Shown: positions 1 to 64,000 of the stretch, piece by piece
Layout of the letters: each line of letters opens with the position of its first letter
Position numbering within the stretch: the first letter of the stretch is position 1
DNA from: Pseudodesulfovibrio sp.
Lineage (GTDB): Bacteria > Desulfobacterota > Desulfovibrionia > Desulfovibrionales > Desulfovibrionaceae
Reading direction: 5' to 3'
DNA length: 64,000 nt
NCBI GenBank assembly: GCA_016342345.1
Contig: JAEINO010000017.1
Span: 1 to 64,000 of the forward strand
Translations under genes and position numbers: made by a program
The notes under the pieces: model-generated
Seen by the model: the letters and a program-made list of their open reading frames with translations, nothing else
Told to the model about the DNA's origin: nothing
Database searches by the model: none

Positions 1-792
1 ATGGCGTCCCTTATCCGGCACAAGGACGAATACGACATTGCCTTTGGCAACGACCCGGACTTTGATCGCCATGGCATCGTCACCCGCAGTTCAGGACTGC
101 TCAATCCGAACCACTATCTGGCTGTGGTTGTGAACTACCTATTTCAAAATCGCCCCGACTGGCGGGCAGAAGCAGCCATAGGCAAGACTCTTGTCTCCAG
201 TTCCATGATCGACCGTGTTGCCGTTGGACTGAATCGGAAATTGTACGAAGTTCCGGTGGGCTTCAAATGGTTCGTAGACGGACTCATCGATGGTTCTTGC
301 GCTTTCGGTGGCGAGGAATCAGCAGGAGCGAGCTTCGTGCGTCACGATGGAACGGTCTGGACCACAGACAAGGATGGCATCATCATGAACCTGCTGGCTG
401 CGGAAATCACGGCCAGAACCGAACGCGATCCCGGAGAATTATACGGGGAACTGGAAAAGACACACGGCTCTCCGGTATATGAACGCATGGACGCCCCAGC
501 CTCTGCCAAACAGAAGAAGGCCTTCAATTCGCTCACACCGGAAATGGTCACGGCAAAAACACTGGCCGGAGACCCTATTGATGCCAAGCTGACTCACGCC
601 CCTGGCAACAATGCCCCCATCGGCGGCCTGAAAGTGACCACCAAAAACGGCTGGTTCGCAGCACGCCCGTCCGGGACAGAGGACATCTACAAAATCTACG
701 GAGAGTCATTCAAGGGGAATAATCACCTGAAACAGATTCAGACCGAAGCACAGGAAATAGTCCAAACCGTCTTCCAAAAGAACGGAGCATGA
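1..792 (+). CDS. pgm: Phosphoglucomutase, alpha-D-glucose phosphate-specific (3' part, cut by window start)
   Basis: Interconverts glucose-1-phosphate and glucose-6-phosphate in the cytoplasm. The visible 263 residues match the C-terminal half of the E. coli Pgm type (about 546 aa): a [19 protein letters not shown] segment near the start, a [10 protein letters not shown] loop that contacts the sugar, and the C-terminal phosphate-binding loop [16 protein letters not shown]. The ATG at position 1 is an internal methionine, since the family has about 280 more residues upstream. The next gene is convergent. Identity is secure from the motifs; the true start lies outside the window. Confidence 0.95.
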
Positions 793-896
793 TCGAAACG
801 GATTCGCCTCAAAGTGCTGACAATATCAATTTGGCAGTCTGTTGAGAATGGTTCGAGGCAACGCCGCAATCAGGCCGGTGTCAACAGCCAGAGGCT

Positions 897-1673
897 TTAC
901 CATTGTCCCCACAAATACAAGATCTCAGCACTCGCCCTGACACCTTCTTCCTCACGGAAATGAGCTTCGTAATACTCAAGGAATCTACGATATGCATCCT
1001 TGGACGGATGCTTTGCACCGGGGGCGGCAGTGGCTCCGGTGGCCCGATGTGCACGAAGCAGGTCGGCCACTGTGGGATGATGGGCAATATGGGTAATGAC
1101 CTCTGATTCAAGAATGGCCGGAGCCGCGTCCTGCATGATATCAATAAAAAATCTGGCCGAACGCATGGGCAGCATGGACCCGAAACCGGATTTCCCGGAT
1201 GCTTCTGAAAGCTCGGCAAAGGTCCCTTCCACAAAAATGGCGAAAGAGAACCGGCCTCCCCGCTTGAGCAACCTGACATTGTCCACCATGGATATTTTCG
1301 GGGCGCGATACCATTGCATAGTGGAAGAACTGGCCAGAAGATCAAAGGAATCCTGAGGGAAACCAAGAAATTCTCCATCGGCGGCAATGAGTTTCGGATT
1401 GGTCAGCATGCTTTTGTCAACCTGAGTGAGCATACCCGGAGCAATGTCAACACCAATATAACGCTCATGGACGCATCGTTTAGCGAGAAAATGAGTGAGA
1501 ACACCTCCACCCGCACCGATTTCCAGGATTCGGGGATAGGAACCTTCGGGAATCCTGCTGGCACATATACGAGCTACCTCGGCCTGAACCTTGGCAGCCT
1601 TGGCATAGGTGTTTCGCGCGCGATCGAATGAACGCCGAATGAGATCTTTAGTCAGTGTGCTGGGCAAATTCAT
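897..1673 (-). CDS. bioC: Malonyl-ACP O-methyltransferase BioC
   Basis: SAM-dependent methyltransferase that caps malonyl-ACP so that fatty-acid enzymes can build the pimeloyl chain of biotin. The N-terminus (IRRSFDRARNTYAKAAKVQ) is the typical BioC opening, followed by the class I SAM motif ILEIGAGGGVLTHFLAKRC, an IGVDIAPGML segment and LLASSSTMQWYR. About 258 aa, normal for the family. I start at Met1673 because the BioC-like sequence begins there; an in-frame ATG at 1694 adds seven residues, and neither has a clear Shine-Dalgarno sequence. It overlaps the upstream esterase gene by 26 bp, so translation is probably coupled. Last gene of the leftward bioF cluster. Confidence 0.88.
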   Translation of the reverse strand: MNLPSTLTKDLIRRSFDRARNTYAKAAKVQAEVARICASRIPEGSYPRILEIGAGGGVLTHFLAKRCVHERYIGVDIAPGMLTQVDKSMLTNPKLIAADGEFLGFPQDSFDLLASSSTMQWYRAPKISMVDNVRLLKRGGRFSFAIFVEGTFAELSEASGKSGFGSMLPMRSARFFIDIMQDAAPAILESEVITHIAHHPTVADLLRAHRATGATAAPGAKHPSKDAYRRFLEYYEAHFREEEGVRASAEILYLWGQW

Positions 1674-2250
1674 GTTCTGGTATCCAGTGCCCATAAGGAA
1701 GAGCTGTGTATGTGGCGTCGGGCATGATTTCCCAGATATCCTCGGAAGCAGCAGGCTTGACTATGCGATCATGCTCACCGTGCATGATGGTTGTTTTTTC
1801 GGCTCCGAGGTGTGACGGCATGGCTCGGGACGAGCGAAGATATTCAAGTCCGGCAAACAATCCCTCGATATCCTGAATACTTATATCCACCTTGCCGGGG
1901 AAGCCGCAATTCCCGTGAAACAGACGGACCACCTGCTGTGCATCCTTACGCATATTGCGAACCATGAGACGCACGACCTTTTCCGAAGTGTAGTCGGTAA
2001 AGGACAGAAATGGCGCAACAAGGACGATTCTGTCAAAATTCAAAACCACACGATTCCATCGCTTGAGAACCATGTGTGCGCCCGTGGACCATGCCACGAG
2101 CGTGCCGCCACGAGCCGAATCCAGTCGTTCGAATATCTCACGTTCCGAATGGCGGATAAACGGCAGCATGAATTCATATTCACCCGTCAGATTGGGGAAA
2201 AGTTCCGGGTATCCGGCCCAGCCGGATATGAAAAGATTGTCGTCGCTCAA
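1648..2250 (-). CDS. Alpha/beta hydrolase, probable pimeloyl-ACP methyl ester esterase (BioH/BioG role)
   Basis: A 200-aa single-domain alpha/beta hydrolase. The nucleophile elbow is AWSTG (Ser55), the acid is probably Asp161 in HGEHDR and the base His188 in PYGHW. It lies between bioF (4-bp overlap) and bioC. In biotin synthesis BioC needs an esterase partner that removes the methyl group from pimeloyl-ACP methyl ester, and several unrelated small hydrolases (BioH, BioG, BioK, BioJ, BioV) do this. The size and the AWSxG elbow resemble BioG-type proteins, but I cannot assign the subfamily by eye. The role rests mainly on context. Confidence 0.75.
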   Translation of the reverse strand: MSDDNLFISGWAGYPELFPNLTGEYEFMLPFIRHSEREIFERLDSARGGTLVAWSTGAHMVLKRWNRVVLNFDRIVLVAPFLSFTDYTSEKVVRLMVRNMRKDAQQVVRLFHGNCGFPGKVDISIQDIEGLFAGLEYLRSSRAMPSHLGAEKTTIMHGEHDRIVKPAASEDIWEIMPDATYTALPYGHWIPEHEFAQHTD

Positions 2251-3419
2251 ATCATCTCCATCATATCTGAAACAGCCTTCCTGAAAAGGCCGATGTCATT
2301 TTCCGTCAAATCGGCACGCAGACTGATACGCAACCGGGCCGTGCCTTCAGGCACAGTGGGAGGTCGCACCGCCCCGACATACACACCCTGCTTCACAAGT
2401 GCATCGCGGGCAGCCAACGCCGTATCGTTCCTGCCAAGAAGAACAGGGATAATCGCGGTCTCGGATGACCCGACGTCAAGACCAAGCGATCGCAGAAATT
2501 CGCGAACATCATGTGCCATCGCTAGAAGATTCTTCCCCATGGCCGGGTTTTTCCGAACCAATCTCACGGCAGCCAGGCTTGCCCCGACAGTCGCGGGAGG
2601 CAGGGCCGTGGAATAGATGAACGGGCGTCCCTTGTTTCGCAAATACTCAATGAGATCGGACTTCCCGGCAATATATGCGCCGTAGGAGCCGAACCCCTTG
2701 CCAAGGGTACCCATATGGACATCCACCCGGTCCGCCAGACCGAGTTCGGCGGCGAGTCCCCTGCCCTTGCCGAAAATTCCGGCGGCATGAGCCTCGTCCA
2801 CCACGGACAGAACCTTGTGATGTTGGCAGAGATCAACGATGGTTGCAAGTTCAGCCAGATCGCCGTCCATGGAAAACACCGTGTCCGTGATCAGCATCTT
2901 GCGCTCGACACCTGCGTGTTTCTCAAGCAGGGAAGCCAGATGATCCATGTCATTATGACGATACCGAACCTGCCGGGCACCGGAAAGCCGGATTCCATCC
3001 ACAATGGAAGCGTGATTGAACTTGTCGGAAAAGACCACTGTATGCCGGTCGGCAAGGGCAGACACGATCAGCAAATTGGCGGCAAAACCGGAACCCACCA
3101 CAAGCGCATCGTCAACCTCCTTGAAATCCGCTATCTCCGCTTCCAGGTCGTCAAACAGGGCATAATTTCCACAGATAAGCCGAGATGCTCCGCTGGATGT
3201 CCCGTACTTCTCAACGGCTTCAATGGCAGCCTGCTTCAAAGCGGGATGACCGGCCAGTCCGAGATAATTATTGGAAGCGAGATTGAGAAGCGTGCGCCCC
3301 TCAAAGGTCAGGAACTTGTCCGCACCATTGTCCACAGACGGAATTTGACGAAGGAGGCTTCGTTCCCTAAGCTCGCTCAATTCACGCGAGATAAAATCAT
3401 AATAATAATTTGCAGGCAT
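2247..3419 (-). CDS. bioF: 8-amino-7-oxononanoate synthase BioF
   Basis: PLP enzyme that condenses pimeloyl-ACP (or -CoA) with alanine to give KAPA, the first step of biotin ring assembly. 390 aa, full length. The family hallmark NLASNNYLGLAGHP lies near residue 50, VDEAHAAGIFG follows in the middle, and the PLP lysine is Lys241 in TLGKGFGSYG. The N-terminus matches BioF, so the start is well supported, although no strong ribosome-binding site is visible. Its ATG is only 4 bp from the divergent bioA ATG, so its promoter must lie inside bioA. First gene of bioF-esterase-bioC. Confidence 0.97.
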   Translation of the reverse strand: MPANYYYDFISRELSELRERSLLRQIPSVDNGADKFLTFEGRTLLNLASNNYLGLAGHPALKQAAIEAVEKYGTSSGASRLICGNYALFDDLEAEIADFKEVDDALVVGSGFAANLLIVSALADRHTVVFSDKFNHASIVDGIRLSGARQVRYRHNDMDHLASLLEKHAGVERKMLITDTVFSMDGDLAELATIVDLCQHHKVLSVVDEAHAAGIFGKGRGLAAELGLADRVDVHMGTLGKGFGSYGAYIAGKSDLIEYLRNKGRPFIYSTALPPATVGASLAAVRLVRKNPAMGKNLLAMAHDVREFLRSLGLDVGSSETAIIPVLLGRNDTALAARDALVKQGVYVGAVRPPTVPEGTARLRISLRADLTENDIGLFRKAVSDMMEMI

Positions 3420-3423
3420 AATA

Positions 3424-4758
3424 ATGAATATGAAAAATCAGGCTCTCTGGCATCCGGTCACTCAAATGAAGGAACTTGAAGAACACCCGCTGCTCAATAT
3501 CCGCTCAGGAAAGGGAATATACATTTACGATGATGATGGCAAATCATACATCGACGCCATCAGTTCCTGGTGGACCAATATTTTCGGTCATGCCAACCCA
3601 CGCATAACCAAGGCATTGTGCACTCAAGCGGCCAAACTGGAACACGTCATGTTCGCAGGCGTGACCCACGAACCGGCCGAAGAACTTGCCGCCCGCCTGG
3701 TCGCCATGACCCCGAATGAATTGTCCAGGGTCTTCTTTGCCGGAGACGGAGCCAGTGCAGTGGAAGTCGCCATGAAAATGAGCTACGGCTATCGCCAGAA
3801 TACCGGCCAACCGGAAAAGACAAAATTCGTCGGGCTTTCCGATGGATACCACGGCGACACCCTTGGCGCACTTTCCATCTGCGGACATGACTTCTTCTCT
3901 GACATGTATCGCTCCATCATGCCGGAAAACATCAGCGTCACCGGGCCGGACTGCTACCGTTGCCCCTATGGAAAAACACGTGAAACCTGCTCTGCCGAAT
4001 GCTTCGAGCACATGGAAAAGACCCTTGAGGAACGCGGCCATGAAATCACGGCGGTCTTCGTGGAACCTCTGGCCCAAGGCGCGGGAGGCTGGCGATTCTA
4101 CTCACCGATCTATCTGAAAAAGCTACGCGAATGCACCCTGAAGCACGATGTTCATCTGTGCTTTGATGAAATTGCCGTGGGATTCGGACGACTGGGCACC
4201 ATGTTTGCCATGGACAAGGCAGGCGTGACCCCAGATTTCGTAACCCTGTCCAAATCCATCACCTCCGGCACCATGGCACTTTCCGTGGTGATGACAACGG
4301 ATGCCGTATATGACAGTTTTTATGGCGATTTCGGAGACATGAAGGCCTTCATGCACAGCCACACCTATACTGGCAATCCACTGGCCTGTGCCGTGGCCAA
4401 CGAGACATTGACCATATTCGAGGAAGAAAATGTCCTTGAAACCAACAAACCCAAATATGAGCATATGCGCCGCTGCACGCACGAGAAATTTGCAGGCCAC
4501 AAAAACGTCGGAGAAATCCGATCCATGGGGTTCATCACCTGCATCGAACTGGTGGAAGATCCGGCCACGAAAAAGCCGTTCGACTGGAAGAAACGCACGG
4601 CCTTCCGCATTTATCAAAAAGCCCTGAAACGCGGCGCACTACTCCGCAATCTCGGCGACTGCATATATTTCCTGCCGCCCTACATCATCACCGAGGACGA
4701 AATCACCGAACTGGTGGATATCGCCTACGCGGCAACCGTGGAAATACTGGGGGAATGA
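3424..4758 (+). CDS. bioA: Adenosylmethionine-8-amino-7-oxononanoate aminotransferase BioA
   Basis: PLP aminotransferase that converts KAPA to DAPA using SAM as amino donor. 444 aa. The N-terminal LWHPVTQMKELEEHP is the BioA signature, the region after residue 40 contains AISSWWTNIFGHANP, and the PLP lysine is Lys277 in TLSKSITSG. ATGs at 3424 and 3430 are both possible; a weak AGG at 3414-3416 precedes them. It overlaps bioD by 4 bp (ATGA). bioB is not in the window. Confidence 0.97.
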   Translation: MNMKNQALWHPVTQMKELEEHPLLNIRSGKGIYIYDDDGKSYIDAISSWWTNIFGHANPRITKALCTQAAKLEHVMFAGVTHEPAEELAARLVAMTPNELSRVFFAGDGASAVEVAMKMSYGYRQNTGQPEKTKFVGLSDGYHGDTLGALSICGHDFFSDMYRSIMPENISVTGPDCYRCPYGKTRETCSAECFEHMEKTLEERGHEITAVFVEPLAQGAGGWRFYSPIYLKKLRECTLKHDVHLCFDEIAVGFGRLGTMFAMDKAGVTPDFVTLSKSITSGTMALSVVMTTDAVYDSFYGDFGDMKAFMHSHTYTGNPLACAVANETLTIFEEENVLETNKPKYEHMRRCTHEKFAGHKNVGEIRSMGFITCIELVEDPATKKPFDWKKRTAFRIYQKALKRGALLRNLGDCIYFLPPYIITEDEITELVDIAYAATVEILGE

Positions 4759-5354
4759 TGGAACGCTATTTCATCTCAGGCATCAATACAGATGTCGGCA
4801 AGACCATGTTCTCCGCATGGCTTGCCAAAAGACTCTCGGACGAGGGGAAACGGGTCACCTACATCAAGCCCGTGCAGACAGGTTACCCGGACGATGACGA
4901 TGCAAAGCTCGTCCGCACATACGCAAATCTGGATGCAACAAACGCGCGCGTACTGCTCACAGGTTCAGAACCGGTGTCTCCCTGCTTTCTCTGGAAGACA
5001 TTTCCCTTTGATGACGTTGTTGCAAAAATCAATAACGTTACCGATTGCGATGTCCTGCTGGTTGAAGGAGCAGGCGGTCTGCTCGTTCCACTGGACATGA
5101 ACCGCCAGATGTACGAACTGGCACCGGCCTGTGATCTTGCCACCATTCTGGTCGTACCCAATCGGCTCGGATGCATCAACGATGCTCAGCTTTCGGTGCG
5201 GTTCCTGGCTTCCGAGAAGCTTCCGTTGGCCGGGCTGGCAATCAACGACCATTTTGCATCGGACCAGACCAACCGCGAACGGAACAAGGTGATGATCACG
5301 CACCTCCTGCCCGATTCCATCAAATATGTTATTGATTCGCTGGAAATTCCCTAG
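4755..5354 (+). CDS. bioD: ATP-dependent dethiobiotin synthetase BioD
   Basis: Closes the ureido ring of dethiobiotin from DAPA, CO2 and ATP. 199 aa. The P-loop is GINTDVGKTMFSAWLAKRL near the N-terminus, a KPVQTGYPDDDD segment follows, and VEGAGGLLVPL is the family signature near residue 110. Start codons at 4755 and 4758 are both possible; 4755 overlaps the bioA stop. The TAG stop coincides with the left boundary of a MITE-like element (TA at 5352-5353), so the present C-terminus may have been set by that insertion. Confidence 0.95.
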   Translation: MMERYFISGINTDVGKTMFSAWLAKRLSDEGKRVTYIKPVQTGYPDDDDAKLVRTYANLDATNARVLLTGSEPVSPCFLWKTFPFDDVVAKINNVTDCDVLLVEGAGGLLVPLDMNRQMYELAPACDLATILVVPNRLGCINDAQLSVRFLASEKLPLAGLAINDHFASDQTNRERNKVMITHLLPDSIKYVIDSLEIP

Positions 5355-5509
5355 GGAAGCACTGCATAATTGTCCGCTGGCTTCGTTGCTTTAAAAACCT
5401 CAAATCCTAGCGTACAGGAAGTACGCGTCGGCCTTGAGGTTTTCTTGCGCCTTGCCAGCGAATAATTCTACAGCACTTCCTGAAAATTGAATTAATCAGT
5501 ACTTCCCTA
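5352..5509 (+). repeat. 158-bp MITE-like element, copy 1
   Basis: Bounded by TA on both sides. The imperfect terminal inverted repeats begin GGGAAGCACTG and end CAGTACTTCCC. Inside, a second pair of inverted arms (about 5358-5381 and 5456-5479) and a central hairpin GTACAGGAAGTAC make the element highly palindromic. Nearly identical copies occur at 63677-63834 (four differences by eye, same orientation) and, diverged and inverted, at 43274-43431. All three are 158 bp counting the TAs. No ORF inside. The TA flanks resemble IS630/Tc1-type target duplications. Here it also separates convergent genes and may terminate transcription. Confidence 0.8.
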
Positions 5510-5549
5510 GCAACAAAAAAAATCCTTCACCACGGGCCGACAGGTTCGA

Positions 5550-7982
5550 TCAGCCAGCCGCCCGTGCTGCGACCTTTGCGGCTTCCTCTCCCTTGCCTTG
5601 TGCTTCCAGAGCTTCGACAAGAATCTCCCAATAAGCGTCCTTGTCCGGCGACAGGGCAGAGGATTGCCGGGCGAGAACCTCGGCAATCTGGGGATCTTCG
5701 CCTTGATCAAGATAGAGTTTGGCAAGCAGATGCATGGCCTGATGGTCATTGTGATCGGCGTTGAGCGAGAGATGCAGGTATTCGCGAGTGGCTTCGATGT
5801 CACCCTGTTTATAGGAAATACGGGCAAGAGGACGGAGTACCATGCGTTCTCCGCCAGGTTGGACAGCGGCCTGTTTGTATAATTTGACAGCCTGCTTGAG
5901 CTTGCCTGCGGTCTCGGCAATGGAACCAAGGCGCATGAGGGAATAGACATGCTTCGGTTCGGCCTTGAGGCATTGCTTGTACGCCTGCTCCGCCTTCTTG
6001 AGATCACCCAGGCGATGATTGGCCCAGCCGAGATTATAAAGTGCAAGAACGTCTTTCCTGTCGATCTTGACAACCTCGTCGAATTGGCGACGGGCCTCTT
6101 CAAACCGACCAAGCTGAGCATTGCAGATGCCGAGCGAATTGCGAGCCAGAAGATTGTTTTCGTCATCAAGCAGTGCAAGCTTGAATTCCTCAATGGCACC
6201 ATAGATGTCTCCGTCCATGAATCGGCGATCGGCAGACAAATTCAGCGAAATGGAATCAAACACGGCAATGCGCGGCTCAGGCAGGAGCAATGCGTGCTCA
6301 AGAGCCTTCCGGCAATTTTCGAGAACATCAGCCCGTTCGAAATTGAGGAAGGGGAAACAAGCCGAACCAACGGAAACCTTGATGCCGAAATTTCCGGCGG
6401 CAAGCTTTTCGATTTCCAGAGAACGGGCATGCAATGTTTCACGGTCGACATTTTCCTGAAAGAAAATCATGCCGTTGAGACCGTACCGTCCTCCGGTGGC
6501 GTTATCGCCAAAGGCTCCGCGTGCAAGATTGGCTACATCAGAAACCATCTGGTCCACGGCATCCTGGTAACTATCCGTGGCGTCACCGGGCTGATCAAGA
6601 ATACGAATGAGCGAAAGACCAAAGGACTCGGGCGTCAACCGGGCCGTGGAAAACCAGGAAATAAAATTGCTATAGGAATAGAGCTTGGTGATGGCATCCT
6701 TGCGCGGCATGACATCGCTCTCTTTCGCACCTTTTGCCTCATCGGAAACAAATATGGCCTCCTCACCGGAAACCAGCTTGAGACGATCACCGGGTTCCAC
6801 ACTCCAGGCGGCATCGTCCAGATGCAGCACTTCGGCAAAAGCCATGTCATTCTGAACCTCCACAAGCACGACCTCACCCTTGAACAAAGCCGGATAGCGT
6901 CCAAGACGCTCATCTTCGGCAAGGGCTGCACTCGCGGCCAGAGCAGCCTTGGAAGACCGGACCAGAAAACGCTGTCCGACCTTGGCCCCGGAAGATTCGC
7001 CCAAGCTCACTATCATCCGGCCCATGGGCATGATTTCAAGCACTCGGCCACCCTTGGAGAGTATGTCGGCGTAGCCGAACACGCGGTTACGTCCATTATC
7101 CTTGGCCGTGGCCACGGCCTTGCGCGCCTTGCGAACAAGTATGCGGGCCTGCTCGGAACTGGCACGACGGAACTGGCTGCCTTCAAGTCCCTGTGGATAA
7201 TTGACAAACCCAACGCTACCGGAAATTGAAATAGTGTCATTGGTGACCTCGTCTATGAACGAGAGCTTGCTGACACCGCTTCGAATAACCTCGGAAAGCT
7301 GAAAACAAGCCCGAGGCTTGGCATCGGGCACAAGGATGGCAAATTTGTCATTGGCAAACCGGGCAACCGTTGTATACTTGGGACAGACCATGTCGAGAAG
7401 ACGTCCGACCTCGGAAACGATATCGTCACCCGTGAGATAGCCGTAATGCTCGTTGATCGCCAAAAAGCAATCGAGATCGAGAAAAAGAACACCCAAGGTG
7501 CCGGAAAATGTCAGATCGGCCTCACGGGCTTCGATCCCGGCCCGACATCCACCAGTGGCGAGGCAGCCATGCACCTGATCAATGGATTTCCCCAGCTCGT
7601 CAAAAAAGAAATCACGCGTATGAAGGCCTGTCAGCGGATCAGTCACCGCCCTCTTGTAAAGGGCAAGTTTTTCCAGCACGTTGCTCGCCAGGGCCATGAT
7701 ATATCTAGGTGCAGTTGCCGGAGCCTTGAGACGGACACCCTTGGCAATGAAATAGCATAGCATCCGGCCCTGAAAGACCAGCGGGAGAATGAGTTCCTTG
7801 TCCTCGGCCCTGAATTCAGGCTCTGGAACCGGCCGGATTTCCTCTCTCGGAAAGAACAGGCTGTACGAGGTAAAAGGGAGAAATTCTGCAATGCAATCCT
7901 TGATCGTATGCTCGAAATCGATCAACTCCTGGGGAGTGAAGGAAATGGTCCCGTCCGCAAAAATATCTTTTTCTGTTCTCAT
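5550..7982 (-). CDS. GGDEF-like signalling protein with two degenerate GGDEF domains and C-terminal TPRs
   Basis: 810 aa, cytoplasmic, no signal peptide or membrane segment. Residues about 1-105 look GAF-like. Residues 112-305 form a GGDEF fold (TDPLTGLHTRDFF opening) whose active-site motif is FANDKF (209-214) instead of GGDEF, so cyclase activity is unlikely. Residues about 425-595 look like a second degenerate GGDEF (YGLNGMIFF at the signature position, SVGSACFPF in the core). Residues about 600-800 are TPR repeats. Probably a c-di-GMP-insensitive scaffold or effector; the target is unknown. Stands alone, convergent to bioD. Confidence 0.85.
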   Translation of the reverse strand: MRTEKDIFADGTISFTPQELIDFEHTIKDCIAEFLPFTSYSLFFPREEIRPVPEPEFRAEDKELILPLVFQGRMLCYFIAKGVRLKAPATAPRYIMALASNVLEKLALYKRAVTDPLTGLHTRDFFFDELGKSIDQVHGCLATGGCRAGIEAREADLTFSGTLGVLFLDLDCFLAINEHYGYLTGDDIVSEVGRLLDMVCPKYTTVARFANDKFAILVPDAKPRACFQLSEVIRSGVSKLSFIDEVTNDTISISGSVGFVNYPQGLEGSQFRRASSEQARILVRKARKAVATAKDNGRNRVFGYADILSKGGRVLEIMPMGRMIVSLGESSGAKVGQRFLVRSSKAALAASAALAEDERLGRYPALFKGEVVLVEVQNDMAFAEVLHLDDAAWSVEPGDRLKLVSGEEAIFVSDEAKGAKESDVMPRKDAITKLYSYSNFISWFSTARLTPESFGLSLIRILDQPGDATDSYQDAVDQMVSDVANLARGAFGDNATGGRYGLNGMIFFQENVDRETLHARSLEIEKLAAGNFGIKVSVGSACFPFLNFERADVLENCRKALEHALLLPEPRIAVFDSISLNLSADRRFMDGDIYGAIEEFKLALLDDENNLLARNSLGICNAQLGRFEEARRQFDEVVKIDRKDVLALYNLGWANHRLGDLKKAEQAYKQCLKAEPKHVYSLMRLGSIAETAGKLKQAVKLYKQAAVQPGGERMVLRPLARISYKQGDIEATREYLHLSLNADHNDHQAMHLLAKLYLDQGEDPQIAEVLARQSSALSPDKDAYWEILVEALEAQGKGEEAAKVAARAAG

Positions 7983-8304
7983 AATCCGAGAGGTTACAAC
8001 GCACCCATATTTTTCTCAAATAAAAGTTTGACTTGATTCTCATGACCCGCGCACATGAAGGTACGTTCAATCAAGACTCGCTCCATTTCAAAACAATAAT
8101 TCTGGACAGGAAAAAACCATCGCTCGATCACTGACAGACCAGACCTCATGCCACCCAGCAATGAGAATGAGACGGATTCTCACCCACACACCAAATGACC
8201 TTCTCAACGCTTGTCGTGCCAACTATATCTATACATTTAGATATTGACATTTCGTTTGATTAATCATAGCCACACAGACAATTCAATTACAACCGGTAGA
8301 AATA
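7983..8304. other. Intergenic region between divergent GGDEF-TPR gene and panC
   Basis: 322 bp with no credible ORF. AT-rich towards panC. A consensus -35 hexamer TTGACA lies at 8244-8249 on the + strand, but the hexamer 17 bp downstream (TAGCCA, 8267-8272) is a poor -10, so I do not call a promoter. No terminator-like hairpin or riboswitch core recognised. Confidence 0.5.
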
Positions 8305-9153
8305 ATGAACATCATAACTGCCCCCACAGAACTCCAGAAACAATGCCAGACATGGCGTCAGGAAGGCCTGACCATAGGTCTGGTCCCGACCATGGGCTTC
8401 TTTCACGAAGGTCATATGGCCCTCATGGATCGGGCGCGCAAACTCTGTGACAAACTCGTTGTCACGCTTTTCGTCAATCCGACGCAATTCGGCGAAAATG
8501 AAGATCTGGACAAATACCCACACGACTTTGACGGCGATTGCGAAAAGGCCGAATCCCACGGGACCGACCTGCTCTTTGCCCCGGAAAAATCCTCAATGTA
8601 CGATAAAGACCATGCCACCTGGGTGAATGTTCCCGAACTGGGAAAGCACCTGTGCGGCAAGTCCCGCCCCGTCCACTTCACGGGCGTATGTACAGTGGTG
8701 ACCAAATTATTCATGCTCGCCCAGCCCCAGATTGCCGTATTCGGTCAAAAAGACTGGCAGCAACTTGCCATAATCCGACGCATGGTCCGGGATCTGAACA
8801 TCCCGGTCGAAATTGTCGGTCAGCCCATTGTCCGCGAACCGGACGGTCTTGCCCTGAGCTCACGCAACGCCTATCTCACCCAGGAGGAGCGGGCTGCGGC
8901 TCCGGCTCTCCGTAAAGGTCTCGTGAAAATGGCCGAAATGGTAAAGCAGGGAGAACAAAGCGCACAGGCAGCCAAGGCTTTCCTGCAAACAGACTATGCA
9001 TCCACCCTGCCCATGGGTACGGTGGACTATCTGGAAATCGTGGACCCCGACGACATTGTTCCGGTGGAAACAATCACCGGTCCAGTCCTGGCCGCAGTTG
9101 CGGTTGTCATCGGAAAGGCGCGATTGATCGACAATATATTGATAGAGGTGTAA
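8305..9153 (+). CDS. panC: Pantothenate synthetase PanC
   Basis: Joins pantoate and beta-alanine with ATP to make pantothenate, the precursor of CoA. 282 aa, normal length. Visible signatures: the ATP-binding PTMGFFHEGHMALM (HxGH), FVNPTQFGENEDL, GQKDWQQL and the KMSKS-like LSSRNAYL. No strong Shine-Dalgarno upstream. Followed after 5 bp by panD, the source of beta-alanine, and then metK, so panC-panD-metK is probably one operon. panB is not in the window. Confidence 0.97.
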   Translation: MNIITAPTELQKQCQTWRQEGLTIGLVPTMGFFHEGHMALMDRARKLCDKLVVTLFVNPTQFGENEDLDKYPHDFDGDCEKAESHGTDLLFAPEKSSMYDKDHATWVNVPELGKHLCGKSRPVHFTGVCTVVTKLFMLAQPQIAVFGQKDWQQLAIIRRMVRDLNIPVEIVGQPIVREPDGLALSSRNAYLTQEERAAAPALRKGLVKMAEMVKQGEQSAQAAKAFLQTDYASTLPMGTVDYLEIVDPDDIVPVETITGPVLAAVAVVIGKARLIDNILIEV

Positions 9154-9158
9154 ATCAA

Positions 9159-9536
9159 ATGGCCCAACGATGCTTTTTGAGTGCCAAGATACACGGCGCG
9201 ACCATTACATGCGCGAATCTGGAATACCGGGGAAGCCTGTCCATCGATCCCAAGCTTATGAAAACTGTGGGCATCCTTCCGTATGAACAGATTGATGTCT
9301 ACAACCTGGACAACGGAGAACGACTGACCACCTATGCCATCCCCGGCGCGGACAGAGAGATCTGCCTCAACGGGGCCGCCGCACACAGAGGCGAAGTCGG
9401 ACAACGCATTATCATCGCCACTTACATGTGGCTGGACGAAAACGAAGCCCGCACGCGCAAGCCGAGGGTCGTCATTACAGACAAGAACAACGGTGTAGAT
9501 GAAATCGTCGAGTGTGAATTCCCATCTGATTTCTAA
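9159..9536 (+). CDS. panD: Aspartate 1-decarboxylase PanD
   Basis: Pyruvoyl enzyme making beta-alanine from aspartate for pantothenate synthesis. 125 aa. The self-cleavage site is Gly25-Ser26 in EYRGSLSID; Ser26 becomes the pyruvoyl group. YAIPGADREICLNGAAAH matches the family core around the E. coli NGAAAH motif. It sits 5 bp after panC, which uses its product. Confidence 0.95.
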   Translation: MAQRCFLSAKIHGATITCANLEYRGSLSIDPKLMKTVGILPYEQIDVYNLDNGERLTTYAIPGADREICLNGAAAHRGEVGQRIIIATYMWLDENEARTRKPRVVITDKNNGVDEIVECEFPSDF

Positions 9537-9575
9537 ACGCATCATACCTACAGCCCGATTCCTCAGGAGGACTCA

Positions 9576-10745
9576 ATGCAGATTAAAGGCAAGTACCTTT
9601 TCACTTCCGAATCCGTGACCGAAGGCCATCCCGACAAAGTCGCCGACCAGATATCCGACGCCATTCTCGATGCCATCATAGCCCAGGACGCCAACGCCCG
9701 CGTTGCTTGCGAAACACTGGTCACAACAGGCATGGCCTTCATCGCCGGAGAAATCAGCACCACAGCCTTCGCGGACTTCCCGGAAATCGTCCGCAATACC
9801 ATCAAGGGCATCGGCTACAACAGCTCCGACACTATGGGCTTCGACTGGCAGACCTGCGCAGTCATATCCTCCATTGACAAGCAGTCCCCGGACATCGCCC
9901 AAGGCGTTGACCGCGTCAAACCAGAGAATCAGGGTGCTGGCGACCAGGGCATGATGTTCGGTTTCGCCACCAATGAAACACCTACCCTGATGCCCACTCC
10001 CATATATTATGCACACAAACTTTCCCGCCGTCTGACCTATGTGCGCAAGGAAGGCATCCTTGATTTCCTGCGCCCCGATGGCAAAACCCAGGTCTGCGTC
10101 GAATTCAACAACGGCAAACCCGTCCGCATCGACAACGTGGTCGTCTCCTCCCAGCACGACGAGAACATCGCCTATGCCGACCTTCAGGATGCCATCCTCA
10201 AGGAAGTCATCATGAAAACCATGCCTGATGACTTGATCGACGAGAATCTGAAGACCTACATCAACCCCACCGGACGTTTCGTTATCGGTGGTCCAGTTGG
10301 CGACTGCGGCCTGACCGGTCGCAAGATCATCAACGACACATACGGCGGCGCCGGTGGACATGGCGGCGGCGCATTCTCCGGCAAAGACCCATCCAAGGTT
10401 GACCGCTCCGGCGCATACATGGCCCGCTACGTAGCCAAGAACGTCGTTGCAGCAGGCCTTGCCGACCAGTGCGAAGTCCAGATTGCCTACGCAATCGGCG
10501 TTGCCGACCCGGTATCCGTGGTTGTCTGCTCCCGCGGCACGGGCCAGGTTAGCGACGAACAACTGACCAAAGCCGTGACCGATGTCTTTGACCTGCGTCC
10601 CTACTTCATTCAGGAACGACTCAACCTGCGTCGTCCCATCTTCCAGAAGACCACCAACTACGGTCACTTTGGCCGTGAACGGCCCGAATTCACATGGGAA
10701 ATGACCGATGCAATCGACGACCTCCGCACCGCCTGCAAAATCTAG
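9576..10745 (+). CDS. metK: S-adenosylmethionine synthase MetK
   Basis: Makes SAM from methionine and ATP. 389 aa, full length. N-terminal [20 protein letters not shown], central [12 protein letters not shown] and the P-loop-like [20 protein letters not shown] are diagnostic. An AGGAGG at 9565-9570 supports the start. Lies 39 bp after panD. I see no SAM riboswitch in the short leader. Confidence 0.98.
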
Positions 10746-10768
10746 TACGGCACGCTGAAAACAAAAAA

Positions 10769-10790
10769 GGCGGGGGCTTTGGCCCCCGCC
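10769..10790 (-). terminator. Intrinsic terminator of the solute-binding protein gene (possibly bidirectional)
   Basis: A 9-bp perfect G+C stem, 10769-10777 with 10782-10790, and a 4-nt loop. The T run (10763-10768, six A on the + strand) follows it on the minus strand, so it mainly serves the leftward gene ending at 10846. For metK on the + strand the tail is poor. Confidence 0.85.
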
Positions 10791-10845
10791 CTCAAAAGAC
10801 TTACAAAACACATCTGGCAGACTGAACTTTGATTAATCAGGAATC

Positions 10846-11556
10846 TTATTCAATAACCTTGAGCTTCTTCAATTCCCGATTGAAATCCTCAACCAAACGC
10901 TTGCCACGCTCCCCCATCTCCTTGGAAAACCCGACGTACATTTGACGTTTGGACAGGACAAGAGCAACCACTATCTGATCCTCATAGTCCAACTTTTCCA
11001 ACATATATTCACCTGTGTTCCGAATTCCGAGACCAGCCGAAATTCTATTCTCTCCGAGCATTCGAAGGAGCATCTCTCCATCAAGAAATTCATAAATTTT
11101 CGAAGGAAGCTGTTCCCTAACTCCCTCGCCATAGAAATACCCTCTGATTATACCAACCTTAAGCCCGTCAAGGTCTTGGATCGTTGTCACCTCAGGACCA
11201 TCTCGTTTGACGAAAACAACCGATTCTTCTTCGGACAAGCCCAGATCAGGATAATAGAGATACTTCTCTCTCTCACTGTTTTTAAAAATGGAAATGATGC
11301 CATCAGCCACACCGGTTCGTACATCTTCAATGGCACGAGCCCATGGACGATGCAAAAAAATCGGCGTCACCCCAATCCTGCTGCACACCACCCGAATAAT
11401 ATCAACATGAAAACCTTTTGCTTCACCATTTTCCTGGTACGCATAAGGAGCGTAATCTTCATACACAAAACGTATTTCATCTGCAGCCGCAAATGAAAAT
11501 GATGCACTCAGCAGCACCAGAGCAACCATGAACAAGGAATAAACAGGATTCTTCAT
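10846..11556 (-). CDS. Periplasmic solute-binding protein, family 3 (amino-acid type)
   Basis: 236 aa with a cleavable signal peptide (residues 1-24, SASFSFAAADE cleavage region). The mature part has the SBP_bac_3 pattern: a YEDYAPYAYQENGEAKGFHVDI opening, a DGIISIFKNSERE segment and DGLKVGIIRGYFYG at the lobe hinge. No ABC permease or ATPase gene is adjacent, so it is an orphan binding protein, either feeding a transporter elsewhere or acting as a sensor. The ligand cannot be read from sequence. Confidence 0.85.
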   Translation of the reverse strand: MKNPVYSLFMVALVLLSASFSFAAADEIRFVYEDYAPYAYQENGEAKGFHVDIIRVVCSRIGVTPIFLHRPWARAIEDVRTGVADGIISIFKNSEREKYLYYPDLGLSEEESVVFVKRDGPEVTTIQDLDGLKVGIIRGYFYGEGVREQLPSKIYEFLDGEMLLRMLGENRISAGLGIRNTGEYMLEKLDYEDQIVVALVLSKRQMYVGFSKEMGERGKRLVEDFNRELKKLKVIE

Positions 11557-11629
11557 TTTTAGAATCTATCGGACAGCAAACCTATGGGCAAGTATTATAA
11601 TTCCACCAGACTCCCAAAAAAACCAGTGA

Positions 11630-12853
11630 CTATCGACTCATGTCAGCACAAAGGATGAGATGGCGATCACCAATCTTGTTGTAAAAGACATGGGCGATGG
11701 TGGTGCATAGGTTTCCCGAGGCCAGAGAAATATATGGATCTGTGGTATATTTCTGTAACCCGGCCTGAATTGGCAAATAGTATTCCTTGAGAGAGTGGTC
11801 AGCTCCAAAATGGGCTGGCTCGTACAAAAAACGTTTGCTTTTTTTCAACCGCACCGGATCACACATGGTGTCAGACACCTGCCTGCCCTTCATGTCGAGA
11901 ACATACAGGCACTCCACATTGGGGTACATATCAATGAACTGGATCAAAACATGATCAATGCCATGAGTCGGCCTTTTGGCAAGGGACTGACACATAGTCA
12001 ATATTATGTGAGCATAATTGGAAAAACACCTTTTTTCCTCTGCAATCTTTCTGGTCCGGTTTTCACGGTGTTTCTCGGCCACGGCATCCATCTTCTCAAC
12101 CATGCCGGAAACAGCGTCCAAACCCGGTGCAGGCCGGGCAAAGAAATACCCTTGAAAAACGTCAATGCCATTGGCAACAAGACACATGACCTCATCACCA
12201 GCTTCCACGCCTTCAGCCAGAACCAGACACCCGAGCCGGGTTGACATCTGAACAAAGCTTCGCACCACTTCAAGCTTGTGGAACTGCTCATGCACACCGG
12301 CAACAAGAGACCTATCAAGCTTTATCACGTCAGGCTTGACCAAGGGAATACGATCCAGGTTGGAAAACCCGGCCCCCACATCATCAAGGGCGATAAGAAA
12401 ATTCTTCTTGCGATAAAAACGAACAAATTCCAGAAGCGCGCCCGCATCGTCACACCGGGACTCTATGATCTCGATAATGACATTGTTGGGACTGATGCCA
12501 CACCGCTTCACCAATTTCAGCAGATGGCTGGACCCGCGCGTTTCCTCATTGATGCAGGCAGCATCAATGTTCATGGAAAGCATCAGGCTTTTGTCTCTGC
12601 AATGCAGGGCTGCAAAGGCCTCCACCGCTTTTGTTCGGCAGACCCGATCCAGGGCGAGGCGTGTTTCCGAGTCTCGGGCCTGGCCGAACAGCAGGGTTGG
12701 AGGTATCAGCTTTCCAGTTCCCGGATCGAGTCCTCTGCTCAACGCTTCCAGCCCGACGACGGTCTTTCGCCTGAGCGAAACCTGAGGTTGAAAATGAATA
12801 ACAATGGATTGTTTCTCTATGATTTTCTGTATATCCGGCACTGTGGTCAACAT
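11630..12853 (-). CDS. EAL-domain c-di-GMP phosphodiesterase with C-terminal sensor-like domain
   Basis: 407 aa, cytoplasmic. Residues about 10-260 are a well-preserved EAL domain: GLEALSR signature, IIEIIES, LDDVGAGFSNLDRI in the loop-6 region, IKLDRSLV and LAEGVE, then QGYFFARP. All expected metal and catalytic positions seem present, so hydrolysis of c-di-GMP to pGpG is likely. Residues about 275-405 resemble a PDC/Cache-like ligand domain, though without membrane segments. A weak AAGAAGA precedes the start. The degenerate GGDEF protein at 5550-7982 is nearby but not in the same transcript. Confidence 0.87.
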   Translation of the reverse strand: MLTTVPDIQKIIEKQSIVIHFQPQVSLRRKTVVGLEALSRGLDPGTGKLIPPTLLFGQARDSETRLALDRVCRTKAVEAFAALHCRDKSLMLSMNIDAACINEETRGSSHLLKLVKRCGISPNNVIIEIIESRCDDAGALLEFVRFYRKKNFLIALDDVGAGFSNLDRIPLVKPDVIKLDRSLVAGVHEQFHKLEVVRSFVQMSTRLGCLVLAEGVEAGDEVMCLVANGIDVFQGYFFARPAPGLDAVSGMVEKMDAVAEKHRENRTRKIAEEKRCFSNYAHIILTMCQSLAKRPTHGIDHVLIQFIDMYPNVECLYVLDMKGRQVSDTMCDPVRLKKSKRFLYEPAHFGADHSLKEYYLPIQAGLQKYTTDPYISLASGNLCTTIAHVFYNKIGDRHLILCADMSR

Positions 12854-12930
12854 TGAAATTCTTCTTTACGCGCTCGTGCCAATCAGCAAGCAAGCTACAT
12901 TTTTTCGATTAATCGTACGTCCGACATGGG

Positions 12931-12958
12931 GTCGAGGCGACACCAGAGCCGCCTCGAC
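12931..12958. terminator. Perfect 9-bp inverted repeat downstream of the P-II gene
   Basis: 12931-12939 pairs with 12950-12958 across a 10-nt loop. It follows the P-II stop on the minus strand, but no T run follows on either strand. It could stabilise the 3' end of the amtB-glnK transcript or be a weak terminator. Confidence 0.4.
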
Positions 12959-12981
12959 ACACATGTCTCCCATGATTTCCT

Positions 12982-13314
12982 TTAAAGAATTCCGTCTTCT
13001 CCGGTCCGTATTCTCAACGCCTTTGCAAGCTCGGTGACAAAAATCACACCATCGCCTTCGGTACCGGTCTGACAAGCGGACTGGATGGCCTCAATGGCGA
13101 CAGCCTCAAAGTCATCGTTGACACCTATTTCAAGGCGAACTTTCTTGAGGAGATTTACCTCAATCTGAACACCACGATATGTTTCGGTAAATCCCTTCTG
13201 ACGTCCCGAACCAAGGACATTGGTCACTGACAGGGAATAGATCTCCCTGGCGTACAGGGCCTGCTTCACATCAGTGAGCTTTTCCGGCCTGATATATGCT
13301 ATAATGAGCTTCAT
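12982..13314 (-). CDS. glnK: Nitrogen regulatory P-II family protein (GlnK/GlnB type) lacking Tyr51
   Basis: 110 aa. I start at the Met preceding [12 protein letters not shown], with an AAGGAG Shine-Dalgarno about 10 bp upstream; a longer frame adds 16 non-family residues. P-II signature: [12 protein letters not shown] in the T-loop and [11 protein letters not shown] plus RIRTGE at the C-terminus, which form the ATP site. The T-loop keeps Tyr46 but position 51 is Ile, so the usual uridylylation site of enteric P-II is missing. It follows amtB by 78 bp, so its likely job is to gate AmtB according to ATP/ADP and 2-oxoglutarate. Confidence 0.93.
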
Positions 13315-13392
13315 TTCTCTCTTCTCCTTATCGTTTTGGCTTGCATCTTCAGAGCAACGCAAAATTCACATAGTAACAATTATGTTGAATGG

Positions 13393-14751
13393 TTACTCAT
13401 TACTAAAAAGCTGGAAACCGTTGTAGGATTCGCTTCCGTGCTCGGCAATATCCAAACCTTTCAATTCTTCTTCCTTTTTCACACGCAGGCCAAACACGGC
13501 CTTGGTGATGGACATCACGATGAAACCTGTACCAAATGCCCAGAGGAAAAAGACTCCGACACCAAGGAGCTGCACGCCAAGCTGACCGAATCCACCACCG
13601 AAGAGCAAACCTCCATCGATGTTGAACAAGCCGCAGGCAATGGTGCCCCAGGCTCCGCAGACACCATGAACGGACGATGCGCCAACCGGATCATCAATCC
13701 GCAGGACCTTGTCGATGAACTCAATGGACAGGACAACAAGTATACCGGCGATGAGACCTATGATAACTGAGGAACCAGGACTGACAGTGGCGCAACCGGC
13801 GGTAATACCGACCAGACCGGCAAGAGCACCGTTCAAGGTCATGGAAATGTCAGGCTTGCCAAAACGGAACCAGGAGATAACCATTGCACCAAGCACTCCG
13901 CCACACGCTGCCAGAGAGGTGTTCATGGCGATGAGACCGATGGAGCTGTCAGCAGTGGTGGTGGAACCGGGGTTGAAACCGAACCAGCCGAACCAGAGAA
14001 TGAAGACACCCAGAGCAGCCATGGGAATGTTATGACCCGGAATGGCCTTGGCTTTGCCATCTTCACTGTACTTGCCCAGACGGGGACCGAGAACCAGGGC
14101 TCCGGCCAGAGCGATCCAGCCGCCAACGGAATGAACAACCGAGGAACCGGCGAAGTCGCAGAACCCGAGAGCTTCAAGCCAGCCTGCACCGTCATCGCCC
14201 AACCAGAGAGAGCCCCAGGCCCAATGACCGGAAATGGGATAAATCAGGCCGGTTACCATGATGGACACGATTATATAGCTGGAAAACTTGGTGCGCTCGG
14301 CCATACCGCCGGAAACAATGGTCGCGGCTGTTGCAGCAAACACGGACTGGAAAAACCAGAATGTATAGGTCCAGGGAAGGTCGGCTTCTCCGACTCCACC
14401 AAGGGCATACCCGGAAGTTCCTATCAAACCGCCAGCATCAAGACCAAACATGATGGCAAAACCAAACAGAAAAAAACAGATGGAACCAACGGAAAAATCC
14501 AGGAAGTTCTTCATCATGATGTTGCCAGCGGATTTGGCACGGGTGAAACCGGCCTCAACGCAACCGAAACCAGCCTGCATGAGCATGACAAGTATGGCCG
14601 CAATCAATGTCCAAAGGATATTAGCATTTGACTGGGTCAGGTATTCCACCTCTTCGGCATAGGCCAGTGTGGGGGCCAAGGCGGCCACCAAGGCAACAAC
14701 GCCTATGGCGAACCGCCTGGAAACATGGGTCACGGACTTTCTCGAAAACAT
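13393..14751 (-). CDS. amtB: Ammonium transporter AmtB
   Basis: About 452 aa. The start at 14751 is preceded by AGAGGAG; a frame opening at 14790 is less likely. An N-terminal signal peptide (FAIGVVALVAALAPTLAYAEE) is followed by the Amt core of about 11 membrane helices. Conserved features include GFTRAKSAGNIMMKNF, the GHWAWGS turn, FAGSSVVHSVGG (first pore histidine) and GASSVHGVCGAWG (second pore histidine). Mediates NH4+/NH3 uptake under nitrogen limitation. Forms an operon with the P-II gene and carries a sigma-54-like promoter upstream. Confidence 0.96.
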   Translation of the reverse strand: MFSRKSVTHVSRRFAIGVVALVAALAPTLAYAEEVEYLTQSNANILWTLIAAILVMLMQAGFGCVEAGFTRAKSAGNIMMKNFLDFSVGSICFFLFGFAIMFGLDAGGLIGTSGYALGGVGEADLPWTYTFWFFQSVFAATAATIVSGGMAERTKFSSYIIVSIMVTGLIYPISGHWAWGSLWLGDDGAGWLEALGFCDFAGSSVVHSVGGWIALAGALVLGPRLGKYSEDGKAKAIPGHNIPMAALGVFILWFGWFGFNPGSTTTADSSIGLIAMNTSLAACGGVLGAMVISWFRFGKPDISMTLNGALAGLVGITAGCATVSPGSSVIIGLIAGILVVLSIEFIDKVLRIDDPVGASSVHGVCGAWGTIACGLFNIDGGLLFGGGFGQLGVQLLGVGVFFLWAFGTGFIVMSITKAVFGLRVKKEEELKGLDIAEHGSESYNGFQLFSNE

Positions 14752-14798
14752 CTCAGTACTCCTCTTTGGGTGGGATTCGTTTCTAACCACCTCCCCCT

Positions 14799-14814
14799 AT
14801 CAAGACCCGTGCCA
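14799..14814 (-). promoter_or_regulatory. Sigma-54-type promoter of amtB-glnK
   Basis: On the minus strand the sequence reads TGGCACGGGTCTTGAT: the -24 element TGGCAC (14809-14814) and a -12 element TTGAT (14799-14803), five bases apart, against a consensus of TGGCAC-N5-TTGCW. It lies about 48 bp upstream of the amtB start. Nitrogen-regulated amtB-glnK operons commonly use RpoN, which supports the call. No NtrC site was recognised further upstream. Confidence 0.65.
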
Positions 14815-15023
14815 AAACCAATTTTTATTGCTATTAGTGTCAATTTATCACTTTTCACAGTTTTTTATACTACCATTTATTACAAATATGTAGTTTAAGC
14901 CAGGTTAGACCTCTTCACTTTGACCAAAAATGTAAAGTTCTGGAATTTACTAAAAATGACCGCCGGTCACATATTTATTTAGTAATACACGCCATGCGCT
15001 TGATATTGCAGCAAATTTTTTTG

Positions 15024-15060
15024 TTGACAGAGAACTTCTCACGGTGTAGCTCTTTAAACC
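15024..15060 (+). promoter_or_regulatory. Putative promoter of the aro-trp operon
   Basis: A perfect -35 hexamer TTGACA at 15024-15029. The hexamer 17 bp downstream, TAGCTC (15047-15052), is a weak -10. If used, transcription would begin at about 15058-15061, at or next to the leader-peptide ATG (15061). The rest of the 14815-15023 interval towards amtB is AT-rich, with no ORF or recognised site. Confidence 0.5.
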
Positions 15061-15156
15061 ATGAACATCACCACAGGTTTACCCGCATACTTTTCCAACT
15101 TTTATTTTGGATATTGGCAGTTCCGCAATCGCGGTCTCCAGAGAGGTGCATTGTAA
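15061..15156 (+). CDS. Aromatic leader peptide of the aro-trp operon attenuator (31 aa)
   Basis: ATG at 15061, TAA at 15154-15156. Between codons 10 and 21 it reads YFSNFYFGYWQF, nine aromatic residues in twelve (Tyr three, Phe five, Trp one). Such density is typical of amino-acid-biosynthesis leader peptides and not of a functional protein. No Shine-Dalgarno is visible; the possible transcription start at about 15059 would make it leaderless. Its 3' half overlaps the 5' arm of an antiterminator, and a strong terminator follows. Predicted role: ribosome stalling at Tyr, Phe or Trp codons lets polymerase read into the aro genes. Confidence 0.85.
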   Translation: MNITTGLPAYFSNFYFGYWQFRNRGLQRGAL

Positions 15157-15233
15157 ACCAGGTGATGGATTACAACCAAACAAGCAAACCTCTTCAAGGG
15201 CCGCGGCACAAGCCGGCGGCCCTTGTTTTTTTT
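15130..15233 (+). promoter_or_regulatory. Aromatic amino acid attenuator (antiterminator/terminator switch)
   Basis: Segment 15130-15147, inside the leader-peptide coding region, can pair with 15188-15205 over 18 positions with one 3-nt internal loop and three G-U pairs (antiterminator). Segment 15195-15207 instead pairs with 15212-15225 (terminator). The two folds are exclusive. A third hairpin (15151-15156 with 15170-15175) contains the leader stop codon. A ribosome that completes the peptide covers 15130-15147 and favours the terminator. A ribosome stalled on the aromatic codons at 15088-15117 leaves it free. Pairings were read by eye. Confidence 0.8.
15195..15233 (+). terminator. Intrinsic terminator of the aro attenuator
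   Basis: A 10-bp perfect stem (15195-15204 with 15216-15225) extended by three more pairs (15205-15207 with 15212-15214, one bulged G), then eight T (15226-15233). It lies 61 bp upstream of the first structural gene, so it must be read through for aro expression. Confidence 0.9.
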
Positions 15234-15294
15234 AACGATGGCAGCCGGAATCCAAAAGCTTCGAGCACGAGGAAGAGACAACACGGGAGAGAAC

Positions 15295-16092
15295 ATGCAT
15301 ATAGGCAAAGCAATCAGGCTTGAAAGGATCATCAATCGCGATACGGGCCGCACCATTGTGGTTCCCATGGATCATGGCGTGACAGTCGGTCCCATCGACG
15401 GGCTGGTGGATGTGCGCACTGCGGTTGGCAAGGTTGTTGACGGCGGAGCAAACGCAGTCATTGAACACAAGGGGCTTGTCCGTTGCGGACACCGCGCCAA
15501 GGGCAAGGACATCGGACTTATCGTTCACCTGTCCGCATCCACATCCCTGTCTCCCTTTCCCAACGCCAAGAGTCTGGTAGCCTCTGTTGAAGATGCCATG
15601 CGCCTCGGAGCTGACGCAGTATCCATACACTGCAATCTCGGCGACGAAACCGAATCCGCCATGCTGGCAGATTTCGGCAAGGTTGCATCAGACGCCTCCA
15701 ACTGGGGCATCCCACTGTTGGCCATGGTCTACGCACGCGGTCCCAAGGTTACGAACGAATACGACCCGGAAGTTGTCGCCCATTGCGCCCGTGTCGGCAC
15801 AGAACTCGGTGCGGATGTTGTCAAAGTTCCCTACACCGGCGACATCAAAACCTTCACAAAAGTGTGCGACTCGTGCTGCGTTCCGGTTGTCATCGCTGGA
15901 GGCCCGAAACTTGACAGCACCGAAGCATTCCTTCAGATGGTTCATGATTCCCTTGAAGCCGGTGGTGCGGGTCTGTCTGTCGGACGCAACGTATTCCAGC
16001 ATGAAGACCCGACCCGTCTGGTCCAGGCACTGAACATGATTGTTCACGCTGACGAGACTGTCGAGGCTGCCCTGAACCACCTTAATGGATAA
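15295..16092 (+). CDS. 2-amino-3,7-dideoxy-D-threo-hept-6-ulosonate (ADH) synthase
   Basis: 265 aa, starting at the ATG after GGGAG ([11 protein letters not shown]). A frame opening at 15223 lies within the terminator and is rejected. It is a DhnA-like class I aldolase: [12 protein letters not shown] near the N-terminus, [12 protein letters not shown] in the middle, and VVIAGGPKL and [10 protein letters not shown] phosphate-binding strands at the C-terminus. Directly upstream of dehydroquinate synthase II it is the AroA' enzyme, which makes ADH from aspartate semialdehyde and a deoxy-ketohexose phosphate, replacing DAHP synthase in archaea and some Desulfovibrio. First structural gene of the operon. 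Confidence 0.9.
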
Positions 16093-16110
16093 CAAAAACT
16101 GGAATCCGTC

Positions 16111-17094
16111 ATGAAAAAAGTCATCTTCAAGTCCGTCCCCTTTGACAAGGAAATGCTCACCCTGGCTCTTGAGTCTGGCGTTGATGCAGTCATGGTAGAA
16201 AAGGAACATGTCAAGTCGGTCCAGGCTCTTGGACGTGTCACGGTCATCACTCCGCAAGACATGCCTGTGGTCGAACTGACAAAAAAGACAGACGAAGACG
16301 TTGCCATCGCCGGGATCAAAAAAGGACAGAACGTGGTCCTCAAAAAGGGATGGGAAATCATTCCCGTGGAAAACATCCTGGCTCAGGTGGACACATTGGC
16401 CCTTGAGTGCGAAAATCTGGACCGCGCCGTACTGGCCGCTGGCATCCTTGAACGCGGCTGCGACACCGTTGTCGTGCTGCCCGAAGGAGCTCTCGACCTG
16501 AAACAGATCGTCTCAGAACTCAAACTTTCACAGGGAACCATGGATCTTCAAGTCGCCACTGTCACCGCCATCGACTCCGCCGGACTGGGCCATCGTGTCT
16601 GCGTGGACACCATTTCCATGCTCAAGAAAGGCCAGGGCATGCTCATCGGCAACTCCAGCGCTTTCTCATTTCTGGTTCATGCCGAAACCGAATCCAATCC
16701 ATATGTGGCAGCACGGCCGTTCCGCATCAATGCCGGAGCTGTTCATGCCTATGCCCAGATGCCCGGCGACAAGACCAATTATCTGGAAGAACTCGGTGCA
16801 GGGTCCGACGTACTCATCGTCGGAGCTGACGGCGCAACCTCCATTGCAACCGTTGGCCGAGTCAAGGTCGAGGTCCGCCCCATGCTGCTCATCAAGGCAG
16901 AGGTCAAGACCAAGGATGGTGTCAAAGAAGGCCAGGTTTTCCTGCAAAATGCCGAGACCATTCGCGTGGTAACGGACAAGGGTGAACCCGTGTCAGTCGT
17001 CACCCTCAGGGAAGGCGACAAGATACTCGTCAAGACCGACGAAGCAGGCCGACATTTCGGCATGCGCATCAAAGAAGAAATCACCGAAGGCTGA
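16111..17094 (+). CDS. 3-dehydroquinate synthase II (AroB')
   Basis: Oxidatively deaminates and cyclises ADH to 3-dehydroquinate. 327 aa, the length of the archaeal family. Typical segments are VVLPEGALDLKQIV, CVDTISMLKKGQGMLIGNSS, RPFRINAGAVHAYAQMPGDK and the C-terminal GVKEGQVFLQNAETIRVV. It is unrelated to classical AroB. Separated by 18 bp from ADH synthase, its pathway partner, and overlapping or abutting pheA. Later shikimate genes (aroC, D, E, K) are not in the window. Confidence 0.95.
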   Translation: MKKVIFKSVPFDKEMLTLALESGVDAVMVEKEHVKSVQALGRVTVITPQDMPVVELTKKTDEDVAIAGIKKGQNVVLKKGWEIIPVENILAQVDTLALECENLDRAVLAAGILERGCDTVVVLPEGALDLKQIVSELKLSQGTMDLQVATVTAIDSAGLGHRVCVDTISMLKKGQGMLIGNSSAFSFLVHAETESNPYVAARPFRINAGAVHAYAQMPGDKTNYLEELGAGSDVLIVGADGATSIATVGRVKVEVRPMLLIKAEVKTKDGVKEGQVFLQNAETIRVVTDKGEPVSVVTLREGDKILVKTDEAGRHFGMRIKEEITEG

Positions 17095-17105
17095 TGGAGA
17101 AAATC

Positions 17106-18200
17106 ATGGCTGACAAAAACGACATTCCCGATCTGACCGAACTTCGCGTCAAGATTGATGAACTGGACAGCCAGATTGTCGACCTGCTCAACGAGCGGGC
17201 CAAAGTGAGCCTTGGCGTGGGTCGGTACAAGGCAGCCAACGACGAACCCATCTACAAGCCCTTCCGCGAACAGGAAGTCCTGAACAAAATCGCGGACTCC
17301 AGCCCCGGCCCCATGCCGGACAAGCACCTGCGGACAATATATCGCGAAATCATGAGTTCCTCGCGCCACCTGCAACGCCCGGAACGCGTGGTCTACCTCG
17401 GCCCGGAAGGCACATTTTCCTATTTCGCGGCCATCGAGCACATGGGCAGCACAGCCTCCCTCACCCCAAAAGCAAATTTCGAGGAAATATTTCGGGCTGT
17501 GGCAGAAGAAGGTGCCGAACTGGGCGTTATTCCGCTGGAAAACTCCATTGAGGGAACTGTTGGTCAGGTGGTGGATCTGTTCATGAAGTACAAGGTCTTC
17601 ATTCAGGCCGAAGTCTTCAGCCACATCAGCCACAACCTCATGTCCAAGGCCGACTCGCTCAAGGATGTGAAGGTAGTTTACTCCCATCCGCAGCCACTCG
17701 GCCAATGCCGGGAATGGCTCAGAAACCACCTGCACAATGTGCCGACCATACCCATGGAATCAACTGCGGAAGCGGCTGAACTGGTTGCAGGAAAAACAGA
17801 CGCCGCCGTTATCGGACACATCAAGCTGGCAGACATGCACGGCATGAACGTCCTGCAACAAGCCATTGAGGACATGCCGGACAACTGGACCCGTTTCCTG
17901 ATCATCGGAGCGGCCCCTTCCCGTGAGGACCGACGGGACAAGACAAGCATCCTGTTCACGCTCCCGGACAAGCCCGGCGCACTGGCACGGGTGCTCACCA
18001 CCCTGGCTCATCAGGGCATCAACATGACCAAGCTGGAATCACGCCCCTTTCGTGGAGAAAAATGGAAATACATGTTTTTCACTGACCTCGAATGCGACCT
18101 GACCAGCAAACAGCATGAAGAAGTGCTCGAAGATATCAGACAACAATGCCACACATTAAGAGTACTGGGCACCTATCCCACGCAGGAGGAAAGACAATGA
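17106..18200 (+). CDS. pheA: Bifunctional chorismate mutase / prephenate dehydratase PheA
   Basis: Converts chorismate to prephenate and then to phenylpyruvate for phenylalanine synthesis. About 364 aa from the ATG at 17106, which has GGAG six bases upstream; an ATG at 17094 overlaps the previous stop. Chorismate mutase occupies residues about 1-85 (LRVKIDELDSQIVDLLNERA). The dehydratase follows (VYLGPEGTFSYFAA, PLENSIEGTVGQ, and the catalytic NWTRFLII). The C-terminal ACT domain contains GALARVL and ESRP, the Phe-binding feedback motifs. Its stop overlaps the aroA start by 4 bp. Confidence 0.96.
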   Translation: MADKNDIPDLTELRVKIDELDSQIVDLLNERAKVSLGVGRYKAANDEPIYKPFREQEVLNKIADSSPGPMPDKHLRTIYREIMSSSRHLQRPERVVYLGPEGTFSYFAAIEHMGSTASLTPKANFEEIFRAVAEEGAELGVIPLENSIEGTVGQVVDLFMKYKVFIQAEVFSHISHNLMSKADSLKDVKVVYSHPQPLGQCREWLRNHLHNVPTIPMESTAEAAELVAGKTDAAVIGHIKLADMHGMNVLQQAIEDMPDNWTRFLIIGAAPSREDRRDKTSILFTLPDKPGALARVLTTLAHQGINMTKLESRPFRGEKWKYMFFTDLECDLTSKQHEEVLEDIRQQCHTLRVLGTYPTQEERQ

Positions 18201-19537
18201 ACAGGGAACCGATCATAATCAATGCACCCGCGTCCAAATCGCTCTCGCACCGTACCCTTATCGCCGCAGCCCTTGCCAACGGCGTGTCCGAAATTTCAGG
18301 GGCTCTGGACAGCGACGACATCACCCGCACCCGGCGATGCCTAGCCGCCTGTGGTGCAAGCATAAACGAGAAAGAGTCCATGCTCATCGTCACGGGCATG
18401 GAAGCTGGTCCCAGGGGTGGCAATGCCGATGGCAAGCACAAGGACCAAAAACCAGCAGAACTTTTCATGCACGAATCCGGCACCACCTGCAGACTGATGA
18501 CTGCCGTGGCAGCAGCGGGACACGGAACATTCAAGGTTCATGGCGCACCTCGCATGCACGAACGCCCCATGGCCGAACTGGTGACGGCTCTCGGCAAACT
18601 CGGCTCCAAATTTGCCTACGACAATAAAAAGGGATTCCTCCCCTTTGTCATGACCAGCAAGGGATATACCGGAAAAAAGGTAGACATAACCCTTGAGGAA
18701 AGCAGCCAATATCTTTCCGGCCTGCTTCTGGGAGCCCCCCTGGCAGACCATGAAACCATCATATCCGTCACTGGCAAGAAAGCCGTGTCCTGGCCCTATG
18801 TGGCCCTGACCTTGCGGATCATGGAAGATTTCAAGGCCGGCTTCGAAGTGGAGATCAAAAAAGGCAAAAAATGGCAGGCTGTTCCCTGGCGTTCGGTCAA
18901 GAATGCAACGCCCGGCGAAATCCGGTTCATCGTCCAGCCAACCAGCTACGAACCGACAAACTACCGTGTGGAAGGTGACTGGTCCAATGCCAGTTATTTC
19001 CTGGCCGCCGGAGCCGTTGGCAGAAACCCGGTGCTCATCAAGGGACTGGCAGCCGACTCACTTCAAGGCGACCGGGCCATCATGGATATTCTGAGCCAGA
19101 TGGGTGCCTCCATCAAGGTGAACTTCGATGGCATTCTCGTGGAACCAAGCCGACTGCGAGGCATCAAGGTGGACATGGGCCGCTGCCCGGACTTGGTGCC
19201 AACCGTGGCCGCAGCCGCAGCCTTTGCCGCGACTCCGACCACCATCACGAACGTGGCTCATCTGCGCATCAAGGAAACCGACAGGCTTCAGGCCTGCGCC
19301 ACGGAAGTGGCCCGCACCCAATGCGGAACAGAAATCGTCGAGGATAGCCTTATCATCCGCCCGAGCAGGCTTCCAAAGGGACGTACCATAGAATTCACCA
19401 CCTATGGAGATCACCGCATGGCCATGTCCATGTCCCTGTTCGAACTGGCCGGACTTGATGTCTCCTTTGACAACCCGACCTGCGTGGAAAAATCCTTCCC
19501 AAATTTCTGGGATGAATGGAAAAAGATCATCAAATAA
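18197..19537 (+). CDS. aroA: 3-phosphoshikimate 1-carboxyvinyltransferase (EPSP synthase) AroA
   Basis: Transfers enolpyruvate from PEP to shikimate-3-phosphate. 446 aa from the ATG at 18197, preceded by AGGAGG and overlapping the pheA stop (ATGA). Signatures: APASKSLSHRTLIAAALANG near the N-terminus, ESGTTCRLMTAVAA (the GTxxR loop), RMHERPM and the C-terminal LRIKETDRLQA plus YGDHRMAMS. A Lys-rich insert about 68-80 residues in is somewhat unusual. Member of the aro-trp operon. Confidence 0.96.
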   Translation: MNREPIIINAPASKSLSHRTLIAAALANGVSEISGALDSDDITRTRRCLAACGASINEKESMLIVTGMEAGPRGGNADGKHKDQKPAELFMHESGTTCRLMTAVAAAGHGTFKVHGAPRMHERPMAELVTALGKLGSKFAYDNKKGFLPFVMTSKGYTGKKVDITLEESSQYLSGLLLGAPLADHETIISVTGKKAVSWPYVALTLRIMEDFKAGFEVEIKKGKKWQAVPWRSVKNATPGEIRFIVQPTSYEPTNYRVEGDWSNASYFLAAGAVGRNPVLIKGLAADSLQGDRAIMDILSQMGASIKVNFDGILVEPSRLRGIKVDMGRCPDLVPTVAAAAAFAATPTTITNVAHLRIKETDRLQACATEVARTQCGTEIVEDSLIIRPSRLPKGRTIEFTTYGDHRMAMSMSLFELAGLDVSFDNPTCVEKSFPNFWDEWKKIIK

Positions 19538-19570
19538 CCTGACCAACCCACAACAGACAAGAATAGTATC

Positions 19571-20341
19571 ATGAGTGTTTCAGGCATAAACAAAATCGCC
19601 ATCGTGGGCGCAAGTGGCCAGATGGGAAGTCTTTTCTGCAAGGACTTCCGCAATCAGGGCTGTTTGGTCGCGGAATTGAATCGTCCCCTGACCGACGATG
19701 CCATCAGCGATGCCCTGGATGATTGCGACATGCTCCTGCTGAGCGTGCCCGTGACCAGCATGGACGGTGTGCTGGACCTCATGCTGCCACACCTGAAGCC
19801 CTCGACAATTCTCTGCGATGTCGGGTCGGTCAAAATGCTTCCCATGAAGTCCATGCTCGACAGACACGATGGTCCGGTCGTGGGAACCCACCCGCTGTTC
19901 GGCCCGGTGCTGCCGGAAGGATTCACTCCGCGAGTCGCCATCGTGCCGGGTCGCAAGACCGATGAACACGCTGCAAAAAAAATCAGCGCGCTGATGGAAT
20001 CATGCGGGTATGCCTGTTTCAACTCCACAGCCGAAGAACACGACAAGGCCATGGCCGTCATTCAGGGTCTCAACTTCACGTCCACTGTGGCTTTTCTGTC
20101 TGTAGCGAGAGACGTTGATTCCATTGAAAATTTCGTCACGCCATCCTTTCGGCGCAGACTTGATTCCGCACGCAAAATGCTCACTCAGGACACCGAACTT
20201 TTCGAGGTCATCTCCGAGGCAAACCCGTTTTTGCAGGAGACCAACCGCAAATTCATGTCCTACCTGAGCCTGGCCGCTGGCGGCGATCTCGACCTGCTTG
20301 CTGACCGGACTCTTTGGTGGTGGCGTAACGATTCATATTAA
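19571..20341 (+). CDS. tyrA: Prephenate dehydrogenase TyrA, whose 3' end doubles as trp leader
   Basis: NAD(P)-dependent oxidation of prephenate to 4-hydroxyphenylpyruvate for tyrosine. 256 aa. Rossmann motif KIAIVGASGQMGSLF at the N-terminus, VGTHPLFGP (catalytic histidine) near residue 100 and VIQGLNFTSTVAFL in the helical domain. No ACT or chorismate mutase domain. The last residues are RTLWWWRNDSY: three tandem Trp codons (20315-20323) six codons from the stop. The stop (20339-20341) is immediately followed by the antiterminator arm of the trp attenuator, so the gene end likely serves as a leader peptide for trpE. Confidence 0.94.
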   Translation: MSVSGINKIAIVGASGQMGSLFCKDFRNQGCLVAELNRPLTDDAISDALDDCDMLLLSVPVTSMDGVLDLMLPHLKPSTILCDVGSVKMLPMKSMLDRHDGPVVGTHPLFGPVLPEGFTPRVAIVPGRKTDEHAAKKISALMESCGYACFNSTAEEHDKAMAVIQGLNFTSTVAFLSVARDVDSIENFVTPSFRRRLDSARKMLTQDTELFEVISEANPFLQETNRKFMSYLSLAAGGDLDLLADRTLWWWRNDSY

Positions 20342-20424
20342 GGGGTGCGGCTTTTTTGCCGGACGCACGGATTACGTATTGTAACCGAGGCCGCACCCAT
20401 CAAGGGCGCGGCCTCATTTTTTTT
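20315..20424 (+). promoter_or_regulatory. Tryptophan attenuator using the tyrA 3' end as leader peptide
   Basis: Trp codons TGG TGG TGG at 20315-20323, tyrA stop at 20339-20341. Segment 2 (20343-20351) pairs perfectly over 9 bp with segment 3 (20390-20398) as antiterminator. Segment 3 (20387-20398) pairs instead with segment 4 (20404-20415) as terminator. A small hairpin (20368-20375 with 20381-20387) lies between, and segment 2 also has a shorter local partner at 20358-20368 (possible pause hairpin). A ribosome at the tyrA stop would cover segment 2 and favour termination. One stalled at the Trp codons leaves it free. Structures read by eye. Confidence 0.82.
20387..20424 (+). terminator. Intrinsic terminator of the trp attenuator upstream of trpE
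   Basis: An 8-bp perfect stem (20387-20394 with 20408-20415) extended by three C-G pairs (20396-20398 with 20404-20406) across one mismatch, a 5-nt loop, then eight T (20417-20424). It lies between tyrA and trpE in the same direction, so it reduces only trp transcription. Confidence 0.92.
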
Positions 20425-20438
20425 AAGGAAAGAGGAAC

Positions 20439-21899
20439 ATGATGAAAAAAATCACACTGACACAGCACGGGAAATGGCTTCCGGCTGACGTCCAGACGAC
20501 CATCAGTCTCTATATGGGGCTGGTGGGGGATCAGCCCGGAATCCTGCTCGAATCCGCGGAAGTGGACGGACGACTGGGCCGCTACAGCCTCATAGCCTGG
20601 GATTACCGTCTCATGCTCCACCCGGTGGATGGCAAGCTCGTTGTCGAGACCTCGGACGATCGACTTGCCTCCCTAAAAGAACTTGAAGGGATGCTCTATC
20701 TTGACGGCGTGAGAAAAGCCGTGGAAACACTCAACATCGTCCAGAAATCCGAAGGAGGCAACAGCCGTGACGGCCTTCCCGGTCTGACACGCGGACTGTA
20801 CGGCTATTTCGGATATGGCGTTGCAGGCATGTTCGAACGAAAACTCACCAAGATCTGCAAGCCCGCCGATGCCGAAGCGTGTCTTGTCCTGCCGGGCCAA
20901 ATCGTCCTGTTCGACCACCTGCGCCACTCCTGCTGCTACCTCAGCCTGGACAAGGGCGCAACACCCAAGCCAGCCCCTCTGGGATGGGGTGCCGACCTGA
21001 CCGCCCCGGAAGCCGGAACACCCACGGTCCACCCTGGAAAAGAGGAATACATGGCCGGGGTGGAGCGGTGCAAGGAACTGATAGCCGAGGGCGAATGCAT
21101 CCAGGTGGTGCTCTCCACCCGGTTCACGGTTCCGGTACCAGACGACCCATTCCGCATCTATCGACGCCTGAGGCAGGCCAACCCATCGCCATTCATGTTC
21201 TACATGAAATTCCCGAACTGTTCGTCCATGGGCAAAACCTGCGGCACCACACTACTCGGTTCCTCACCGGAAATGATGGTCCGCAGCACTAACGGACAAT
21301 TGGAGGTCCGACCCATTGCCGGTACCCGTTGGAGAGGCGAAACCGAAAAGGAAGACATACGGCTTGAAAAGGAACTGCTGGCCGACCCCAAGGAACGAGC
21401 CGAACACGTCATGCTCGTTGACCTGGGCCGCAACGACCTGGGCCGCATTTCAAAACCCGGCACTGTCACCGTCGAAAAATTCATGAATGTCGAAAGATTC
21501 TCCCACGTCATGCACCTCACATCCTATGTTGAAGGCGAGTTGAAAAACGGACTGGACAGCGTGGATGTGCTCCAGGCCACATTCCCGGCTGGAACCCTTT
21601 CGGGCGCACCGAAAATCCGGGCCATGGAAATCATCGCGGAACTGGAACCACAGGATCGCGGACCGTATGGCGGCTGCATCGGTTGGATGGGACTGGACGA
21701 CGGCGTGATCAGCCTGGACACAGGCATCACCATCCGGTCCATGTGGGTTCGTGACGGCGTCTGCCACTGGCAGGCCGGAGCGGGGATCGTCTACGACTCC
21801 AACGCCGAATCCGAATGGAACGAGTGCCACAACAAGGCTCGCGTGCTCCTGGAAGTCATCACCGGAAAGGGAGGCACCGATGTTTTTGCTGATCGATAA
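20439..21899 (+). CDS. trpE: Anthranilate synthase component I TrpE
   Basis: Makes anthranilate from chorismate using ammonia from the TrpG subunit. 486 aa. The Trp feedback motif LLES is at residues 36-39. The C-terminal chorismate-binding core contains IQVVLSTRF, RPIAGTRWRG, LVDLGRNDLGRI, HLTSYVEG and FPAGTLSGAPKIRAMEII. AGAGGA at 20431-20436 precedes the tandem ATGs at 20439 and 20442. First gene after the trp attenuator; it overlaps trpG by 20 bp, which should couple translation of the two subunits. Confidence 0.97.
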   Translation: MMKKITLTQHGKWLPADVQTTISLYMGLVGDQPGILLESAEVDGRLGRYSLIAWDYRLMLHPVDGKLVVETSDDRLASLKELEGMLYLDGVRKAVETLNIVQKSEGGNSRDGLPGLTRGLYGYFGYGVAGMFERKLTKICKPADAEACLVLPGQIVLFDHLRHSCCYLSLDKGATPKPAPLGWGADLTAPEAGTPTVHPGKEEYMAGVERCKELIAEGECIQVVLSTRFTVPVPDDPFRIYRRLRQANPSPFMFYMKFPNCSSMGKTCGTTLLGSSPEMMVRSTNGQLEVRPIAGTRWRGETEKEDIRLEKELLADPKERAEHVMLVDLGRNDLGRISKPGTVTVEKFMNVERFSHVMHLTSYVEGELKNGLDSVDVLQATFPAGTLSGAPKIRAMEIIAELEPQDRGPYGGCIGWMGLDDGVISLDTGITIRSMWVRDGVCHWQAGAGIVYDSNAESEWNECHNKARVLLEVITGKGGTDVFADR

Positions 21900-22452
21900 T
21901 TTCGACTCATTCACCTTCAATCTGGTGCAGGCCTTCCAGCAGCTTGGAGCCGACCCGACCGTCATCCGTAACGACCGCGAGGAAATCCTGAGACTGGCCA
22001 CCAGTGGAAAGCTCGAACGCGTGTGTCTTTCCCCCGGCCCGAGCCACCCGGAAAACGCGGGCTTTTGCCTGGAATTCCTGGCCAGACTGCCCAAGGAAAT
22101 CCCGGTACTCGGCGTGTGTCTCGGTCATCAAACCCTGGGGCACTTCGCAGGCGCACCTGTTGAACGCGCCGAACGGATCATGCACGGCAAGACCTCCATG
22201 GTCCATCACCATGATGATGGAATCTTTGCAGGACTCCCCAACCCCTTTGAAGTCTGCCGCTACCATTCGCTGATCGTCCCGGCAGAAAAAGCGGCTGACA
22301 CCATCGAAGTGACCGCACAAACCAGTCGCGGTGAAGTCATGGGACTCAGGTACAAGGACCGCCCATGGTTCGGAGTCCAATTCCACCCGGAATCAATCCT
22401 GACCCCCAACGGACCGAAACTCTTACAGAACTTTCTGAACATAAAAGGATAA
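21880..22452 (+). CDS. trpG: Anthranilate synthase glutaminase subunit TrpG
   Basis: Class I glutamine amidotransferase that supplies ammonia to TrpE. 190 aa from the ATG at 21880, which has GGAGG just upstream. LLIDNFDSFTFNLVQAFQQL is the canonical N-terminus, the nucleophile Cys is in VLGVCLGHQTLGH, and the His-Glu pair is in GVQFHPESILTP. Not fused to trpD, unlike the enteric arrangement. Overlaps trpE by 20 bp. Confidence 0.97.
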   Translation: MFLLIDNFDSFTFNLVQAFQQLGADPTVIRNDREEILRLATSGKLERVCLSPGPSHPENAGFCLEFLARLPKEIPVLGVCLGHQTLGHFAGAPVERAERIMHGKTSMVHHHDDGIFAGLPNPFEVCRYHSLIVPAEKAADTIEVTAQTSRGEVMGLRYKDRPWFGVQFHPESILTPNGPKLLQNFLNIKG

Positions 22453-22456
22453 GATC

Positions 22457-23470
22457 ATGACCATTACAGTCTCGGAAGTCCTGGAACTTCTGGCCCAGAG
22501 AAAACCCCTGAACGACGCCCAGGCCGACTTCATGTTCACCGAACTCATGGACGGCAATCTGACCGATGCCCAGACCGGTGCCTTCTTCATGGGCCTTCGC
22601 GCCAAAGGTGAAGACTCCACGGACCTGGCTGCAGGCGTCCGCGCCGGGCTGGCCCATGCACTCAAAATACCCGGCTTTGACGGCACACGCCCGGAGCCGG
22701 TGATCGATACCTGTGGCACAGGCGGTGACGGTCAGTGCAGTTTCAACAACTCAACCGCGGTTTCCCTGTTTCTGGCCGATATGGGATATACTGTCGCCAA
22801 ACACGGCAACCGCGCCCTGTCGTCCTCCTGCGGCTCGGCTGATGCGCTGGAAGCCCTGGGCGTTCCTCTGGAACAAACACCGGAAGAGGCCGCAGCAGGA
22901 CTTACCAAGTACAACTTCGCCTTCCTGTTCGCGCCCGCATATCACCCGGCATTCAAACATGTCATGCCCGTGCGCCAGCAACTCGGCATCCGCACCCTGT
23001 TCAACTTCATGGGCCCGCTCCTGAACCCGGCCCGCCCCTCGCACCAACTGCTCGGCGTGGGCGCACCTGACAAACTGGAACTCATGGGCGAAACCCTGCT
23101 GCTGACCGGCGTACATCGTGCACTCATATTCTCGGGCGCGGACGGATTCGACGAACTGACCACCTGGGGCGTGAACCGAGGTCATCTCATCCATGACGGT
23201 GTCATGGAAAAAACCACGGTTATCCCGAATCAGCTCGGGTTCAAGGCCCATGATCCAAATGCTGTACGAGTGAATGGCAAGGACGATGCCGTATCCAAAC
23301 TAAAGGACATTCTGGCCGGGAAAGGCCCGGAAGCCATGATGGACATGGTGGCCCTGAATCTGGCAGGGTGCCTCCATCTTCTCGACAAAGGCACCATGCG
23401 CGAGTGCGCTGACATGGCCCGAGACATCGTGAATCAAGGACTACAAAAAGGAATCCCCTATGCTCAATAA
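22457..23470 (+). CDS. trpD: Anthranilate phosphoribosyltransferase TrpD
   Basis: Adds the phosphoribosyl group of PRPP to anthranilate. 337 aa. The PRPP loop is DTCGTGGDGQCSFNNST, the second site KHGNRALSSSCGSAD, and RTLFNFMGPLLNPA is the family signature. It begins 4 bp after trpG and overlaps trpC by 11 bp. Confidence 0.97.
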   Translation: MTITVSEVLELLAQRKPLNDAQADFMFTELMDGNLTDAQTGAFFMGLRAKGEDSTDLAAGVRAGLAHALKIPGFDGTRPEPVIDTCGTGGDGQCSFNNSTAVSLFLADMGYTVAKHGNRALSSSCGSADALEALGVPLEQTPEEAAAGLTKYNFAFLFAPAYHPAFKHVMPVRQQLGIRTLFNFMGPLLNPARPSHQLLGVGAPDKLELMGETLLLTGVHRALIFSGADGFDELTTWGVNRGHLIHDGVMEKTTVIPNQLGFKAHDPNAVRVNGKDDAVSKLKDILAGKGPEAMMDMVALNLAGCLHLLDKGTMRECADMARDIVNQGLQKGIPYAQ

Positions 23471-24230
23471 ATTCAGAGAAGCCAAACAACCCGAACTCGA
23501 AAGCCTCAGAAAGAACTTCATGGAAGGCCATGTTCCCGCCGTATATCACGGAGAACGTCCCTCTTTCGTGGATGCCATCAAGGCCAAGGGACCGGGAGCA
23601 ATCATCGCCGAATTCAAACCGGCCAGTCCGAGCAAGGGCATCCTGCGCGAGAACATCAACCCGCTGGATTTTGCGGACATGTATGCCGACAACGGTGCGG
23701 CAGCCATTTCCGTGCTCACCGAAGACAAATACTTCAAGGGCACCCCGGATTTCCTCTTCATGATGAAGGAACCCGGCGTGCCGCTGCTGCGCAAAGACTT
23801 CATATTCGATCCGCTACAGGTGGCCATGACCGCATCCAGCCCGGCCTCGGCCGTACTGCTCATTGCTCGTATGTCAGGGTCTGCGGCCGAATTGAAGCAA
23901 CTCGTTGACATTGCCCGCATGCCCGGCCTTGCACCGGTGGTCGAAATCTTTGACCAAGCCGATCTGGACATGGCCCGCGAAGCCGGAGCCGACATCATCC
24001 AAGTCAACAACCGCGACCTGAAGACTCTTGAAGTGAATCTCGACCAATCGAGAAAATTCATTCAGCAGAAGAAGGAAAACGAACTGTGGATATGCGCCAG
24101 CGGCATATCCGAACGGGCACAGGTCGAAGAGATGGCAAGCCTCGGGTTCGATGCCATTCTTGTCGGAACCTGCCTGATGCAGGCCGAAAACCCCGGCGAA
24201 AAACTGGCCGAATTGTCAGGAGCCAAGTAA
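23460..24230 (+). CDS. trpC: Indole-3-glycerol-phosphate synthase TrpC
   Basis: Ring closure of CdRP to indole-3-glycerol phosphate. 256 aa TIM barrel: AIIAEFKPASPSKG at the first catalytic strand, VLTEDKYFKGTPDFL, LLRKDFIFDPLQ, and IIQVNNRDLKTLEV near the C-terminus. A monofunctional enzyme, since trpF is a separate gene. Its stop is directly followed by the trpF ATG. Confidence 0.97.
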   Translation: MLNKFREAKQPELESLRKNFMEGHVPAVYHGERPSFVDAIKAKGPGAIIAEFKPASPSKGILRENINPLDFADMYADNGAAAISVLTEDKYFKGTPDFLFMMKEPGVPLLRKDFIFDPLQVAMTASSPASAVLLIARMSGSAAELKQLVDIARMPGLAPVVEIFDQADLDMAREAGADIIQVNNRDLKTLEVNLDQSRKFIQQKKENELWICASGISERAQVEEMASLGFDAILVGTCLMQAENPGEKLAELSGAK

Positions 24231-24857
24231 ATGCCACGGCCCCTGATCAAGGTGTGCGGCATGACCCGCATGGAAGATGTCAATCTCTGCATGAAGCTTG
24301 GCGTGGACCTTTTGGGATTCATTTTCCACCCATCCAGCCCGCGCAACGTGGCCCTGGATTTCGCAGCCTCGATCAAGACCGGAAAACTGACCAAAGTAGG
24401 CGTGTTCGTGAATCAATCCGCCTCCGAAATTATCGAAATCATGGATCAATGCGGGCTGCATGCAGCCCAGCTCCACGGAGGGCAGGACCTGGCCTTCTGC
24501 GAAACCATCGGCCCGGACCGGGTGATCAAGGTCTTATGGCCCGGCACCTACGCATCCGAAAGCTCCTTTCTCAGGGATATCGAAGACTACTCTGAAGTCT
24601 GCGGCCATTTCCTGTTCGATGCGGGCAAGACCGGCCATGGGGGAACAGGTCAATCTATTGATTTTGATATAATACAACATATTGAAATTCAAACACCTTG
24701 GTTTTTAGCGGGCGGAATCGGACCCCATAATATAGATGCTGCCATGGCTACAAATCCTCCTGGACTCGACATCAATTCAGGAGTGGAAAAAACGCCGGGC
24801 ATCAAGGACGAAAAAAAATTGCGAGAGGTTTTCGATCATCTCGCAAGGGTGACATAA
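24231..24857 (+). CDS. trpF: Phosphoribosylanthranilate isomerase TrpF
   Basis: Amadori rearrangement of PRA to CdRP. 208 aa. KVCGMTRMEDV holds the catalytic Cys, LLGFIFHPSSPRNV follows, FLFDAGKTGHGGTG carries the catalytic Asp, and LAGGIGPHNI and GLDINSGVEKTPGIKD form the phosphate site. The stretch 24650-24800 is more AT-rich than its surroundings but stays in frame. Starts immediately after the trpC stop and ends 1 bp before trpB. Confidence 0.96.
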   Translation: MPRPLIKVCGMTRMEDVNLCMKLGVDLLGFIFHPSSPRNVALDFAASIKTGKLTKVGVFVNQSASEIIEIMDQCGLHAAQLHGGQDLAFCETIGPDRVIKVLWPGTYASESSFLRDIEDYSEVCGHFLFDAGKTGHGGTGQSIDFDIIQHIEIQTPWFLAGGIGPHNIDAAMATNPPGLDINSGVEKTPGIKDEKKLREVFDHLARVT

Positions 24858-24858
24858 A

Positions 24859-26022
24859 ATGAAAAAAGGCTATTTTGGAGACTTCGGCGGCCAGTTCATT
24901 CCCGAACTGCTCATGCCGCCGCTTCTGGAGTTGGAAGAAGCCATGGAGACCATCCTCCCATCCGAGGAATTCCAAACGCGCTTCATCAACATGCTCAAGG
25001 AAAACGTGGGCCGCCCCTCGGCCATCACATATTGCCCGAACCTGTCCAAGGACCTCGGCCTTGACCTGTGGCTCAAACGCGAGGACCTGAACCATTCTGG
25101 CGCACACAAAATCAACAACACACTGGGCCAGGGACTCCTTGCCAAGATGATGGGCAAAAGCACTCTTCTGGCCGAGACCGGCGCAGGAATGCACGGCGTT
25201 GCCACTGCCGTGGCCGCAGCCATGCTCGACATGAAATGTCTGGTCTACATGGGCGCAACCGACATTGTGCGCCAATCCCCCAACGTCAACCGCATGCGGC
25301 TGATGGGTGCGGAAATAGTGTCTGTTGAATCCGGCACAAAAACCCTCAAGGACGCCATCAACGAGGCCCTGCGCCGTTGGCTTTCCGACCAGGAAACCAC
25401 ACACTACTGTTTTGGCACTGCGGCAGGACCACATCCCTTTCCGACCCTGGTACGCGAATTCCAGCAAGTCATTTCACGGGAAGCCCGTCAACAGTATATG
25501 GACCGCAACGACAACGCCTTGCCCGATGTGGTAGTGGCCTGTGTCGGAGGTGGCTCCAATGCCATCGGCATGTTCCATCACTTCGTGCCCGACAAATCCG
25601 TCAAACTTGTAGGCGTCGAAGCGGCTGGAACCGGCGAACCGGGTTGTGACAATTCCGCCCCGCTCAGCATTGGCACTGACGGAATACTGCACGGCATGAA
25701 AACCAAGCTGTTGCAGACCGACGAAGGCCAGATCCTGCCGTCCCATTCCGTGGCCCCGGGCCTGGACTACCCCGGCGTTGGACCGGAACATGCCAACCTG
25801 CACAAGACTGGTCGCGCCCAGTATGTGACCATCAACGATTCCCAGGCAATCAACGCCTTTAAGACCCTGTCCCGGCGCGAAGGTATCATCCCCGCGCTGG
25901 AGTCTTCCCATGCCGTGGCCTACGCCCTTGAGAACAAGGACGAACTGCACGGCAAGTCCGTGCTCGTCTGCCTGTCAGGGCGTGGCGACAAGGACATGGG
26001 CATCGTTGATTCCATACTTTAG
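24859..26022 (+). CDS. trpB: Tryptophan synthase beta chain TrpB
   Basis: PLP subunit joining indole and serine. 387 aa. The start YFGDFGGQFIPELLMPPL is typical. The PLP lysine is in LNHSGAHKINNTLGQ, the catalytic Glu in AETGAGMHGVA, and the phosphate loop is CVGGGSNAIGMFH. Separated by 10 bp from trpA, its alpha partner. Confidence 0.98.
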   Translation: MKKGYFGDFGGQFIPELLMPPLLELEEAMETILPSEEFQTRFINMLKENVGRPSAITYCPNLSKDLGLDLWLKREDLNHSGAHKINNTLGQGLLAKMMGKSTLLAETGAGMHGVATAVAAAMLDMKCLVYMGATDIVRQSPNVNRMRLMGAEIVSVESGTKTLKDAINEALRRWLSDQETTHYCFGTAAGPHPFPTLVREFQQVISREARQQYMDRNDNALPDVVVACVGGGSNAIGMFHHFVPDKSVKLVGVEAAGTGEPGCDNSAPLSIGTDGILHGMKTKLLQTDEGQILPSHSVAPGLDYPGVGPEHANLHKTGRAQYVTINDSQAINAFKTLSRREGIIPALESSHAVAYALENKDELHGKSVLVCLSGRGDKDMGIVDSIL

Positions 26023-26032
26023 GAGATATGAA

Positions 26033-26794
26033 ATGAATCCCATGCAAATACAGATCGAAAAGGCCACCAGACAAGGCAAGGTCGGCCTGATCCCCTTTCT
26101 CCCAGCAGGATTCCCCAACCGGGAACAATTCTGGAAGGAACTTGAGGAACTGGACGCGGCCGGAGCTGCGGTCATAGAAATCGGCATGCCCTTCTCCGAC
26201 CCAGTGGCTGACGGGCCCGTGGTGGAAAAGGCATCCCTCAAATGCCTGGATGACGGCATCAACCTGACCTGGATTTTTGACGGTCTCAAGGAGCGCAAAG
26301 GGCAATTCAACGCCGCCCTGCTGCTCATGGGGTACCTGAATCCGGTCTACCAATATGGTGTGAAATCATTCGCTTCCAACTGCGAAAAAGCGGGCGTGTC
26401 CGGGCTCATCATCGCGGACCTGCCGCATGAGGAATCGGACTTCCTCAAAACAGCCCTCGCCCCGCACGGCGTCTCGCTGGTTCCGCTGGTCGGCCTGAAT
26501 ACCAGCAAGGAACGCATGAAACTCTATGCCAAAGGCGCGAGCGGCTTCTGCTACTTCGTATCGGTCCTTGGCACCACGGGACAACGCGAAGCCCTGCCTG
26601 CCCGCATCAAGGAAAAACTGACAGCGGCCAGGGAAATATTCGATATCCCCATTGCTCTTGGCTTCGGCATCAAGCACCCGGACCAACTCACCCCGTTCAA
26701 GGGACTGATGGACGCTGCCGTGTTCGGTTCCGCACTCATAACCCACATCGAAAACGGCAAATCCAGTGCCGAATTCATGAAGCCATGGAAGTAA
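26033..26794 (+). CDS. trpA: Tryptophan synthase alpha chain TrpA
   Basis: Cleaves indole-3-glycerol phosphate to indole, which is channelled to TrpB. 253 aa from the ATG at 26033, preceded by AGGAGA. LIPFLPAGFP, the catalytic Glu in VIEIGMPFSDPVADGP, LIIADLPHEE (catalytic Asp) and the flexible-loop region are present, but this is a shorter, slightly divergent TrpA. Last gene of the operon; a terminator and repeats follow. Confidence 0.95.
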   Translation: MNPMQIQIEKATRQGKVGLIPFLPAGFPNREQFWKELEELDAAGAAVIEIGMPFSDPVADGPVVEKASLKCLDDGINLTWIFDGLKERKGQFNAALLLMGYLNPVYQYGVKSFASNCEKAGVSGLIIADLPHEESDFLKTALAPHGVSLVPLVGLNTSKERMKLYAKGASGFCYFVSVLGTTGQREALPARIKEKLTAAREIFDIPIALGFGIKHPDQLTPFKGLMDAAVFGSALITHIENGKSSAEFMKPWK

Positions 26795-26846
26795 ACAATT
26801 CCGGCAAGTTACCGATAATCGAAAACCACAACCAATGAACAGACAG

Positions 26847-26886
26847 GCCCTGGAGGACATGAAACACTCCAGGGCTTGATTCTTTT
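26847..26886 (+). terminator. Terminator of the aro-trp operon
   Basis: A 9-bp perfect stem (26847-26855 with 26867-26875), an 11-nt loop and a T-rich tail (26876-26886). The 3' arm and tail also begin the first unit of the tandem repeat that follows. Confidence 0.85.
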
Positions 26887-27218
26887 AAATCACCCTTCAT
26901 TCCAAAATTCCCATGCAAGCTGGCGAGAAAGGTGTGAGTGCAAGGCGCGAAAAATAAGCAAGACCGACGCGTACTTCCTGTACGTTAGGGTTTGATTGTT
27001 TTGAAGCAACGCAGCAATCACGCCCGACAGGCACTCAAAATGCTCCAGGGCCTGATTTTTTTAAATCACCCCTCATTCCAAAATTCCCATGCAAGCTGGA
27101 GAGAAAGGTGTGAGTGCAAGGCGCGAAAAATAAGCAAGACCGACGCGTACTTCCTGTACGTTAGGGTTTGATTATTTTGAAGCAACGCAGCAATCACGCC
27201 TTTCTCTCCAGCTTGCAA
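26867..27218 (-). repeat. Tandem direct repeat (176-bp period) related to the dispersed palindromic elements
   Basis: Unit 1 (26867-27042) and unit 2 (27043-27218) match closely for about 158 bp, including the terminator 3' arm and its tail. Each carries, inverted relative to copy 1 at 5352, the shared core CGCGTACTTCCTGTACGTTA followed by TTTGATT and AAGCAACG. Unit 2 has extra outer inverted arms (about 27088-27105 with 27198-27215) that make it palindromic. The whole 26795-27241 interval has no gene. Downstream of trpA and upstream of the glycosyltransferase. Confidence 0.8.
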
Positions 27219-27241
27219 GTAAGGCGGGTATCATATAGCGA

Positions 27242-28834
27242 ATGTTCATCATCATGAATACGCCCAACAAAAAATATACTCTGCGTCTGGATATCATCGC
27301 ATTCGTCATCATTGCAGCCTCATTTGCCCTGCGCTACTGGTTTGTGGACAGCGGCCAATTGAATCTGGTTCAGGATGAGGCGCAATACTGGGACTGGATT
27401 CGCCGCCCACAGCTTTCCTATTATTCCAAAGGCCCGCTCATTGCCTGGATCATCACCACATGGTGCACGGTATTCGGCAACACGGAAATGGGCGTGCGAT
27501 TCGGCGCGGTACTCGGCATGACGGGCATTCAGGCAGCGTTGTACATTGGCGTATCCAGAGTCTGGCGGGAATACAGGCTGGCCCTATATGTCCTGTTCAT
27601 AGCCGCCACCATGCCGCTCCTGAACGGACTCGGCATCCTGATGACCACGGATAATCCGCTCATTTTCTGCTGGACGGTCGGATTCTTTGCCCTGGCTGCG
27701 GCCACACGCAACAAACCGGATCATACGCCCGGAGACTGGCCGTTCATCATTCTGGGCATCTGTCTGGCCGTGGGCATTCTTGCCAAGTACATGATGCTCG
27801 CATTCCTCGGACTGGGCACGGCATATGCCATCATCCTGCAACTTCGCGGACAACTCCCTCCCCGATTCTGGTTCCGATTCCTGATCGCGGCGATTGCAGG
27901 AACGATCATCGGCCTACTGCCCATAGCCCTCTGGAACATCGATAATGACTGGGTGGGATTCCGGCACGTAGCCAAGCTTTCCACCGGGCAGGACGTACCT
28001 CTCACAATCAGGTTCGGTCCCTTCCTTGAGATGCTCGGCGCGCAAATAGGCCTACTGGCTCCATGGTGGCTGATCTTCATCCTCATAGGCAGCCGGGCAG
28101 CCATCAGAAAAACATTTTTCGGTCCCATCGGATCATTCGACCATGCCTACAGACGCGATCTCCAGGCAACGCTGTTCTTCTGGCCCCTGTGGGCAGCCAT
28201 CACTCTCTGGGCCTTGAAATCCAAAGTGGAGGCCAACTGGACCGCTGCGGCATTTATAGGTGGAGCGCTCCTGGGCGGAATGGCCTTGCAGGGATGGTGG
28301 GAAGCCCCGCATCGAAAAACTCGCGGCAAAGCACTCCTTGCCGGAGTTGCCATCGGCGTCACCCTGTTCATCTTCGCCTCACCGCAATTCCAGGTTCAAG
28401 ACACTCTGAACCCCACCCACAGGCTCAAGGGATGGTCGGACCTCGGCAAGGAAATCGACAGATTGAAACAAACCGAATTCGACAACCCGGATACGGTCTT
28501 CTTCATGAGCGACAAATACAACCTCACCTCGGAGTTGGCCTTCTACAGCCAGGGCCAGCCATTTGCATACTGTGCCTGGATCGACAACAGACGGATGAAC
28601 CAATACGACCTGTGGCCCGGACCGGACACGGACAAAATCGGCTGGGATACAGTCGTTGTACGCAAACGATTCCAGAACAACACTCCGCCGGAACTCGTCA
28701 AGATGTATGACTCGGTCAGCGAGCCCATTTTCTACCAAACAACATTCAATGGCCGACCGGCCCGCACGTTTACCCTGTTCATCTGCAAAAACTTCAATGG
28801 ATACTGGCCACGAAAAGGATTCGGCAAATATTAG
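27242..28834 (+). CDS. Membrane glycosyltransferase, PMT/ArnT-like (GT-C fold)
   Basis: 530 aa with about 10-12 predicted membrane helices. The first periplasmic loop carries NLVQDEAQYWDW, the acidic DE motif typical of ArnT and dolichyl-phosphate-mannose transferase relatives, followed by LSYYSKGPLIAWII. Such enzymes use a polyprenyl-phosphate sugar to modify lipid A, glycans or proteins in the periplasm; the acceptor cannot be read here. ATGs at 27242 and 27254 are both possible and there is no clear ribosome-binding site. Stands alone after the repeats. Confidence 0.82.
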   Translation: MFIIMNTPNKKYTLRLDIIAFVIIAASFALRYWFVDSGQLNLVQDEAQYWDWIRRPQLSYYSKGPLIAWIITTWCTVFGNTEMGVRFGAVLGMTGIQAALYIGVSRVWREYRLALYVLFIAATMPLLNGLGILMTTDNPLIFCWTVGFFALAAATRNKPDHTPGDWPFIILGICLAVGILAKYMMLAFLGLGTAYAIILQLRGQLPPRFWFRFLIAAIAGTIIGLLPIALWNIDNDWVGFRHVAKLSTGQDVPLTIRFGPFLEMLGAQIGLLAPWWLIFILIGSRAAIRKTFFGPIGSFDHAYRRDLQATLFFWPLWAAITLWALKSKVEANWTAAAFIGGALLGGMALQGWWEAPHRKTRGKALLAGVAIGVTLFIFASPQFQVQDTLNPTHRLKGWSDLGKEIDRLKQTEFDNPDTVFFMSDKYNLTSELAFYSQGQPFAYCAWIDNRRMNQYDLWPGPDTDKIGWDTVVVRKRFQNNTPPELVKMYDSVSEPIFYQTTFNGRPARTFTLFICKNFNGYWPRKGFGKY

Positions 28835-29057
28835 CATTTCAATGAATCTATTTTTACTAGATTGACCTGACGACCGAGCACCATGAATCCATTTTTTATA
28901 GACCTACCTCCAAAATACTCAGTAATAACAAACAGGCCGCGCATGCAGGTCCTCCAAAGGATTTGTCGATCCGCCCTCCACAGAGTAACACCATGGCAAG
29001 CTTCTTGCTTTATTGGTCACCGGGTGGAGCCAGTCCAATAACCGGATAGGCACAAAT

Positions 29058-29846
29058 ATGAATATACTCAGACTTACACTAATCCTCACCATCACCGTTC
29101 TCCTGCCAGGATGCGCAGCAATACCCTTTGGCATCGGGCTTATCCCCGGTGCTCCTGCCTATATATCCTCACTCATCGGCAACGGCCAATCCGCATACGA
29201 AATGGCCGTTGACGAACGCACCTCGGAACAACAGATGCTTGACGCCATCATAGAGGGCCACACCCAGGCCGAACTCTACAAGCACAAGGAAATAAGAGCG
29301 ACCCAGATCACGGCCCACTGCTATTTCGGCAAACTCTACCTTGTAGGCGAATACGACTCGCAAGAACAACTCAAACAGATTTACGAATGCGTAAACAAGG
29401 TAAAAGACAAACGTGCAGTGATCAGCCGCCTCTATCTCAAAGAAGATCAGGACGAACAGAATTTCTTTTCCAAACAGGCCATGTACGCGGATATACGGAC
29501 GCAACTCACTGCCGACTTCGAGGTCACGAGTTCGCCCATAGATGTTGAGATAGTTCAAGACGATATAATCTTGCTCGGAGTCATTTCGGACAAGGAAGAA
29601 CGAAACAGGATCATGGCCCATGCCTTCAACACCGATGGCGTGAACCGGGTCATTTCCTACCTCTACCATCAGGAAAATGCCGGACCGGAACCACATATCA
29701 TGACCGCAGAAATGATCCCGTCCCTTTCAGGAATCCCCTCTCAGGGTTTCAAGAAAAAGAGAATCAAATTCTCGCCAAAAAACAGAGCAAAAACGGAATC
29801 TCCAAGGCCTCTCGTGGCTGTGCGCAACCCCGACAGGGGACGATGA
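29058..29846 (+). CDS. BON-domain outer-membrane lipoprotein (DolP/OsmY-like)
   Basis: 262 aa starting at the Met before NILRLTLILTIT. The signal ends in a lipobox, VLLPGC, so the protein is lipidated. Two BON domains are likely: about residues 50-125 (KHKEIRATQITAHCYFGKLYLVGEY) and about 140-215 (IRTQLTADFEVTSSPIDVEIVQDDIILLG split by a short loop). The tail is basic and disordered. DolP-type proteins help maintain outer-membrane integrity. A hairpin (about 29014-29036) lies in the leader. A strong terminator follows. Confidence 0.8.
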   Translation: MNILRLTLILTITVLLPGCAAIPFGIGLIPGAPAYISSLIGNGQSAYEMAVDERTSEQQMLDAIIEGHTQAELYKHKEIRATQITAHCYFGKLYLVGEYDSQEQLKQIYECVNKVKDKRAVISRLYLKEDQDEQNFFSKQAMYADIRTQLTADFEVTSSPIDVEIVQDDIILLGVISDKEERNRIMAHAFNTDGVNRVISYLYHQENAGPEPHIMTAEMIPSLSGIPSQGFKKKRIKFSPKNRAKTESPRPLVAVRNPDRGR

Positions 29847-29873
29847 CTCCAAAACCTCAATCCCAGCCACATC

Positions 29874-29903
29874 AAAACCGTCCGCCAACTCGCGGACGGT
29901 TTT
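29874..29903 (+). terminator. Intrinsic terminator after the BON lipoprotein gene
   Basis: A 12-bp perfect stem (29874-29885 with 29892-29903), a 6-nt loop, then C and five T. It could act in both directions because the 5' arm begins with four A. Confidence 0.9.
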
Positions 29904-29993
29904 CATTTTTACCACATGTGCCGACACCATCGGACGATAATAATACTCCCCGACCTTGCTTCTGATATTCTCGGAAGGACAAGGGGGAACACG

Positions 29994-30947
29994 ATGGACA
30001 GAGAATTCAGAGACCTCGTCCGCTACCACCTCCCGGATTTCCCGATCCGGCGCATCGGACGACTGGTCAGGGACACGACTGACTTTACTTCCATCGGATA
30101 TGGCGATGTCATTGCCTTGGGCGACAACCATTACATGGTTTTTCGCGACGAGGCGGAACGACGCTTCGGCCTTGAGGATTTCAAGTTCTGGGTCAAACGG
30201 TGCAAATGTCTTGAAACAGGCGAACCCGCCATCCTGAAGCTGGTTTTCCACGAAGAATTCACCCAGCAAATCGGCCCCATGAAAATCCGCAGTTTCCGTA
30301 GCGAGACCAAGGAAGCCCGTATCCTTGATCTTGTTAGGAACGATCCCCGCTTCATGCACGGATTCTCCCTCCTTGACGATGCAGGCAACCTGGTCCGGGT
30401 GATCGAAATTATCCGGGGCAAACAAATGGACACTATCATCGAGGACCTACCCGGAGATCATCTGGAATACTTTAAGACCAAGCTGCACGAAATGCTTACA
30501 CTGTTCATCACCGCGTGCGAAGCCATTGATTTCCTGCACGACAACGGAGAACGGCACGGAGACATCAGGCGCGACCATCTCTGGATGGAAACCCGAACCG
30601 GAATAATGCGCTGGATCGACTTCGACTACGCCTATGAGGCCCATGCCAACCCCTTTGCCCTGGACCTGTTCGGTCTGGGAAACTCCCTTCTCTTTGTGGT
30701 CGGCAAACAGGTGTTCACCCCGCCACTCTACAAGGATATGGAAGGGGCAAACAACATTATCCCGGAGGATTTCTCACTCATATTCAAGAACAGGCTCGTG
30801 AATTTGCGCCGCCTGTTTCCCTATATCCCGAAAGAACTGAACACGGTGCTCATGCATTTCGCTGCCGAGGCAGAGATTTACTACGATTCAGTAGAGGAAT
30901 TTCTGGATGATCTGCGACCATGCCTAGCGCACCTGCCAAAAGCATAG
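29994..30947 (+). CDS. Atypical protein-kinase-fold protein 1
   Basis: 317 aa from the ATG at 29994, preceded by GGGGGAA. Kinase-fold hallmarks in relic form: Lys82 in AILKLVFHEEF, the catalytic loop ERHGDIRRDHL (HGD at 188-190) and a metal-binding motif IDFDYAY (DFD 209-211) in place of DFG. The Asn of the usual HxDxxxxN is replaced. No membrane or extra domains. It is a close paralogue of the 317-aa protein at 31499-32452; a universal stress protein gene lies between them. Whether it phosphorylates protein, small molecule or nothing is unknown. Confidence 0.75.
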   Translation: MDREFRDLVRYHLPDFPIRRIGRLVRDTTDFTSIGYGDVIALGDNHYMVFRDEAERRFGLEDFKFWVKRCKCLETGEPAILKLVFHEEFTQQIGPMKIRSFRSETKEARILDLVRNDPRFMHGFSLLDDAGNLVRVIEIIRGKQMDTIIEDLPGDHLEYFKTKLHEMLTLFITACEAIDFLHDNGERHGDIRRDHLWMETRTGIMRWIDFDYAYEAHANPFALDLFGLGNSLLFVVGKQVFTPPLYKDMEGANNIIPEDFSLIFKNRLVNLRRLFPYIPKELNTVLMHFAAEAEIYYDSVEEFLDDLRPCLAHLPKA

Positions 30948-30956
30948 GAGGACATC

Positions 30957-31448
30957 ATGGATTTCAAGAAAATATTGCTGGCAGTGGATGAAAGCGAAAA
31001 CGCCATGCGCGCCGTGGACTATGTTGGCCGCATCGTGAGTGACGGCACCAGCTTTCAAGTCCAACTTTTGTGTATCGAGCGACTGCCCCATCGAGATCTG
31101 TACCCGGATGAAGACACGTGGAAAAAAGCCTGCGAAGTGGCACGCAGCGACATGAAGGCATTCATGAACAAGGCCAGAGACAGGCTTGTCAAACTGGACG
31201 TTCCAGACTCGGCCATCTCCGAACAGTACGTGACCAGTTGCATTTCCCCGTTTACGGACACTGCACCAAAATGCAGCCGTGGCACCAGCGTGGCCCATGA
31301 AATTCTGGAGGCACTCAAGGCTGGCGGATTCGGAACCGTGGTGGTCGGACGGCGCGGTGTCTCCAAGGCAGAGGAATTCCTGTTCGGGTCGGTCTCTAAC
31401 AAGATCATTCATTCTGCAAAAGATTGCACTGTCTGGGTCGTTTCCTGA
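30957..31448 (+). CDS. Universal stress protein, UspA family
   Basis: 163 aa. ILLAVDESENAMRAVDYVG is the UspA N-terminal strand and helix. A C-terminal nucleotide-binding pattern GTVVVGRRGVSKAEEFLFGSVSNKIIHSA matches the G-2x-G-9x-G(S/T) motif of ATP-binding Usps. GGAGG precedes the start, 9 bp after kinase 1. It is encoded between two paralogous kinase-fold genes, which suggests it is a partner or substrate of them. Confidence 0.9.
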   Translation: MDFKKILLAVDESENAMRAVDYVGRIVSDGTSFQVQLLCIERLPHRDLYPDEDTWKKACEVARSDMKAFMNKARDRLVKLDVPDSAISEQYVTSCISPFTDTAPKCSRGTSVAHEILEALKAGGFGTVVVGRRGVSKAEEFLFGSVSNKIIHSAKDCTVWVVS

Positions 31449-31498
31449 CGATTTCCCGTCGAGAACAACGCAAAATCTGCACGATAAAGGAGGCATTC

Positions 31499-32452
31499 AT
31501 GCCTTCGGTAAAGGAGTTGGTGAAGCAGTATCAGCCGGATTTGCATGTGCGCGACTATGGCCGGGTCGTCGTGGACACTTCCGAATTCATGAGCATCGAC
31601 TCTGGCGATGTCATCGCCATTGATGGCAAGCATTATCTTGTCTTCCGCGATGCCGTGGAACGAGGGTTCACGTACACGGACACCAAATACTGGGTCAAGA
31701 AATGCAAGGAACTGGAGACAGGCGACGCAAAGCTGCTCAAGCTGGTTTTCCACGAAAGTTTTTATCTGGAATACGGATGCGTCAAAATCAAATGCTTTCG
31801 CAGTCCGCGCAAGGAAGCCCGAATGCTCGACCTTGTTCACGGCGACACCCGTTTCATGCAGGGACATTCGGCCAGAGACTCGGCAGGCAATCAGGTCAGG
31901 ATCATCGATATAATCCAAGGCAAACGCATCGACCAGGTGGTGGCAAACATCCCGACAGACCACGAAACATATTTTCATGACCACTATCCGGCCATTCTGG
32001 ATCGATTCATCGGAGCATGTGAGGCCATCGCCTATCTTCACGATAAAGGCGAACGACATGGCGACATCAATCTCGACCACCTGATGAAAGAACACGCTAC
32101 CGGCGCGTATCGCTGGATCGACTTCGATTATGCATACGAAGCCTATGCCAACCCCTTTGCACTCGATCTCTTCGGACTGGGTCGAATATTAGCCTGCATC
32201 ACCGGCAAATGGCTCTATTCTCCACAGACCCTGCTTGAACTGGAAATCAAGGCCGACATATCGCAACTGGACAATGAAGATTTCTCATGTGTCCATAAAA
32301 ACGAAATCATGAACCTGAAAAAGTTATTTCCCTACATCCCGACCAGACTCAACAATGTCCTGCTCCATTTCTCCGAAAAATCAGAGGTGTTCTATGACAC
32401 GGCATGGGAGTTTACGGAAGAATTGCGAACCTGCCAGGACCCGGATCAATAA
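31499..32452 (+). CDS. Atypical protein-kinase-fold protein 2 (paralogue of the 29994 gene)
   Basis: 317 aa from the ATG at 31499, preceded by AAAGGAGG. Same architecture as its paralogue: Lys81 in LLKLVFHESF, the catalytic loop ERHGDINLDHL (HGD 187-189), IDFDYAYEAYANPFALDLFG (DFD 208-210) and a FPYIPTRLNNVLLHFS tail. The paralogues also share lengths and the SxxxGDVIA start region, so this looks like a duplication around the usp gene. Its 3' end overlaps the convergent hydrolase by 7 bp. Function not known. Confidence 0.75.
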   Translation: MPSVKELVKQYQPDLHVRDYGRVVVDTSEFMSIDSGDVIAIDGKHYLVFRDAVERGFTYTDTKYWVKKCKELETGDAKLLKLVFHESFYLEYGCVKIKCFRSPRKEARMLDLVHGDTRFMQGHSARDSAGNQVRIIDIIQGKRIDQVVANIPTDHETYFHDHYPAILDRFIGACEAIAYLHDKGERHGDINLDHLMKEHATGAYRWIDFDYAYEAYANPFALDLFGLGRILACITGKWLYSPQTLLELEIKADISQLDNEDFSCVHKNEIMNLKKLFPYIPTRLNNVLLHFSEKSEVFYDTAWEFTEELRTCQDPDQ

Positions 32453-33294
32453 AGCAGATCCTGCCTGTCACCCAGAAAATCATGCACCACTGAAGCTACT
32501 CCCTCAGGGGCCTGATACATGAGCCAGTGTCCCGCTCCCTTGAAGCGGACAAGCCATGCACCGTCGATCATTCCTGCCATCTTCAGACTCTGGTCAAGAG
32601 GCGTTATCTTGTCTGCTTCACCCACCACAAGCAGCACATCCTTGTCCAGACCGGACAACCGGTCTCCACTCCCGTCCCAAAGCGCCAATGCCTGCCGCTG
32701 ACGATTGATCGCCTCGGGCGTTGCAGGAAGAGCCGAGACCGGCAAACGGGAATAGATATCCGAATTCCGGTCAGCCCAGGATTTCGGAAACAGCATGGCC
32801 GCAAATTCCTCGGACGTCAGTCCATCAAAACGTTTGAGGGCCTCCATGACCGGCTCTCTCTCAAAGGCGGAACCGTACAGCACTAGTTTGCGAATTGAAT
32901 CAGGTTGGCTCAGAGCCATTTCCTGTGCGATGACAGACCCCATGGACCAGCCAAGGACATGAGCACTTTCAATACCAAGACCCTCGAGCAGCCCCAGGCT
33001 GTCCCTTGCCATCAGGGAAATGGTCACGGCTTCCGGAGATGTGGAGGAAAAACCGACGTTCCGGTTGTCAAAGAGAATCACCTGCCAGTTTCTGGCAAGC
33101 TCCGAAACCAGAACAGGGTCCCATGCGTCCATGGTCCCGCCATAGCCCATGATCATGAGCAGCGGTTCGCCTTGCCCCATGATCCGATAGCCGATGTCCA
33201 CGCCGTTGACGTGGATAGTTCGAACCTCCCGATCATCGGCACATCCGAAAAGTGAAACAAGAAGTATGAGACAGACACATAGTTTGCGTAGCAT
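32446..33294 (-). CDS. Alpha/beta hydrolase lipoprotein
   Basis: 282 aa from the ATG at 33294, which has AAGGAG upstream. The signal ends in a lipobox, SLFGC, so the protein should be membrane-anchored. Alpha/beta hydrolase features: YGGTMDAWD oxyanion region, VLGWSMGS nucleophile elbow (Ser), VVGEADKITPL (acid) and GAGHWLMYQ (His). Substrate unknown. Directly downstream of the prepilin peptidase gene (11-bp gap) and probably co-transcribed with it. Confidence 0.82.
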   Translation of the reverse strand: MLRKLCVCLILLVSLFGCADDREVRTIHVNGVDIGYRIMGQGEPLLMIMGYGGTMDAWDPVLVSELARNWQVILFDNRNVGFSSTSPEAVTISLMARDSLGLLEGLGIESAHVLGWSMGSVIAQEMALSQPDSIRKLVLYGSAFEREPVMEALKRFDGLTSEEFAAMLFPKSWADRNSDIYSRLPVSALPATPEAINRQRQALALWDGSGDRLSGLDKDVLLVVGEADKITPLDQSLKMAGMIDGAWLVRFKGAGHWLMYQAPEGVASVVHDFLGDRQDLLY

Positions 33295-33305
33295 CAAGAC
33301 ACTCC

Positions 33306-34088
33306 TTAGTGCGAAACCCACCAGTGCATGATGTCCTGTCCGTAGAGCACATAGAACATGCACCCGAGACTGAGAAACGGCCCGAACGGGATACGGGTCT
33401 TCATGCCTTTGCCCGACCTCGCCATGTAGATGGCACTGCCCATGGAACCGGTGATCGCGCCTGCCATCATGGTGAAAGGCAACCCACTGAAACCGGTTAT
33501 GGCTCCGATCATGAACATGAGCTTGACATCACCGGTACCGAGACCTTCCTCCTTGCGCCACAATCGATAGCCCTGCTGCATCACCCAGAACAACCCGCCG
33601 CCCACCAGCGAACCGAGCACGGCATTCTGCCAACCGGGACCTTCCCCCAGGACAAGACTGGCTGCCAAGGCCAGCACAGCACCGCCGATGGTAACACGAT
33701 TCGGCAGGAGAAATGTTTCGAAATCAATGAAACTGCCCGCAATAAGCATGCAGCCCAGCACGAGATACACACCCCATTCCAACGAGAGTCCGAATTGATA
33801 GGCAAGAGCCAGGGACCAGGCCAGACAGGAAATTTCCACCAGCATGTATTGTCCGCCAATGGACTGCCCGCAATGGCGGCAACGCCCCTTGAGCATGACA
33901 TAACTCAGCACAGGAATGGTATCCAGCAAGGTCAGCCGGTGCTCGCAGGACGGACACATGGAACGGCCCGGCTTGAGGATGGGCAACTCGTCGATCCAGC
34001 GTTGAATGAAGATGGAAGCGAGTCCTCCGAACTCCAGGCCGATGACGGCTGCGGCAATAAAGAAAACCCAGATCGGAATAATGTCCAT
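33306..34088 (-). CDS. pilD: Prepilin peptidase / N-methyltransferase (type IV leader peptidase, A24)
   Basis: Cleaves and methylates type IV pilin and type II secretion pseudopilin leaders at the inner membrane. 260 aa, about eight helices. The cytoplasmic zinc motif is RSMCPSCEHRL plus GRCRHCGQSI (two CxxC pairs). The catalytic aspartates are in FIDFETFLLPN and GLGTGDVKLM. No pilin or secretion genes are nearby, so its substrates are encoded elsewhere. Confidence 0.93.
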   Translation of the reverse strand: MDIIPIWVFFIAAAVIGLEFGGLASIFIQRWIDELPILKPGRSMCPSCEHRLTLLDTIPVLSYVMLKGRCRHCGQSIGGQYMLVEISCLAWSLALAYQFGLSLEWGVYLVLGCMLIAGSFIDFETFLLPNRVTIGGAVLALAASLVLGEGPGWQNAVLGSLVGGGLFWVMQQGYRLWRKEEGLGTGDVKLMFMIGAITGFSGLPFTMMAGAITGSMGSAIYMARSGKGMKTRIPFGPFLSLGCMFYVLYGQDIMHWWVSH

Positions 34089-34464
34089 AAAAAACCCTTC
34101 ACACTTGAAGATTCATCACTTTTGCGGCATGAATACCGCTGAGCGAAACACTCGGGCAGCCTGTTCAAAAGGGCCCGATTGCGTTGTTGCAGGTAAAAAC
34201 ACGAACCCTCGCGTATACGAATATGCTTCGGCCTTGCATTTTTACCCACGCCTGGCACTCGAATCTTTTTGAACAGTCTGTAAAAAACATTTTTTCGAAA
34301 ACCAGTTAAAAGCTACCGGATTTCAGTATCTGGCACAAGAGAACACAGCTGGACATCACGCACAACAGCCTGTTCGCGAAACGCCGATGCACGACGCAAC
34401 AAGCCGACTTTCTCGCAGCAACAAAGCAAATGGCATTTTTCAAGGGCCTGACAAGGGAGCAAAG
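34089..34464. other. Intergenic region between divergent prepilin peptidase and PaaK genes
   Basis: 376 bp. Contains the palindromic element at 34161-34276 and AT-rich DNA with no convincing ORF. A frame open from 34387 is an upstream extension of the ligase gene and lacks a ribosome-binding site. Confidence 0.5.
34161..34276 (+). repeat. Palindromic dispersed element, diverged member
   Basis: Outer inverted repeat CTGTTCAAAA (34161-34170) with TTTTGAACAG (34267-34276). The centre contains a hairpin GCGTATACGAATATGC, then CTTCGGCCTTGCA and TTTTTACC, and a GTTGTTGC segment on the left. The order of blocks matches the element at 5352 although the sequence has drifted. Confidence 0.6.
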
Positions 34465-35754
34465 ATGGACCATCGTTTCATACCGAACCTGACCGATGAA
34501 AAAATCGCGGACAAGCAACTCGAAGGATTGAAATGGACTGCCGCCCATGCCTATCAGGGCAGCCCGTTCTATCGCTCAAGCATGAAGGAACAAGGCATGG
34601 AACCGGGTGATATCAAGACACTCGATGACATCAGAAAGCTTCCTTTCACCACTGCCGAGGATCTCAAGGACGGTTATCCCATGCCGCTTCTTTCCGTTCC
34701 CGAAGCCGATGTGGTTCGCATTCACGGCTCCAGCGGCACCACAGGCAAACGCAAAATTCTGGCCTATACGCAGAATGACATCGACGTATGGAAGGACATG
34801 TTTGCCCGGTGCTACGAACTGGCAGGACTGACCGTGACGGATCGGGTCCAGATTTGCGTGGGCTACGGCCTCTGGACCGCAGGTGTTGGCTTCCAGCTCG
34901 GTTGTGAACGATTCGGTGCCATGGCCCTGCCCGTTGGTCCCGGCCTGCTGGAAATCCAGCTCCAGATGCTGACCGACCTCAAGTCCACATGCCTGTGCTC
35001 CACGGCGTCCATGGCCCTTCTCATGAGCGAGGAGGTCCAGAAACAGGGACTGGCCGACAAGATCGCGCTCAAAAAAGTGATCTTCGGAGCCGAGACACAC
35101 ACCCCGAAGATGCGCAAGCAATTTGAAGAGGCCCTCGGCCTTGAGCACAGCTTCGACATCCTCGGCATGACCGAACTCTACGGTCCGGGAACCGGTCTGG
35201 AATGCATGGCCCACGAGGGCATGCACTACTGGGCCGACATCTTCATCATGGAAATCCTCGACCCGGACACCCTTGAACCCGTGGCCCCCGGCGAAGTGGG
35301 CGAAATGGTGCTGACCTCCCTGAAGAAAGAGGCTTCTCCGCTCATCCGCTACCGTACCCACGACCTGACACGGTTCATTCCCGGCACCTGCTCGTGCGGT
35401 CTGAACATGCCTCGCGTTGACAAGATCATGGGCCGTTCCGATGACATGTTCATCTTCCGAGGCGTGAACATCTACCCCGGACAGATCGGTTCCGTATTGG
35501 AAGGATTCGGAGAACTGTCCGCCGAATACCAGATTTCCCTGACCCGCCGGGAGGGCCTGGATCACATGTCCGTACGCGTGGAACGTCTTCCCGGCTCCGG
35601 CGATGGCAACGACGAAAACCTTGCCAAGACCGTTGCCAACGAAATCCGCAAACACATTCTGGTGCGAAGCGAAGTCAAAATAGTCGGCACCGGAACACTG
35701 CCACGCAGCTTTGCCAAGGCAAAACGCGTTCAGGATGACCGCAGTGAAGAATAA
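34465..35754 (+). CDS. Phenylacetate-CoA ligase family (PaaK-like AMP-forming acyl-CoA ligase)
   Basis: 429 aa from the ATG at 34465, which has AAGGGAG upstream. It activates an aryl or acyl acid as an adenylate and then as a CoA thioester. The adenylation P-loop is RIHGSSGTTGKRKILAYTQ, the GMTELYGPGTGLEC segment holds the aromatic-binding site, and SPLIRYRTHDLTR is the family core. A C-terminal lid follows. In Desulfovibrio relatives several PaaK-like ligases exist, including ones for aromatic acids, so the substrate is not certain. It heads a cluster with a sialidase-like and a dienelactone-hydrolase-like gene. Confidence 0.85.
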   Translation: MDHRFIPNLTDEKIADKQLEGLKWTAAHAYQGSPFYRSSMKEQGMEPGDIKTLDDIRKLPFTTAEDLKDGYPMPLLSVPEADVVRIHGSSGTTGKRKILAYTQNDIDVWKDMFARCYELAGLTVTDRVQICVGYGLWTAGVGFQLGCERFGAMALPVGPGLLEIQLQMLTDLKSTCLCSTASMALLMSEEVQKQGLADKIALKKVIFGAETHTPKMRKQFEEALGLEHSFDILGMTELYGPGTGLECMAHEGMHYWADIFIMEILDPDTLEPVAPGEVGEMVLTSLKKEASPLIRYRTHDLTRFIPGTCSCGLNMPRVDKIMGRSDDMFIFRGVNIYPGQIGSVLEGFGELSAEYQISLTRREGLDHMSVRVERLPGSGDGNDENLAKTVANEIRKHILVRSEVKIVGTGTLPRSFAKAKRVQDDRSEE

Positions 35755-35775
35755 CGGCCAACGCCACGGAGGACC

Positions 35776-37314
35776 ATGCCAACACTGACTTTCAACGCCT
35801 CAAGACATACGGTCATTGACCGACGAAAAAACCAGTACCTGTGCTTCCCGGATGTGGTCAAAACCGCTGACGGGCGTCTGATTGTCGCCTACAATGAATA
35901 TGATCAGCACGTTGGAACGCGCCGCAAACTTCTGCTGAAGACCAGTGCGGACAATGGAAAAACATGGGGCAAGGCCGAATACATGGACATGGCTCGAAGC
36001 CATTGCCCACGCCTGACCCACCTCCACAACGACGAACTGATTCTCTCTGATGACTGCGGCCCGGCTTTCCGCAGAAGCACGGACAACGGCACGACATGGG
36101 AAGTCCACACGCCTCCGGGCATACAGCACGGCCTCCTCGACCGGATCATCGACTTGGACAACGACATTCTTCTCACTACGGGACACGCTCACCGCGGCAG
36201 TTTTCCGCATCCGGCCATTCGACAGGCATCCACCGAACAGATGGTCTATCGCTCCGAAAACCGGGGACAGACATGGAAGCCCCTGTCCGTACTGGCCCAC
36301 CATCGCAATCTCGTGCTCTGCGAAGCATCCATGACCCGCCTTGCCGATGGGAGACTCATCGCCATCATGCGCGAAAACAGCTTTGTCTACGAGCCCATGT
36401 ACCTGTGCATCAGCGAAAATGACGGAGGACTCTGGTCCGACCCCATCCCCAGCCCGCTCATAGGACATCGCCCGACCATGGGACTGATTCCCGATGGCCG
36501 TCTGCTTGTCACCTACCGCAACGTGGGACCTGACGCAGGCACCAGCGCATGGCTCGGAACACTTGATGAACTCACAAGCGATTTCAAGGTCCATGCTCGG
36601 GCAACAAGCCCGGACAACCCGATACTGACACCGGACGGTCTCCACGTGCGCAACAAGGCTGGTGAGGACTCCGTAGTCCGCTATGCACTCAGACCCCTGA
36701 CCGATCCGCGCTCGGCCACGGCAACCCTTGAAGCCGAAGTCCGCGTGGACATGGCAGGCAGAAACGGATGCGGCCTGCGCCTTGGCGCATGGTGGCGGCT
36801 ATACCCTGACAAAATCGTTCCTGATGTGGAAAACGCCGAACCAATCGCCATCGAACCGGGCCGATTCAACACCATCAGGCTTGACTACGAAAACGGTGTG
36901 GTCACACTCGCCATCAACAACGAGAAACGTGCTGCCATTGCCGTGGGCAACGATCATGCCGACACCCGCCCCATACTGTTTGGTGCGCCCGCCTCTTTCG
37001 AAGACAACGAAGTCGACTGCACATGGAAACGAGTGCACCTCGAAACCCGCGAGCCGGTATACCAACGCACCCATGAGTGGGAGTGGACGGCACAAGACGG
37101 CCTGCCAGACCAGTGGGTCCGGGACCATATCCTGGAATTGAAGAACGATCGTCATGCCGCGTCCCCGGACTTCGGCTATTCCGGCTGGATCACCCTTGAT
37201 GACGGCACATTCTTCTGCGTCTACCATCACGGCGGAGGCGATGAAAAAGGGTACACACCCATGGAATCCGCCCATGTCCTCGGGACCCATTTTTCTTTGG
37301 ACGATTTCAAATGA
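35776..37314 (+). CDS. Sialidase-like BNR/Asp-box protein, no signal peptide
   Basis: 512 aa. Four Asp boxes (SxDxGxTW type) are visible at about residues 57-64, 101-108, 160-167 and 213-220, so it has the six-bladed propeller fold of exo-sialidases. Residues about 320-430 look like an inserted jelly-roll (LamG-type) module. There is no signal peptide, so a cytoplasmic protein is likely, which is odd for a sialidase. GGAGG precedes the ATG, and the stop overlaps the next gene by 4 bp. The exact activity is unknown. Confidence 0.78.
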   Translation: MPTLTFNASRHTVIDRRKNQYLCFPDVVKTADGRLIVAYNEYDQHVGTRRKLLLKTSADNGKTWGKAEYMDMARSHCPRLTHLHNDELILSDDCGPAFRRSTDNGTTWEVHTPPGIQHGLLDRIIDLDNDILLTTGHAHRGSFPHPAIRQASTEQMVYRSENRGQTWKPLSVLAHHRNLVLCEASMTRLADGRLIAIMRENSFVYEPMYLCISENDGGLWSDPIPSPLIGHRPTMGLIPDGRLLVTYRNVGPDAGTSAWLGTLDELTSDFKVHARATSPDNPILTPDGLHVRNKAGEDSVVRYALRPLTDPRSATATLEAEVRVDMAGRNGCGLRLGAWWRLYPDKIVPDVENAEPIAIEPGRFNTIRLDYENGVVTLAINNEKRAAIAVGNDHADTRPILFGAPASFEDNEVDCTWKRVHLETREPVYQRTHEWEWTAQDGLPDQWVRDHILELKNDRHAASPDFGYSGWITLDDGTFFCVYHHGGGDEKGYTPMESAHVLGTHFSLDDFK

Positions 37315-38024
37315 TCACGAACACGCCCCTTGCCTATGAGCATGGCGACACAAAGCTCGAAGGCCTCTTCGTGCATGACGACAAACTCACGACGCCAATG
37401 CCGGGAATACTGCTCATTCACGAATTCACGGGGCTGGACGATTCCATGCTCCCCCATGCCGAGCGTCTGGCCCGACAGGGCTATGCTGTTCTGCTCTGTG
37501 ACATGTACGGCAAGGGGATCAGACCGAAAGACAAGGCCGAAGCCAGTACGCAAGCTCACATATACAAAAAAGACCGCACGCTCATGCGCGCTCGTGCCAA
37601 AGCCGGACTTGACGCACTTGAAGTCCACCCCGCGGTCAACAGAAACCGACTCTTTGCCTTGGGCTTTTCCTTTGGGGGATGCGCAGCACTGGAACTTGCC
37701 AGATCAGGCGCAAACCTGACCGGCGCAATCAGCTTTTACGGATATCTGAACACACCGGAACCATGCAGGCCGGGTGCAGTGCAAGGCCGGTTGCTCGTCC
37801 TGCACGGCGCGCACGACAGGGTGGTTCCCATGAGCGAAATCCCGATATTTGAAAAAGAGATGCATGAGGCCGATACGGATTTCCGTATCATCGTATTGCA
37901 CGATGCCGGACACGGCTTTGCCAACCCGACACACGAGAACGATCCTGCCACAGGGTCATGGTATTGCGAAGAGGCTGCGGAAAAGGCCTGGAAGACAGCT
38001 CTGGAGTTCCTGGCTAGAAATTGA
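37311..38024 (+). CDS. Dienelactone hydrolase family protein
   Basis: 237 aa alpha/beta hydrolase. The elbow is LGFSFGG with Ser in place of the Cys of classical dienelactone hydrolase, the acid is in LHGAHDRVVP, and the His in DAGHGFANPTHEND. No signal peptide. It overlaps the sialidase-like gene (ATGA) and is 11 bp overlapping with the convergent TPR gene. Substrate unknown, probably a lactone or ester linked to the sialidase-like neighbour. Confidence 0.85.
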   Translation: MITNTPLAYEHGDTKLEGLFVHDDKLTTPMPGILLIHEFTGLDDSMLPHAERLARQGYAVLLCDMYGKGIRPKDKAEASTQAHIYKKDRTLMRARAKAGLDALEVHPAVNRNRLFALGFSFGGCAALELARSGANLTGAISFYGYLNTPEPCRPGAVQGRLLVLHGAHDRVVPMSEIPIFEKEMHEADTDFRIIVLHDAGHGFANPTHENDPATGSWYCEEAAEKAWKTALEFLARN

Positions 38025-38865
38025 GATCATAGGAATTCGAGATCATGGAGTCTGCGCCTTTTTTCTGTTTCGCGGCCCGGGCCTGCGCTTCTGCCTCCCG
38101 GCCCATTACGGCCTTATCCTTCAGTTTCTCCATGGTGACAGCTTCAGTATCGATCACCCTCATGAAGCTCCTGGCTTCAGGCATATCCGGATTAATCTTC
38201 AGAGAGCACTCCAGATGGCTACGACATTCAACGAAATTCTCCTTGGCATGATACGCGCGGGCAATATTAAAGTGCAGATTCTCGTCCTGCTCATTGACTT
38301 CAAGGGCTTTGGTATAAAAGCGTATGGCATCATCATAAAGTTCCTTCTTGCGAAGATTGATGCCGAATTCGTTGAAACGATGCCGCTGTTCCTCGCGAAA
38401 CACCTCGTCGATGTTCAACATCTTATCTAGCACGGTACGAAGCTCTGAAAATTTCTGCTGTTCGGAATAGACTTCGGAAAGCCCCATGTTGCCATCCACA
38501 CAGTCATCCTGCATGAGCACGGCCTCGCAGAACTCCAGTTCGGCCTTCTCCATATGACCCAGATTGAAATAGCGACGGCCCAGGCGGACCTTTTTCTGAA
38601 GCGTTTCCAGACAGGGAAGTGTGTTGTCCTGATAATATGACAATTCAGGTGTGTAGAGCTTGAGAAAATCTTCCTTGGATATCAGTTTCGTCAGGCCGGA
38701 CGGGAGATGATTGGCGTTGAGTGGACGCACTTCGTAAAGATTGTCATTGCGCTTGCGCACGAACCAGAATGTTCCATGGCGATAGCGCGACTCACGCTCA
38801 CCAGCCTTGTATTCGTATTTGATGCTATGGGAATAGACTCCCATGACCTCGTAATCATCGTCCAC
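38014..38865 (-). CDS. TPR-repeat protein
   Basis: 283 aa, no signal peptide. The N-terminal about 95 residues are not recognisable. Residues about 95-245 hold TPR-like helical pairs (GRRYFNLGHMEKAELEF, INLRKKELYDDAIRFYTKAL, FNIARAYHAKENFVECRSHL). The C-terminus is basic and Ala/Lys-rich. Function unknown; a stress or signalling scaffold is possible given the RsbW-like gene upstream on the same strand. Confidence 0.7.
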   Translation of the reverse strand: MDDDYEVMGVYSHSIKYEYKAGERESRYRHGTFWFVRKRNDNLYEVRPLNANHLPSGLTKLISKEDFLKLYTPELSYYQDNTLPCLETLQKKVRLGRRYFNLGHMEKAELEFCEAVLMQDDCVDGNMGLSEVYSEQQKFSELRTVLDKMLNIDEVFREEQRHRFNEFGINLRKKELYDDAIRFYTKALEVNEQDENLHFNIARAYHAKENFVECRSHLECSLKINPDMPEARSFMRVIDTEAVTMEKLKDKAVMGREAEAQARAAKQKKGADSMISNSYDLNF

Positions 38866-38897
38866 GCGTCCTCCCCCGAATAGAAATTCCAGAGATA

Positions 38898-39389
38898 CTA
38901 CCCTTTCGACTTCCCATGATCAAGCTTCCCTCCGACTTTCCTATGTGCCGAAGCCTCATAATCAAGTTGATATACAAGCTCATAGGTATTGATTACCTGG
39001 CCTGACACGACATCAAAGAGGCTCTCATACGTCAGGCTGGATAATATTTCCTTGGCAATAAAGAGGCCCATGGCCTCGAAGCTGGTTCTCCGAATGGGAA
39101 ACTCCCTGACTTTCAGACTTTCGTCCCACTCTCCCTTGGGACCATCATGCTGAATCAATATCTTGAGCTTTCGATCCTCCCAGAATAACCTCACTCTTAT
39201 TTCTTCGCGGCCGCTCAATGCATGAATATTATTCACGCAATAGATAAAAACACCTTCCACGCAGACCTGAATCCGTTTGCTGTCAAGGGGACTAAAACCA
39301 TTGATACTACAAAACGCATCAAGACCGGCATTCACAATGACAATTGCTCTCCTTCTGGGCGGCATGGACCAAGAAGCCTCTTCTTTCAT
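38898..39389 (-). CDS. RsbW/SpoIIAB-like ATPase-fold protein (probable anti-sigma or switch kinase)
   Basis: 163 aa, GHKL fold. The N-box region reads VCVEGVFIYCVNNIHA (Glu and Asn positions), a degenerate G1 box is HDGPKGEWDES, and the G2-like FEAMGLFIAKEIL follows. Length fits a stand-alone HATPase_c_2 domain. No anti-anti-sigma or sigma gene is adjacent, so the partner is elsewhere. The G1 box differs from the usual DxGxG, so ATP binding is uncertain. 32 bp upstream of the TPR gene, probably co-transcribed. Confidence 0.65.
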   Translation of the reverse strand: MKEEASWSMPPRRRAIVIVNAGLDAFCSINGFSPLDSKRIQVCVEGVFIYCVNNIHALSGREEIRVRLFWEDRKLKILIQHDGPKGEWDESLKVREFPIRRTSFEAMGLFIAKEILSSLTYESLFDVVSGQVINTYELVYQLDYEASAHRKVGGKLDHGKSKG

Positions 39390-39537
39390 TCAATCTCCCC
39401 CTGCATCATCCTGACCATTTATTAAACAACAACAAACCTATCCAAAAACGAACCTGACAGCAAACATCAATCCCAGGCTTGGCCTCCTGACGAAATTAAG
39501 GCATACTGTAATATAAAACGAAACATGCGAGGACACC

Positions 39538-39837
39538 ATGGAAAGAGCTGATATCGAACGCATATTTGAAGCCTATTTCGAAAAATACAAAAAGACCGAG
39601 GGGGATGGTTCCGCATGGTCGGCATTCTGGGCCGAGATGGCTCCTGCCGGAGTCCTGGAGATCAACCTGACAAAATGCCCCAGAGGAACCGTTTTCAAAA
39701 TCTTCGTGGACAAAAAGAAAATAATTGAAGTCATAGGTTGGGATGCCTATTTCCAGACCATGGAGACAATGGCAGCAGACCATCCAGGACTCTACGACCC
39801 GGACAAGATTTTTTCCGACATGGAATCAATACTCTGA
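39538..39837 (+). CDS. Hypothetical protein, 99 aa
   Basis: 99 aa with a GAGGA ribosome-binding site six bases before the ATG. Acidic, single domain, no signal or membrane segment. It begins with an amphipathic helix (ERIFEAYFEKYKK), has a Trp pair in the middle and an acidic tail. I do not recognise a family. Confidence 0.6.
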   Translation: MERADIERIFEAYFEKYKKTEGDGSAWSAFWAEMAPAGVLEINLTKCPRGTVFKIFVDKKKIIEVIGWDAYFQTMETMAADHPGLYDPDKIFSDMESIL

Positions 39838-40222
39838 CACGGCATTAAAAACCGTCTCAACCACCCTCGAAGCACAACGCAAACACAACTGGAATCGCCA
39901 TCTGCGAGTATAAACTCGGCATATGATTTCATAAAACAGAACAACCCCATTTCCGATTACCGGGAGTAATAATGGTCACATCTTCTACCGTTTTTTTCTT
40001 GACGAAGCTTCCGCTCCAGCGTAAGGCCCTCTACTACAGTAGTCAGTGGTGCCCACGAGGGTGCAATCGAGAACCACCAAAGTGGCTTAATATTTGGTGG
40101 CTATAAATTGTTTATGACAGGCTTGCATATACCGTGTCACCACCGTTTTTTCCGGCAATACAAGCCCGCTCTGCCATAGGGTGGGCTTTTCCAGTCGCCT
40201 AACAAATTAAAGGAAGCTATAG
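39838..40222 (+). other. Structured leader region upstream of infA with a 44-codon Trp-rich ORF
   Basis: 385 bp. Contains a small ORF at 39972-40106 with GGGAG six bases upstream, five Trp codons in 44, ending IWWL. Its 3' part holds segments that can pair in alternative ways: 40047-40051 with 40075-40079, or 40074-40081 with 40093-40100 (8 bp perfect). 40096-40100 can also pair with 40140-40144, followed by six T (40146-40151). A further stem (about 40162-40166 with 40183-40187) precedes infA. Not a recognised riboswitch; could be an attenuator or a small RNA. Confidence 0.45.
39972..40106 (+). CDS. Putative small ORF, 44 aa, Trp- and Cys-containing
   Basis: Begins with ATG six bases after GGGAG and encodes 44 residues ending KWLNIWWL. 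It has five Trp and two Cys, and its 3' third lies in the alternative hairpins of the infA leader. No family recognised. It could be a leader peptide, a real microprotein, or chance within a structured RNA. Low confidence. Confidence 0.3.
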   Translation: MVTSSTVFFLTKLPLQRKALYYSSQWCPRGCNREPPKWLNIWWL

Positions 40223-40441
40223 ATGGCTAAAGAAGAAGGAATCGTCGTCCAGGGCACCGTAGAAGAAGCCCTGCCTAACGCCATGTTCCGCGTAGAACTT
40301 GAGAATGGACACAACGTCCTTGCCCACATTTCCGGCAAAATGCGAAAATTCCGCATCCGTGTCATGCCCGGCGACACTGTCACCGTCGAACTCTCCCCCT
40401 ACGACCTTACTCGCGGCCGCATCACCTTCCGTCCCCGCTAA
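40223..40441 (+). CDS. infA: Translation initiation factor IF-1
   Basis: 72-aa OB-fold protein that blocks the A site of the 30S subunit during initiation. Full-length and typical: [20 protein letters not shown] at the start and [15 protein letters not shown] at the end. AAAGGAAG precedes the ATG. A DEAD-box helicase gene starts 48 bp downstream, and the pair probably forms a translation or cold-response unit. Confidence 0.97.
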
Positions 40442-40489
40442 ATCCGGGGGATACACGCCGGACCTCAGTTGTCCGGCAACAAGGACCAT

Positions 40490-42145
40490 ATGATCAATTT
40501 CAAGGAACTTGGCCTGTCAGAGGATACTTTGACGGCTCTGGAATCCAAGGGCTTTTCATGCCCCACGCCCATCCAGGCACTGACCATCCCCATGCTGCTC
40601 ACCGGTTCGGTCGACATTGTCGGCCAGGCCCAGACCGGCACTGGAAAGACTGCAGCCTTTGGCCTGCCCATTATCGAAACAGCCAAGGAAAATGCCGGAA
40701 ACGTGCAGGCACTCATATTGACGCCGACACGTGAACTCGCCATACAGGTGGCCGACGAAATCAATTCCCTCAAGGGGAAAAAACGCATCCGGATTCTCCC
40801 CATCTACGGAGGCCAGGCCATCCACATGCAGCTCGGAGCTCTCAAGCGCGGCGTGGATGTTGTGGTCGGCACCCCGGGGCGCATCATGGATCACCTGAAA
40901 CGCCGCACCCTGCGCATCGATTCCCTCGATTTCTTCGTGCTCGATGAAGCTGACGAGATGTGCAACATGGGATTCGTGGACGATGTCCGTGAAATCCTCA
41001 AAGCTGCCAATAAAGACCGGCGCACCATGCTCTTTTCTGCCACCATGCCCCGCGATGTCCTGCGCATCGCCAAGGAATTCATGGGCGACTATGAAGTCGT
41101 GTCCGTGAAACCGGAAAAAAGCGAAACCCCGCTCACAAAACAGATATTCCACGAAATGGCCAACTCGGATCGATTCGAGGCCCTGTGCAGGGTCATTGAT
41201 GCCCAGTCCGATTTCTACGGTCTTGTCTTCACCCGCACTCGCGCCGATGCCGACCATGTGGCAGCCAAGCTGAGCGAACGGGGGTATCCCGCAGAGCCTA
41301 TCCACGGAGAGCTGTCTCAACCACAGCGCGAAAAAATCCTGAGCCGATTCAAGAGACGCAAAGCGACCATTCTGGTGGCCACGGATGTGGCAGCCCGCGG
41401 CATTGACGTGCCGGACCTGACCCATGTGGTCAACTTTGCCATCCCCCAGGACCCGCAGACGTACGTGCATCGCACCGGTCGCACAGGCCGCGCAGGCAAA
41501 GCCGGCGTAGCCATCACACTCATCGCCCCCAGCGAATTCAGGCGACTGATGTTCATCTCCAAAAGTTCGGGCATCGAAATCAACAAGGAAAAACTGCCTT
41601 GCATCGAGGATGTCATATACTCCAAGAAGAGCAAGATGGTTACCGAGCTGGAAACAATCATGGAAAGCAAGGGTCTTGACACCTACCTCGCCATGGCACG
41701 CGAGCTGATAGATGAAAGAGATCCTGTCGATGTCATTGCCGCGCTGCTCAAGAACACCTTTGGCAACGAACTGGTCGAGTCCAGCTATCGCGAAATAAAC
41801 GTCACCAGCGGTGCCAGTCATGGCCGTGCTGATCTTGTCTGCGCTTTGGGCCGCGCCCATGGCATGTCGCCCAAAAAGCTCGTGGACTTCGTATCAGCGG
41901 CAGCAGGGATAAAGCCTTTTTCAATCCAGCACGTCCGCGTGCAAGGCAACCGGACCACCTTCACTGTTCCCGGAAATGAAGCCGAAACCGTCATGAAGCA
42001 GGTTCTCAGCCGTGACGATCAGCCCCTGGTCACACGAGGCGAATTCAAGAAAAAGCCGCCCTACCGCCAGGAATACCGAAAGAGCAATGGATCTGCCCCC
42101 GGAAACCGGCCATACAAGAAACGCTTCAAGCCCAGAGACAGCTAG
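40490..42145 (+). CDS. DEAD-box ATP-dependent RNA helicase (DeaD/CsdA type)
   Basis: 551 aa from the ATG at 40490 (AAGGA upstream); a 7-residue longer start at 40469 is possible. RecA-like domain 1: AQTGTGKTAAFGLP, PTRELA, DEAD, SAT. Domain 2: ATDVAARGIDVPDL and HRTGRTGRAGK. The C-terminus (about 445-515) is a DbpA-type RNA-binding domain (VCALGRAHGMSPKKLVDFV), then a basic tail. Acts in ribosome assembly or mRNA unwinding, often at low temperature. Terminator follows. Confidence 0.94.
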   Translation: MINFKELGLSEDTLTALESKGFSCPTPIQALTIPMLLTGSVDIVGQAQTGTGKTAAFGLPIIETAKENAGNVQALILTPTRELAIQVADEINSLKGKKRIRILPIYGGQAIHMQLGALKRGVDVVVGTPGRIMDHLKRRTLRIDSLDFFVLDEADEMCNMGFVDDVREILKAANKDRRTMLFSATMPRDVLRIAKEFMGDYEVVSVKPEKSETPLTKQIFHEMANSDRFEALCRVIDAQSDFYGLVFTRTRADADHVAAKLSERGYPAEPIHGELSQPQREKILSRFKRRKATILVATDVAARGIDVPDLTHVVNFAIPQDPQTYVHRTGRTGRAGKAGVAITLIAPSEFRRLMFISKSSGIEINKEKLPCIEDVIYSKKSKMVTELETIMESKGLDTYLAMARELIDERDPVDVIAALLKNTFGNELVESSYREINVTSGASHGRADLVCALGRAHGMSPKKLVDFVSAAAGIKPFSIQHVRVQGNRTTFTVPGNEAETVMKQVLSRDDQPLVTRGEFKKKPPYRQEYRKSNGSAPGNRPYKKRFKPRDS

Positions 42146-42156
42146 CCTCAAAACAA

Positions 42157-42190
42157 AAAGCCCCGTTCATCCTGCGATGAACGGGGCTTT
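42157..42190. terminator. Bidirectional intrinsic terminator between the helicase and rhodanese-YceI genes
   Basis: A 15-bp perfect stem (42157-42171 with 42176-42190), 4-nt loop, with AAA on one side and TTT on the other. It sits between two convergent genes and should serve both. Confidence 0.9.
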
Positions 42191-42216
42191 CTCGTGTGGC
42201 CTCATATCAAAACTGA

Positions 42217-43137
42217 TCACTTGAGAACCAACTTGAAATCGATGGATATGAAATCGAACACCTGATGATATCCCAGATATTGAAAAAATCGTGACGAACC
42301 GTAAATGACACCCCACTGAGTGCGATCAAAATCAAGGTTGGCAAGAATGTTTATCTTGCCCTCGTCCACGTTACGAATATGAGCTGGAAAAGCGATCTCA
42401 TGCGTCAAACCACGTAGGGAAAGCCTGCCCTGAATCATGGCATTGGGTCGTGTGGCCTCACCATTTTCCACCAATTTGATCTGGGTGGTATCAAACTCTG
42501 CCGTGGGAAACATGACCGTGAAAAAGAAATCGTCCGACCTGAGATGCGCCTCCAGTACGGGCTGCAACTCATCTCCTTCAAGATTGAGATTCCTGATGGA
42601 TGTCATGTCGATAGTGAACGATGCTGCCAATTGGTCAGCGACATCCAATTCTCCCCCCAACAACTGAAGTGTGCCGTGATGTCCACCATTGCTGTTGCGA
42701 CCAGTCCAGTTGATAACGGATTCCGCAGAAAGAAGCCGGTATGACCGAGGCTTCAGTTCCAAAGTCGGATGTGCCAATTCCACCACGTCAGGGGCCGCAC
42801 CTTCAAGATCAAGCTTCGCACTTCGCCATTCATCGAGACCTCCGTGAAAAACCGCCACATCGGTATAACCTTCACGAGCCAACTTTTCGGCAGCAACGAG
42901 ACAATCAAAGGATTTCAATCCTGCCCCGTAGCACACGACACTTGTCCCCTTGTCCGGCACAATTCCGCCAACAATTTCCAGAAAAGACACCTCGTAGACA
43001 CAAACATTCTCGGAACCGGGGATATGCCGGGCCTCATAATGTTCAAAGGGCAGCGTGTCGATCAGAACACCCTTCCCCTCCTTCAAAAAAGCCTGGACTT
43101 CCTGCACTGAAAGTCGTTCGACAAATTGTGTATCCAT
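42217..43137 (-). CDS. Rhodanese / YceI-domain fusion protein
   Basis: 306 aa. Residues about 1-110 are a rhodanese domain with active-site Cys in SVVCYGAGLKS, and a GGLDEWRSAKL end. Residues about 125-305 form a YceI-like lipocalin barrel (WTGRNSNGGHHGTLQL, DFFFTVMFPTAEFD). YceI proteins normally bind isoprenoid or amide lipids in the periplasm, but there is no signal peptide, so this one is probably cytoplasmic. The fusion is unusual. The function may be sulfur transfer linked to a hydrophobic ligand; that is inference. Confidence 0.8.
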   Translation of the reverse strand: MDTQFVERLSVQEVQAFLKEGKGVLIDTLPFEHYEARHIPGSENVCVYEVSFLEIVGGIVPDKGTSVVCYGAGLKSFDCLVAAEKLAREGYTDVAVFHGGLDEWRSAKLDLEGAAPDVVELAHPTLELKPRSYRLLSAESVINWTGRNSNGGHHGTLQLLGGELDVADQLAASFTIDMTSIRNLNLEGDELQPVLEAHLRSDDFFFTVMFPTAEFDTTQIKLVENGEATRPNAMIQGRLSLRGLTHEIAFPAHIRNVDEGKINILANLDFDRTQWGVIYGSSRFFQYLGYHQVFDFISIDFKLVLK

Positions 43138-43603
43138 GAGTGCCCCCTCACAAAACAGACTGTTGTTTTTAGTCAGTGTAGCATGAATGGCTCGGGAAGC
43201 AACCCCGGACTACTTGCACCTCAATATGACTGTCCTTTCATTGCAAAGGCTTACTTGGAGTTCGCATCACCGCTAAGGAAACGCTGATTAATTCAATCTT
43301 CAGGAAGTGCTGTAGAATTGTTCGCTGGCAAGACGCGCAAAAAAGTCAAGGCTGACGCGTGCTTCCTGCACGCTAGGGTTTGATTTTTTTGCAGCAACGA
43401 AGCCAGAGGGCAAGTATGCAGTGCTTCCCTAACCATGCCTTTTTCCCGAAAGCCACCATTTAGTGATTCACTAACGTAATTTAATCTCTTGAGAGAAACG
43501 CCATATTTCCACCAAGGAAACATATTGTTTCAGCGCATTATAATTGCTGATTTTCTTTACGAGCTTTGATACTGATATCTATATTCCAATCTCAGAGGAA
43601 CCC
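43138..43603. other. Intergenic region with inverted MITE copy 2
   Basis: 466 bp between the divergent rhodanese-YceI and kinase genes. Holds the MITE-like element 43274-43431 and AT-rich DNA near the kinase start. No gene seen. Confidence 0.5.
43274..43431 (-). repeat. 158-bp MITE-like element, copy 2 (inverted, diverged)
   Basis: Same length and block order as the copies at 5352 and 63677, but inverted. It begins TAAGGAAACGCTGATTAATT and ends GCAGTGCTTCCCTA, again with TA at both ends. The central hairpin reads GCGTGCTTCCTGCACGC here against GCGTACTTCCTGTACG elsewhere; the paired positions change together. This supports a conserved folded element. No ORF. Confidence 0.75.
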
Positions 43604-46600
43604 ATGAAAAACGACCAAAAAAAAACAAAAGCAGAACTGATTGCTGAACTCAATAGATTGCGAAAGCATGTGGGAAACACTGAATCTGCTCTCCGGCCAG
43701 ACAAATCCAACAAGATTTCCAGATTCCGTCAGATAGTCGAAGGACTGCCTCAATTCGTCTACGAACTCGATGTCGACGGACACTTTACCTATGCGAACGA
43801 CCATGCATTCACAGCCTTCGGGTTTACAAGGCAGGAAATCGAAAAAGGAATGCACTTCAGCCAGCTCATGCATCCAGATTCACTGACAGAAGCACGAAAC
43901 AACATGGCACGCGTCCTCAACGGAAGCGGTCCGCTTGGAACAACATATCTGGCAATTCGCAAAGACAGAACAACCTTCCCCATCAAGGCATACTCCCAAG
44001 CCATCCTGAAAAATGGCAATCCAATAGGCTTACGGGGCGTGCTCGTTGACATAACCGACGTCAAACAAGCCCGGGACGCACTCCTGAAAAGTGAAACATA
44101 CTACCGCGCCCTGTTCGAAAACACGGGAACAGCCTCGGTCGTATTCGGTCAGGATTCAATCATCCGCAGTTGCAATTCCCAATACGCACGACTTGCCGGA
44201 TACCCGACCCACGAAATTGAAGGCAAGATGAAATGGTCTGATTTTGTCGATCCCGCAGATATTCAACGAATGACCAAATATCACAAAACCCGTCTCAAGA
44301 AGGGGCACGAGGCTCCGGGTGACCATGAATTTACATTTCTGCCGCAAGACGGAAATCCAAAGCGAGTGCATGTCTTCATCCAGGTCATCCCCGGAACCGA
44401 AAGCAGAACAGCTTCGCTCATCGACATCACTGACCAGGAACGAATCCATCAAGCCCTGCGCCAAAGCGAAGAACGCTATGAACTGGTCGTCAGAGGTGCC
44501 AACGATGGCATCTGGGACTGGAACCTGACCACTGATGCCGTCTATTACTCGCCCCGCTACAAAGCCATTCTGGGCTACAGCGACGACGACTTCCCAAACA
44601 CTGCCGACTCATGGAAAAATGCAATCCATCCAGACGACCTTGCCCAGGTCATCGAAGACAACTGGCAATGCATTGAAGACAAGGTGGACCACTTTCAGAC
44701 GGAATTCCGCATGCTTCACAAGGACGGCACCTATCGCTGGATACTCGGGCGGGGCGCAAGTGCAAAAAATGATAAAGGAAATGTCTATCGTTTGGCCGGC
44801 ACACACACGGACATATCCGATCGCAAAGAATCCGAAGCACAATTCATGGCTGTTTTTGAACAGGCGGCAGTGGGCATAACCTTGGCGTCCCTGGACGGAA
44901 TCTGGCTTCAGGTCAATCCGTCCATGACCAGAATAACCGGTTATTCACGCGACGAGCTTGTGGGCAAGTCCATCGCCAGCGTCACCCACCCAGAGGATCA
45001 GGAAGGCAGCAACGAACTCATGCGCCGTCTCATCCAGGGAGAAACAGACCAACTCTACATCGAAAAACGGTACATCCATAAAGATGGAAACATCGTCTGG
45101 GTTGACCTGGCCGTTACCATGCGCAAGGACGCCAACGGCGACCCGCTGTATTTCATGGCGGTTATTACCGACAATACAGCACGAAAACAAACCGAACAGG
45201 CACTCAAGGATTCCGAAGAACGGTACAGGAACATCGTCGAGCATGCCAGCGACGGCATATATCAATGCACACCTGATGGACGGTTTCGCGCAGCCAATCA
45301 GGCCCTGGCCGAACACCTCGGATATGAGTCCGCAGATGAATTGACCCACACCATGTCAAATATACAGAACACGCTGTGGGTCAACCCGCAAGACAGAACC
45401 GACTTCATCAAGACCCTGCAAAAGCACGGAAGCCTGGAAAACTATGAAAAACACGTTTATCGCAAGGACGGCTCAAAAATCTGGGTTTCTGAAAACGTAC
45501 GCGCCCTGTACGATGAAAACGGCGAATTCATCCTCTACGAAGGTTTTCTGCAAAACATCACAACCCGCAAACTGAACGAACGAACCACCCAGGCACTCTA
45601 TGCCATTTCCAAGGCAATCAGCACCACGCGCAATCTGCAGGACCTCTACGAGACCATTCATTCAATTCTCGGCGAGGTCATCGATGCCACCAATTTCTTC
45701 ATCTCCATCCTTGACGAGGAAAAAGACCGACTGGTTTTCACCTATTTCGAAGACGAAAAGGACGACTACTACGATATCCGCAATATCAGCGACCCGAAAA
45801 CCAAAAGCCTTGCCGCGCACGTCATACGAACAGGCAAACCACTCTTCCTCTCTCAGGCGAACCCGATTGCACCGCAGATACAGGAACTCATCGGGGTAGT
45901 CGGAACACCTGCGGCTGTCTGGCTTGGCCTCCCTCTCATAGTCCAGGGCAAAATCATAGGTGCCATGGCCATACAGCACTACTCCAACCCTCACCATTAC
46001 TCGGACGCCGATGTCTCATTGATGGAAGCGGTTTCCGAACATGTCGCACTGGCCATCGAACGCAAAATCAACGAAGAAGCCCTGACTCAGCTCAACGAGG
46101 AACTGGAATCCAAAGTGGACCAACGCACCAAGGAACTCAGGGACAAGGCCGTCGAACTGGAAACTGCAAACGCACGACTCAAGGAACTGGACAAGATCAA
46201 ATCCGCCATTGTGTCTTCCATCTCTCATGAACTCCGCACTCCGCTGACGTCCATCCGAGGTTTTGCAAAATTGACAGGCAAGGATTTCGTGCGCCACTTT
46301 CAACCTCTGGGACACGAAAAGATTCTGAGGAAAAAAGGCGAAAGAATCAGACAAAATCTCGAAATCATAGAAACAGAAGGCGAACGCCTGACCAGGCTCA
46401 TCAACGATTTTCTGGATATCAACCGCATTGAATCCGGCAAGGCATGCTGGAGCGATGAATTCCTCAACCCCTGTGATGTCATCCGTCAAGCCACAAACGC
46501 CGTGGCCGGCAGCTTTGCTGCCAAGCCAGAAACAAGTCTCATCACAGATCTCCCGAAAACGATTCCCCCCATCCACGCCGACCCGGACAAAGTTCAGCAG

Positions 46601-46942
46601 GTGCTCATCAATCTGCTAAATAATGCGTGCAAATTCACAACAGAAGGATCGGTCACGGTTTCCGTGATTGGCAACCCGGACACCTTGACCGTCACCGTTG
46701 CCGATACCGGTATAGGGATTTCAGAACAGGATCAGCCATACATCTTCGAAAAATTCCACAAATCCCGCATGGGAGACACAATTGACCTCAAGGACAAGGG
46801 AACAGGCCTCGGCCTTGCCATCTGCAAAGAGATTGTCGAACATTACGGAGGCTCCATATGGGTCAAGTCAACACCCGGCAAAGGCAGCGAGTTTTCCTTC
46901 ACACTCCCCCTGGTTCCGGGTACGGAGACAGCCTGTTCCTGA
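43604..46942 (+). CDS. Multi-PAS/GAF sensor histidine kinase
   Basis: 1112 aa from the ATG at 43604, preceded by AGAGGAA. No signal peptide or membrane helix, so a cytoplasmic sensor. Domains in order: a short coiled N-terminus (to about 45), about five PAS domains (about 45-665), a GAF domain (about 680-840), a coiled coil (VDQRTKELRDKAVELETANARL), and a HisKA with phosphoacceptor His875 in SISHELRTPLTS. The ATPase follows: NLLNNACKF (about 1003), DTGIGIS (about 1034), GTGLGLAI (about 1066). No receiver domain is fused and no response regulator is adjacent. Its 3' end overlaps the next gene by 85 bp. Confidence 0.92.
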   Translation: MKNDQKKTKAELIAELNRLRKHVGNTESALRPDKSNKISRFRQIVEGLPQFVYELDVDGHFTYANDHAFTAFGFTRQEIEKGMHFSQLMHPDSLTEARNNMARVLNGSGPLGTTYLAIRKDRTTFPIKAYSQAILKNGNPIGLRGVLVDITDVKQARDALLKSETYYRALFENTGTASVVFGQDSIIRSCNSQYARLAGYPTHEIEGKMKWSDFVDPADIQRMTKYHKTRLKKGHEAPGDHEFTFLPQDGNPKRVHVFIQVIPGTESRTASLIDITDQERIHQALRQSEERYELVVRGANDGIWDWNLTTDAVYYSPRYKAILGYSDDDFPNTADSWKNAIHPDDLAQVIEDNWQCIEDKVDHFQTEFRMLHKDGTYRWILGRGASAKNDKGNVYRLAGTHTDISDRKESEAQFMAVFEQAAVGITLASLDGIWLQVNPSMTRITGYSRDELVGKSIASVTHPEDQEGSNELMRRLIQGETDQLYIEKRYIHKDGNIVWVDLAVTMRKDANGDPLYFMAVITDNTARKQTEQALKDSEERYRNIVEHASDGIYQCTPDGRFRAANQALAEHLGYESADELTHTMSNIQNTLWVNPQDRTDFIKTLQKHGSLENYEKHVYRKDGSKIWVSENVRALYDENGEFILYEGFLQNITTRKLNERTTQALYAISKAISTTRNLQDLYETIHSILGEVIDATNFFISILDEEKDRLVFTYFEDEKDDYYDIRNISDPKTKSLAAHVIRTGKPLFLSQANPIAPQIQELIGVVGTPAAVWLGLPLIVQGKIIGAMAIQHYSNPHHYSDADVSLMEAVSEHVALAIERKINEEALTQLNEELESKVDQRTKELRDKAVELETANARLKELDKIKSAIVSSISHELRTPLTSIRGFAKLTGKDFVRHFQPLGHEKILRKKGERIRQNLEIIETEGERLTRLINDFLDINRIESGKACWSDEFLNPCDVIRQATNAVAGSFAAKPETSLITDLPKTIPPIHADPDKVQQVLINLLNNACKFTTEGSVTVSVIGNPDTLTVTVADTGIGISEQDQPYIFEKFHKSRMGDTIDLKDKGTGLGLAICKEIVEHYGGSIWVKSTPGKGSEFSFTLPLVPGTETACS

Positions 46943-48183
46943 GCAGAAAGCTCTGCATTCTCGCAGCACTGACCTTCATCCTTGCCGTTGCAGGCTGCGC
47001 CAGACAGTACACTCCCATGCCCCTGGAACAACTGAACGTCATTGCCAGGGCCAAAACCCAAACTCAAAACGGCATCACGGTATCCGCAGCGGTCCTGAAC
47101 CCAGAGGAGTCCCTGCACGTCTTCGGCGTCAATCTTGCCAAAACCGGCGTTCAACCGGTCTGGCTAACCATACGAAATGACACGGACGAAGATCAGATTT
47201 TCCTGCCCATGAGCGTTGATCCAGACTATTTTTCACCGCACGAAGTCTGGTGGAAAACACGATATGAAAAAGACAGGGAGGCCAGTAAACGCATGGCCAT
47301 CCGGTTCCGCGAACTCCTGATCCCGCATATCATCGAACCGCACTCCAAAGTTTCAGGATTTGTGCTCACACCCCTGCATTCCGGTTCCATCCGAATGATA
47401 AACGTCGACATTCTAGGCCTGTCAAAAACCACCACGTTCAACTATTTCCTCGCCATTCCCGGCTTCCTGGCAGACCATCATCTGGTCAAATTTGATTCAT
47501 TGTATCAAGCGGGTGATTTTAAAACCTGTACCACTCTGGACGAACTCAAGGCACAAATCGAAACCCTCCCCTGCTGCGTAACCAACGAAAAAGGTGACAC
47601 GAATGGAGACCCCCTGAATATAGTAATTGTTTCCGAACCTGATGCGGCATGGCGTTCCATGGTCCGCCGCGGCTGGGACGAAACCGAACCCATCACCGGA
47701 GCCTCAGCCATGAAGACAGTCAATGCATTCATGGCAGGAAAGGAATACAGAACCTCCCCCATCAGTGCATTGTATGTCTTTGGACGAAGCCAGGATATCG
47801 CCCTTCAAAAGGCACGCAAGACCATCCATGAACGCAATCACCTGCGCCTGTGGCTGGCTCCCATCAAATACAAGGACAACCACATTTGGGTCGGCACTGT
47901 CAGTCGCGATATCGGGGTCAAGATGACCAGCAGGACATGGAGCCTGACCACCCACGAAATCGACGGAAATGTGGACGAGGCCCGCGCCTATCTGACCCAG
48001 GACGCCGCCTATTCACAAAATCTCAAGGCCCTTGCCTTCACCGGCGGCGTGGGCAAGGTACCAATGGATGCCCCCCGACTGAACCTGACCGACTCCCCCT
48101 GGTACACAGACGGCGACCGGGCAATCCTGTTCCTCACAAACGAAGAAACCCCATTGGCAGACATAAAATTCCTGGATTGGTAG
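46858..48183 (+). CDS. LssY-type C-terminal-domain lipoprotein
   Basis: 441 aa. ATG 46858 has GGAGG six bases upstream and lies inside the histidine kinase gene (85-bp overlap). The lipoprotein signal with lipobox AVAGC occurs at about residue 47, giving an unusually long n-region; a downstream non-ATG start cannot be excluded. The remaining sequence includes LNIVIVSEPDAAWRSMVRRGWDE, SALYVFGRSQDIALQKAR, LRLWLAPIKYKDNHIWVGTVSRDIG and TGGVGKVPMDAPR, the pattern of LssY C-terminal proteins, whose function is not defined. Coupled to the kinase by overlap. Confidence 0.78.
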   Translation: MGQVNTRQRQRVFLHTPPGSGYGDSLFLSRKLCILAALTFILAVAGCARQYTPMPLEQLNVIARAKTQTQNGITVSAAVLNPEESLHVFGVNLAKTGVQPVWLTIRNDTDEDQIFLPMSVDPDYFSPHEVWWKTRYEKDREASKRMAIRFRELLIPHIIEPHSKVSGFVLTPLHSGSIRMINVDILGLSKTTTFNYFLAIPGFLADHHLVKFDSLYQAGDFKTCTTLDELKAQIETLPCCVTNEKGDTNGDPLNIVIVSEPDAAWRSMVRRGWDETEPITGASAMKTVNAFMAGKEYRTSPISALYVFGRSQDIALQKARKTIHERNHLRLWLAPIKYKDNHIWVGTVSRDIGVKMTSRTWSLTTHEIDGNVDEARAYLTQDAAYSQNLKALAFTGGVGKVPMDAPRLNLTDSPWYTDGDRAILFLTNEETPLADIKFLDW

Positions 48184-48213
48184 CTGCCGGAGAAACTGAT
48201 TTTCGACAAAAAA

Positions 48214-48246
48214 AGCCCTCGCAGACAAAAATCTGCAAGGGCTTGA
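48214..48246 (-). terminator. Terminator of tRNA-Arg (leftward)
   Basis: A long imperfect stem (about 48214-48226 with 48231-48243). On the minus strand seven T follow the 3' arm (48209-48215). It lies just past the tRNA and may also act on the lipoprotein transcript. Confidence 0.75.
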
Positions 48247-48251
48247 TTACA

Positions 48252-48328
48252 TGGTGCCCCCAGCGCGATTCGAACACGCGGCACCAGGATTAGGAATCCT
48301 GCGCTCTATCCACCTGAGCTATGGGGGC
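48252..48328 (-). tRNA. tRNA-Arg (CCT anticodon)
   Basis: 77 nt including an encoded CCA. Minus strand: acceptor arm GCCCCCA (48322-48328) pairs with TGGGGGC (48256-48262). The anticodon stem CAGGA/TCCTG encloses TTCCTAA, anticodon CCT, reading AGG. The T-arm carries GTTCGAATC. Confidence 0.95.
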
Positions 48329-48513
48329 GACATTGGCACGAATGCCGGGGAAAACTCCTAGCCAATGGTTCGCGGAAAGGCAAGCCTTTCGTTGAGGTTG
48401 CGACATTGAAACCGGATTCCGCTTCATTCTTTACCTTGTGTGGGAAATCCTTGCAACTCAATCAAGGTCAACGCCGGCCGATCATTTTTTTGTGTGCAAA
48501 CTCTTTCACACTA

Positions 48514-48541
48514 TTTACAAGCCATAAAAAAGGCCTATACT
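48514..48541 (+). promoter_or_regulatory. Putative promoter of the DegP-type protease gene
   Basis: TTTACA (48514-48519) and TATACT (48536-48541) spaced by 16 bp, close to sigma-70 consensus. About 55 bp upstream of the ATG at 48597. Confidence 0.55.
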
Positions 48542-48596
48542 TTTCAAACGCGGTTATATCCGCAATCCTGTTTTCCGCATTCGATTAGGAGGCTTC

Positions 48597-50009
48597 ATGA
48601 TTCGCAAACACACCATGCTCACCCTCGCGCTCAGCGTGTTCCTGGCCCTGCCGGTTCTCGCACAAGCCAACGGGTTACCCGTCTTTACCGAACTGGCCGC
48701 AAAAGCAGGCAAGTCGGTCGCCTTCATTTCCACTGAAAAAACGTCGCAGGCCCAAACCGGTGGCCAGCAGTTCAGGCAACAGATACCGGATGGGCATCCG
48801 TTCAAGGACTTCTTTGAACGGTTCGATCAATTCTTCGGCCAACAGCCCGGACAAACCCGAAAACAAGTGGGACAGGGTTCCGGTTTCGTCATCACGTCCG
48901 ATGGCCTGATCGTCACCAACAATCATGTCATCGATGGCGCGGACAAGGTAACCGTCCGATTCCAGGACAACAAGAAAATCTACGTGGCAACGGTTATCGG
49001 CAGTGATCGGGAAACCGACCTGGCCGTCATCAAGATCAACACGAAAAAAGAGCTTCCCGTGCTCCGTTTTGGCAATTCCGATGCCATTCAGGTCGGTGAA
49101 TGGGTCCTTGCCATCGGCAATCCCTACGGTCTGGACAACACCGTCACCGCAGGCATCATTTCGGCCAAGCACAGAATTATCGGCGCAGGCCCATTCGACA
49201 ATTTTCTGCAAACCGATGCCAGCATCAACCCCGGCAACTCCGGCGGTCCGCTGCTCAATATGCAGGGCGAAGTCATCGGCATCAATACAGCCATTAACGC
49301 AGCTGCCGAAAACATCGGTTTTGCCATCCCCAGCACCCAGGCCAAAAAAATCATTACCCAACTACAGCAGGGCAAAACCGTCAAACGCGGTTGGCTCGGC
49401 GTGACAATTCAGCACGTGAGCGACAACGAAGCCAAGGCCCTGGGCCTGCCTGAACCGACCGGCGCACTCATTGCCTCGGTTGGAAAAGGACAGCCTGCGG
49501 ATCTGGCCGGAGTGAAGCAGGGCGATGTCGTACTCAAAGTCAATGGGCAAAAAGTTTCAGACAACAATGAACTGCTCAAGAAGATCGCCGGACTGGCTCC
49601 GGGAGACAAGGCCCGCCTGGCCTTGTGGCGCAACGGCAAGCATGTGACAAAGACGGTCACGCTCGGCCAGCGTGGCGAACAAACCATGACATCCATGGCC
49701 CCCAAGACTTCGGAAACAACCAAAGTACTCGGCATATCCCTGAAACCGGTTGACAGCCAGATAGCCAAGGCACTCGGTCTCGAAAAAACGCAGGGATTGC
49801 TTGTAATCAACATTGATCAGGATTCCGTTGCATCCGAGGAAGACATCCGCCAGGGCGATGTCATCCTTCAGGCCAATCAGGAAAGCGTTAACACCATGGC
49901 TGAACTGGAAACCATACTCAAACGGGACAAGGAACGCGGTGCAATCATGCTGCTCATCAAACGACAAGGACAGAGCCTCTTCGTGGCCCTGCCTCTGACC
50001 AAGAACTAA
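48597..50009 (+). CDS. DegP/HtrA-type periplasmic serine endoprotease (Do family)
   Basis: 470 aa with a signal peptide (residues 1-24). Chymotrypsin-fold protease with catalytic His110 (VTNNHVID), Asp141 (RETDLAVI) and Ser215 (NPGNSGGPLL). Two PDZ domains follow, about residues 270-355 and about 385-465. Degrades or chaperones misfolded envelope proteins. AGGAGG precedes the ATG and a terminator follows, so it is monocistronic. Confidence 0.96.
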   Translation: MIRKHTMLTLALSVFLALPVLAQANGLPVFTELAAKAGKSVAFISTEKTSQAQTGGQQFRQQIPDGHPFKDFFERFDQFFGQQPGQTRKQVGQGSGFVITSDGLIVTNNHVIDGADKVTVRFQDNKKIYVATVIGSDRETDLAVIKINTKKELPVLRFGNSDAIQVGEWVLAIGNPYGLDNTVTAGIISAKHRIIGAGPFDNFLQTDASINPGNSGGPLLNMQGEVIGINTAINAAAENIGFAIPSTQAKKIITQLQQGKTVKRGWLGVTIQHVSDNEAKALGLPEPTGALIASVGKGQPADLAGVKQGDVVLKVNGQKVSDNNELLKKIAGLAPGDKARLALWRNGKHVTKTVTLGQRGEQTMTSMAPKTSETTKVLGISLKPVDSQIAKALGLEKTQGLLVINIDQDSVASEEDIRQGDVILQANQESVNTMAELETILKRDKERGAIMLLIKRQGQSLFVALPLTKN

Positions 50010-50018
50010 AAACCCAAC

Positions 50019-50046
50019 AAAGGGGCTCCAACAGGAGCCCCTTTTT
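50019..50046 (+). terminator. Terminator of the DegP-type gene
   Basis: An 11-bp perfect stem (50019-50029 with 50034-50044), AACA loop, and T tail (50042-50046). Confidence 0.9.
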
Positions 50047-50059
50047 CACGAAAAAAACC

Positions 50060-50929
50060 ATGACCAACACACCCGCAAGCCTGACAGCCCCGGCCAAGAT
50101 AAACCTGCATCTACGGATTCTCGGCATCAGAAAAGACGGATATCACGAACTCAGGACCCTGTTCTTCGCTGTTGACGTGCTGTCTGACCTGTTGGAAATC
50201 GAACCCGGCCATGATGAACATTTCTACATGCGCTGCCCTGCCAACCCGGACCTGGAATGTGCTTCCAACCTCATATACAAGGCGTGGAAACTTTTCGGAC
50301 AGGCCACCGGATTTCAACCAGGCATATTCGTGACCCTGACAAAACGCATCCCCATGGGAGGAGGGCTCGGAGGTGGTAGCTCCGACTGCGCAACTCTGCT
50401 CCGCTGGCTCAATGACAATGCGGGAAACAAGGCACTTTCTCATGACGACCTTATCTCCCTGGCAGCAATCCTCGGCGCGGATGTACCCTTTTTCCTCATG
50501 AACGGCCCGGCCTGGGCCGAAGGCATCGGGGAGATACTCACTCCAGCCAATATCGACCTGACTGGCATGACGCTGGTGCTGGCCTGCCCGGACGTCCACG
50601 TGGACACGCTCTGGGCATACAAGCAGTGGGACCGGAATAATGGCTCGGCATCAATGCAAGAATCCTTGACAACCCCATCATCTGATACTAAGAAACCTTC
50701 TCCCGTTTCGGCTCTGACTGTCGTCAACGACTTTGAGGCCATTGTTTTTGCGAAGTATCCAATACTCAGAAAAACAAAGGAAAAACTCATTAAAAACGGA
50801 GCTGTAGCAGCCGCCATGAGCGGCTCGGGCGCAAGCCTGTTCGGACTTTTTCGGGACAACCGCAGCGGCATGTCCGCCGCCAAGTCACTTGAAAAAGACG
50901 GAATAATGGTTTTCGTACAGACAATGTGA
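50060..50929 (+). CDS. ispE: 4-diphosphocytidyl-2-C-methyl-D-erythritol kinase IspE
   Basis: GHMP kinase of the MEP isoprenoid pathway. 289 aa. N-terminal APAKINLHLRILGIRKDGYH, ATP loop IPMGGGLGGGSSDCAT and C-terminal AAAMSGSGASLFGLF are diagnostic. First gene of a co-directional block: a tRNA gene starts 9 bp after its stop, then prs, rplY, pth, carD and rho. Confidence 0.96.
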   Translation: MTNTPASLTAPAKINLHLRILGIRKDGYHELRTLFFAVDVLSDLLEIEPGHDEHFYMRCPANPDLECASNLIYKAWKLFGQATGFQPGIFVTLTKRIPMGGGLGGGSSDCATLLRWLNDNAGNKALSHDDLISLAAILGADVPFFLMNGPAWAEGIGEILTPANIDLTGMTLVLACPDVHVDTLWAYKQWDRNNGSASMQESLTTPSSDTKKPSPVSALTVVNDFEAIVFAKYPILRKTKEKLIKNGAVAAAMSGSGASLFGLFRDNRSGMSAAKSLEKDGIMVFVQTM

Positions 50930-50938
50930 TTTACGTGC

Positions 50939-51014
50939 TGGGGCGTCGCCAAGTTGGCAAGGCATCAGGTTTTGGTCCTGACATTCGAGGGTTCGAGTCC
51001 TTCCGCCCCAGCCA
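50939..51014 (+). tRNA. tRNA-Gln (TTG anticodon)
   Basis: 76 nt with encoded CCA. Acceptor TGGGGCG (50939-50945) pairs with CGCCCCA (51004-51010). Anticodon stem TCAGG/CCTGA, loop TTTTGGT, anticodon TTG (reads CAA). T-loop GGTTCGAGTCC. It sits between ispE and prs and is probably processed from their transcript. Confidence 0.96.
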
Positions 51015-51041
51015 CTTCTCTAAATGATTAAGAGGAATGTA

Positions 51042-51980
51042 ATGCACGGTGAATTGAAAATCATTAGTGGGTCCGCAAGTCCGAAACTGGCCGAAGCAAT
51101 TTGCGAACATCTGGGAACAAAGCTCTCTCCGGTCCTGCGCGAACGTTTCTCCGATGGGGAAATTCGTATTGAAATTGGCGAGAATGTCCGAGGCGACGAC
51201 GTGTTCGTCATCCAACCCACCTGTTCACCAGTAAACTTTCACCTCATGGAACTGTGCCTGATGCTGGACGCCCTCAAGCGTGCCAGTGCATCCCGGGTGA
51301 CCGCAGTAGTTCCCTATTTCGGATATGCACGCCAGGACCGCAAGGTCGTTCCCCGCGCGCCCATTTCCGCAAAACTGGTAGCCGACCTGCTTTCCACCGC
51401 CGGAATGCAACGCATGGTGACAATCGACCTGCACGCAGGCCAGATTCAGGGCTTCTTCAACTGTCCGGTGGACAACCTTTTTGCCGCCCCTGCACTGCTT
51501 GAACATCTGCGTGACCGTGATGAAGATTTCGTCATCGTTTCCCCGGATGCTGGCGGAGTGGAACGCGCACGAGCCTACGCCAAACGCCTCGGAGGTTCCC
51601 TGGCCATCGTGGACAAGCGCCGCGATGCCCCGAACCAGGCCAAAGCCATGCACATCATCGGCGATGTCAAGGACAAGGTAGCCGTAGTCATCGACGACAT
51701 GATCGACACCGCTGGCACCATGTGCGCCGCTGCCAACGTGATCATGGATAACGGTGCCAAGGATGTCATGGCCTGTGCCACACACCCCGTGCTTTCCGGC
51801 CCGGCAATTCAGCGTCTGGAGGAGTCCGCATTCTCCGAAGTCGTTATCACCGACACCATTCCGTTAAGCGACGACAAGACCTGCTGCAAAAAAATCAAGC
51901 AACGCTCAGTGGCGTCCCTGCTTGCAAAAGCAATCAACAATGTACATACCGAATCGTCGGTAAGCGTACTATTCGTATAA
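51042..51980 (+). CDS. prs: Ribose-phosphate pyrophosphokinase Prs
   Basis: Makes PRPP for nucleotide, histidine and tryptophan synthesis. 312 aa from the ATG at 51042, preceded by [45 protein letters not shown] (with a one-residue break from long motif form), [20 protein letters not shown] and the PRPP loop [13 protein letters not shown] are all present. A start at 51024 is less likely. Confidence 0.97.
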
Positions 51981-51988
51981 AGTCCTCC

Positions 51989-52102
51989 GAGGCTGCTCAA
52001 AAAACCGAATACGACGTAATCCAACAATCAAGACCAGCGCGGAACTTTCCACGCAACTCATTTGATTCTTGAAAGCGACAATCGGACTTTTCCAGCAGCC
52101 TC
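51989..52102 (+). repeat. Palindromic element in the rplY leader, possible dispersed-element relative
   Basis: Outer inverted repeat GAGGCTGCT (51989-51997) with AGCAGCCTC (52094-52102), 9 bp perfect. A central hairpin GCG..GGAA/TTCC..CGC lies near the middle. Architecture resembles the 116-bp element at 34161, but sequence similarity is weak, so kinship is unproven. Confidence 0.45.
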
Positions 52103-52166
52103 CAACCAGTTAAAGCGCGAGCGTCCGTCAACAGGTGACGGCCAGGGCGTAAAAGGAGAAATCATC

Positions 52167-52790
52167 ATGGCAGATCTACTGAAACTCAATGTTCAGGAAC
52201 GGACAGGAATGGGCAAAGGCCCCAACCGCCGCCTTCGCACCACAGGTATGGTTCCCGGCATCTATTATGATGCAAAAGGCACCAATATCCCGGTCAAGGT
52301 TGAACTGATCCCCCTGCAAAAAGCATATTCAAAGCTTGGCAACGCTCAGGTTTTCGATCTGGTTCTCGAAAAAGACGGAAAGACCGAAACCATGCCCGCA
52401 CTTCTGTGGCGTGTCCGCAACGAGCCTGTCAAAGGACTCCCCGAACACGTTGACTTTTTCGGCGTTGACCTGACCAAGGAAATCAAGATCTCCGTTCACT
52501 TCGAACTCGTCGGCTCCTCCAAGGGCGTCAAGCTCGGCGGCACGGTTGAACTGTATCGCGATTCCATTGAAGTCATCTGCAAACCGATGAACATCCCGGA
52601 ATCCATCATCATCGACGTCACCGAAATGGACATTCTCGATTCCGTACGCATAGAGGATATCGTGTTCCCCGAAGGTGTAACTCCTGTCTTTGACGAAAAC
52701 TATGCTGTCGTCACCATTGCCAGCATGCGCGAAGAGGAAGAGATTGTCGAAGAAGGCGAAGAAGACGTAGCCGCCACTGTTAGCGAATAA
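52167..52790 (+). CDS. rplY: 50S ribosomal protein L25 / general stress protein Ctc
   Basis: 207 aa from the ATG at 52167, preceded by AAGGAG. N-terminal 5S rRNA-binding domain (about 1-95, opening LLKLNVQERTGMGKGPNRRL) and a C-terminal beta domain (about 100-190) of the TL5/Ctc long form, then an acidic tail. Part of the prs-rplY-pth block. Confidence 0.95.
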   Translation: MADLLKLNVQERTGMGKGPNRRLRTTGMVPGIYYDAKGTNIPVKVELIPLQKAYSKLGNAQVFDLVLEKDGKTETMPALLWRVRNEPVKGLPEHVDFFGVDLTKEIKISVHFELVGSSKGVKLGGTVELYRDSIEVICKPMNIPESIIIDVTEMDILDSVRIEDIVFPEGVTPVFDENYAVVTIASMREEEEIVEEGEEDVAATVSE

Positions 52791-52830
52791 TCTGCCTCCG
52801 AACACCGTTACCATTCACAATGACACGACC

Positions 52831-52864
52831 TCCCGGAGCGCGTCGACGCGCTCCGGGATTTTTT
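52831..52864 (+). terminator. Terminator after rplY
   Basis: A 12-bp perfect stem (52831-52842 with 52847-52858), TCGA loop, then six T. Confidence 0.92.
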
Positions 52865-52940
52865 GCTTGAATTCAGATTGAATGATAGCATGCCTTTGGA
52901 ATAGCCTTTCCAAAACGACAATCGAAACGGGCACGGAAGC

Positions 52941-53558
52941 ATGGACTACAAGGGCGTTATCGTTGGTCTGGGAAATCCAGGTGTGCAATACGAATCAACC
53001 CGCCACAACATCGGGTTTATGCTGGTGGATTACATTTTGGCTCTGGCCGAAAGTCGAAAATCCATGCGTCCCGAAAAAATTGAAGAGTCTGGAGACTACG
53101 AATTGTGGCGTGTCAAATTCGCTGGTGCATACAGACTTATTGCCAAGCCCATGACCTACATGAACCTGAGCGGCAAGGCAGTCTCGAAGATTTGCGGACG
53201 CCATGGACTGAAGCCCAAAGACCTCGTGGTGATTCACGATGAACTGGACCTGCCTTTAGGGCGCATGAAGCTGAAGTCCGGAGGCGGAAACAACGGACAC
53301 AACGGGCTGGAGTCAGTGCAGGAACGGCTCGGAACACCTGACTTTTACCGCCTCAGAATTGGCGTTGGCAGACCGCAGGATCAATATAAGGATATCAGCG
53401 AATGGGTTCTGGAACCATTTTTGAAAGAAAATGCTGAACGGGTGCCCGAGATACTCAAGCACGCAACCAAGGGACTCGACATATTATATCGCCGCGGAGA
53501 CGGGTTAGCCACACAGCATATCAACAGATTTTCCTTAGACAAACCAGAAGAGTCGTAA
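52941..53558 (+). CDS. pth: Peptidyl-tRNA hydrolase Pth
   Basis: Releases tRNA from prematurely dropped peptidyl-tRNA. 205 aa. VGLGNPGVQYESTRHNIGF contains the catalytic His, MTYMNLSGKAVSKI follows, and HDELDLPLGRMKLKSGGG with GHNGLESV form the active site. Starts after its own terminator-separated leader, so it likely has a separate promoter. Confidence 0.96.
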   Translation: MDYKGVIVGLGNPGVQYESTRHNIGFMLVDYILALAESRKSMRPEKIEESGDYELWRVKFAGAYRLIAKPMTYMNLSGKAVSKICGRHGLKPKDLVVIHDELDLPLGRMKLKSGGGNNGHNGLESVQERLGTPDFYRLRIGVGRPQDQYKDISEWVLEPFLKENAERVPEILKHATKGLDILYRRGDGLATQHINRFSLDKPEES

Positions 53559-53638
53559 GCATGGACTCTTTTCCTCTTATTCGGTATGATATGAGTCTGC
53601 CTTATATTACATGCAAGCATCAAGGAGCTTAAGTCCCA

Positions 53639-54154
53639 GTGTTCAAGGTTAACGAGTTGGTAGTATATCCATCGCAGGGAGTCGGAAGCGTAGAGCGCAT
53701 CGAATCCCAAGAAATTGGCGGCGTCAAAGCTGATTTCTATATTGTCCGCATCTTGAGCAACAATGTAACCTTGATGGTTCCGGTCGCCAATGCCATAAAT
53801 GTGGGCTTGCGATCTGTATGCAACCCCAGCATAGGGCAACAGATCTTCGAATCACTCAAAGATAGAACCGGCTTCACTGGCTACACCGGCCAGAACTGGA
53901 ACCGACGCTATCGCGAATACTCGGAAAAATTGAAAAGCGGCGACCTCTCCGATGTCGCCTATGTTCTCAAGGAACTTTTTCTCATAGGCAAAGACAAGGA
54001 ACTCTCTTTTGGAGAACGCAGACTGCTTGAACAAGCCATGGGTCTGGTTTCTCTTGAACTGGCTCACTCAATGAGCAAAACTCAGGACGAAATCAAGGAA
54101 GGCATCAACGAGATATTTGCTGATGTCATCGCCGCCCAAGAGGAAAAAGGTTAA
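53639..54154 (+). CDS. carD: CarD/CdnL-family transcription regulator
   Basis: 171 aa, GTG start with AAGGAG ten bases upstream. N-terminal Tudor-like RNAP-interacting domain (FKVNELVVYPSQGVGSVERI), then a helical DNA-binding domain (FGERRLLEQAMGLVSLELA). CarD proteins bind the RNA polymerase beta subunit and stabilise open promoter complexes. Adjacent to rho. Confidence 0.9.
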   Translation: MFKVNELVVYPSQGVGSVERIESQEIGGVKADFYIVRILSNNVTLMVPVANAINVGLRSVCNPSIGQQIFESLKDRTGFTGYTGQNWNRRYREYSEKLKSGDLSDVAYVLKELFLIGKDKELSFGERRLLEQAMGLVSLELAHSMSKTQDEIKEGINEIFADVIAAQEEKG

Positions 54155-54459
54155 CAAGGCTTGTCAAGATGATCCATATAGGGTAATCCTCTGATGTCGC
54201 CGATATTCGGCTTGATCATATTTATTCCCAACCCATTTGATTTTCACGAGCAAGTATGCTCATGCAACTCTAACAAGAGGTACGCTTCCGGCTTACCATC
54301 TTGAACCGCACTCTCGGAGCGGCTCATCTACCATACACAGAATAAGTCACTACATTTTCACCGCAATTCAGCGACGTTACATTTGAATGATTACGCGCCC
54401 AATTTGGCGTAGTTACATCAATATAACCCACTAAACCTTCAAACACATCTTTCATACAT
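54155..54459. other. Rho leader region
   Basis: 305 bp with no ORF and no clear intrinsic hairpin. AT-rich before the rho ATG. Untranslated rho leaders of other bacteria are used for autogenous termination, but nothing diagnostic is visible here. Confidence 0.4.
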
Positions 54460-55791
54460 ATGGCCAAGAAAAACACGGGCAAAGAAAAACTCAAAGGCAA
54501 TGGCAACGAGGCTGAAAACGGAAACGGAAACGGCACTGACAAGCTCAACCTTACCGAACTCAAACTCAAAAGCATGCAGGATCTCACCGATCTGGCTGTC
54601 CAGTTCGAAGTCGAGAACCCCAGCGGCATGCGCAAGCAGGAACTCATCTTCGCTCTCCTGCAGCAATGTGCTTCACAAAATGGTCAAATATTCGGCGAAG
54701 GCGTTCTGGAAATCCTGCCTGATGGATTCGGATTCCTGCGCTCACCCATGTATAGCTACATGGCGGGGCCAGACGATATTTATGTCTCGCCATCCCAGAT
54801 TCGCCGTTTCGGATTGCGCAAGGGAGATGTTGTCTCCGGCCAGATTCGTCCGCCAAAAGAAGGCGAGCGTTATTTCGCTCTGCTTCGGGTCAGTGAAATC
54901 GGCTATGAAAAGCCGGAACATTCCAAGAATCTGGTCCTCTTTGACAACCTGACCCCACTGTACCCCGACTCCATGCTGAAAATGGAAAACGGCGACAAGA
55001 ACTACTCTTCACGCATCATCGACCTTCTGGCTCCCATCGGCAAAGGGCAACGCGGCATTCTTGTCGCTCCACCACGCACCGGTAAGACCATGATGTTGCA
55101 GACCATCGCCAACTCCATCAACGCCAACCACCCGGAAGTGGACCTCATCGTCATGCTTATCGACGAACGTCCCGAGGAAGTCACGGACATGCAGCGCACG
55201 GTCAAGGCCGAAGTGGTCAGCTCCACTTTTGATGAGCCGCCACAGCGACATGTGCAGGTAGCCGACATGGTCATCGAAAAGGCAAAACGCCTTGTCGAGC
55301 GCAAGCGCGACGTGGTCATTCTCCTCGATTCCATCACCCGCCTGGGTCGGGCCTACAACGCCGTGACACCATCCTCGGGCCGAGTGCTCTCCGGTGGTAT
55401 TGATGCCAATGCCCTTCAGCGGCCCAAGCGTTTCTTTGGCGCAGCCCGCAACATAGAGGAAGGTGGCAGCCTGACAATCATCGCCACAGCCCTGATCGAC
55501 ACGGGTTCCCGCATGGATGAAGTCATCTTCGAGGAATTCAAGGGCACCGGCAACATGGAGATATATCTGGATCGTCATCTGGCAGAAAAACGCGTGTTCC
55601 CTGCCATCGACATGAACCGTTCCGGAACCCGCAAAGAAGAATTGCTTCTGGACGATGATGTTCTCAACCGAGTCTGGATTTTGCGTAAGCTTCTCTCACC
55701 CATGAATTCCATTGATTCAATGGAGTTTCTGCGCGGCAAAATGAAAAACACCAAAAGCAATGCTCACTTCCTCGACTCCATGAGCAAGTAG
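54460..55791 (+). CDS. rho: Transcription termination factor Rho
   Basis: 443 aa hexameric RNA helicase. The first about 30 residues are a low-complexity Lys/Asn/Gly stretch ([14 protein letters not shown]) not found in the E. coli protein. The N-terminal RNA-binding domain contains GFGFLRS. The ATPase has the P-loop [12 protein letters not shown], Walker [16 protein letters not shown] and R-loop. No Shine-Dalgarno precedes the ATG. Terminator follows. Confidence 0.96.
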
Positions 55792-55821
55792 AACACACCA
55801 GCCGCCAAGCAATCATACTCT

Positions 55822-55854
55822 GGATACGGCCTCATTTGGCCGTATCCTTTTTTT
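55822..55854 (+). terminator. Terminator of rho
   Basis: A 10-bp perfect stem (55822-55831 with 55838-55847), TCATTT loop, then seven T. Confidence 0.92.
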
Positions 55855-55930
55855 ATGCAAATGCTGTCACAAGGTTGCCATGTAGCTTCAAATGGTTACA
55901 ATGAATATGACCAAACAGGAATGAAAAAGC

Positions 55931-57370
55931 ATGCGCGCACGCCCTCTCACAATCTTGCCAGCCCTTATGGCAACTCTGGCTCTGGTCTTTGCACCGGTCC
56001 TGACCGCACATGGCGGCATCCTGCCCGACAGCAAAATCACAATCCGCCAGGAAAACGAGATGGGTCGCAATTTCGACCGTATCATTCGCAGCCAGATGCC
56101 CATGGTCGGAGACACCTATATTACCGAGTATGTCGCTGAAATAGTTAACAGAATAGTTGATGGCAAACGCCCCATGCCGTTTCGGATCAGAAGTGCCGTC
56201 GTGGCCAACCCCATTCTCAATGCCTTCGCCATACCCGGTGGATTTATCTATGTCTTTACCGGCCTGATCCAGGCAGTTCGAACCGAATCCGAACTTGCCG
56301 CAGTCATTGCTCATGAACTTGCTCACGTATCCCAGCGTCATGTGGCAAGCCGCATCGAAAAACAACAGAAAGTAGCCTTGCTCTCCACAGCCGGAACCCT
56401 GGCCGGACTGTTTCTGGGCATGGCCGTGGGCGGAAGCACTGCCTCCAAGGCAGGCACGGCCCTCATGATGGGTTCAACCGGCGCGGCGACCGCTGCAATG
56501 CTCAAATATTCACAGGACGATGAACGCGAAGCGGATCACGTCGGAATGAATTCCCTGGTCAAAGCTGGATACAACCCGACCGGAATGCCCGGCACATTTG
56601 AAGTCATGATGAAGAACCGGTGGTTCGACTCCGGTTCACAAATGCCGACCTACCTGTCCACTCACCCAGGCCTGGCAGAACGCATCACTTATCTCAAGGG
56701 CCGGATTACCCGTATGCCCAAGGTTTTCCTTTCTCGAAAGGATGACAACACACGGCTCGTAAGAATCCAGATCCTTGTCCGCTCCAAGATGTCTCCAGCG
56801 GCAACTGCTCTTGCTTACTGGAACGACAGGGATCGCAGCACATTCACCCCCATGGACTATGTTGGCCGAGGTATAACACTGCAACGCATGAAAGATACGG
56901 ACGATGCCCGGGAATCCTTTGAAAAGGCATTGCATCTGGATGGCGAGGACCCTCTTGTCGTACGGGAAGCGGGTATTTTCTATTTCAAGACAGGCAACAC
57001 GACAAAAGCCTTCAAACTTCTGCAAAAAGCGGTGATCAAGAACAAGAACGATGCCCTGGGGCTGTTTTTTCTCGCCAGACTGCAAGCTGAGTCCAAGGAT
57101 TTCAAGCAGGCAGCAAGCAATATGAGAAAAGTTCTTGAGCTTGTCCCTGAAGACGCGGAAGTCTACCACCACCTCGGCATGATCCTTGGTGAATCCGGTG
57201 ACAATTTCAATGGCAATCTGAATCTGGCCTACGCAGCCGTCTACTCGGCCAACAAACGCAAAGCTCAATATCACTATCATAAAGCCTCTGAACTGGCTGA
57301 AACCGAAGCCCAGAAAGCGTCCCTCAAGCATCTTTCCGATTTGCTCGGTGAAAACGCCGACGCAAAGTGA
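55931..57370 (+). CDS. M48-family metalloprotease with TPR repeats (BepA/YfgC-like)
   Basis: 479 aa with an N-terminal signal peptide (about residues 1-26). Zinc protease motif HELAH (His128-His132) and EREADHVG provide the metal ligands. A hydrophobic segment after it may contact the membrane. The C-terminal third (about 300-460) contains TPR-like repeats. BepA-type proteins process or assemble outer-membrane LptD and Bam components in the periplasm. Confidence 0.9.
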   Translation: MRARPLTILPALMATLALVFAPVLTAHGGILPDSKITIRQENEMGRNFDRIIRSQMPMVGDTYITEYVAEIVNRIVDGKRPMPFRIRSAVVANPILNAFAIPGGFIYVFTGLIQAVRTESELAAVIAHELAHVSQRHVASRIEKQQKVALLSTAGTLAGLFLGMAVGGSTASKAGTALMMGSTGAATAAMLKYSQDDEREADHVGMNSLVKAGYNPTGMPGTFEVMMKNRWFDSGSQMPTYLSTHPGLAERITYLKGRITRMPKVFLSRKDDNTRLVRIQILVRSKMSPAATALAYWNDRDRSTFTPMDYVGRGITLQRMKDTDDARESFEKALHLDGEDPLVVREAGIFYFKTGNTTKAFKLLQKAVIKNKNDALGLFFLARLQAESKDFKQAASNMRKVLELVPEDAEVYHHLGMILGESGDNFNGNLNLAYAAVYSANKRKAQYHYHKASELAETEAQKASLKHLSDLLGENADAK

Positions 57371-57436
57371 CAACAAGACCTTGAAGAGCAGAACCTTTTG
57401 GCGTAGCTTCCTTTTTTTCACACGGGAATATCATAC

Positions 57437-58420
57437 ATGATCGTCGCACGAACCATAGAAGAAATCACGGACACCATAGCAGGGTCATGCGTGACCATAG
57501 GCAATTTCGACGGTGTCCACAAAGGGCACCAGAAACTTATTCAGCACACGTGCTCCCGCGCAAAAGCCAGGGATCTTGTAAGTGTGGTTGTCACCTTCGA
57601 CCCTCACCCCATGAGAGTCCTGCGCAGTGATATAACGTTGCCCTTCATCACTCTGGCAGAACAAAAAATCGATCTCATATCCAAGCACGGCCCACAGGTA
57701 TGCCTCGTGCTGGAATTCACCATGGACATGGCACGCCTCACCCCGGAGGAATTTGTTAAAAAATACCTTCTGGACGGCCTGAAAATGAAAGAGATGATTA
57801 TCGGCTATGATTACCACCTTGGAAAGGGCAGGGCCGGAAACTTCACCACACTGACCGAACTTGGTATCAGAAACAACTTCACAGTCGATCGACTCGACCC
57901 GGTTTCCATCGAGGACGCCGTTGTCAGTTCCACCCGCATCCGGGACATGGTTCAGGCAGGCAAAGTCTGGCCGGTACGTTCGCTGCTGGGACGCTTCTAT
58001 CAGATCAAGGGTACTGTCGTGCACGGAATGAACCGAGGCGGACGCCTGCTTGGCTTCCCCACTGCAAATCTCAAACTGGTTGATGAACTCTTCCCCAAAC
58101 CCGGTGTCTATGCCATATGGGTCGAATCCAAGAATAAAATCCACATGGGCGTCGCCAACATCGGAAAGAATCCGACCTTTGGCAATGATGCCCTTTCGGT
58201 CGAAGCTCACATTCTCGATTTCAAAGACGATATCTACGACAGCGATATCCGCATCCATTTCGTACAACGTGTCCGTGACGAAAAGAAATTTAACGGGATT
58301 GACGAACTCAAGGACCGCATAGGCAAGGACATCGCCCTCAGCCGACAGATTCTGTCCCAGCCAGAAGCGGAAATACAACTGACAAAACCGGATTTCGCCA
58401 ACAGCCCGGACAACAAATAA
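57437..58420 (+). CDS. ribF: Bifunctional riboflavin kinase / FAD synthetase RibF
   Basis: Makes FMN and then FAD. 327 aa. N-terminal nucleotidyltransferase (VTIGNFDGVHKGHQKLI, FDPHPMRVLR), C-terminal flavokinase (GTVVHGMNRGGRLLGFPTANL, VANIGKNPTFGND). Ends 4 bp before the ClC gene, suggesting co-transcription. Confidence 0.96.
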   Translation: MIVARTIEEITDTIAGSCVTIGNFDGVHKGHQKLIQHTCSRAKARDLVSVVVTFDPHPMRVLRSDITLPFITLAEQKIDLISKHGPQVCLVLEFTMDMARLTPEEFVKKYLLDGLKMKEMIIGYDYHLGKGRAGNFTTLTELGIRNNFTVDRLDPVSIEDAVVSSTRIRDMVQAGKVWPVRSLLGRFYQIKGTVVHGMNRGGRLLGFPTANLKLVDELFPKPGVYAIWVESKNKIHMGVANIGKNPTFGNDALSVEAHILDFKDDIYDSDIRIHFVQRVRDEKKFNGIDELKDRIGKDIALSRQILSQPEAEIQLTKPDFANSPDNK

Positions 58421-58424
58421 CCAC

Positions 58425-60281
58425 ATGCAGATGCTCACGCGATTCCTGAACTATTGGAAGGACTTTGTTAAGTCCTACCGGACAGTTACATCTTTCAGAT
58501 GGCTTATCATCGGTGTCCTTGTAGGGACCATGTCCGGCCTTGTGGCCGTTGCATTTTTCTGGTTGGTGGAAATAGGAAAATTCATCATACAGCACAATCT
58601 GGCGGGCATTGTCTCTCCAGAGCCGGCAGGTGAAGGCATCTTCCATGGCCCGGCCGGTCAATTCCGCCCGTGGGTCATTCCGGTGTTCACGACAGCCACA
58701 GGACTCCTGACCGGATGGCTGGTCAGCAGGTTCATCCCGGAAACCATGAACGGAGGTACGGATGGCACGGACGCAACCATCAACGCCTTCCATAACCAGG
58801 GGGGCATCATCAAGCCCCGAGTGGCCATCATACGCGGTTTATGCTCCGTGTTGACCATCGCATCAGGCGGCAGTGCGGGCCGCGAAGGCCCTATAACCCA
58901 AATGTGTGCTGCGGTCGGTTCATGGCTTGCCAAAATTTTCCAACTCTCTGCCAAGGAACGCCGCCTTCTCCTGCTCGCCGGAGCAGCAGGTGGACTGGGT
59001 GCCATTTTCCGCGCCCCGCTGGGCGGCGCACTCACTGCCGTTGAAGTCATCTATCGAGAGGATTTCGAAGCCGAAGCCATCCTGCCTTCTGTCATGAGTT
59101 CGGTGGTTTCCTATTCGATCTTCACCTTTTTCTACGGAACCGATCCCATTTTCGGCATCCCGCCATTTTCATTCCACGACCCACGCGAGCTCATTTTCTA
59201 CGGTCTGCTCGCCTTTGTCTGTGCGGCCAGCGGCTGGATGTACATCAAGACCTTCTATTTCATAAAATACCATATTTTCATGCCATTGCGTGAAAAGATA
59301 GGCCTGATGCTGTCCATGGGTCTCGGCGGATTGAGCATGGGAATCATCGGCATTCTCTATCCCCATGCTGCCATGGACGGAGTCCTTACCGGCGGTTTGC
59401 TCTCCGGCGGATACGGCTGGCTGGAGTTGGCCATTCTCAGCCAGATGCCCGCCCTTGGCATGTGCTACATCATCGTGGGTAAAACCCTGGCCACCTCTGT
59501 AACCATCGGCTCAGGCATGTCAGGCGGCATGTTCGCACCCGCACTCTTCGTGGGGGGCATGTCCGGCGGCCTTGTGGGCAAAGTCGGTCACCATTTCTTT
59601 CCCGACATCGTCACCCAACCCGGCGCATACATCCTTGTCGGAATGGCCGCATTCTTTGCTGGCGTGGCCAACGCACCCATCGGACCACTCATCATGGTCA
59701 CCGAACTGACCCAGGGTTACGGGCTGCTCGCCCCGCTCATGCTCGCGTCAGCAATATGCATTGTGCTTGGCCGCAAATCATCGCTCTACGAGCACCAAGT
59801 GGAAAACAAGTTCGACTCCCCGGCCCATGCCGAGGATGCCACCATCAACATCCTCGAACAGATGCATGTTTCGGATTTCTACAATCCGGGTGAAGTCATT
59901 GTTCTGGAGGAAGGCACCACCCTCAAGGCTCTCACCGACATCATCGCCAATTCATCCCAGTTGGACTATCCTGTCAAAAGAGCCGACGGCTGGTATTCCG
60001 GCGTTATTTCCATCAACAACGTCCGCAACTGGATGTTCGAGGAAGGACTGCATGAACTTGTGGTGGTTCGTGATCTCATGACGCGTTCGGTCTATGTCCG
60101 TCCTGACTACGATCTCTACCAGGCCCTTCTCCGTTTCGTGAGCACCGACTACAGCCAGATCCCGGTGGTTGAACAGGAAGACACCAGTGCCATCATCGGA
60201 CTGATAAACCGCGCCGATGTTTTCCAGGCTTACGCCGAAGCCATCGCAGAAATGAAAAGCGACAGTGAAGATGAAGTTTAA
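58425..60281 (+). CDS. ClC-family chloride channel/transporter with CBS domains
   Basis: 618 aa. About 10-11 membrane helices, then two CBS domains (about residues 470-610). The filter helix reads NGGTDGTDATINAFH in place of the classical GSGIPE, a known variant of the bacterial CBS subfamily. GSAGREGPITQ matches the GREGP loop and SGSGMSGGMFAPALF the helix-N motif. Whether it is a channel or a proton antiporter cannot be settled by eye. Confidence 0.88.
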   Translation: MQMLTRFLNYWKDFVKSYRTVTSFRWLIIGVLVGTMSGLVAVAFFWLVEIGKFIIQHNLAGIVSPEPAGEGIFHGPAGQFRPWVIPVFTTATGLLTGWLVSRFIPETMNGGTDGTDATINAFHNQGGIIKPRVAIIRGLCSVLTIASGGSAGREGPITQMCAAVGSWLAKIFQLSAKERRLLLLAGAAGGLGAIFRAPLGGALTAVEVIYREDFEAEAILPSVMSSVVSYSIFTFFYGTDPIFGIPPFSFHDPRELIFYGLLAFVCAASGWMYIKTFYFIKYHIFMPLREKIGLMLSMGLGGLSMGIIGILYPHAAMDGVLTGGLLSGGYGWLELAILSQMPALGMCYIIVGKTLATSVTIGSGMSGGMFAPALFVGGMSGGLVGKVGHHFFPDIVTQPGAYILVGMAAFFAGVANAPIGPLIMVTELTQGYGLLAPLMLASAICIVLGRKSSLYEHQVENKFDSPAHAEDATINILEQMHVSDFYNPGEVIVLEEGTTLKALTDIIANSSQLDYPVKRADGWYSGVISINNVRNWMFEEGLHELVVVRDLMTRSVYVRPDYDLYQALLRFVSTDYSQIPVVEQEDTSAIIGLINRADVFQAYAEAIAEMKSDSEDEV

Positions 60282-60383
60282 ACGATTGGTCAGGATAATT
60301 CCGACGCCGAGCAGATAAATCAACTCGAATATTCGACTCCGGCTCTTGCCAATTCCTGCAGAAAGATTATCTTTTCAACTATC

Positions 60384-60929
60384 ATGCAGACTTGGAAAAT
60401 CGGCTCAGGACGGCTCTTCATCCGTCTGGGAGACATCACCACACTTGAGGTTGACGCCGTCGTGAACGCGGCCAACTCCAGACTGGCCGGAGGCGGCGGA
60501 GTTGACGGTGCCATTCACCGGACAGCCGGGCTCCGGGAACTTCGGGAAGCCTGTCAGGCAATAATTGCCGACATTGGCTTGCTACCTCCGGGCGAAGCGG
60601 TCATCACACCCGGATTCAAGCTCCCTGCGAAATATATCATCCACACCGTTGGCCCCATCTGGCGCGGCGGAACAGTTGATGAGCCGAAACTCCTGAAAAA
60701 CGCCTATATGAACAGCCTGAAACTTGCTCAGAAACACGATATCACAACCATTGCATTTCCTGCCATATCCTGCGGTGCCTACGGCTACCCTGTCGAAGAA
60801 GCGGCGCATATCGCACTCTCGGCCCTGAAAGAGGGGCTGGAGTCAGGATTGATGGAGGAAGCAGGCATGATCCTGCATGACGACAAGGCCTATGCAACAT
60901 GGGCCATTGCCGCCGAAAAAGTCCTGTAA
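60384..60929 (+). CDS. Macro-domain protein, probable O-acetyl-ADP-ribose deacetylase
   Basis: 181 aa. [20 protein letters not shown] with the catalytic Asn, [14 protein letters not shown] and [14 protein letters not shown] fit the MacroD/YmdB type, which removes ADP-ribose or its acetyl ester. Starts about 100 bp after the ClC gene and 18 bp before hslV. Confidence 0.92.
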
Positions 60930-60947
60930 TCAGGCAAGGAGAACAAA

Positions 60948-61487
60948 ATGGAACTCAGAGGAACGACCATACTCGCGGTCAAGGACGACACAGGAACCGC
61001 CATTGCCGGAGACGGACAGGTGACTTTCGGGCAGTCAATTGCCATGAAACACACCGCCCGCAAGGTGCGACGCATATACAAGGACAAGGTTACCGTTGGT
61101 TTTGCCGGTGCCACTGCCGATGCCTTTACCCTGTCCGAACGATTTGAAAACAAACTGGAAACCTATTCCGGCAATCTGGTTCGCGCTGCCGTTGAACTGG
61201 CCAAGGACTGGCGTACCGACAAATACCTTCGCAAACTCGAAGCCATGCTCCTGGCAGCAGATGGCGAACACATCCTGATAATTTCCGGAACCGGAGACGT
61301 CATCGAGCCAGATGATGGCATTGCCGCCATCGGTTCAGGCGGTGCCTATGCACTGTCCGCAGCTCGCGCACTGAGCCGCAATACAGATATGGCTGCCAAG
61401 GATATAGCACTAAAAGCCATGGAAATCGCTGCAGAAATCTGTGTGTACACCAATGACCATATCACTATAGAGACACAGGAAAGATAA
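60948..61487 (+). CDS. hslV: ATP-dependent protease proteolytic subunit HslV
   Basis: Peptidase ring of the HslUV protease. 179 aa. The precursor reads [14 protein letters not shown]; the catalytic Thr follows a 5-residue propeptide. [25 protein letters not shown] is typical. Immediately followed by hslU (no gap). Confidence 0.96.
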
Positions 61488-62876
61488 ATGAACAATCTGA
61501 CACCCAGAGAAATCGTATCAGAGCTGGACAAGTATATCATCGGACAGAATGCGGCCAAACGCATGGTGGCCATTGCCATGCGCAACAGATGGAGACGGCA
61601 GCAGATCGAACCGGAATTGCGGGACGAAATAGCACCTAAGAACATCATCCTGATGGGACCGACCGGCGTTGGCAAGACCGAAATTGCCCGCAGGCTTGCC
61701 CGGTTGACCAACTGCCCGTTTTTCAAGGTCGAAGCCACTAAATTCACTGAAGTTGGCTATGTGGGCCGCGACGTGGAATCCATGATCCGCGACCTCATGG
61801 AAATCGGAGTGAACATGGTTCGCAAGGAAGAAACCGAAAAAGTCCGTATCAAAGCCGAAAAAAATGCCGAGGAACGAGTTCTGGACCTGCTCCTGCCACG
61901 ACCAAAATCCCACTCTTCCCCTTCTGCCACGATGTTCGCGGGTTCCCAGTCCGGCGAAATCGAGCCAGTGCCCGAAAAGCCACGCGACGATGCCACGCGA
62001 GAAAAATTCCGCCAGATGTTCCGCTCCGGCCAACTCGATGATCGCGAAGTGGAAATGGAAATAACTGTCCAGTCCGGTACCCAGGTCGAGATAATGGCCA
62101 TTCCGGGTATGGAAGAAATGGGTTCCAATCTTCAAAGTGCCTTTTCCAACATGTTCCCTGGAAGGCGCAAGGCCCGCAAGATGAAGATCAAGGATGCCTA
62201 TCAGGCACTCATCGAGGAAGAAGCCGACAAACTCATCGACCCGGATGCGGTCAACGAACTGGCTCGTGAACGCGTGGAACAGCAGGGTATCCTGTTTGTG
62301 GACGAAATGGACAAGATCGCCACACGCCACGACCAGGCTGGTGGAGGTTCGGCTGATGTCTCCCGCGAGGGCGTGCAGCGCGACCTGCTGCCCGTGGTTG
62401 AAGGAAGCGTGGTCAACACCAAGTATGGGATGGTCAAGACCGACCACATCCTGTTCATCGCAGCCGGTGCTTTCCATTTTGCCAAACCCTCGGACCTGAT
62501 CCCGGAACTCCAAGGGCGTTTCCCTTTGCGCGAGGAGCTGGATTCCCTGCACAAGGAAGAGTTCTACAGGATTCTGACAGAGCCGAAAAACGCGCTCACC
62601 GTCCAGTACAAGGCCCTGCTCCAGACTGAAGGCGTTTCCATCGACTATACTCAGGAAGCTTTGGAGGAAATTTCTGCTACAGCGGAAAAAATCAACGAGG
62701 AAAACGAGAATATCGGCGCTCGCAGGCTGTACACCATCATGGAAAAAATTCTGGCCACCCTCTCCTTTGAGGCACCGGACAAATCCGGCCAGGCAATCAC
62801 CATTGACCGGGACTACGTCCAGGCAGAACTTGGTGAAATAGTGGAAGACCGCGACCTGTCCAGATATATTCTGTAG
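61488..62876 (+). CDS. hslU: ATP-dependent protease ATPase subunit HslU
   Basis: AAA+ unfoldase for HslV. 462 aa. Walker [40 protein letters not shown], an I domain (about 110-240) and Walker [12 protein letters not shown]. The C-terminus ends RDLSRYIL, the motif that docks into HslV. Directly follows hslV. Confidence 0.97.
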
Positions 62877-62884
62877 GAAACCAG

Positions 62885-63679
62885 ATGACTCAAAGCATCA
62901 AACTCATAGGCCTGCCCCTGGATACGAACTCCTCGTATCTTCGAGGGGCCGCCGATGGACCCAAAGCCGTGATCGAGGCGTTGCACTGCGACTCGGCCAA
63001 CCTTTGGACCGAGACCGGCTTTGACCTGTCAAAGGCGGTCGAGAACGGAGGCCAGCTTGATCTGAAAGACAAGTACACTGCCCTCGACCATATCGAGGCG
63101 GCTGCACTCCAGGCTGCAAAATCCAGCTTCAAGCCCATCTTCATTGGCGGAGATCACTCTGTCACCTATCCACTGGTCAAAGGCATGCGTCAGGCGGTTG
63201 GCAACTTCACAGTGCTCCATTTCGATGCCCACCCGGATTGCTATGACATATTCGAAGGCAACCGTTTTTCCCACGCCTGCCCGTTTTCCAGAATAATGGA
63301 GGAGGAGCTGTGCTCCCGGCTGATATCGGTCGGCATTCGCACGGCATCAGGCCATCAACGAGAGCAAAAGAAACGGTTTGGCATTGAGTGGCTGGAAATT
63401 AAAAACCAGAACAATTGGCCCGCCCTTTCCTTTGACACGCCAGTGTACATCACCTTCGACATGGACGCCCTGGACCCGGCTTACGCCCCTGGCGTTTCCC
63501 ACCATGAACCGGGTGGCATGTCCACCCGCGACGTACTGGATATCATCCACGCCATTGACGCACCAATCATCGGAGCCGACATAGTGGAAGTCAACCCAGG
63601 CAGGGACCTGAATGGGGTCACGGCCATGACCGCCGCAAAAATTCTCCGGGAAATCGCAGGAATGATGCTGACGCATTAG
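62885..63679 (+). CDS. Arginase/agmatinase-family ureohydrolase
   Basis: 264 aa, binuclear Mn hydrolase. Metal ligands lie in FIGGDHSVTY, LHFDAHPD and ITFDMDALDPAYAPG. Agmatinase (SpeB) is the likely subtype, but formiminoglutamase and arginase relatives share these motifs. The TAG stop coincides with the left boundary of MITE copy 3, so the C-terminus could have been altered by that insertion. Confidence 0.85.
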   Translation: MTQSIKLIGLPLDTNSSYLRGAADGPKAVIEALHCDSANLWTETGFDLSKAVENGGQLDLKDKYTALDHIEAAALQAAKSSFKPIFIGGDHSVTYPLVKGMRQAVGNFTVLHFDAHPDCYDIFEGNRFSHACPFSRIMEEELCSRLISVGIRTASGHQREQKKRFGIEWLEIKNQNNWPALSFDTPVYITFDMDALDPAYAPGVSHHEPGGMSTRDVLDIIHAIDAPIIGADIVEVNPGRDLNGVTAMTAAKILREIAGMMLTH

Positions 63680-63834
63680 GGAAGCACTGCATAATTGTCC
63701 GCTGGCTTCGTTGCTTTAAAAAACTCAAATCCTAGCGTACAGGAAGTACGCGTCGGCCTTGATGTTTTCTTGCGCCTTGCCAGCAAATAATTCTACAGCA
63801 CTTCCTGAAAATTGAATTAATCAGTACTTCCTTA
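63677..63834 (+). repeat. 158-bp MITE-like element, copy 3
   Basis: About four differences by eye from copy 1 (5352-5509), same orientation. TA on both sides, same terminal repeats and central hairpin. Right end reads CTTCCTTA rather than CTTCCCTA. Follows the arginase-family stop, as copy 1 follows bioD. Confidence 0.8.
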
Positions 63835-64000
63835 GTTCAGACCACAACGACACACAGACTGTTCATCCGGGCCATGTCAACAGCGAGAACATCGCTGCCG
63901 GCATGGCTCATTCCGTTGGAAAAAACACGCAGGAAACCTGTGGATTTCGAGAATCAAAGGTTGGAAAAGACAGAAAGTTCTGAAGTTATTTGAGCAAGTT
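63835..64000. other. Window end, no recognised gene
   Basis: 166 bp. Short open stretches exist on both strands but none has a ribosome-binding site or recognisable sequence. A gene crossing the window end is possible but cannot be supported. Confidence 0.3.

Follow-up and report, generated by a model that had tools for sequence, protein, structure and literature searches.

A ribosome-mediated Trp attenuator probably governs trpE and the trp genes that follow, with the 3′ end of tyrA as its leader frame; judging from the sequence of one junction and of its relatives, we put the probability of this reading at about 0.85. The junction lies in a 64,000-nucleotide stretch of DNA (the window), whose genus was called Pseudodesulfovibrio from its named neighbours (L031–L034). 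As in a trp-type attenuator, tandem codons for the end product stand in a translated frame, a terminator precedes trpE, and an antiterminator shares an arm with that terminator. The dedicated short leader peptide typical of the class is absent, and the frame is that of tyrA itself.

Architecture of the tyrA-trpE junction

All features described here lie on the forward (+) strand. The tyrA gene (19571–20341) encodes a prephenate dehydrogenase of 256 residues (Pfam PDH_N, 7e-16, over the cut-off), whose C-terminus reads ...ADRTLWWWRNDSY. As the sequence-only reading had stated, the gene ends with TGG TGG TGG at 20315–20323, which encode W249–W251 and are the sole Trp codons of this tyrA, and with a TAA stop at 20339–20341, 15 nt past the last Trp codon. 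Segment 2, the 5′ arm of the antiterminator (GGGTGCGGC, 20343–20351), is perfectly complementary over 9 bp to GCCGCACCC at 20390–20398, again as originally described, and gains two pairs when folded. Its partner belongs to segment 3 (20387–20398), an arm that, from folding and covariation, is shared between the 3′ side of the antiterminator and the 5′ side of an intrinsic terminator. Segment 4 (20404–20415) forms the 3′ arm of that terminator, and the stem is followed by an A and eight T (U tract, 20417–20424). This pairing and U tract were correctly recognized from the outset, except that one A·C mismatch in the otherwise 11-bp stem had gone unmentioned. The trpE ATG, at 20439, is 14 bases beyond the terminator (20387–20424).

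The two junction hairpins are mutually exclusive and of similar strength. The alternative hairpin (20339–20400) folds at −27.6 kcal/mol (z = −3.68) and the terminator stretch (20384–20424) at −24.6 kcal/mol (z = −7.03), and in both cases 0 of 200 shuffles were as good. When the whole junction is folded, as had been proposed for checking the idea, 20300–20430 adopts the terminator conformation (−48, z = −2.65, equalled by 5 of 200 shuffles). A protective or pause hairpin, in which 20358–20368 would pair back on segment 2, is a weak candidate: the fold of 20339–20386 that contains it reaches −15.2 kcal/mol (z = −1.77) and was equalled by 10 of 200 shuffles, and only 3 of its pairs appear in the consensus of 28 sequences.

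Searches for other kinds of signal at the junction were negative. A consensus scan for sigma-70 promoters and terminators over 15000–27000 found no promoter-like site between tyrA and trpE. Nor did it list the junction terminator, probably because the A·C mismatch interrupts the stem; its 15 terminator-like sites were no excess over the 14.4 expected from shuffles. In the window, the interval from tyrA to the terminator showed no ORF of its own with Trp codons. Rfam gave no match at the junction, whether over 15000–30000 at E up to 1 or in the window and eight relatives at the gathering score, and no T-box was matched ahead of trpE in these searches of the window and the eight relatives.

The junction sits within a long aromatic operon. 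We take the gene order in the window to be aroA'-aroB'-pheA-aroA-tyrA-trpE-trpG-trpD-trpC-trpF-trpB-trpA, all in one direction, the names other than tyrA and trpE being assigned from translations and order. The first gene of the controlled trp operon, trpE (20439–21899), was identified from the ORF list and by Pfam and NCBIfam, and trpE-G-D-C-F-B-A presumably reaches about 26794, the genes after trpE again being named from translations and order. Ahead of the whole operon, a classical leader peptide, MNITTGLPAYFSNFYFGYWQFRNRGLQRGAL (15061–15156; 4 Phe, 3 Tyr and 1 Trp), forms a first stage with its own terminator, a hairpin plus T8 recognized by eye at 15195–15233. An Rfam match to BjrC68 at 15170–15232 (E = 0.023; 23.4 bits, cut-off 39) falls on this terminator and was judged to be chance. 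Among 20 relatives in which aroA' was located, 18 have an F/Y/W-rich leader ORF ahead of it, and none was found within the 420 nt searched in the other two (L250 and L251). The leader also occurs in the g16 and g19 genomes examined, both without the tyrA attenuator. Because this classical Phe/Tyr/Trp leader precedes the entire aro-trp operon, control looks two-tiered, with one leader for the whole unit and the tyrA element as a putative Trp-only second stage. The sequence-only reading, whose central claim of 2:3 versus 3:4 attenuation at the end of tyrA is supported, had not mentioned the upstream leader. In D. vulgaris, a joint aro-trp unit was already known, with a putative attenuator before aroA' (PMC1173090, Table 7).

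Trp codons, pairing arms and their spacing among relatives

A TyrA was located in 58 of 60 near relatives and in 209 of 219 genomes of the order Desulfovibrionales, to which these sulfate-reducing bacteria belong. We read 149 tyrA junctions, comprising the 58 near-relative genomes and 91 others hand-chosen to span genera, and called an attenuator where the Trp box and trpE are separated by a terminator. A rule-based search gave 89 of 149, and three loci were added by hand: L002, with a terminator found and trpE off the contig, and L018 and L020, with a weak U tract recognized by eye. The arrangement thus occurs in 92 of 149 junctions from 24 genera and 6 families, 36 of them from Pseudodesulfovibrio. 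Left out of these counts were L120/G216 (no stop in the stretch), L240 (fetched in its place), near-duplicates (L031–L034), named contigs (L035–L040), distant TyrAs (L041–L047) and duplicates (L076–L078). Some junctions carry extra, partly repeat-rich sequence between an intact attenuator and trpE (L057, L059, L128, L129, and L005, L008 and L009, in which the tyrA-trpE gap is 525–858 nt).

The tandem Trp codons, whose conservation in relatives had been named as a check, are present in all 92 attenuator loci across the six families, with 91 reading WWW and one WWF. Two of the three residues are likely kept for the protein. In 65 selected TyrAs, with and without trpE behind, W250 never varies and W251 is conserved at 90% or more. 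In the TyrA model (mean pLDDT 94.2, the last six residues averaging only 73), the triplet ends the last helix (residues 240–251). Among 21 sampled g15 genomes in which no trpE was found behind tyrA, 18 retain WWW, as do g34 and one of four g26 genomes, while g22, g30 and g45 retain it with trpE present and no terminator found. WWW alone therefore proves nothing, and its retention in g15 led us to reject it as proof by itself. These observations would suit an explanation in which WWW belongs to the structure of the TyrA C-terminal helix and the trp/tyr ratio is fixed, with no sensing, by an ordinary or partial terminator, which we nevertheless consider unlikely in view of the third residue, W249, and of the competing helix described below.

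At W249, all 92 attenuator loci have Trp, vs. 26 of the 53 typed others (four were untyped, and L164, counted among the 26, becomes YWW on alignment by eye). Counted by genus, the figures are 24 of 24 with the attenuator vs. 5 of 20 without (Fisher 7e-8, kinship ignored), and in most attenuator-less genera the residue is replaced by A, T, R, G, S, K, L, H or V. Within f4g12, six genomes with the attenuator and trpE have KALWWWR, and one without trpE in the 1.5 kb read has KARLWWQ. In g16 and g19, where trpE is 5–8 nt away with no terminator, the residue is A or T in 6 of 6. The remainder of the protein follows a similar pattern: TyrA lacks any Trp ahead of the box in 86 of 92 attenuator loci vs. 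14 of 57 others. Independent-pairs tests on the TyrA tree pointed in the same direction for W249 (2.3 pairs the same way, 0 opposite, median p 0.5) and for absence of other Trp (1.2 vs. 0.1, median p 1), but were non-significant because the tree offered too few supported pairs (only 3). Across these sequences, W249 and the Trp-free remainder of TyrA appear as the parts that go with the attenuator, W249 being the informative residue. In this respect the original proposal needs a correction, the sensing codons being regulatory only in part.

The covarying arms, likewise named as a check in relatives, were found for both helices. In 28 Pseudodesulfovibrio sequences, 98.0% of cells in the 2:3 helix are paired, with only 3 doubly changed pairs, and 97.7% in the 3:4 helix, with 4; within the genus, the covariation score of each was reached by 0 of 500 shuffles. 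Among genera (24, one locus each), segment 2 scored 522 with its own segment 3, against a mean of 413 when re-paired, and 0 of 20,000 re-pairings scored as high. A fixed terminator would need no such conserved, covarying competitor at a constant distance from the Trp codons. Individual loci differ in how well the helix can be told from composition: in 23 of 90, shuffling the G-rich stretch that holds segment 2 gave helices just as good (p over 0.1), amounting to 2 of 34 in the window's genus vs. 21 of 56 elsewhere. In the far families, segment 2 pairs mainly, by eye, with the loop-side half of the terminator arm.

For spacing, segment 2 was taken as the best helix anywhere from +6 to the terminator, counted from the last Trp codon, in 90 loci (the 92 minus L018 and L020). 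Its start falls between +11 and +23 (median +17, with an sd of 2.4 nt), whereas the tyrA stop ranges from +6 to +42 (sd 8.3). The distance is constant and the stop variable, so the switch is anchored on the Trp codons and not on the stop. A need to keep segment 2 clear of a ribosome stalled on those codons would predict this. In Pseudodesulfovibrio, segment 2 usually follows the stop and is not translated. Many other genera have it within the coding sequence, where similar nucleotides encode differing residues (KGGP, RGGV, QEGC, RGSA). In L051 (G013), tyrA stops early (WWWRNET) and the codons beyond still read MEDCA, resembling the EDC tail of its neighbour L050; segment 2 is at an unchanged distance, so that the stop has moved and the RNA element has not.

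The spacing also bears on whether Trp is the signal at all. In E. coli rph-pyrE, whether transcription terminates before the second gene depends on translation at the 3′ end of the first, itself a structural gene; UTP and polymerase pausing provide the signal, and neither amino-acid-sensing codons nor a 2:3 antiterminator take part. The tyrA element resembles it in using the translated 3′ end of a structural gene as leader, and in both cases the frame ends beside the switch, so one might suppose that the mere presence of a ribosome at the end of tyrA, and not Trp-tRNA, sets termination, the signal being general coupling of translation and transcription. We regard this as very improbable, since segment 2 is spaced from the Trp codons and not from the stop, and since a sensor of general coupling would not require tandem Trp codons or an otherwise Trp-poor TyrA. 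The sign would also be opposite to that of pyrE, where a close ribosome means readthrough, and the tyrA element, unlike rph-pyrE, has both sensing codons and an antiterminator.

Finally, folding allows a further small hairpin between segments 2 and 3 in the window, which could be taken to favour control of the 2:3 pairing by an RNA-binding protein, a small RNA or a metabolite in place of a ribosome on tyrA. The chance of this seems to us minimal: genera share no conserved sequence between segments 2 and 3, Rfam is silent at the junction in the window and eight relatives, and segment 2 starts before the stop, within translated tyrA, in 54 of 90 loci, so a ribosome must cross it. Sensing of Trp by a ribosome on tyrA remains the reading we prefer.

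A small UGA-containing ORF beside the proposed attenuator

At 23 of the 36 Pseudodesulfovibrio junctions, a conserved 25-codon ORF, preceded by a Shine-Dalgarno-like sequence, lies between the terminator and trpE. It is located about 90 nt past the tyrA stop and reads MNGT-UGA-KKSENRKKIKGWQVIPRPYH; L022, L004, L006, L013, L026 and L029 are among the loci that carry it. The fifth codon is an in-frame TGA in all 22 distinct sequences, and changes are mostly silent (1806 vs. 1173 not, over the whole ORF and all sequence pairs). In L002, L003, L005, L008 and L009, only the start (ATG NNN GAY ACR TGA AAG) survives and the rest is degenerate; either these first codons serve some separate role or the decay is recent. 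Eight junctions, the window's included, have no trace of the ORF, and it was not found elsewhere in the window's own genome. Searching 219 genomes located it in 20 of 28 Pseudodesulfovibrio, once each, with 2 weak partial matches among the other 191.

Neither Pfam nor NCBIfam gave a match at E up to 1 for two versions of the ORF, one version had no match in a plasmid collection, and no consensus hairpin of note was found at the ORF. Its UGA could encode selenocysteine, be read by tRNA-Trp, or belong to a stalling peptide. A tRNA-Sec scored over the cut-off in 35 of 36 Pseudodesulfovibrio genomes, so its presence or absence is uninformative on how the UGA is read.

Proposed mechanism and relation to known systems

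In the E. coli trp attenuator (trpL), tandem Trp codons set a 2:3 antiterminator against a 3:4 terminator with a U tract before trpE, and it is from this system that we infer the response of the tyrA junction to Trp. Under a shortage of charged tRNA-Trp, a ribosome on tyrA would stall at the TGG triplet, with its front edge ending short of segment 2, 11–23 nt downstream. Segment 2, left free, would pair with segment 3 and block the 3:4 terminator, and RNA polymerase would proceed into trpE. When Trp is plentiful, the ribosome would reach the tyrA stop and cover or melt segment 2; segment 3 would then pair with segment 4 and transcription would stop after tyrA, leaving the upstream shared and Phe/Tyr genes expressed. 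The separate Phe/Tyr/Trp-rich leader would gate the entire unit, and the tyrA element would add a Trp-only gate.

One expression data set would fit a control break at the junction. Between 0.1 and 10 MPa, the portion of PMC4162548 available to us lists trpE, trpG and trpD as changed in RNA-seq of D. hydrothermalis, and does not list tyrA, pheA or aroA, nor trpC or trpF; if that strain carries the element, this pattern is compatible with such a break, and it says nothing of Trp.

The tyrA element shares with E. coli trpL its codons, the 2:3/3:4 logic and the position directly ahead of trpE and, in Pseudodesulfovibrio, a stop codon just ahead of segment 2. It differs in having no dedicated leader peptide, the sensing codons being near the end of a full-length enzyme gene of another branch. 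It is also internal to an operon, it lacks a clear 1:2 pause hairpin, and it has no Rfam match. The aroA' attenuator of D. vulgaris belongs to the same operon but, as described in the part of PMC1173090 available to us, lies upstream of the whole operon with its own small peptide, and that part reports nothing on the tyrA-trpE junction. The tandem attenuators of Salmonella mgtCBR likewise place more than one attenuation stage on one operon, although in the available part of PMC3641672 they are short ORFs in one leader, whereas here the stages are about 5 kb apart and the second is in a structural gene. We found no description of an attenuator in the tyrA 3′ end in the open-access literature, including the available parts of PMC1173090, PMC5343134, PMC4162548, PMC545781 and PMC2965389, a body that leaves subscription journals mostly outside. 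As far as that literature shows, codon-sensing attenuation with the sensor inside a structural gene is a new combination.

A broader possibility, on which we are evenly divided, is that TyrA has been shaped order-wide by an RNA switch, making it enzyme, leader peptide and Trp sensor in one within a two-stage aromatic circuit. The features behind this idea are the terminal Trp triplet, the scarcity of other Trp, and last residues that encode the antiterminator in many genera. Since completing TyrA itself takes Trp, a cell starved of Trp would then also make less TyrA, leaving more chorismate for Trp synthesis.

Attenuation by tandem codons is textbook biology, and leader peptides are usually sought as small separate ORFs. 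One broad attenuator screen, in the part of PMC2965389 available to us, trimmed candidates at the border of the upstream gene and would on that account omit the tyrA sensor. If structural genes can carry sensors, current counts of operon-internal attenuators may be too low, and the conservation of some protein tails may have RNA reasons. For Desulfovibrionales, the tyrA attenuator would offer a testable answer to how the trp genes are controlled, TrpR regulons having been reconstructed only in gammaproteobacterial lineages in the available part of PMC5343134.
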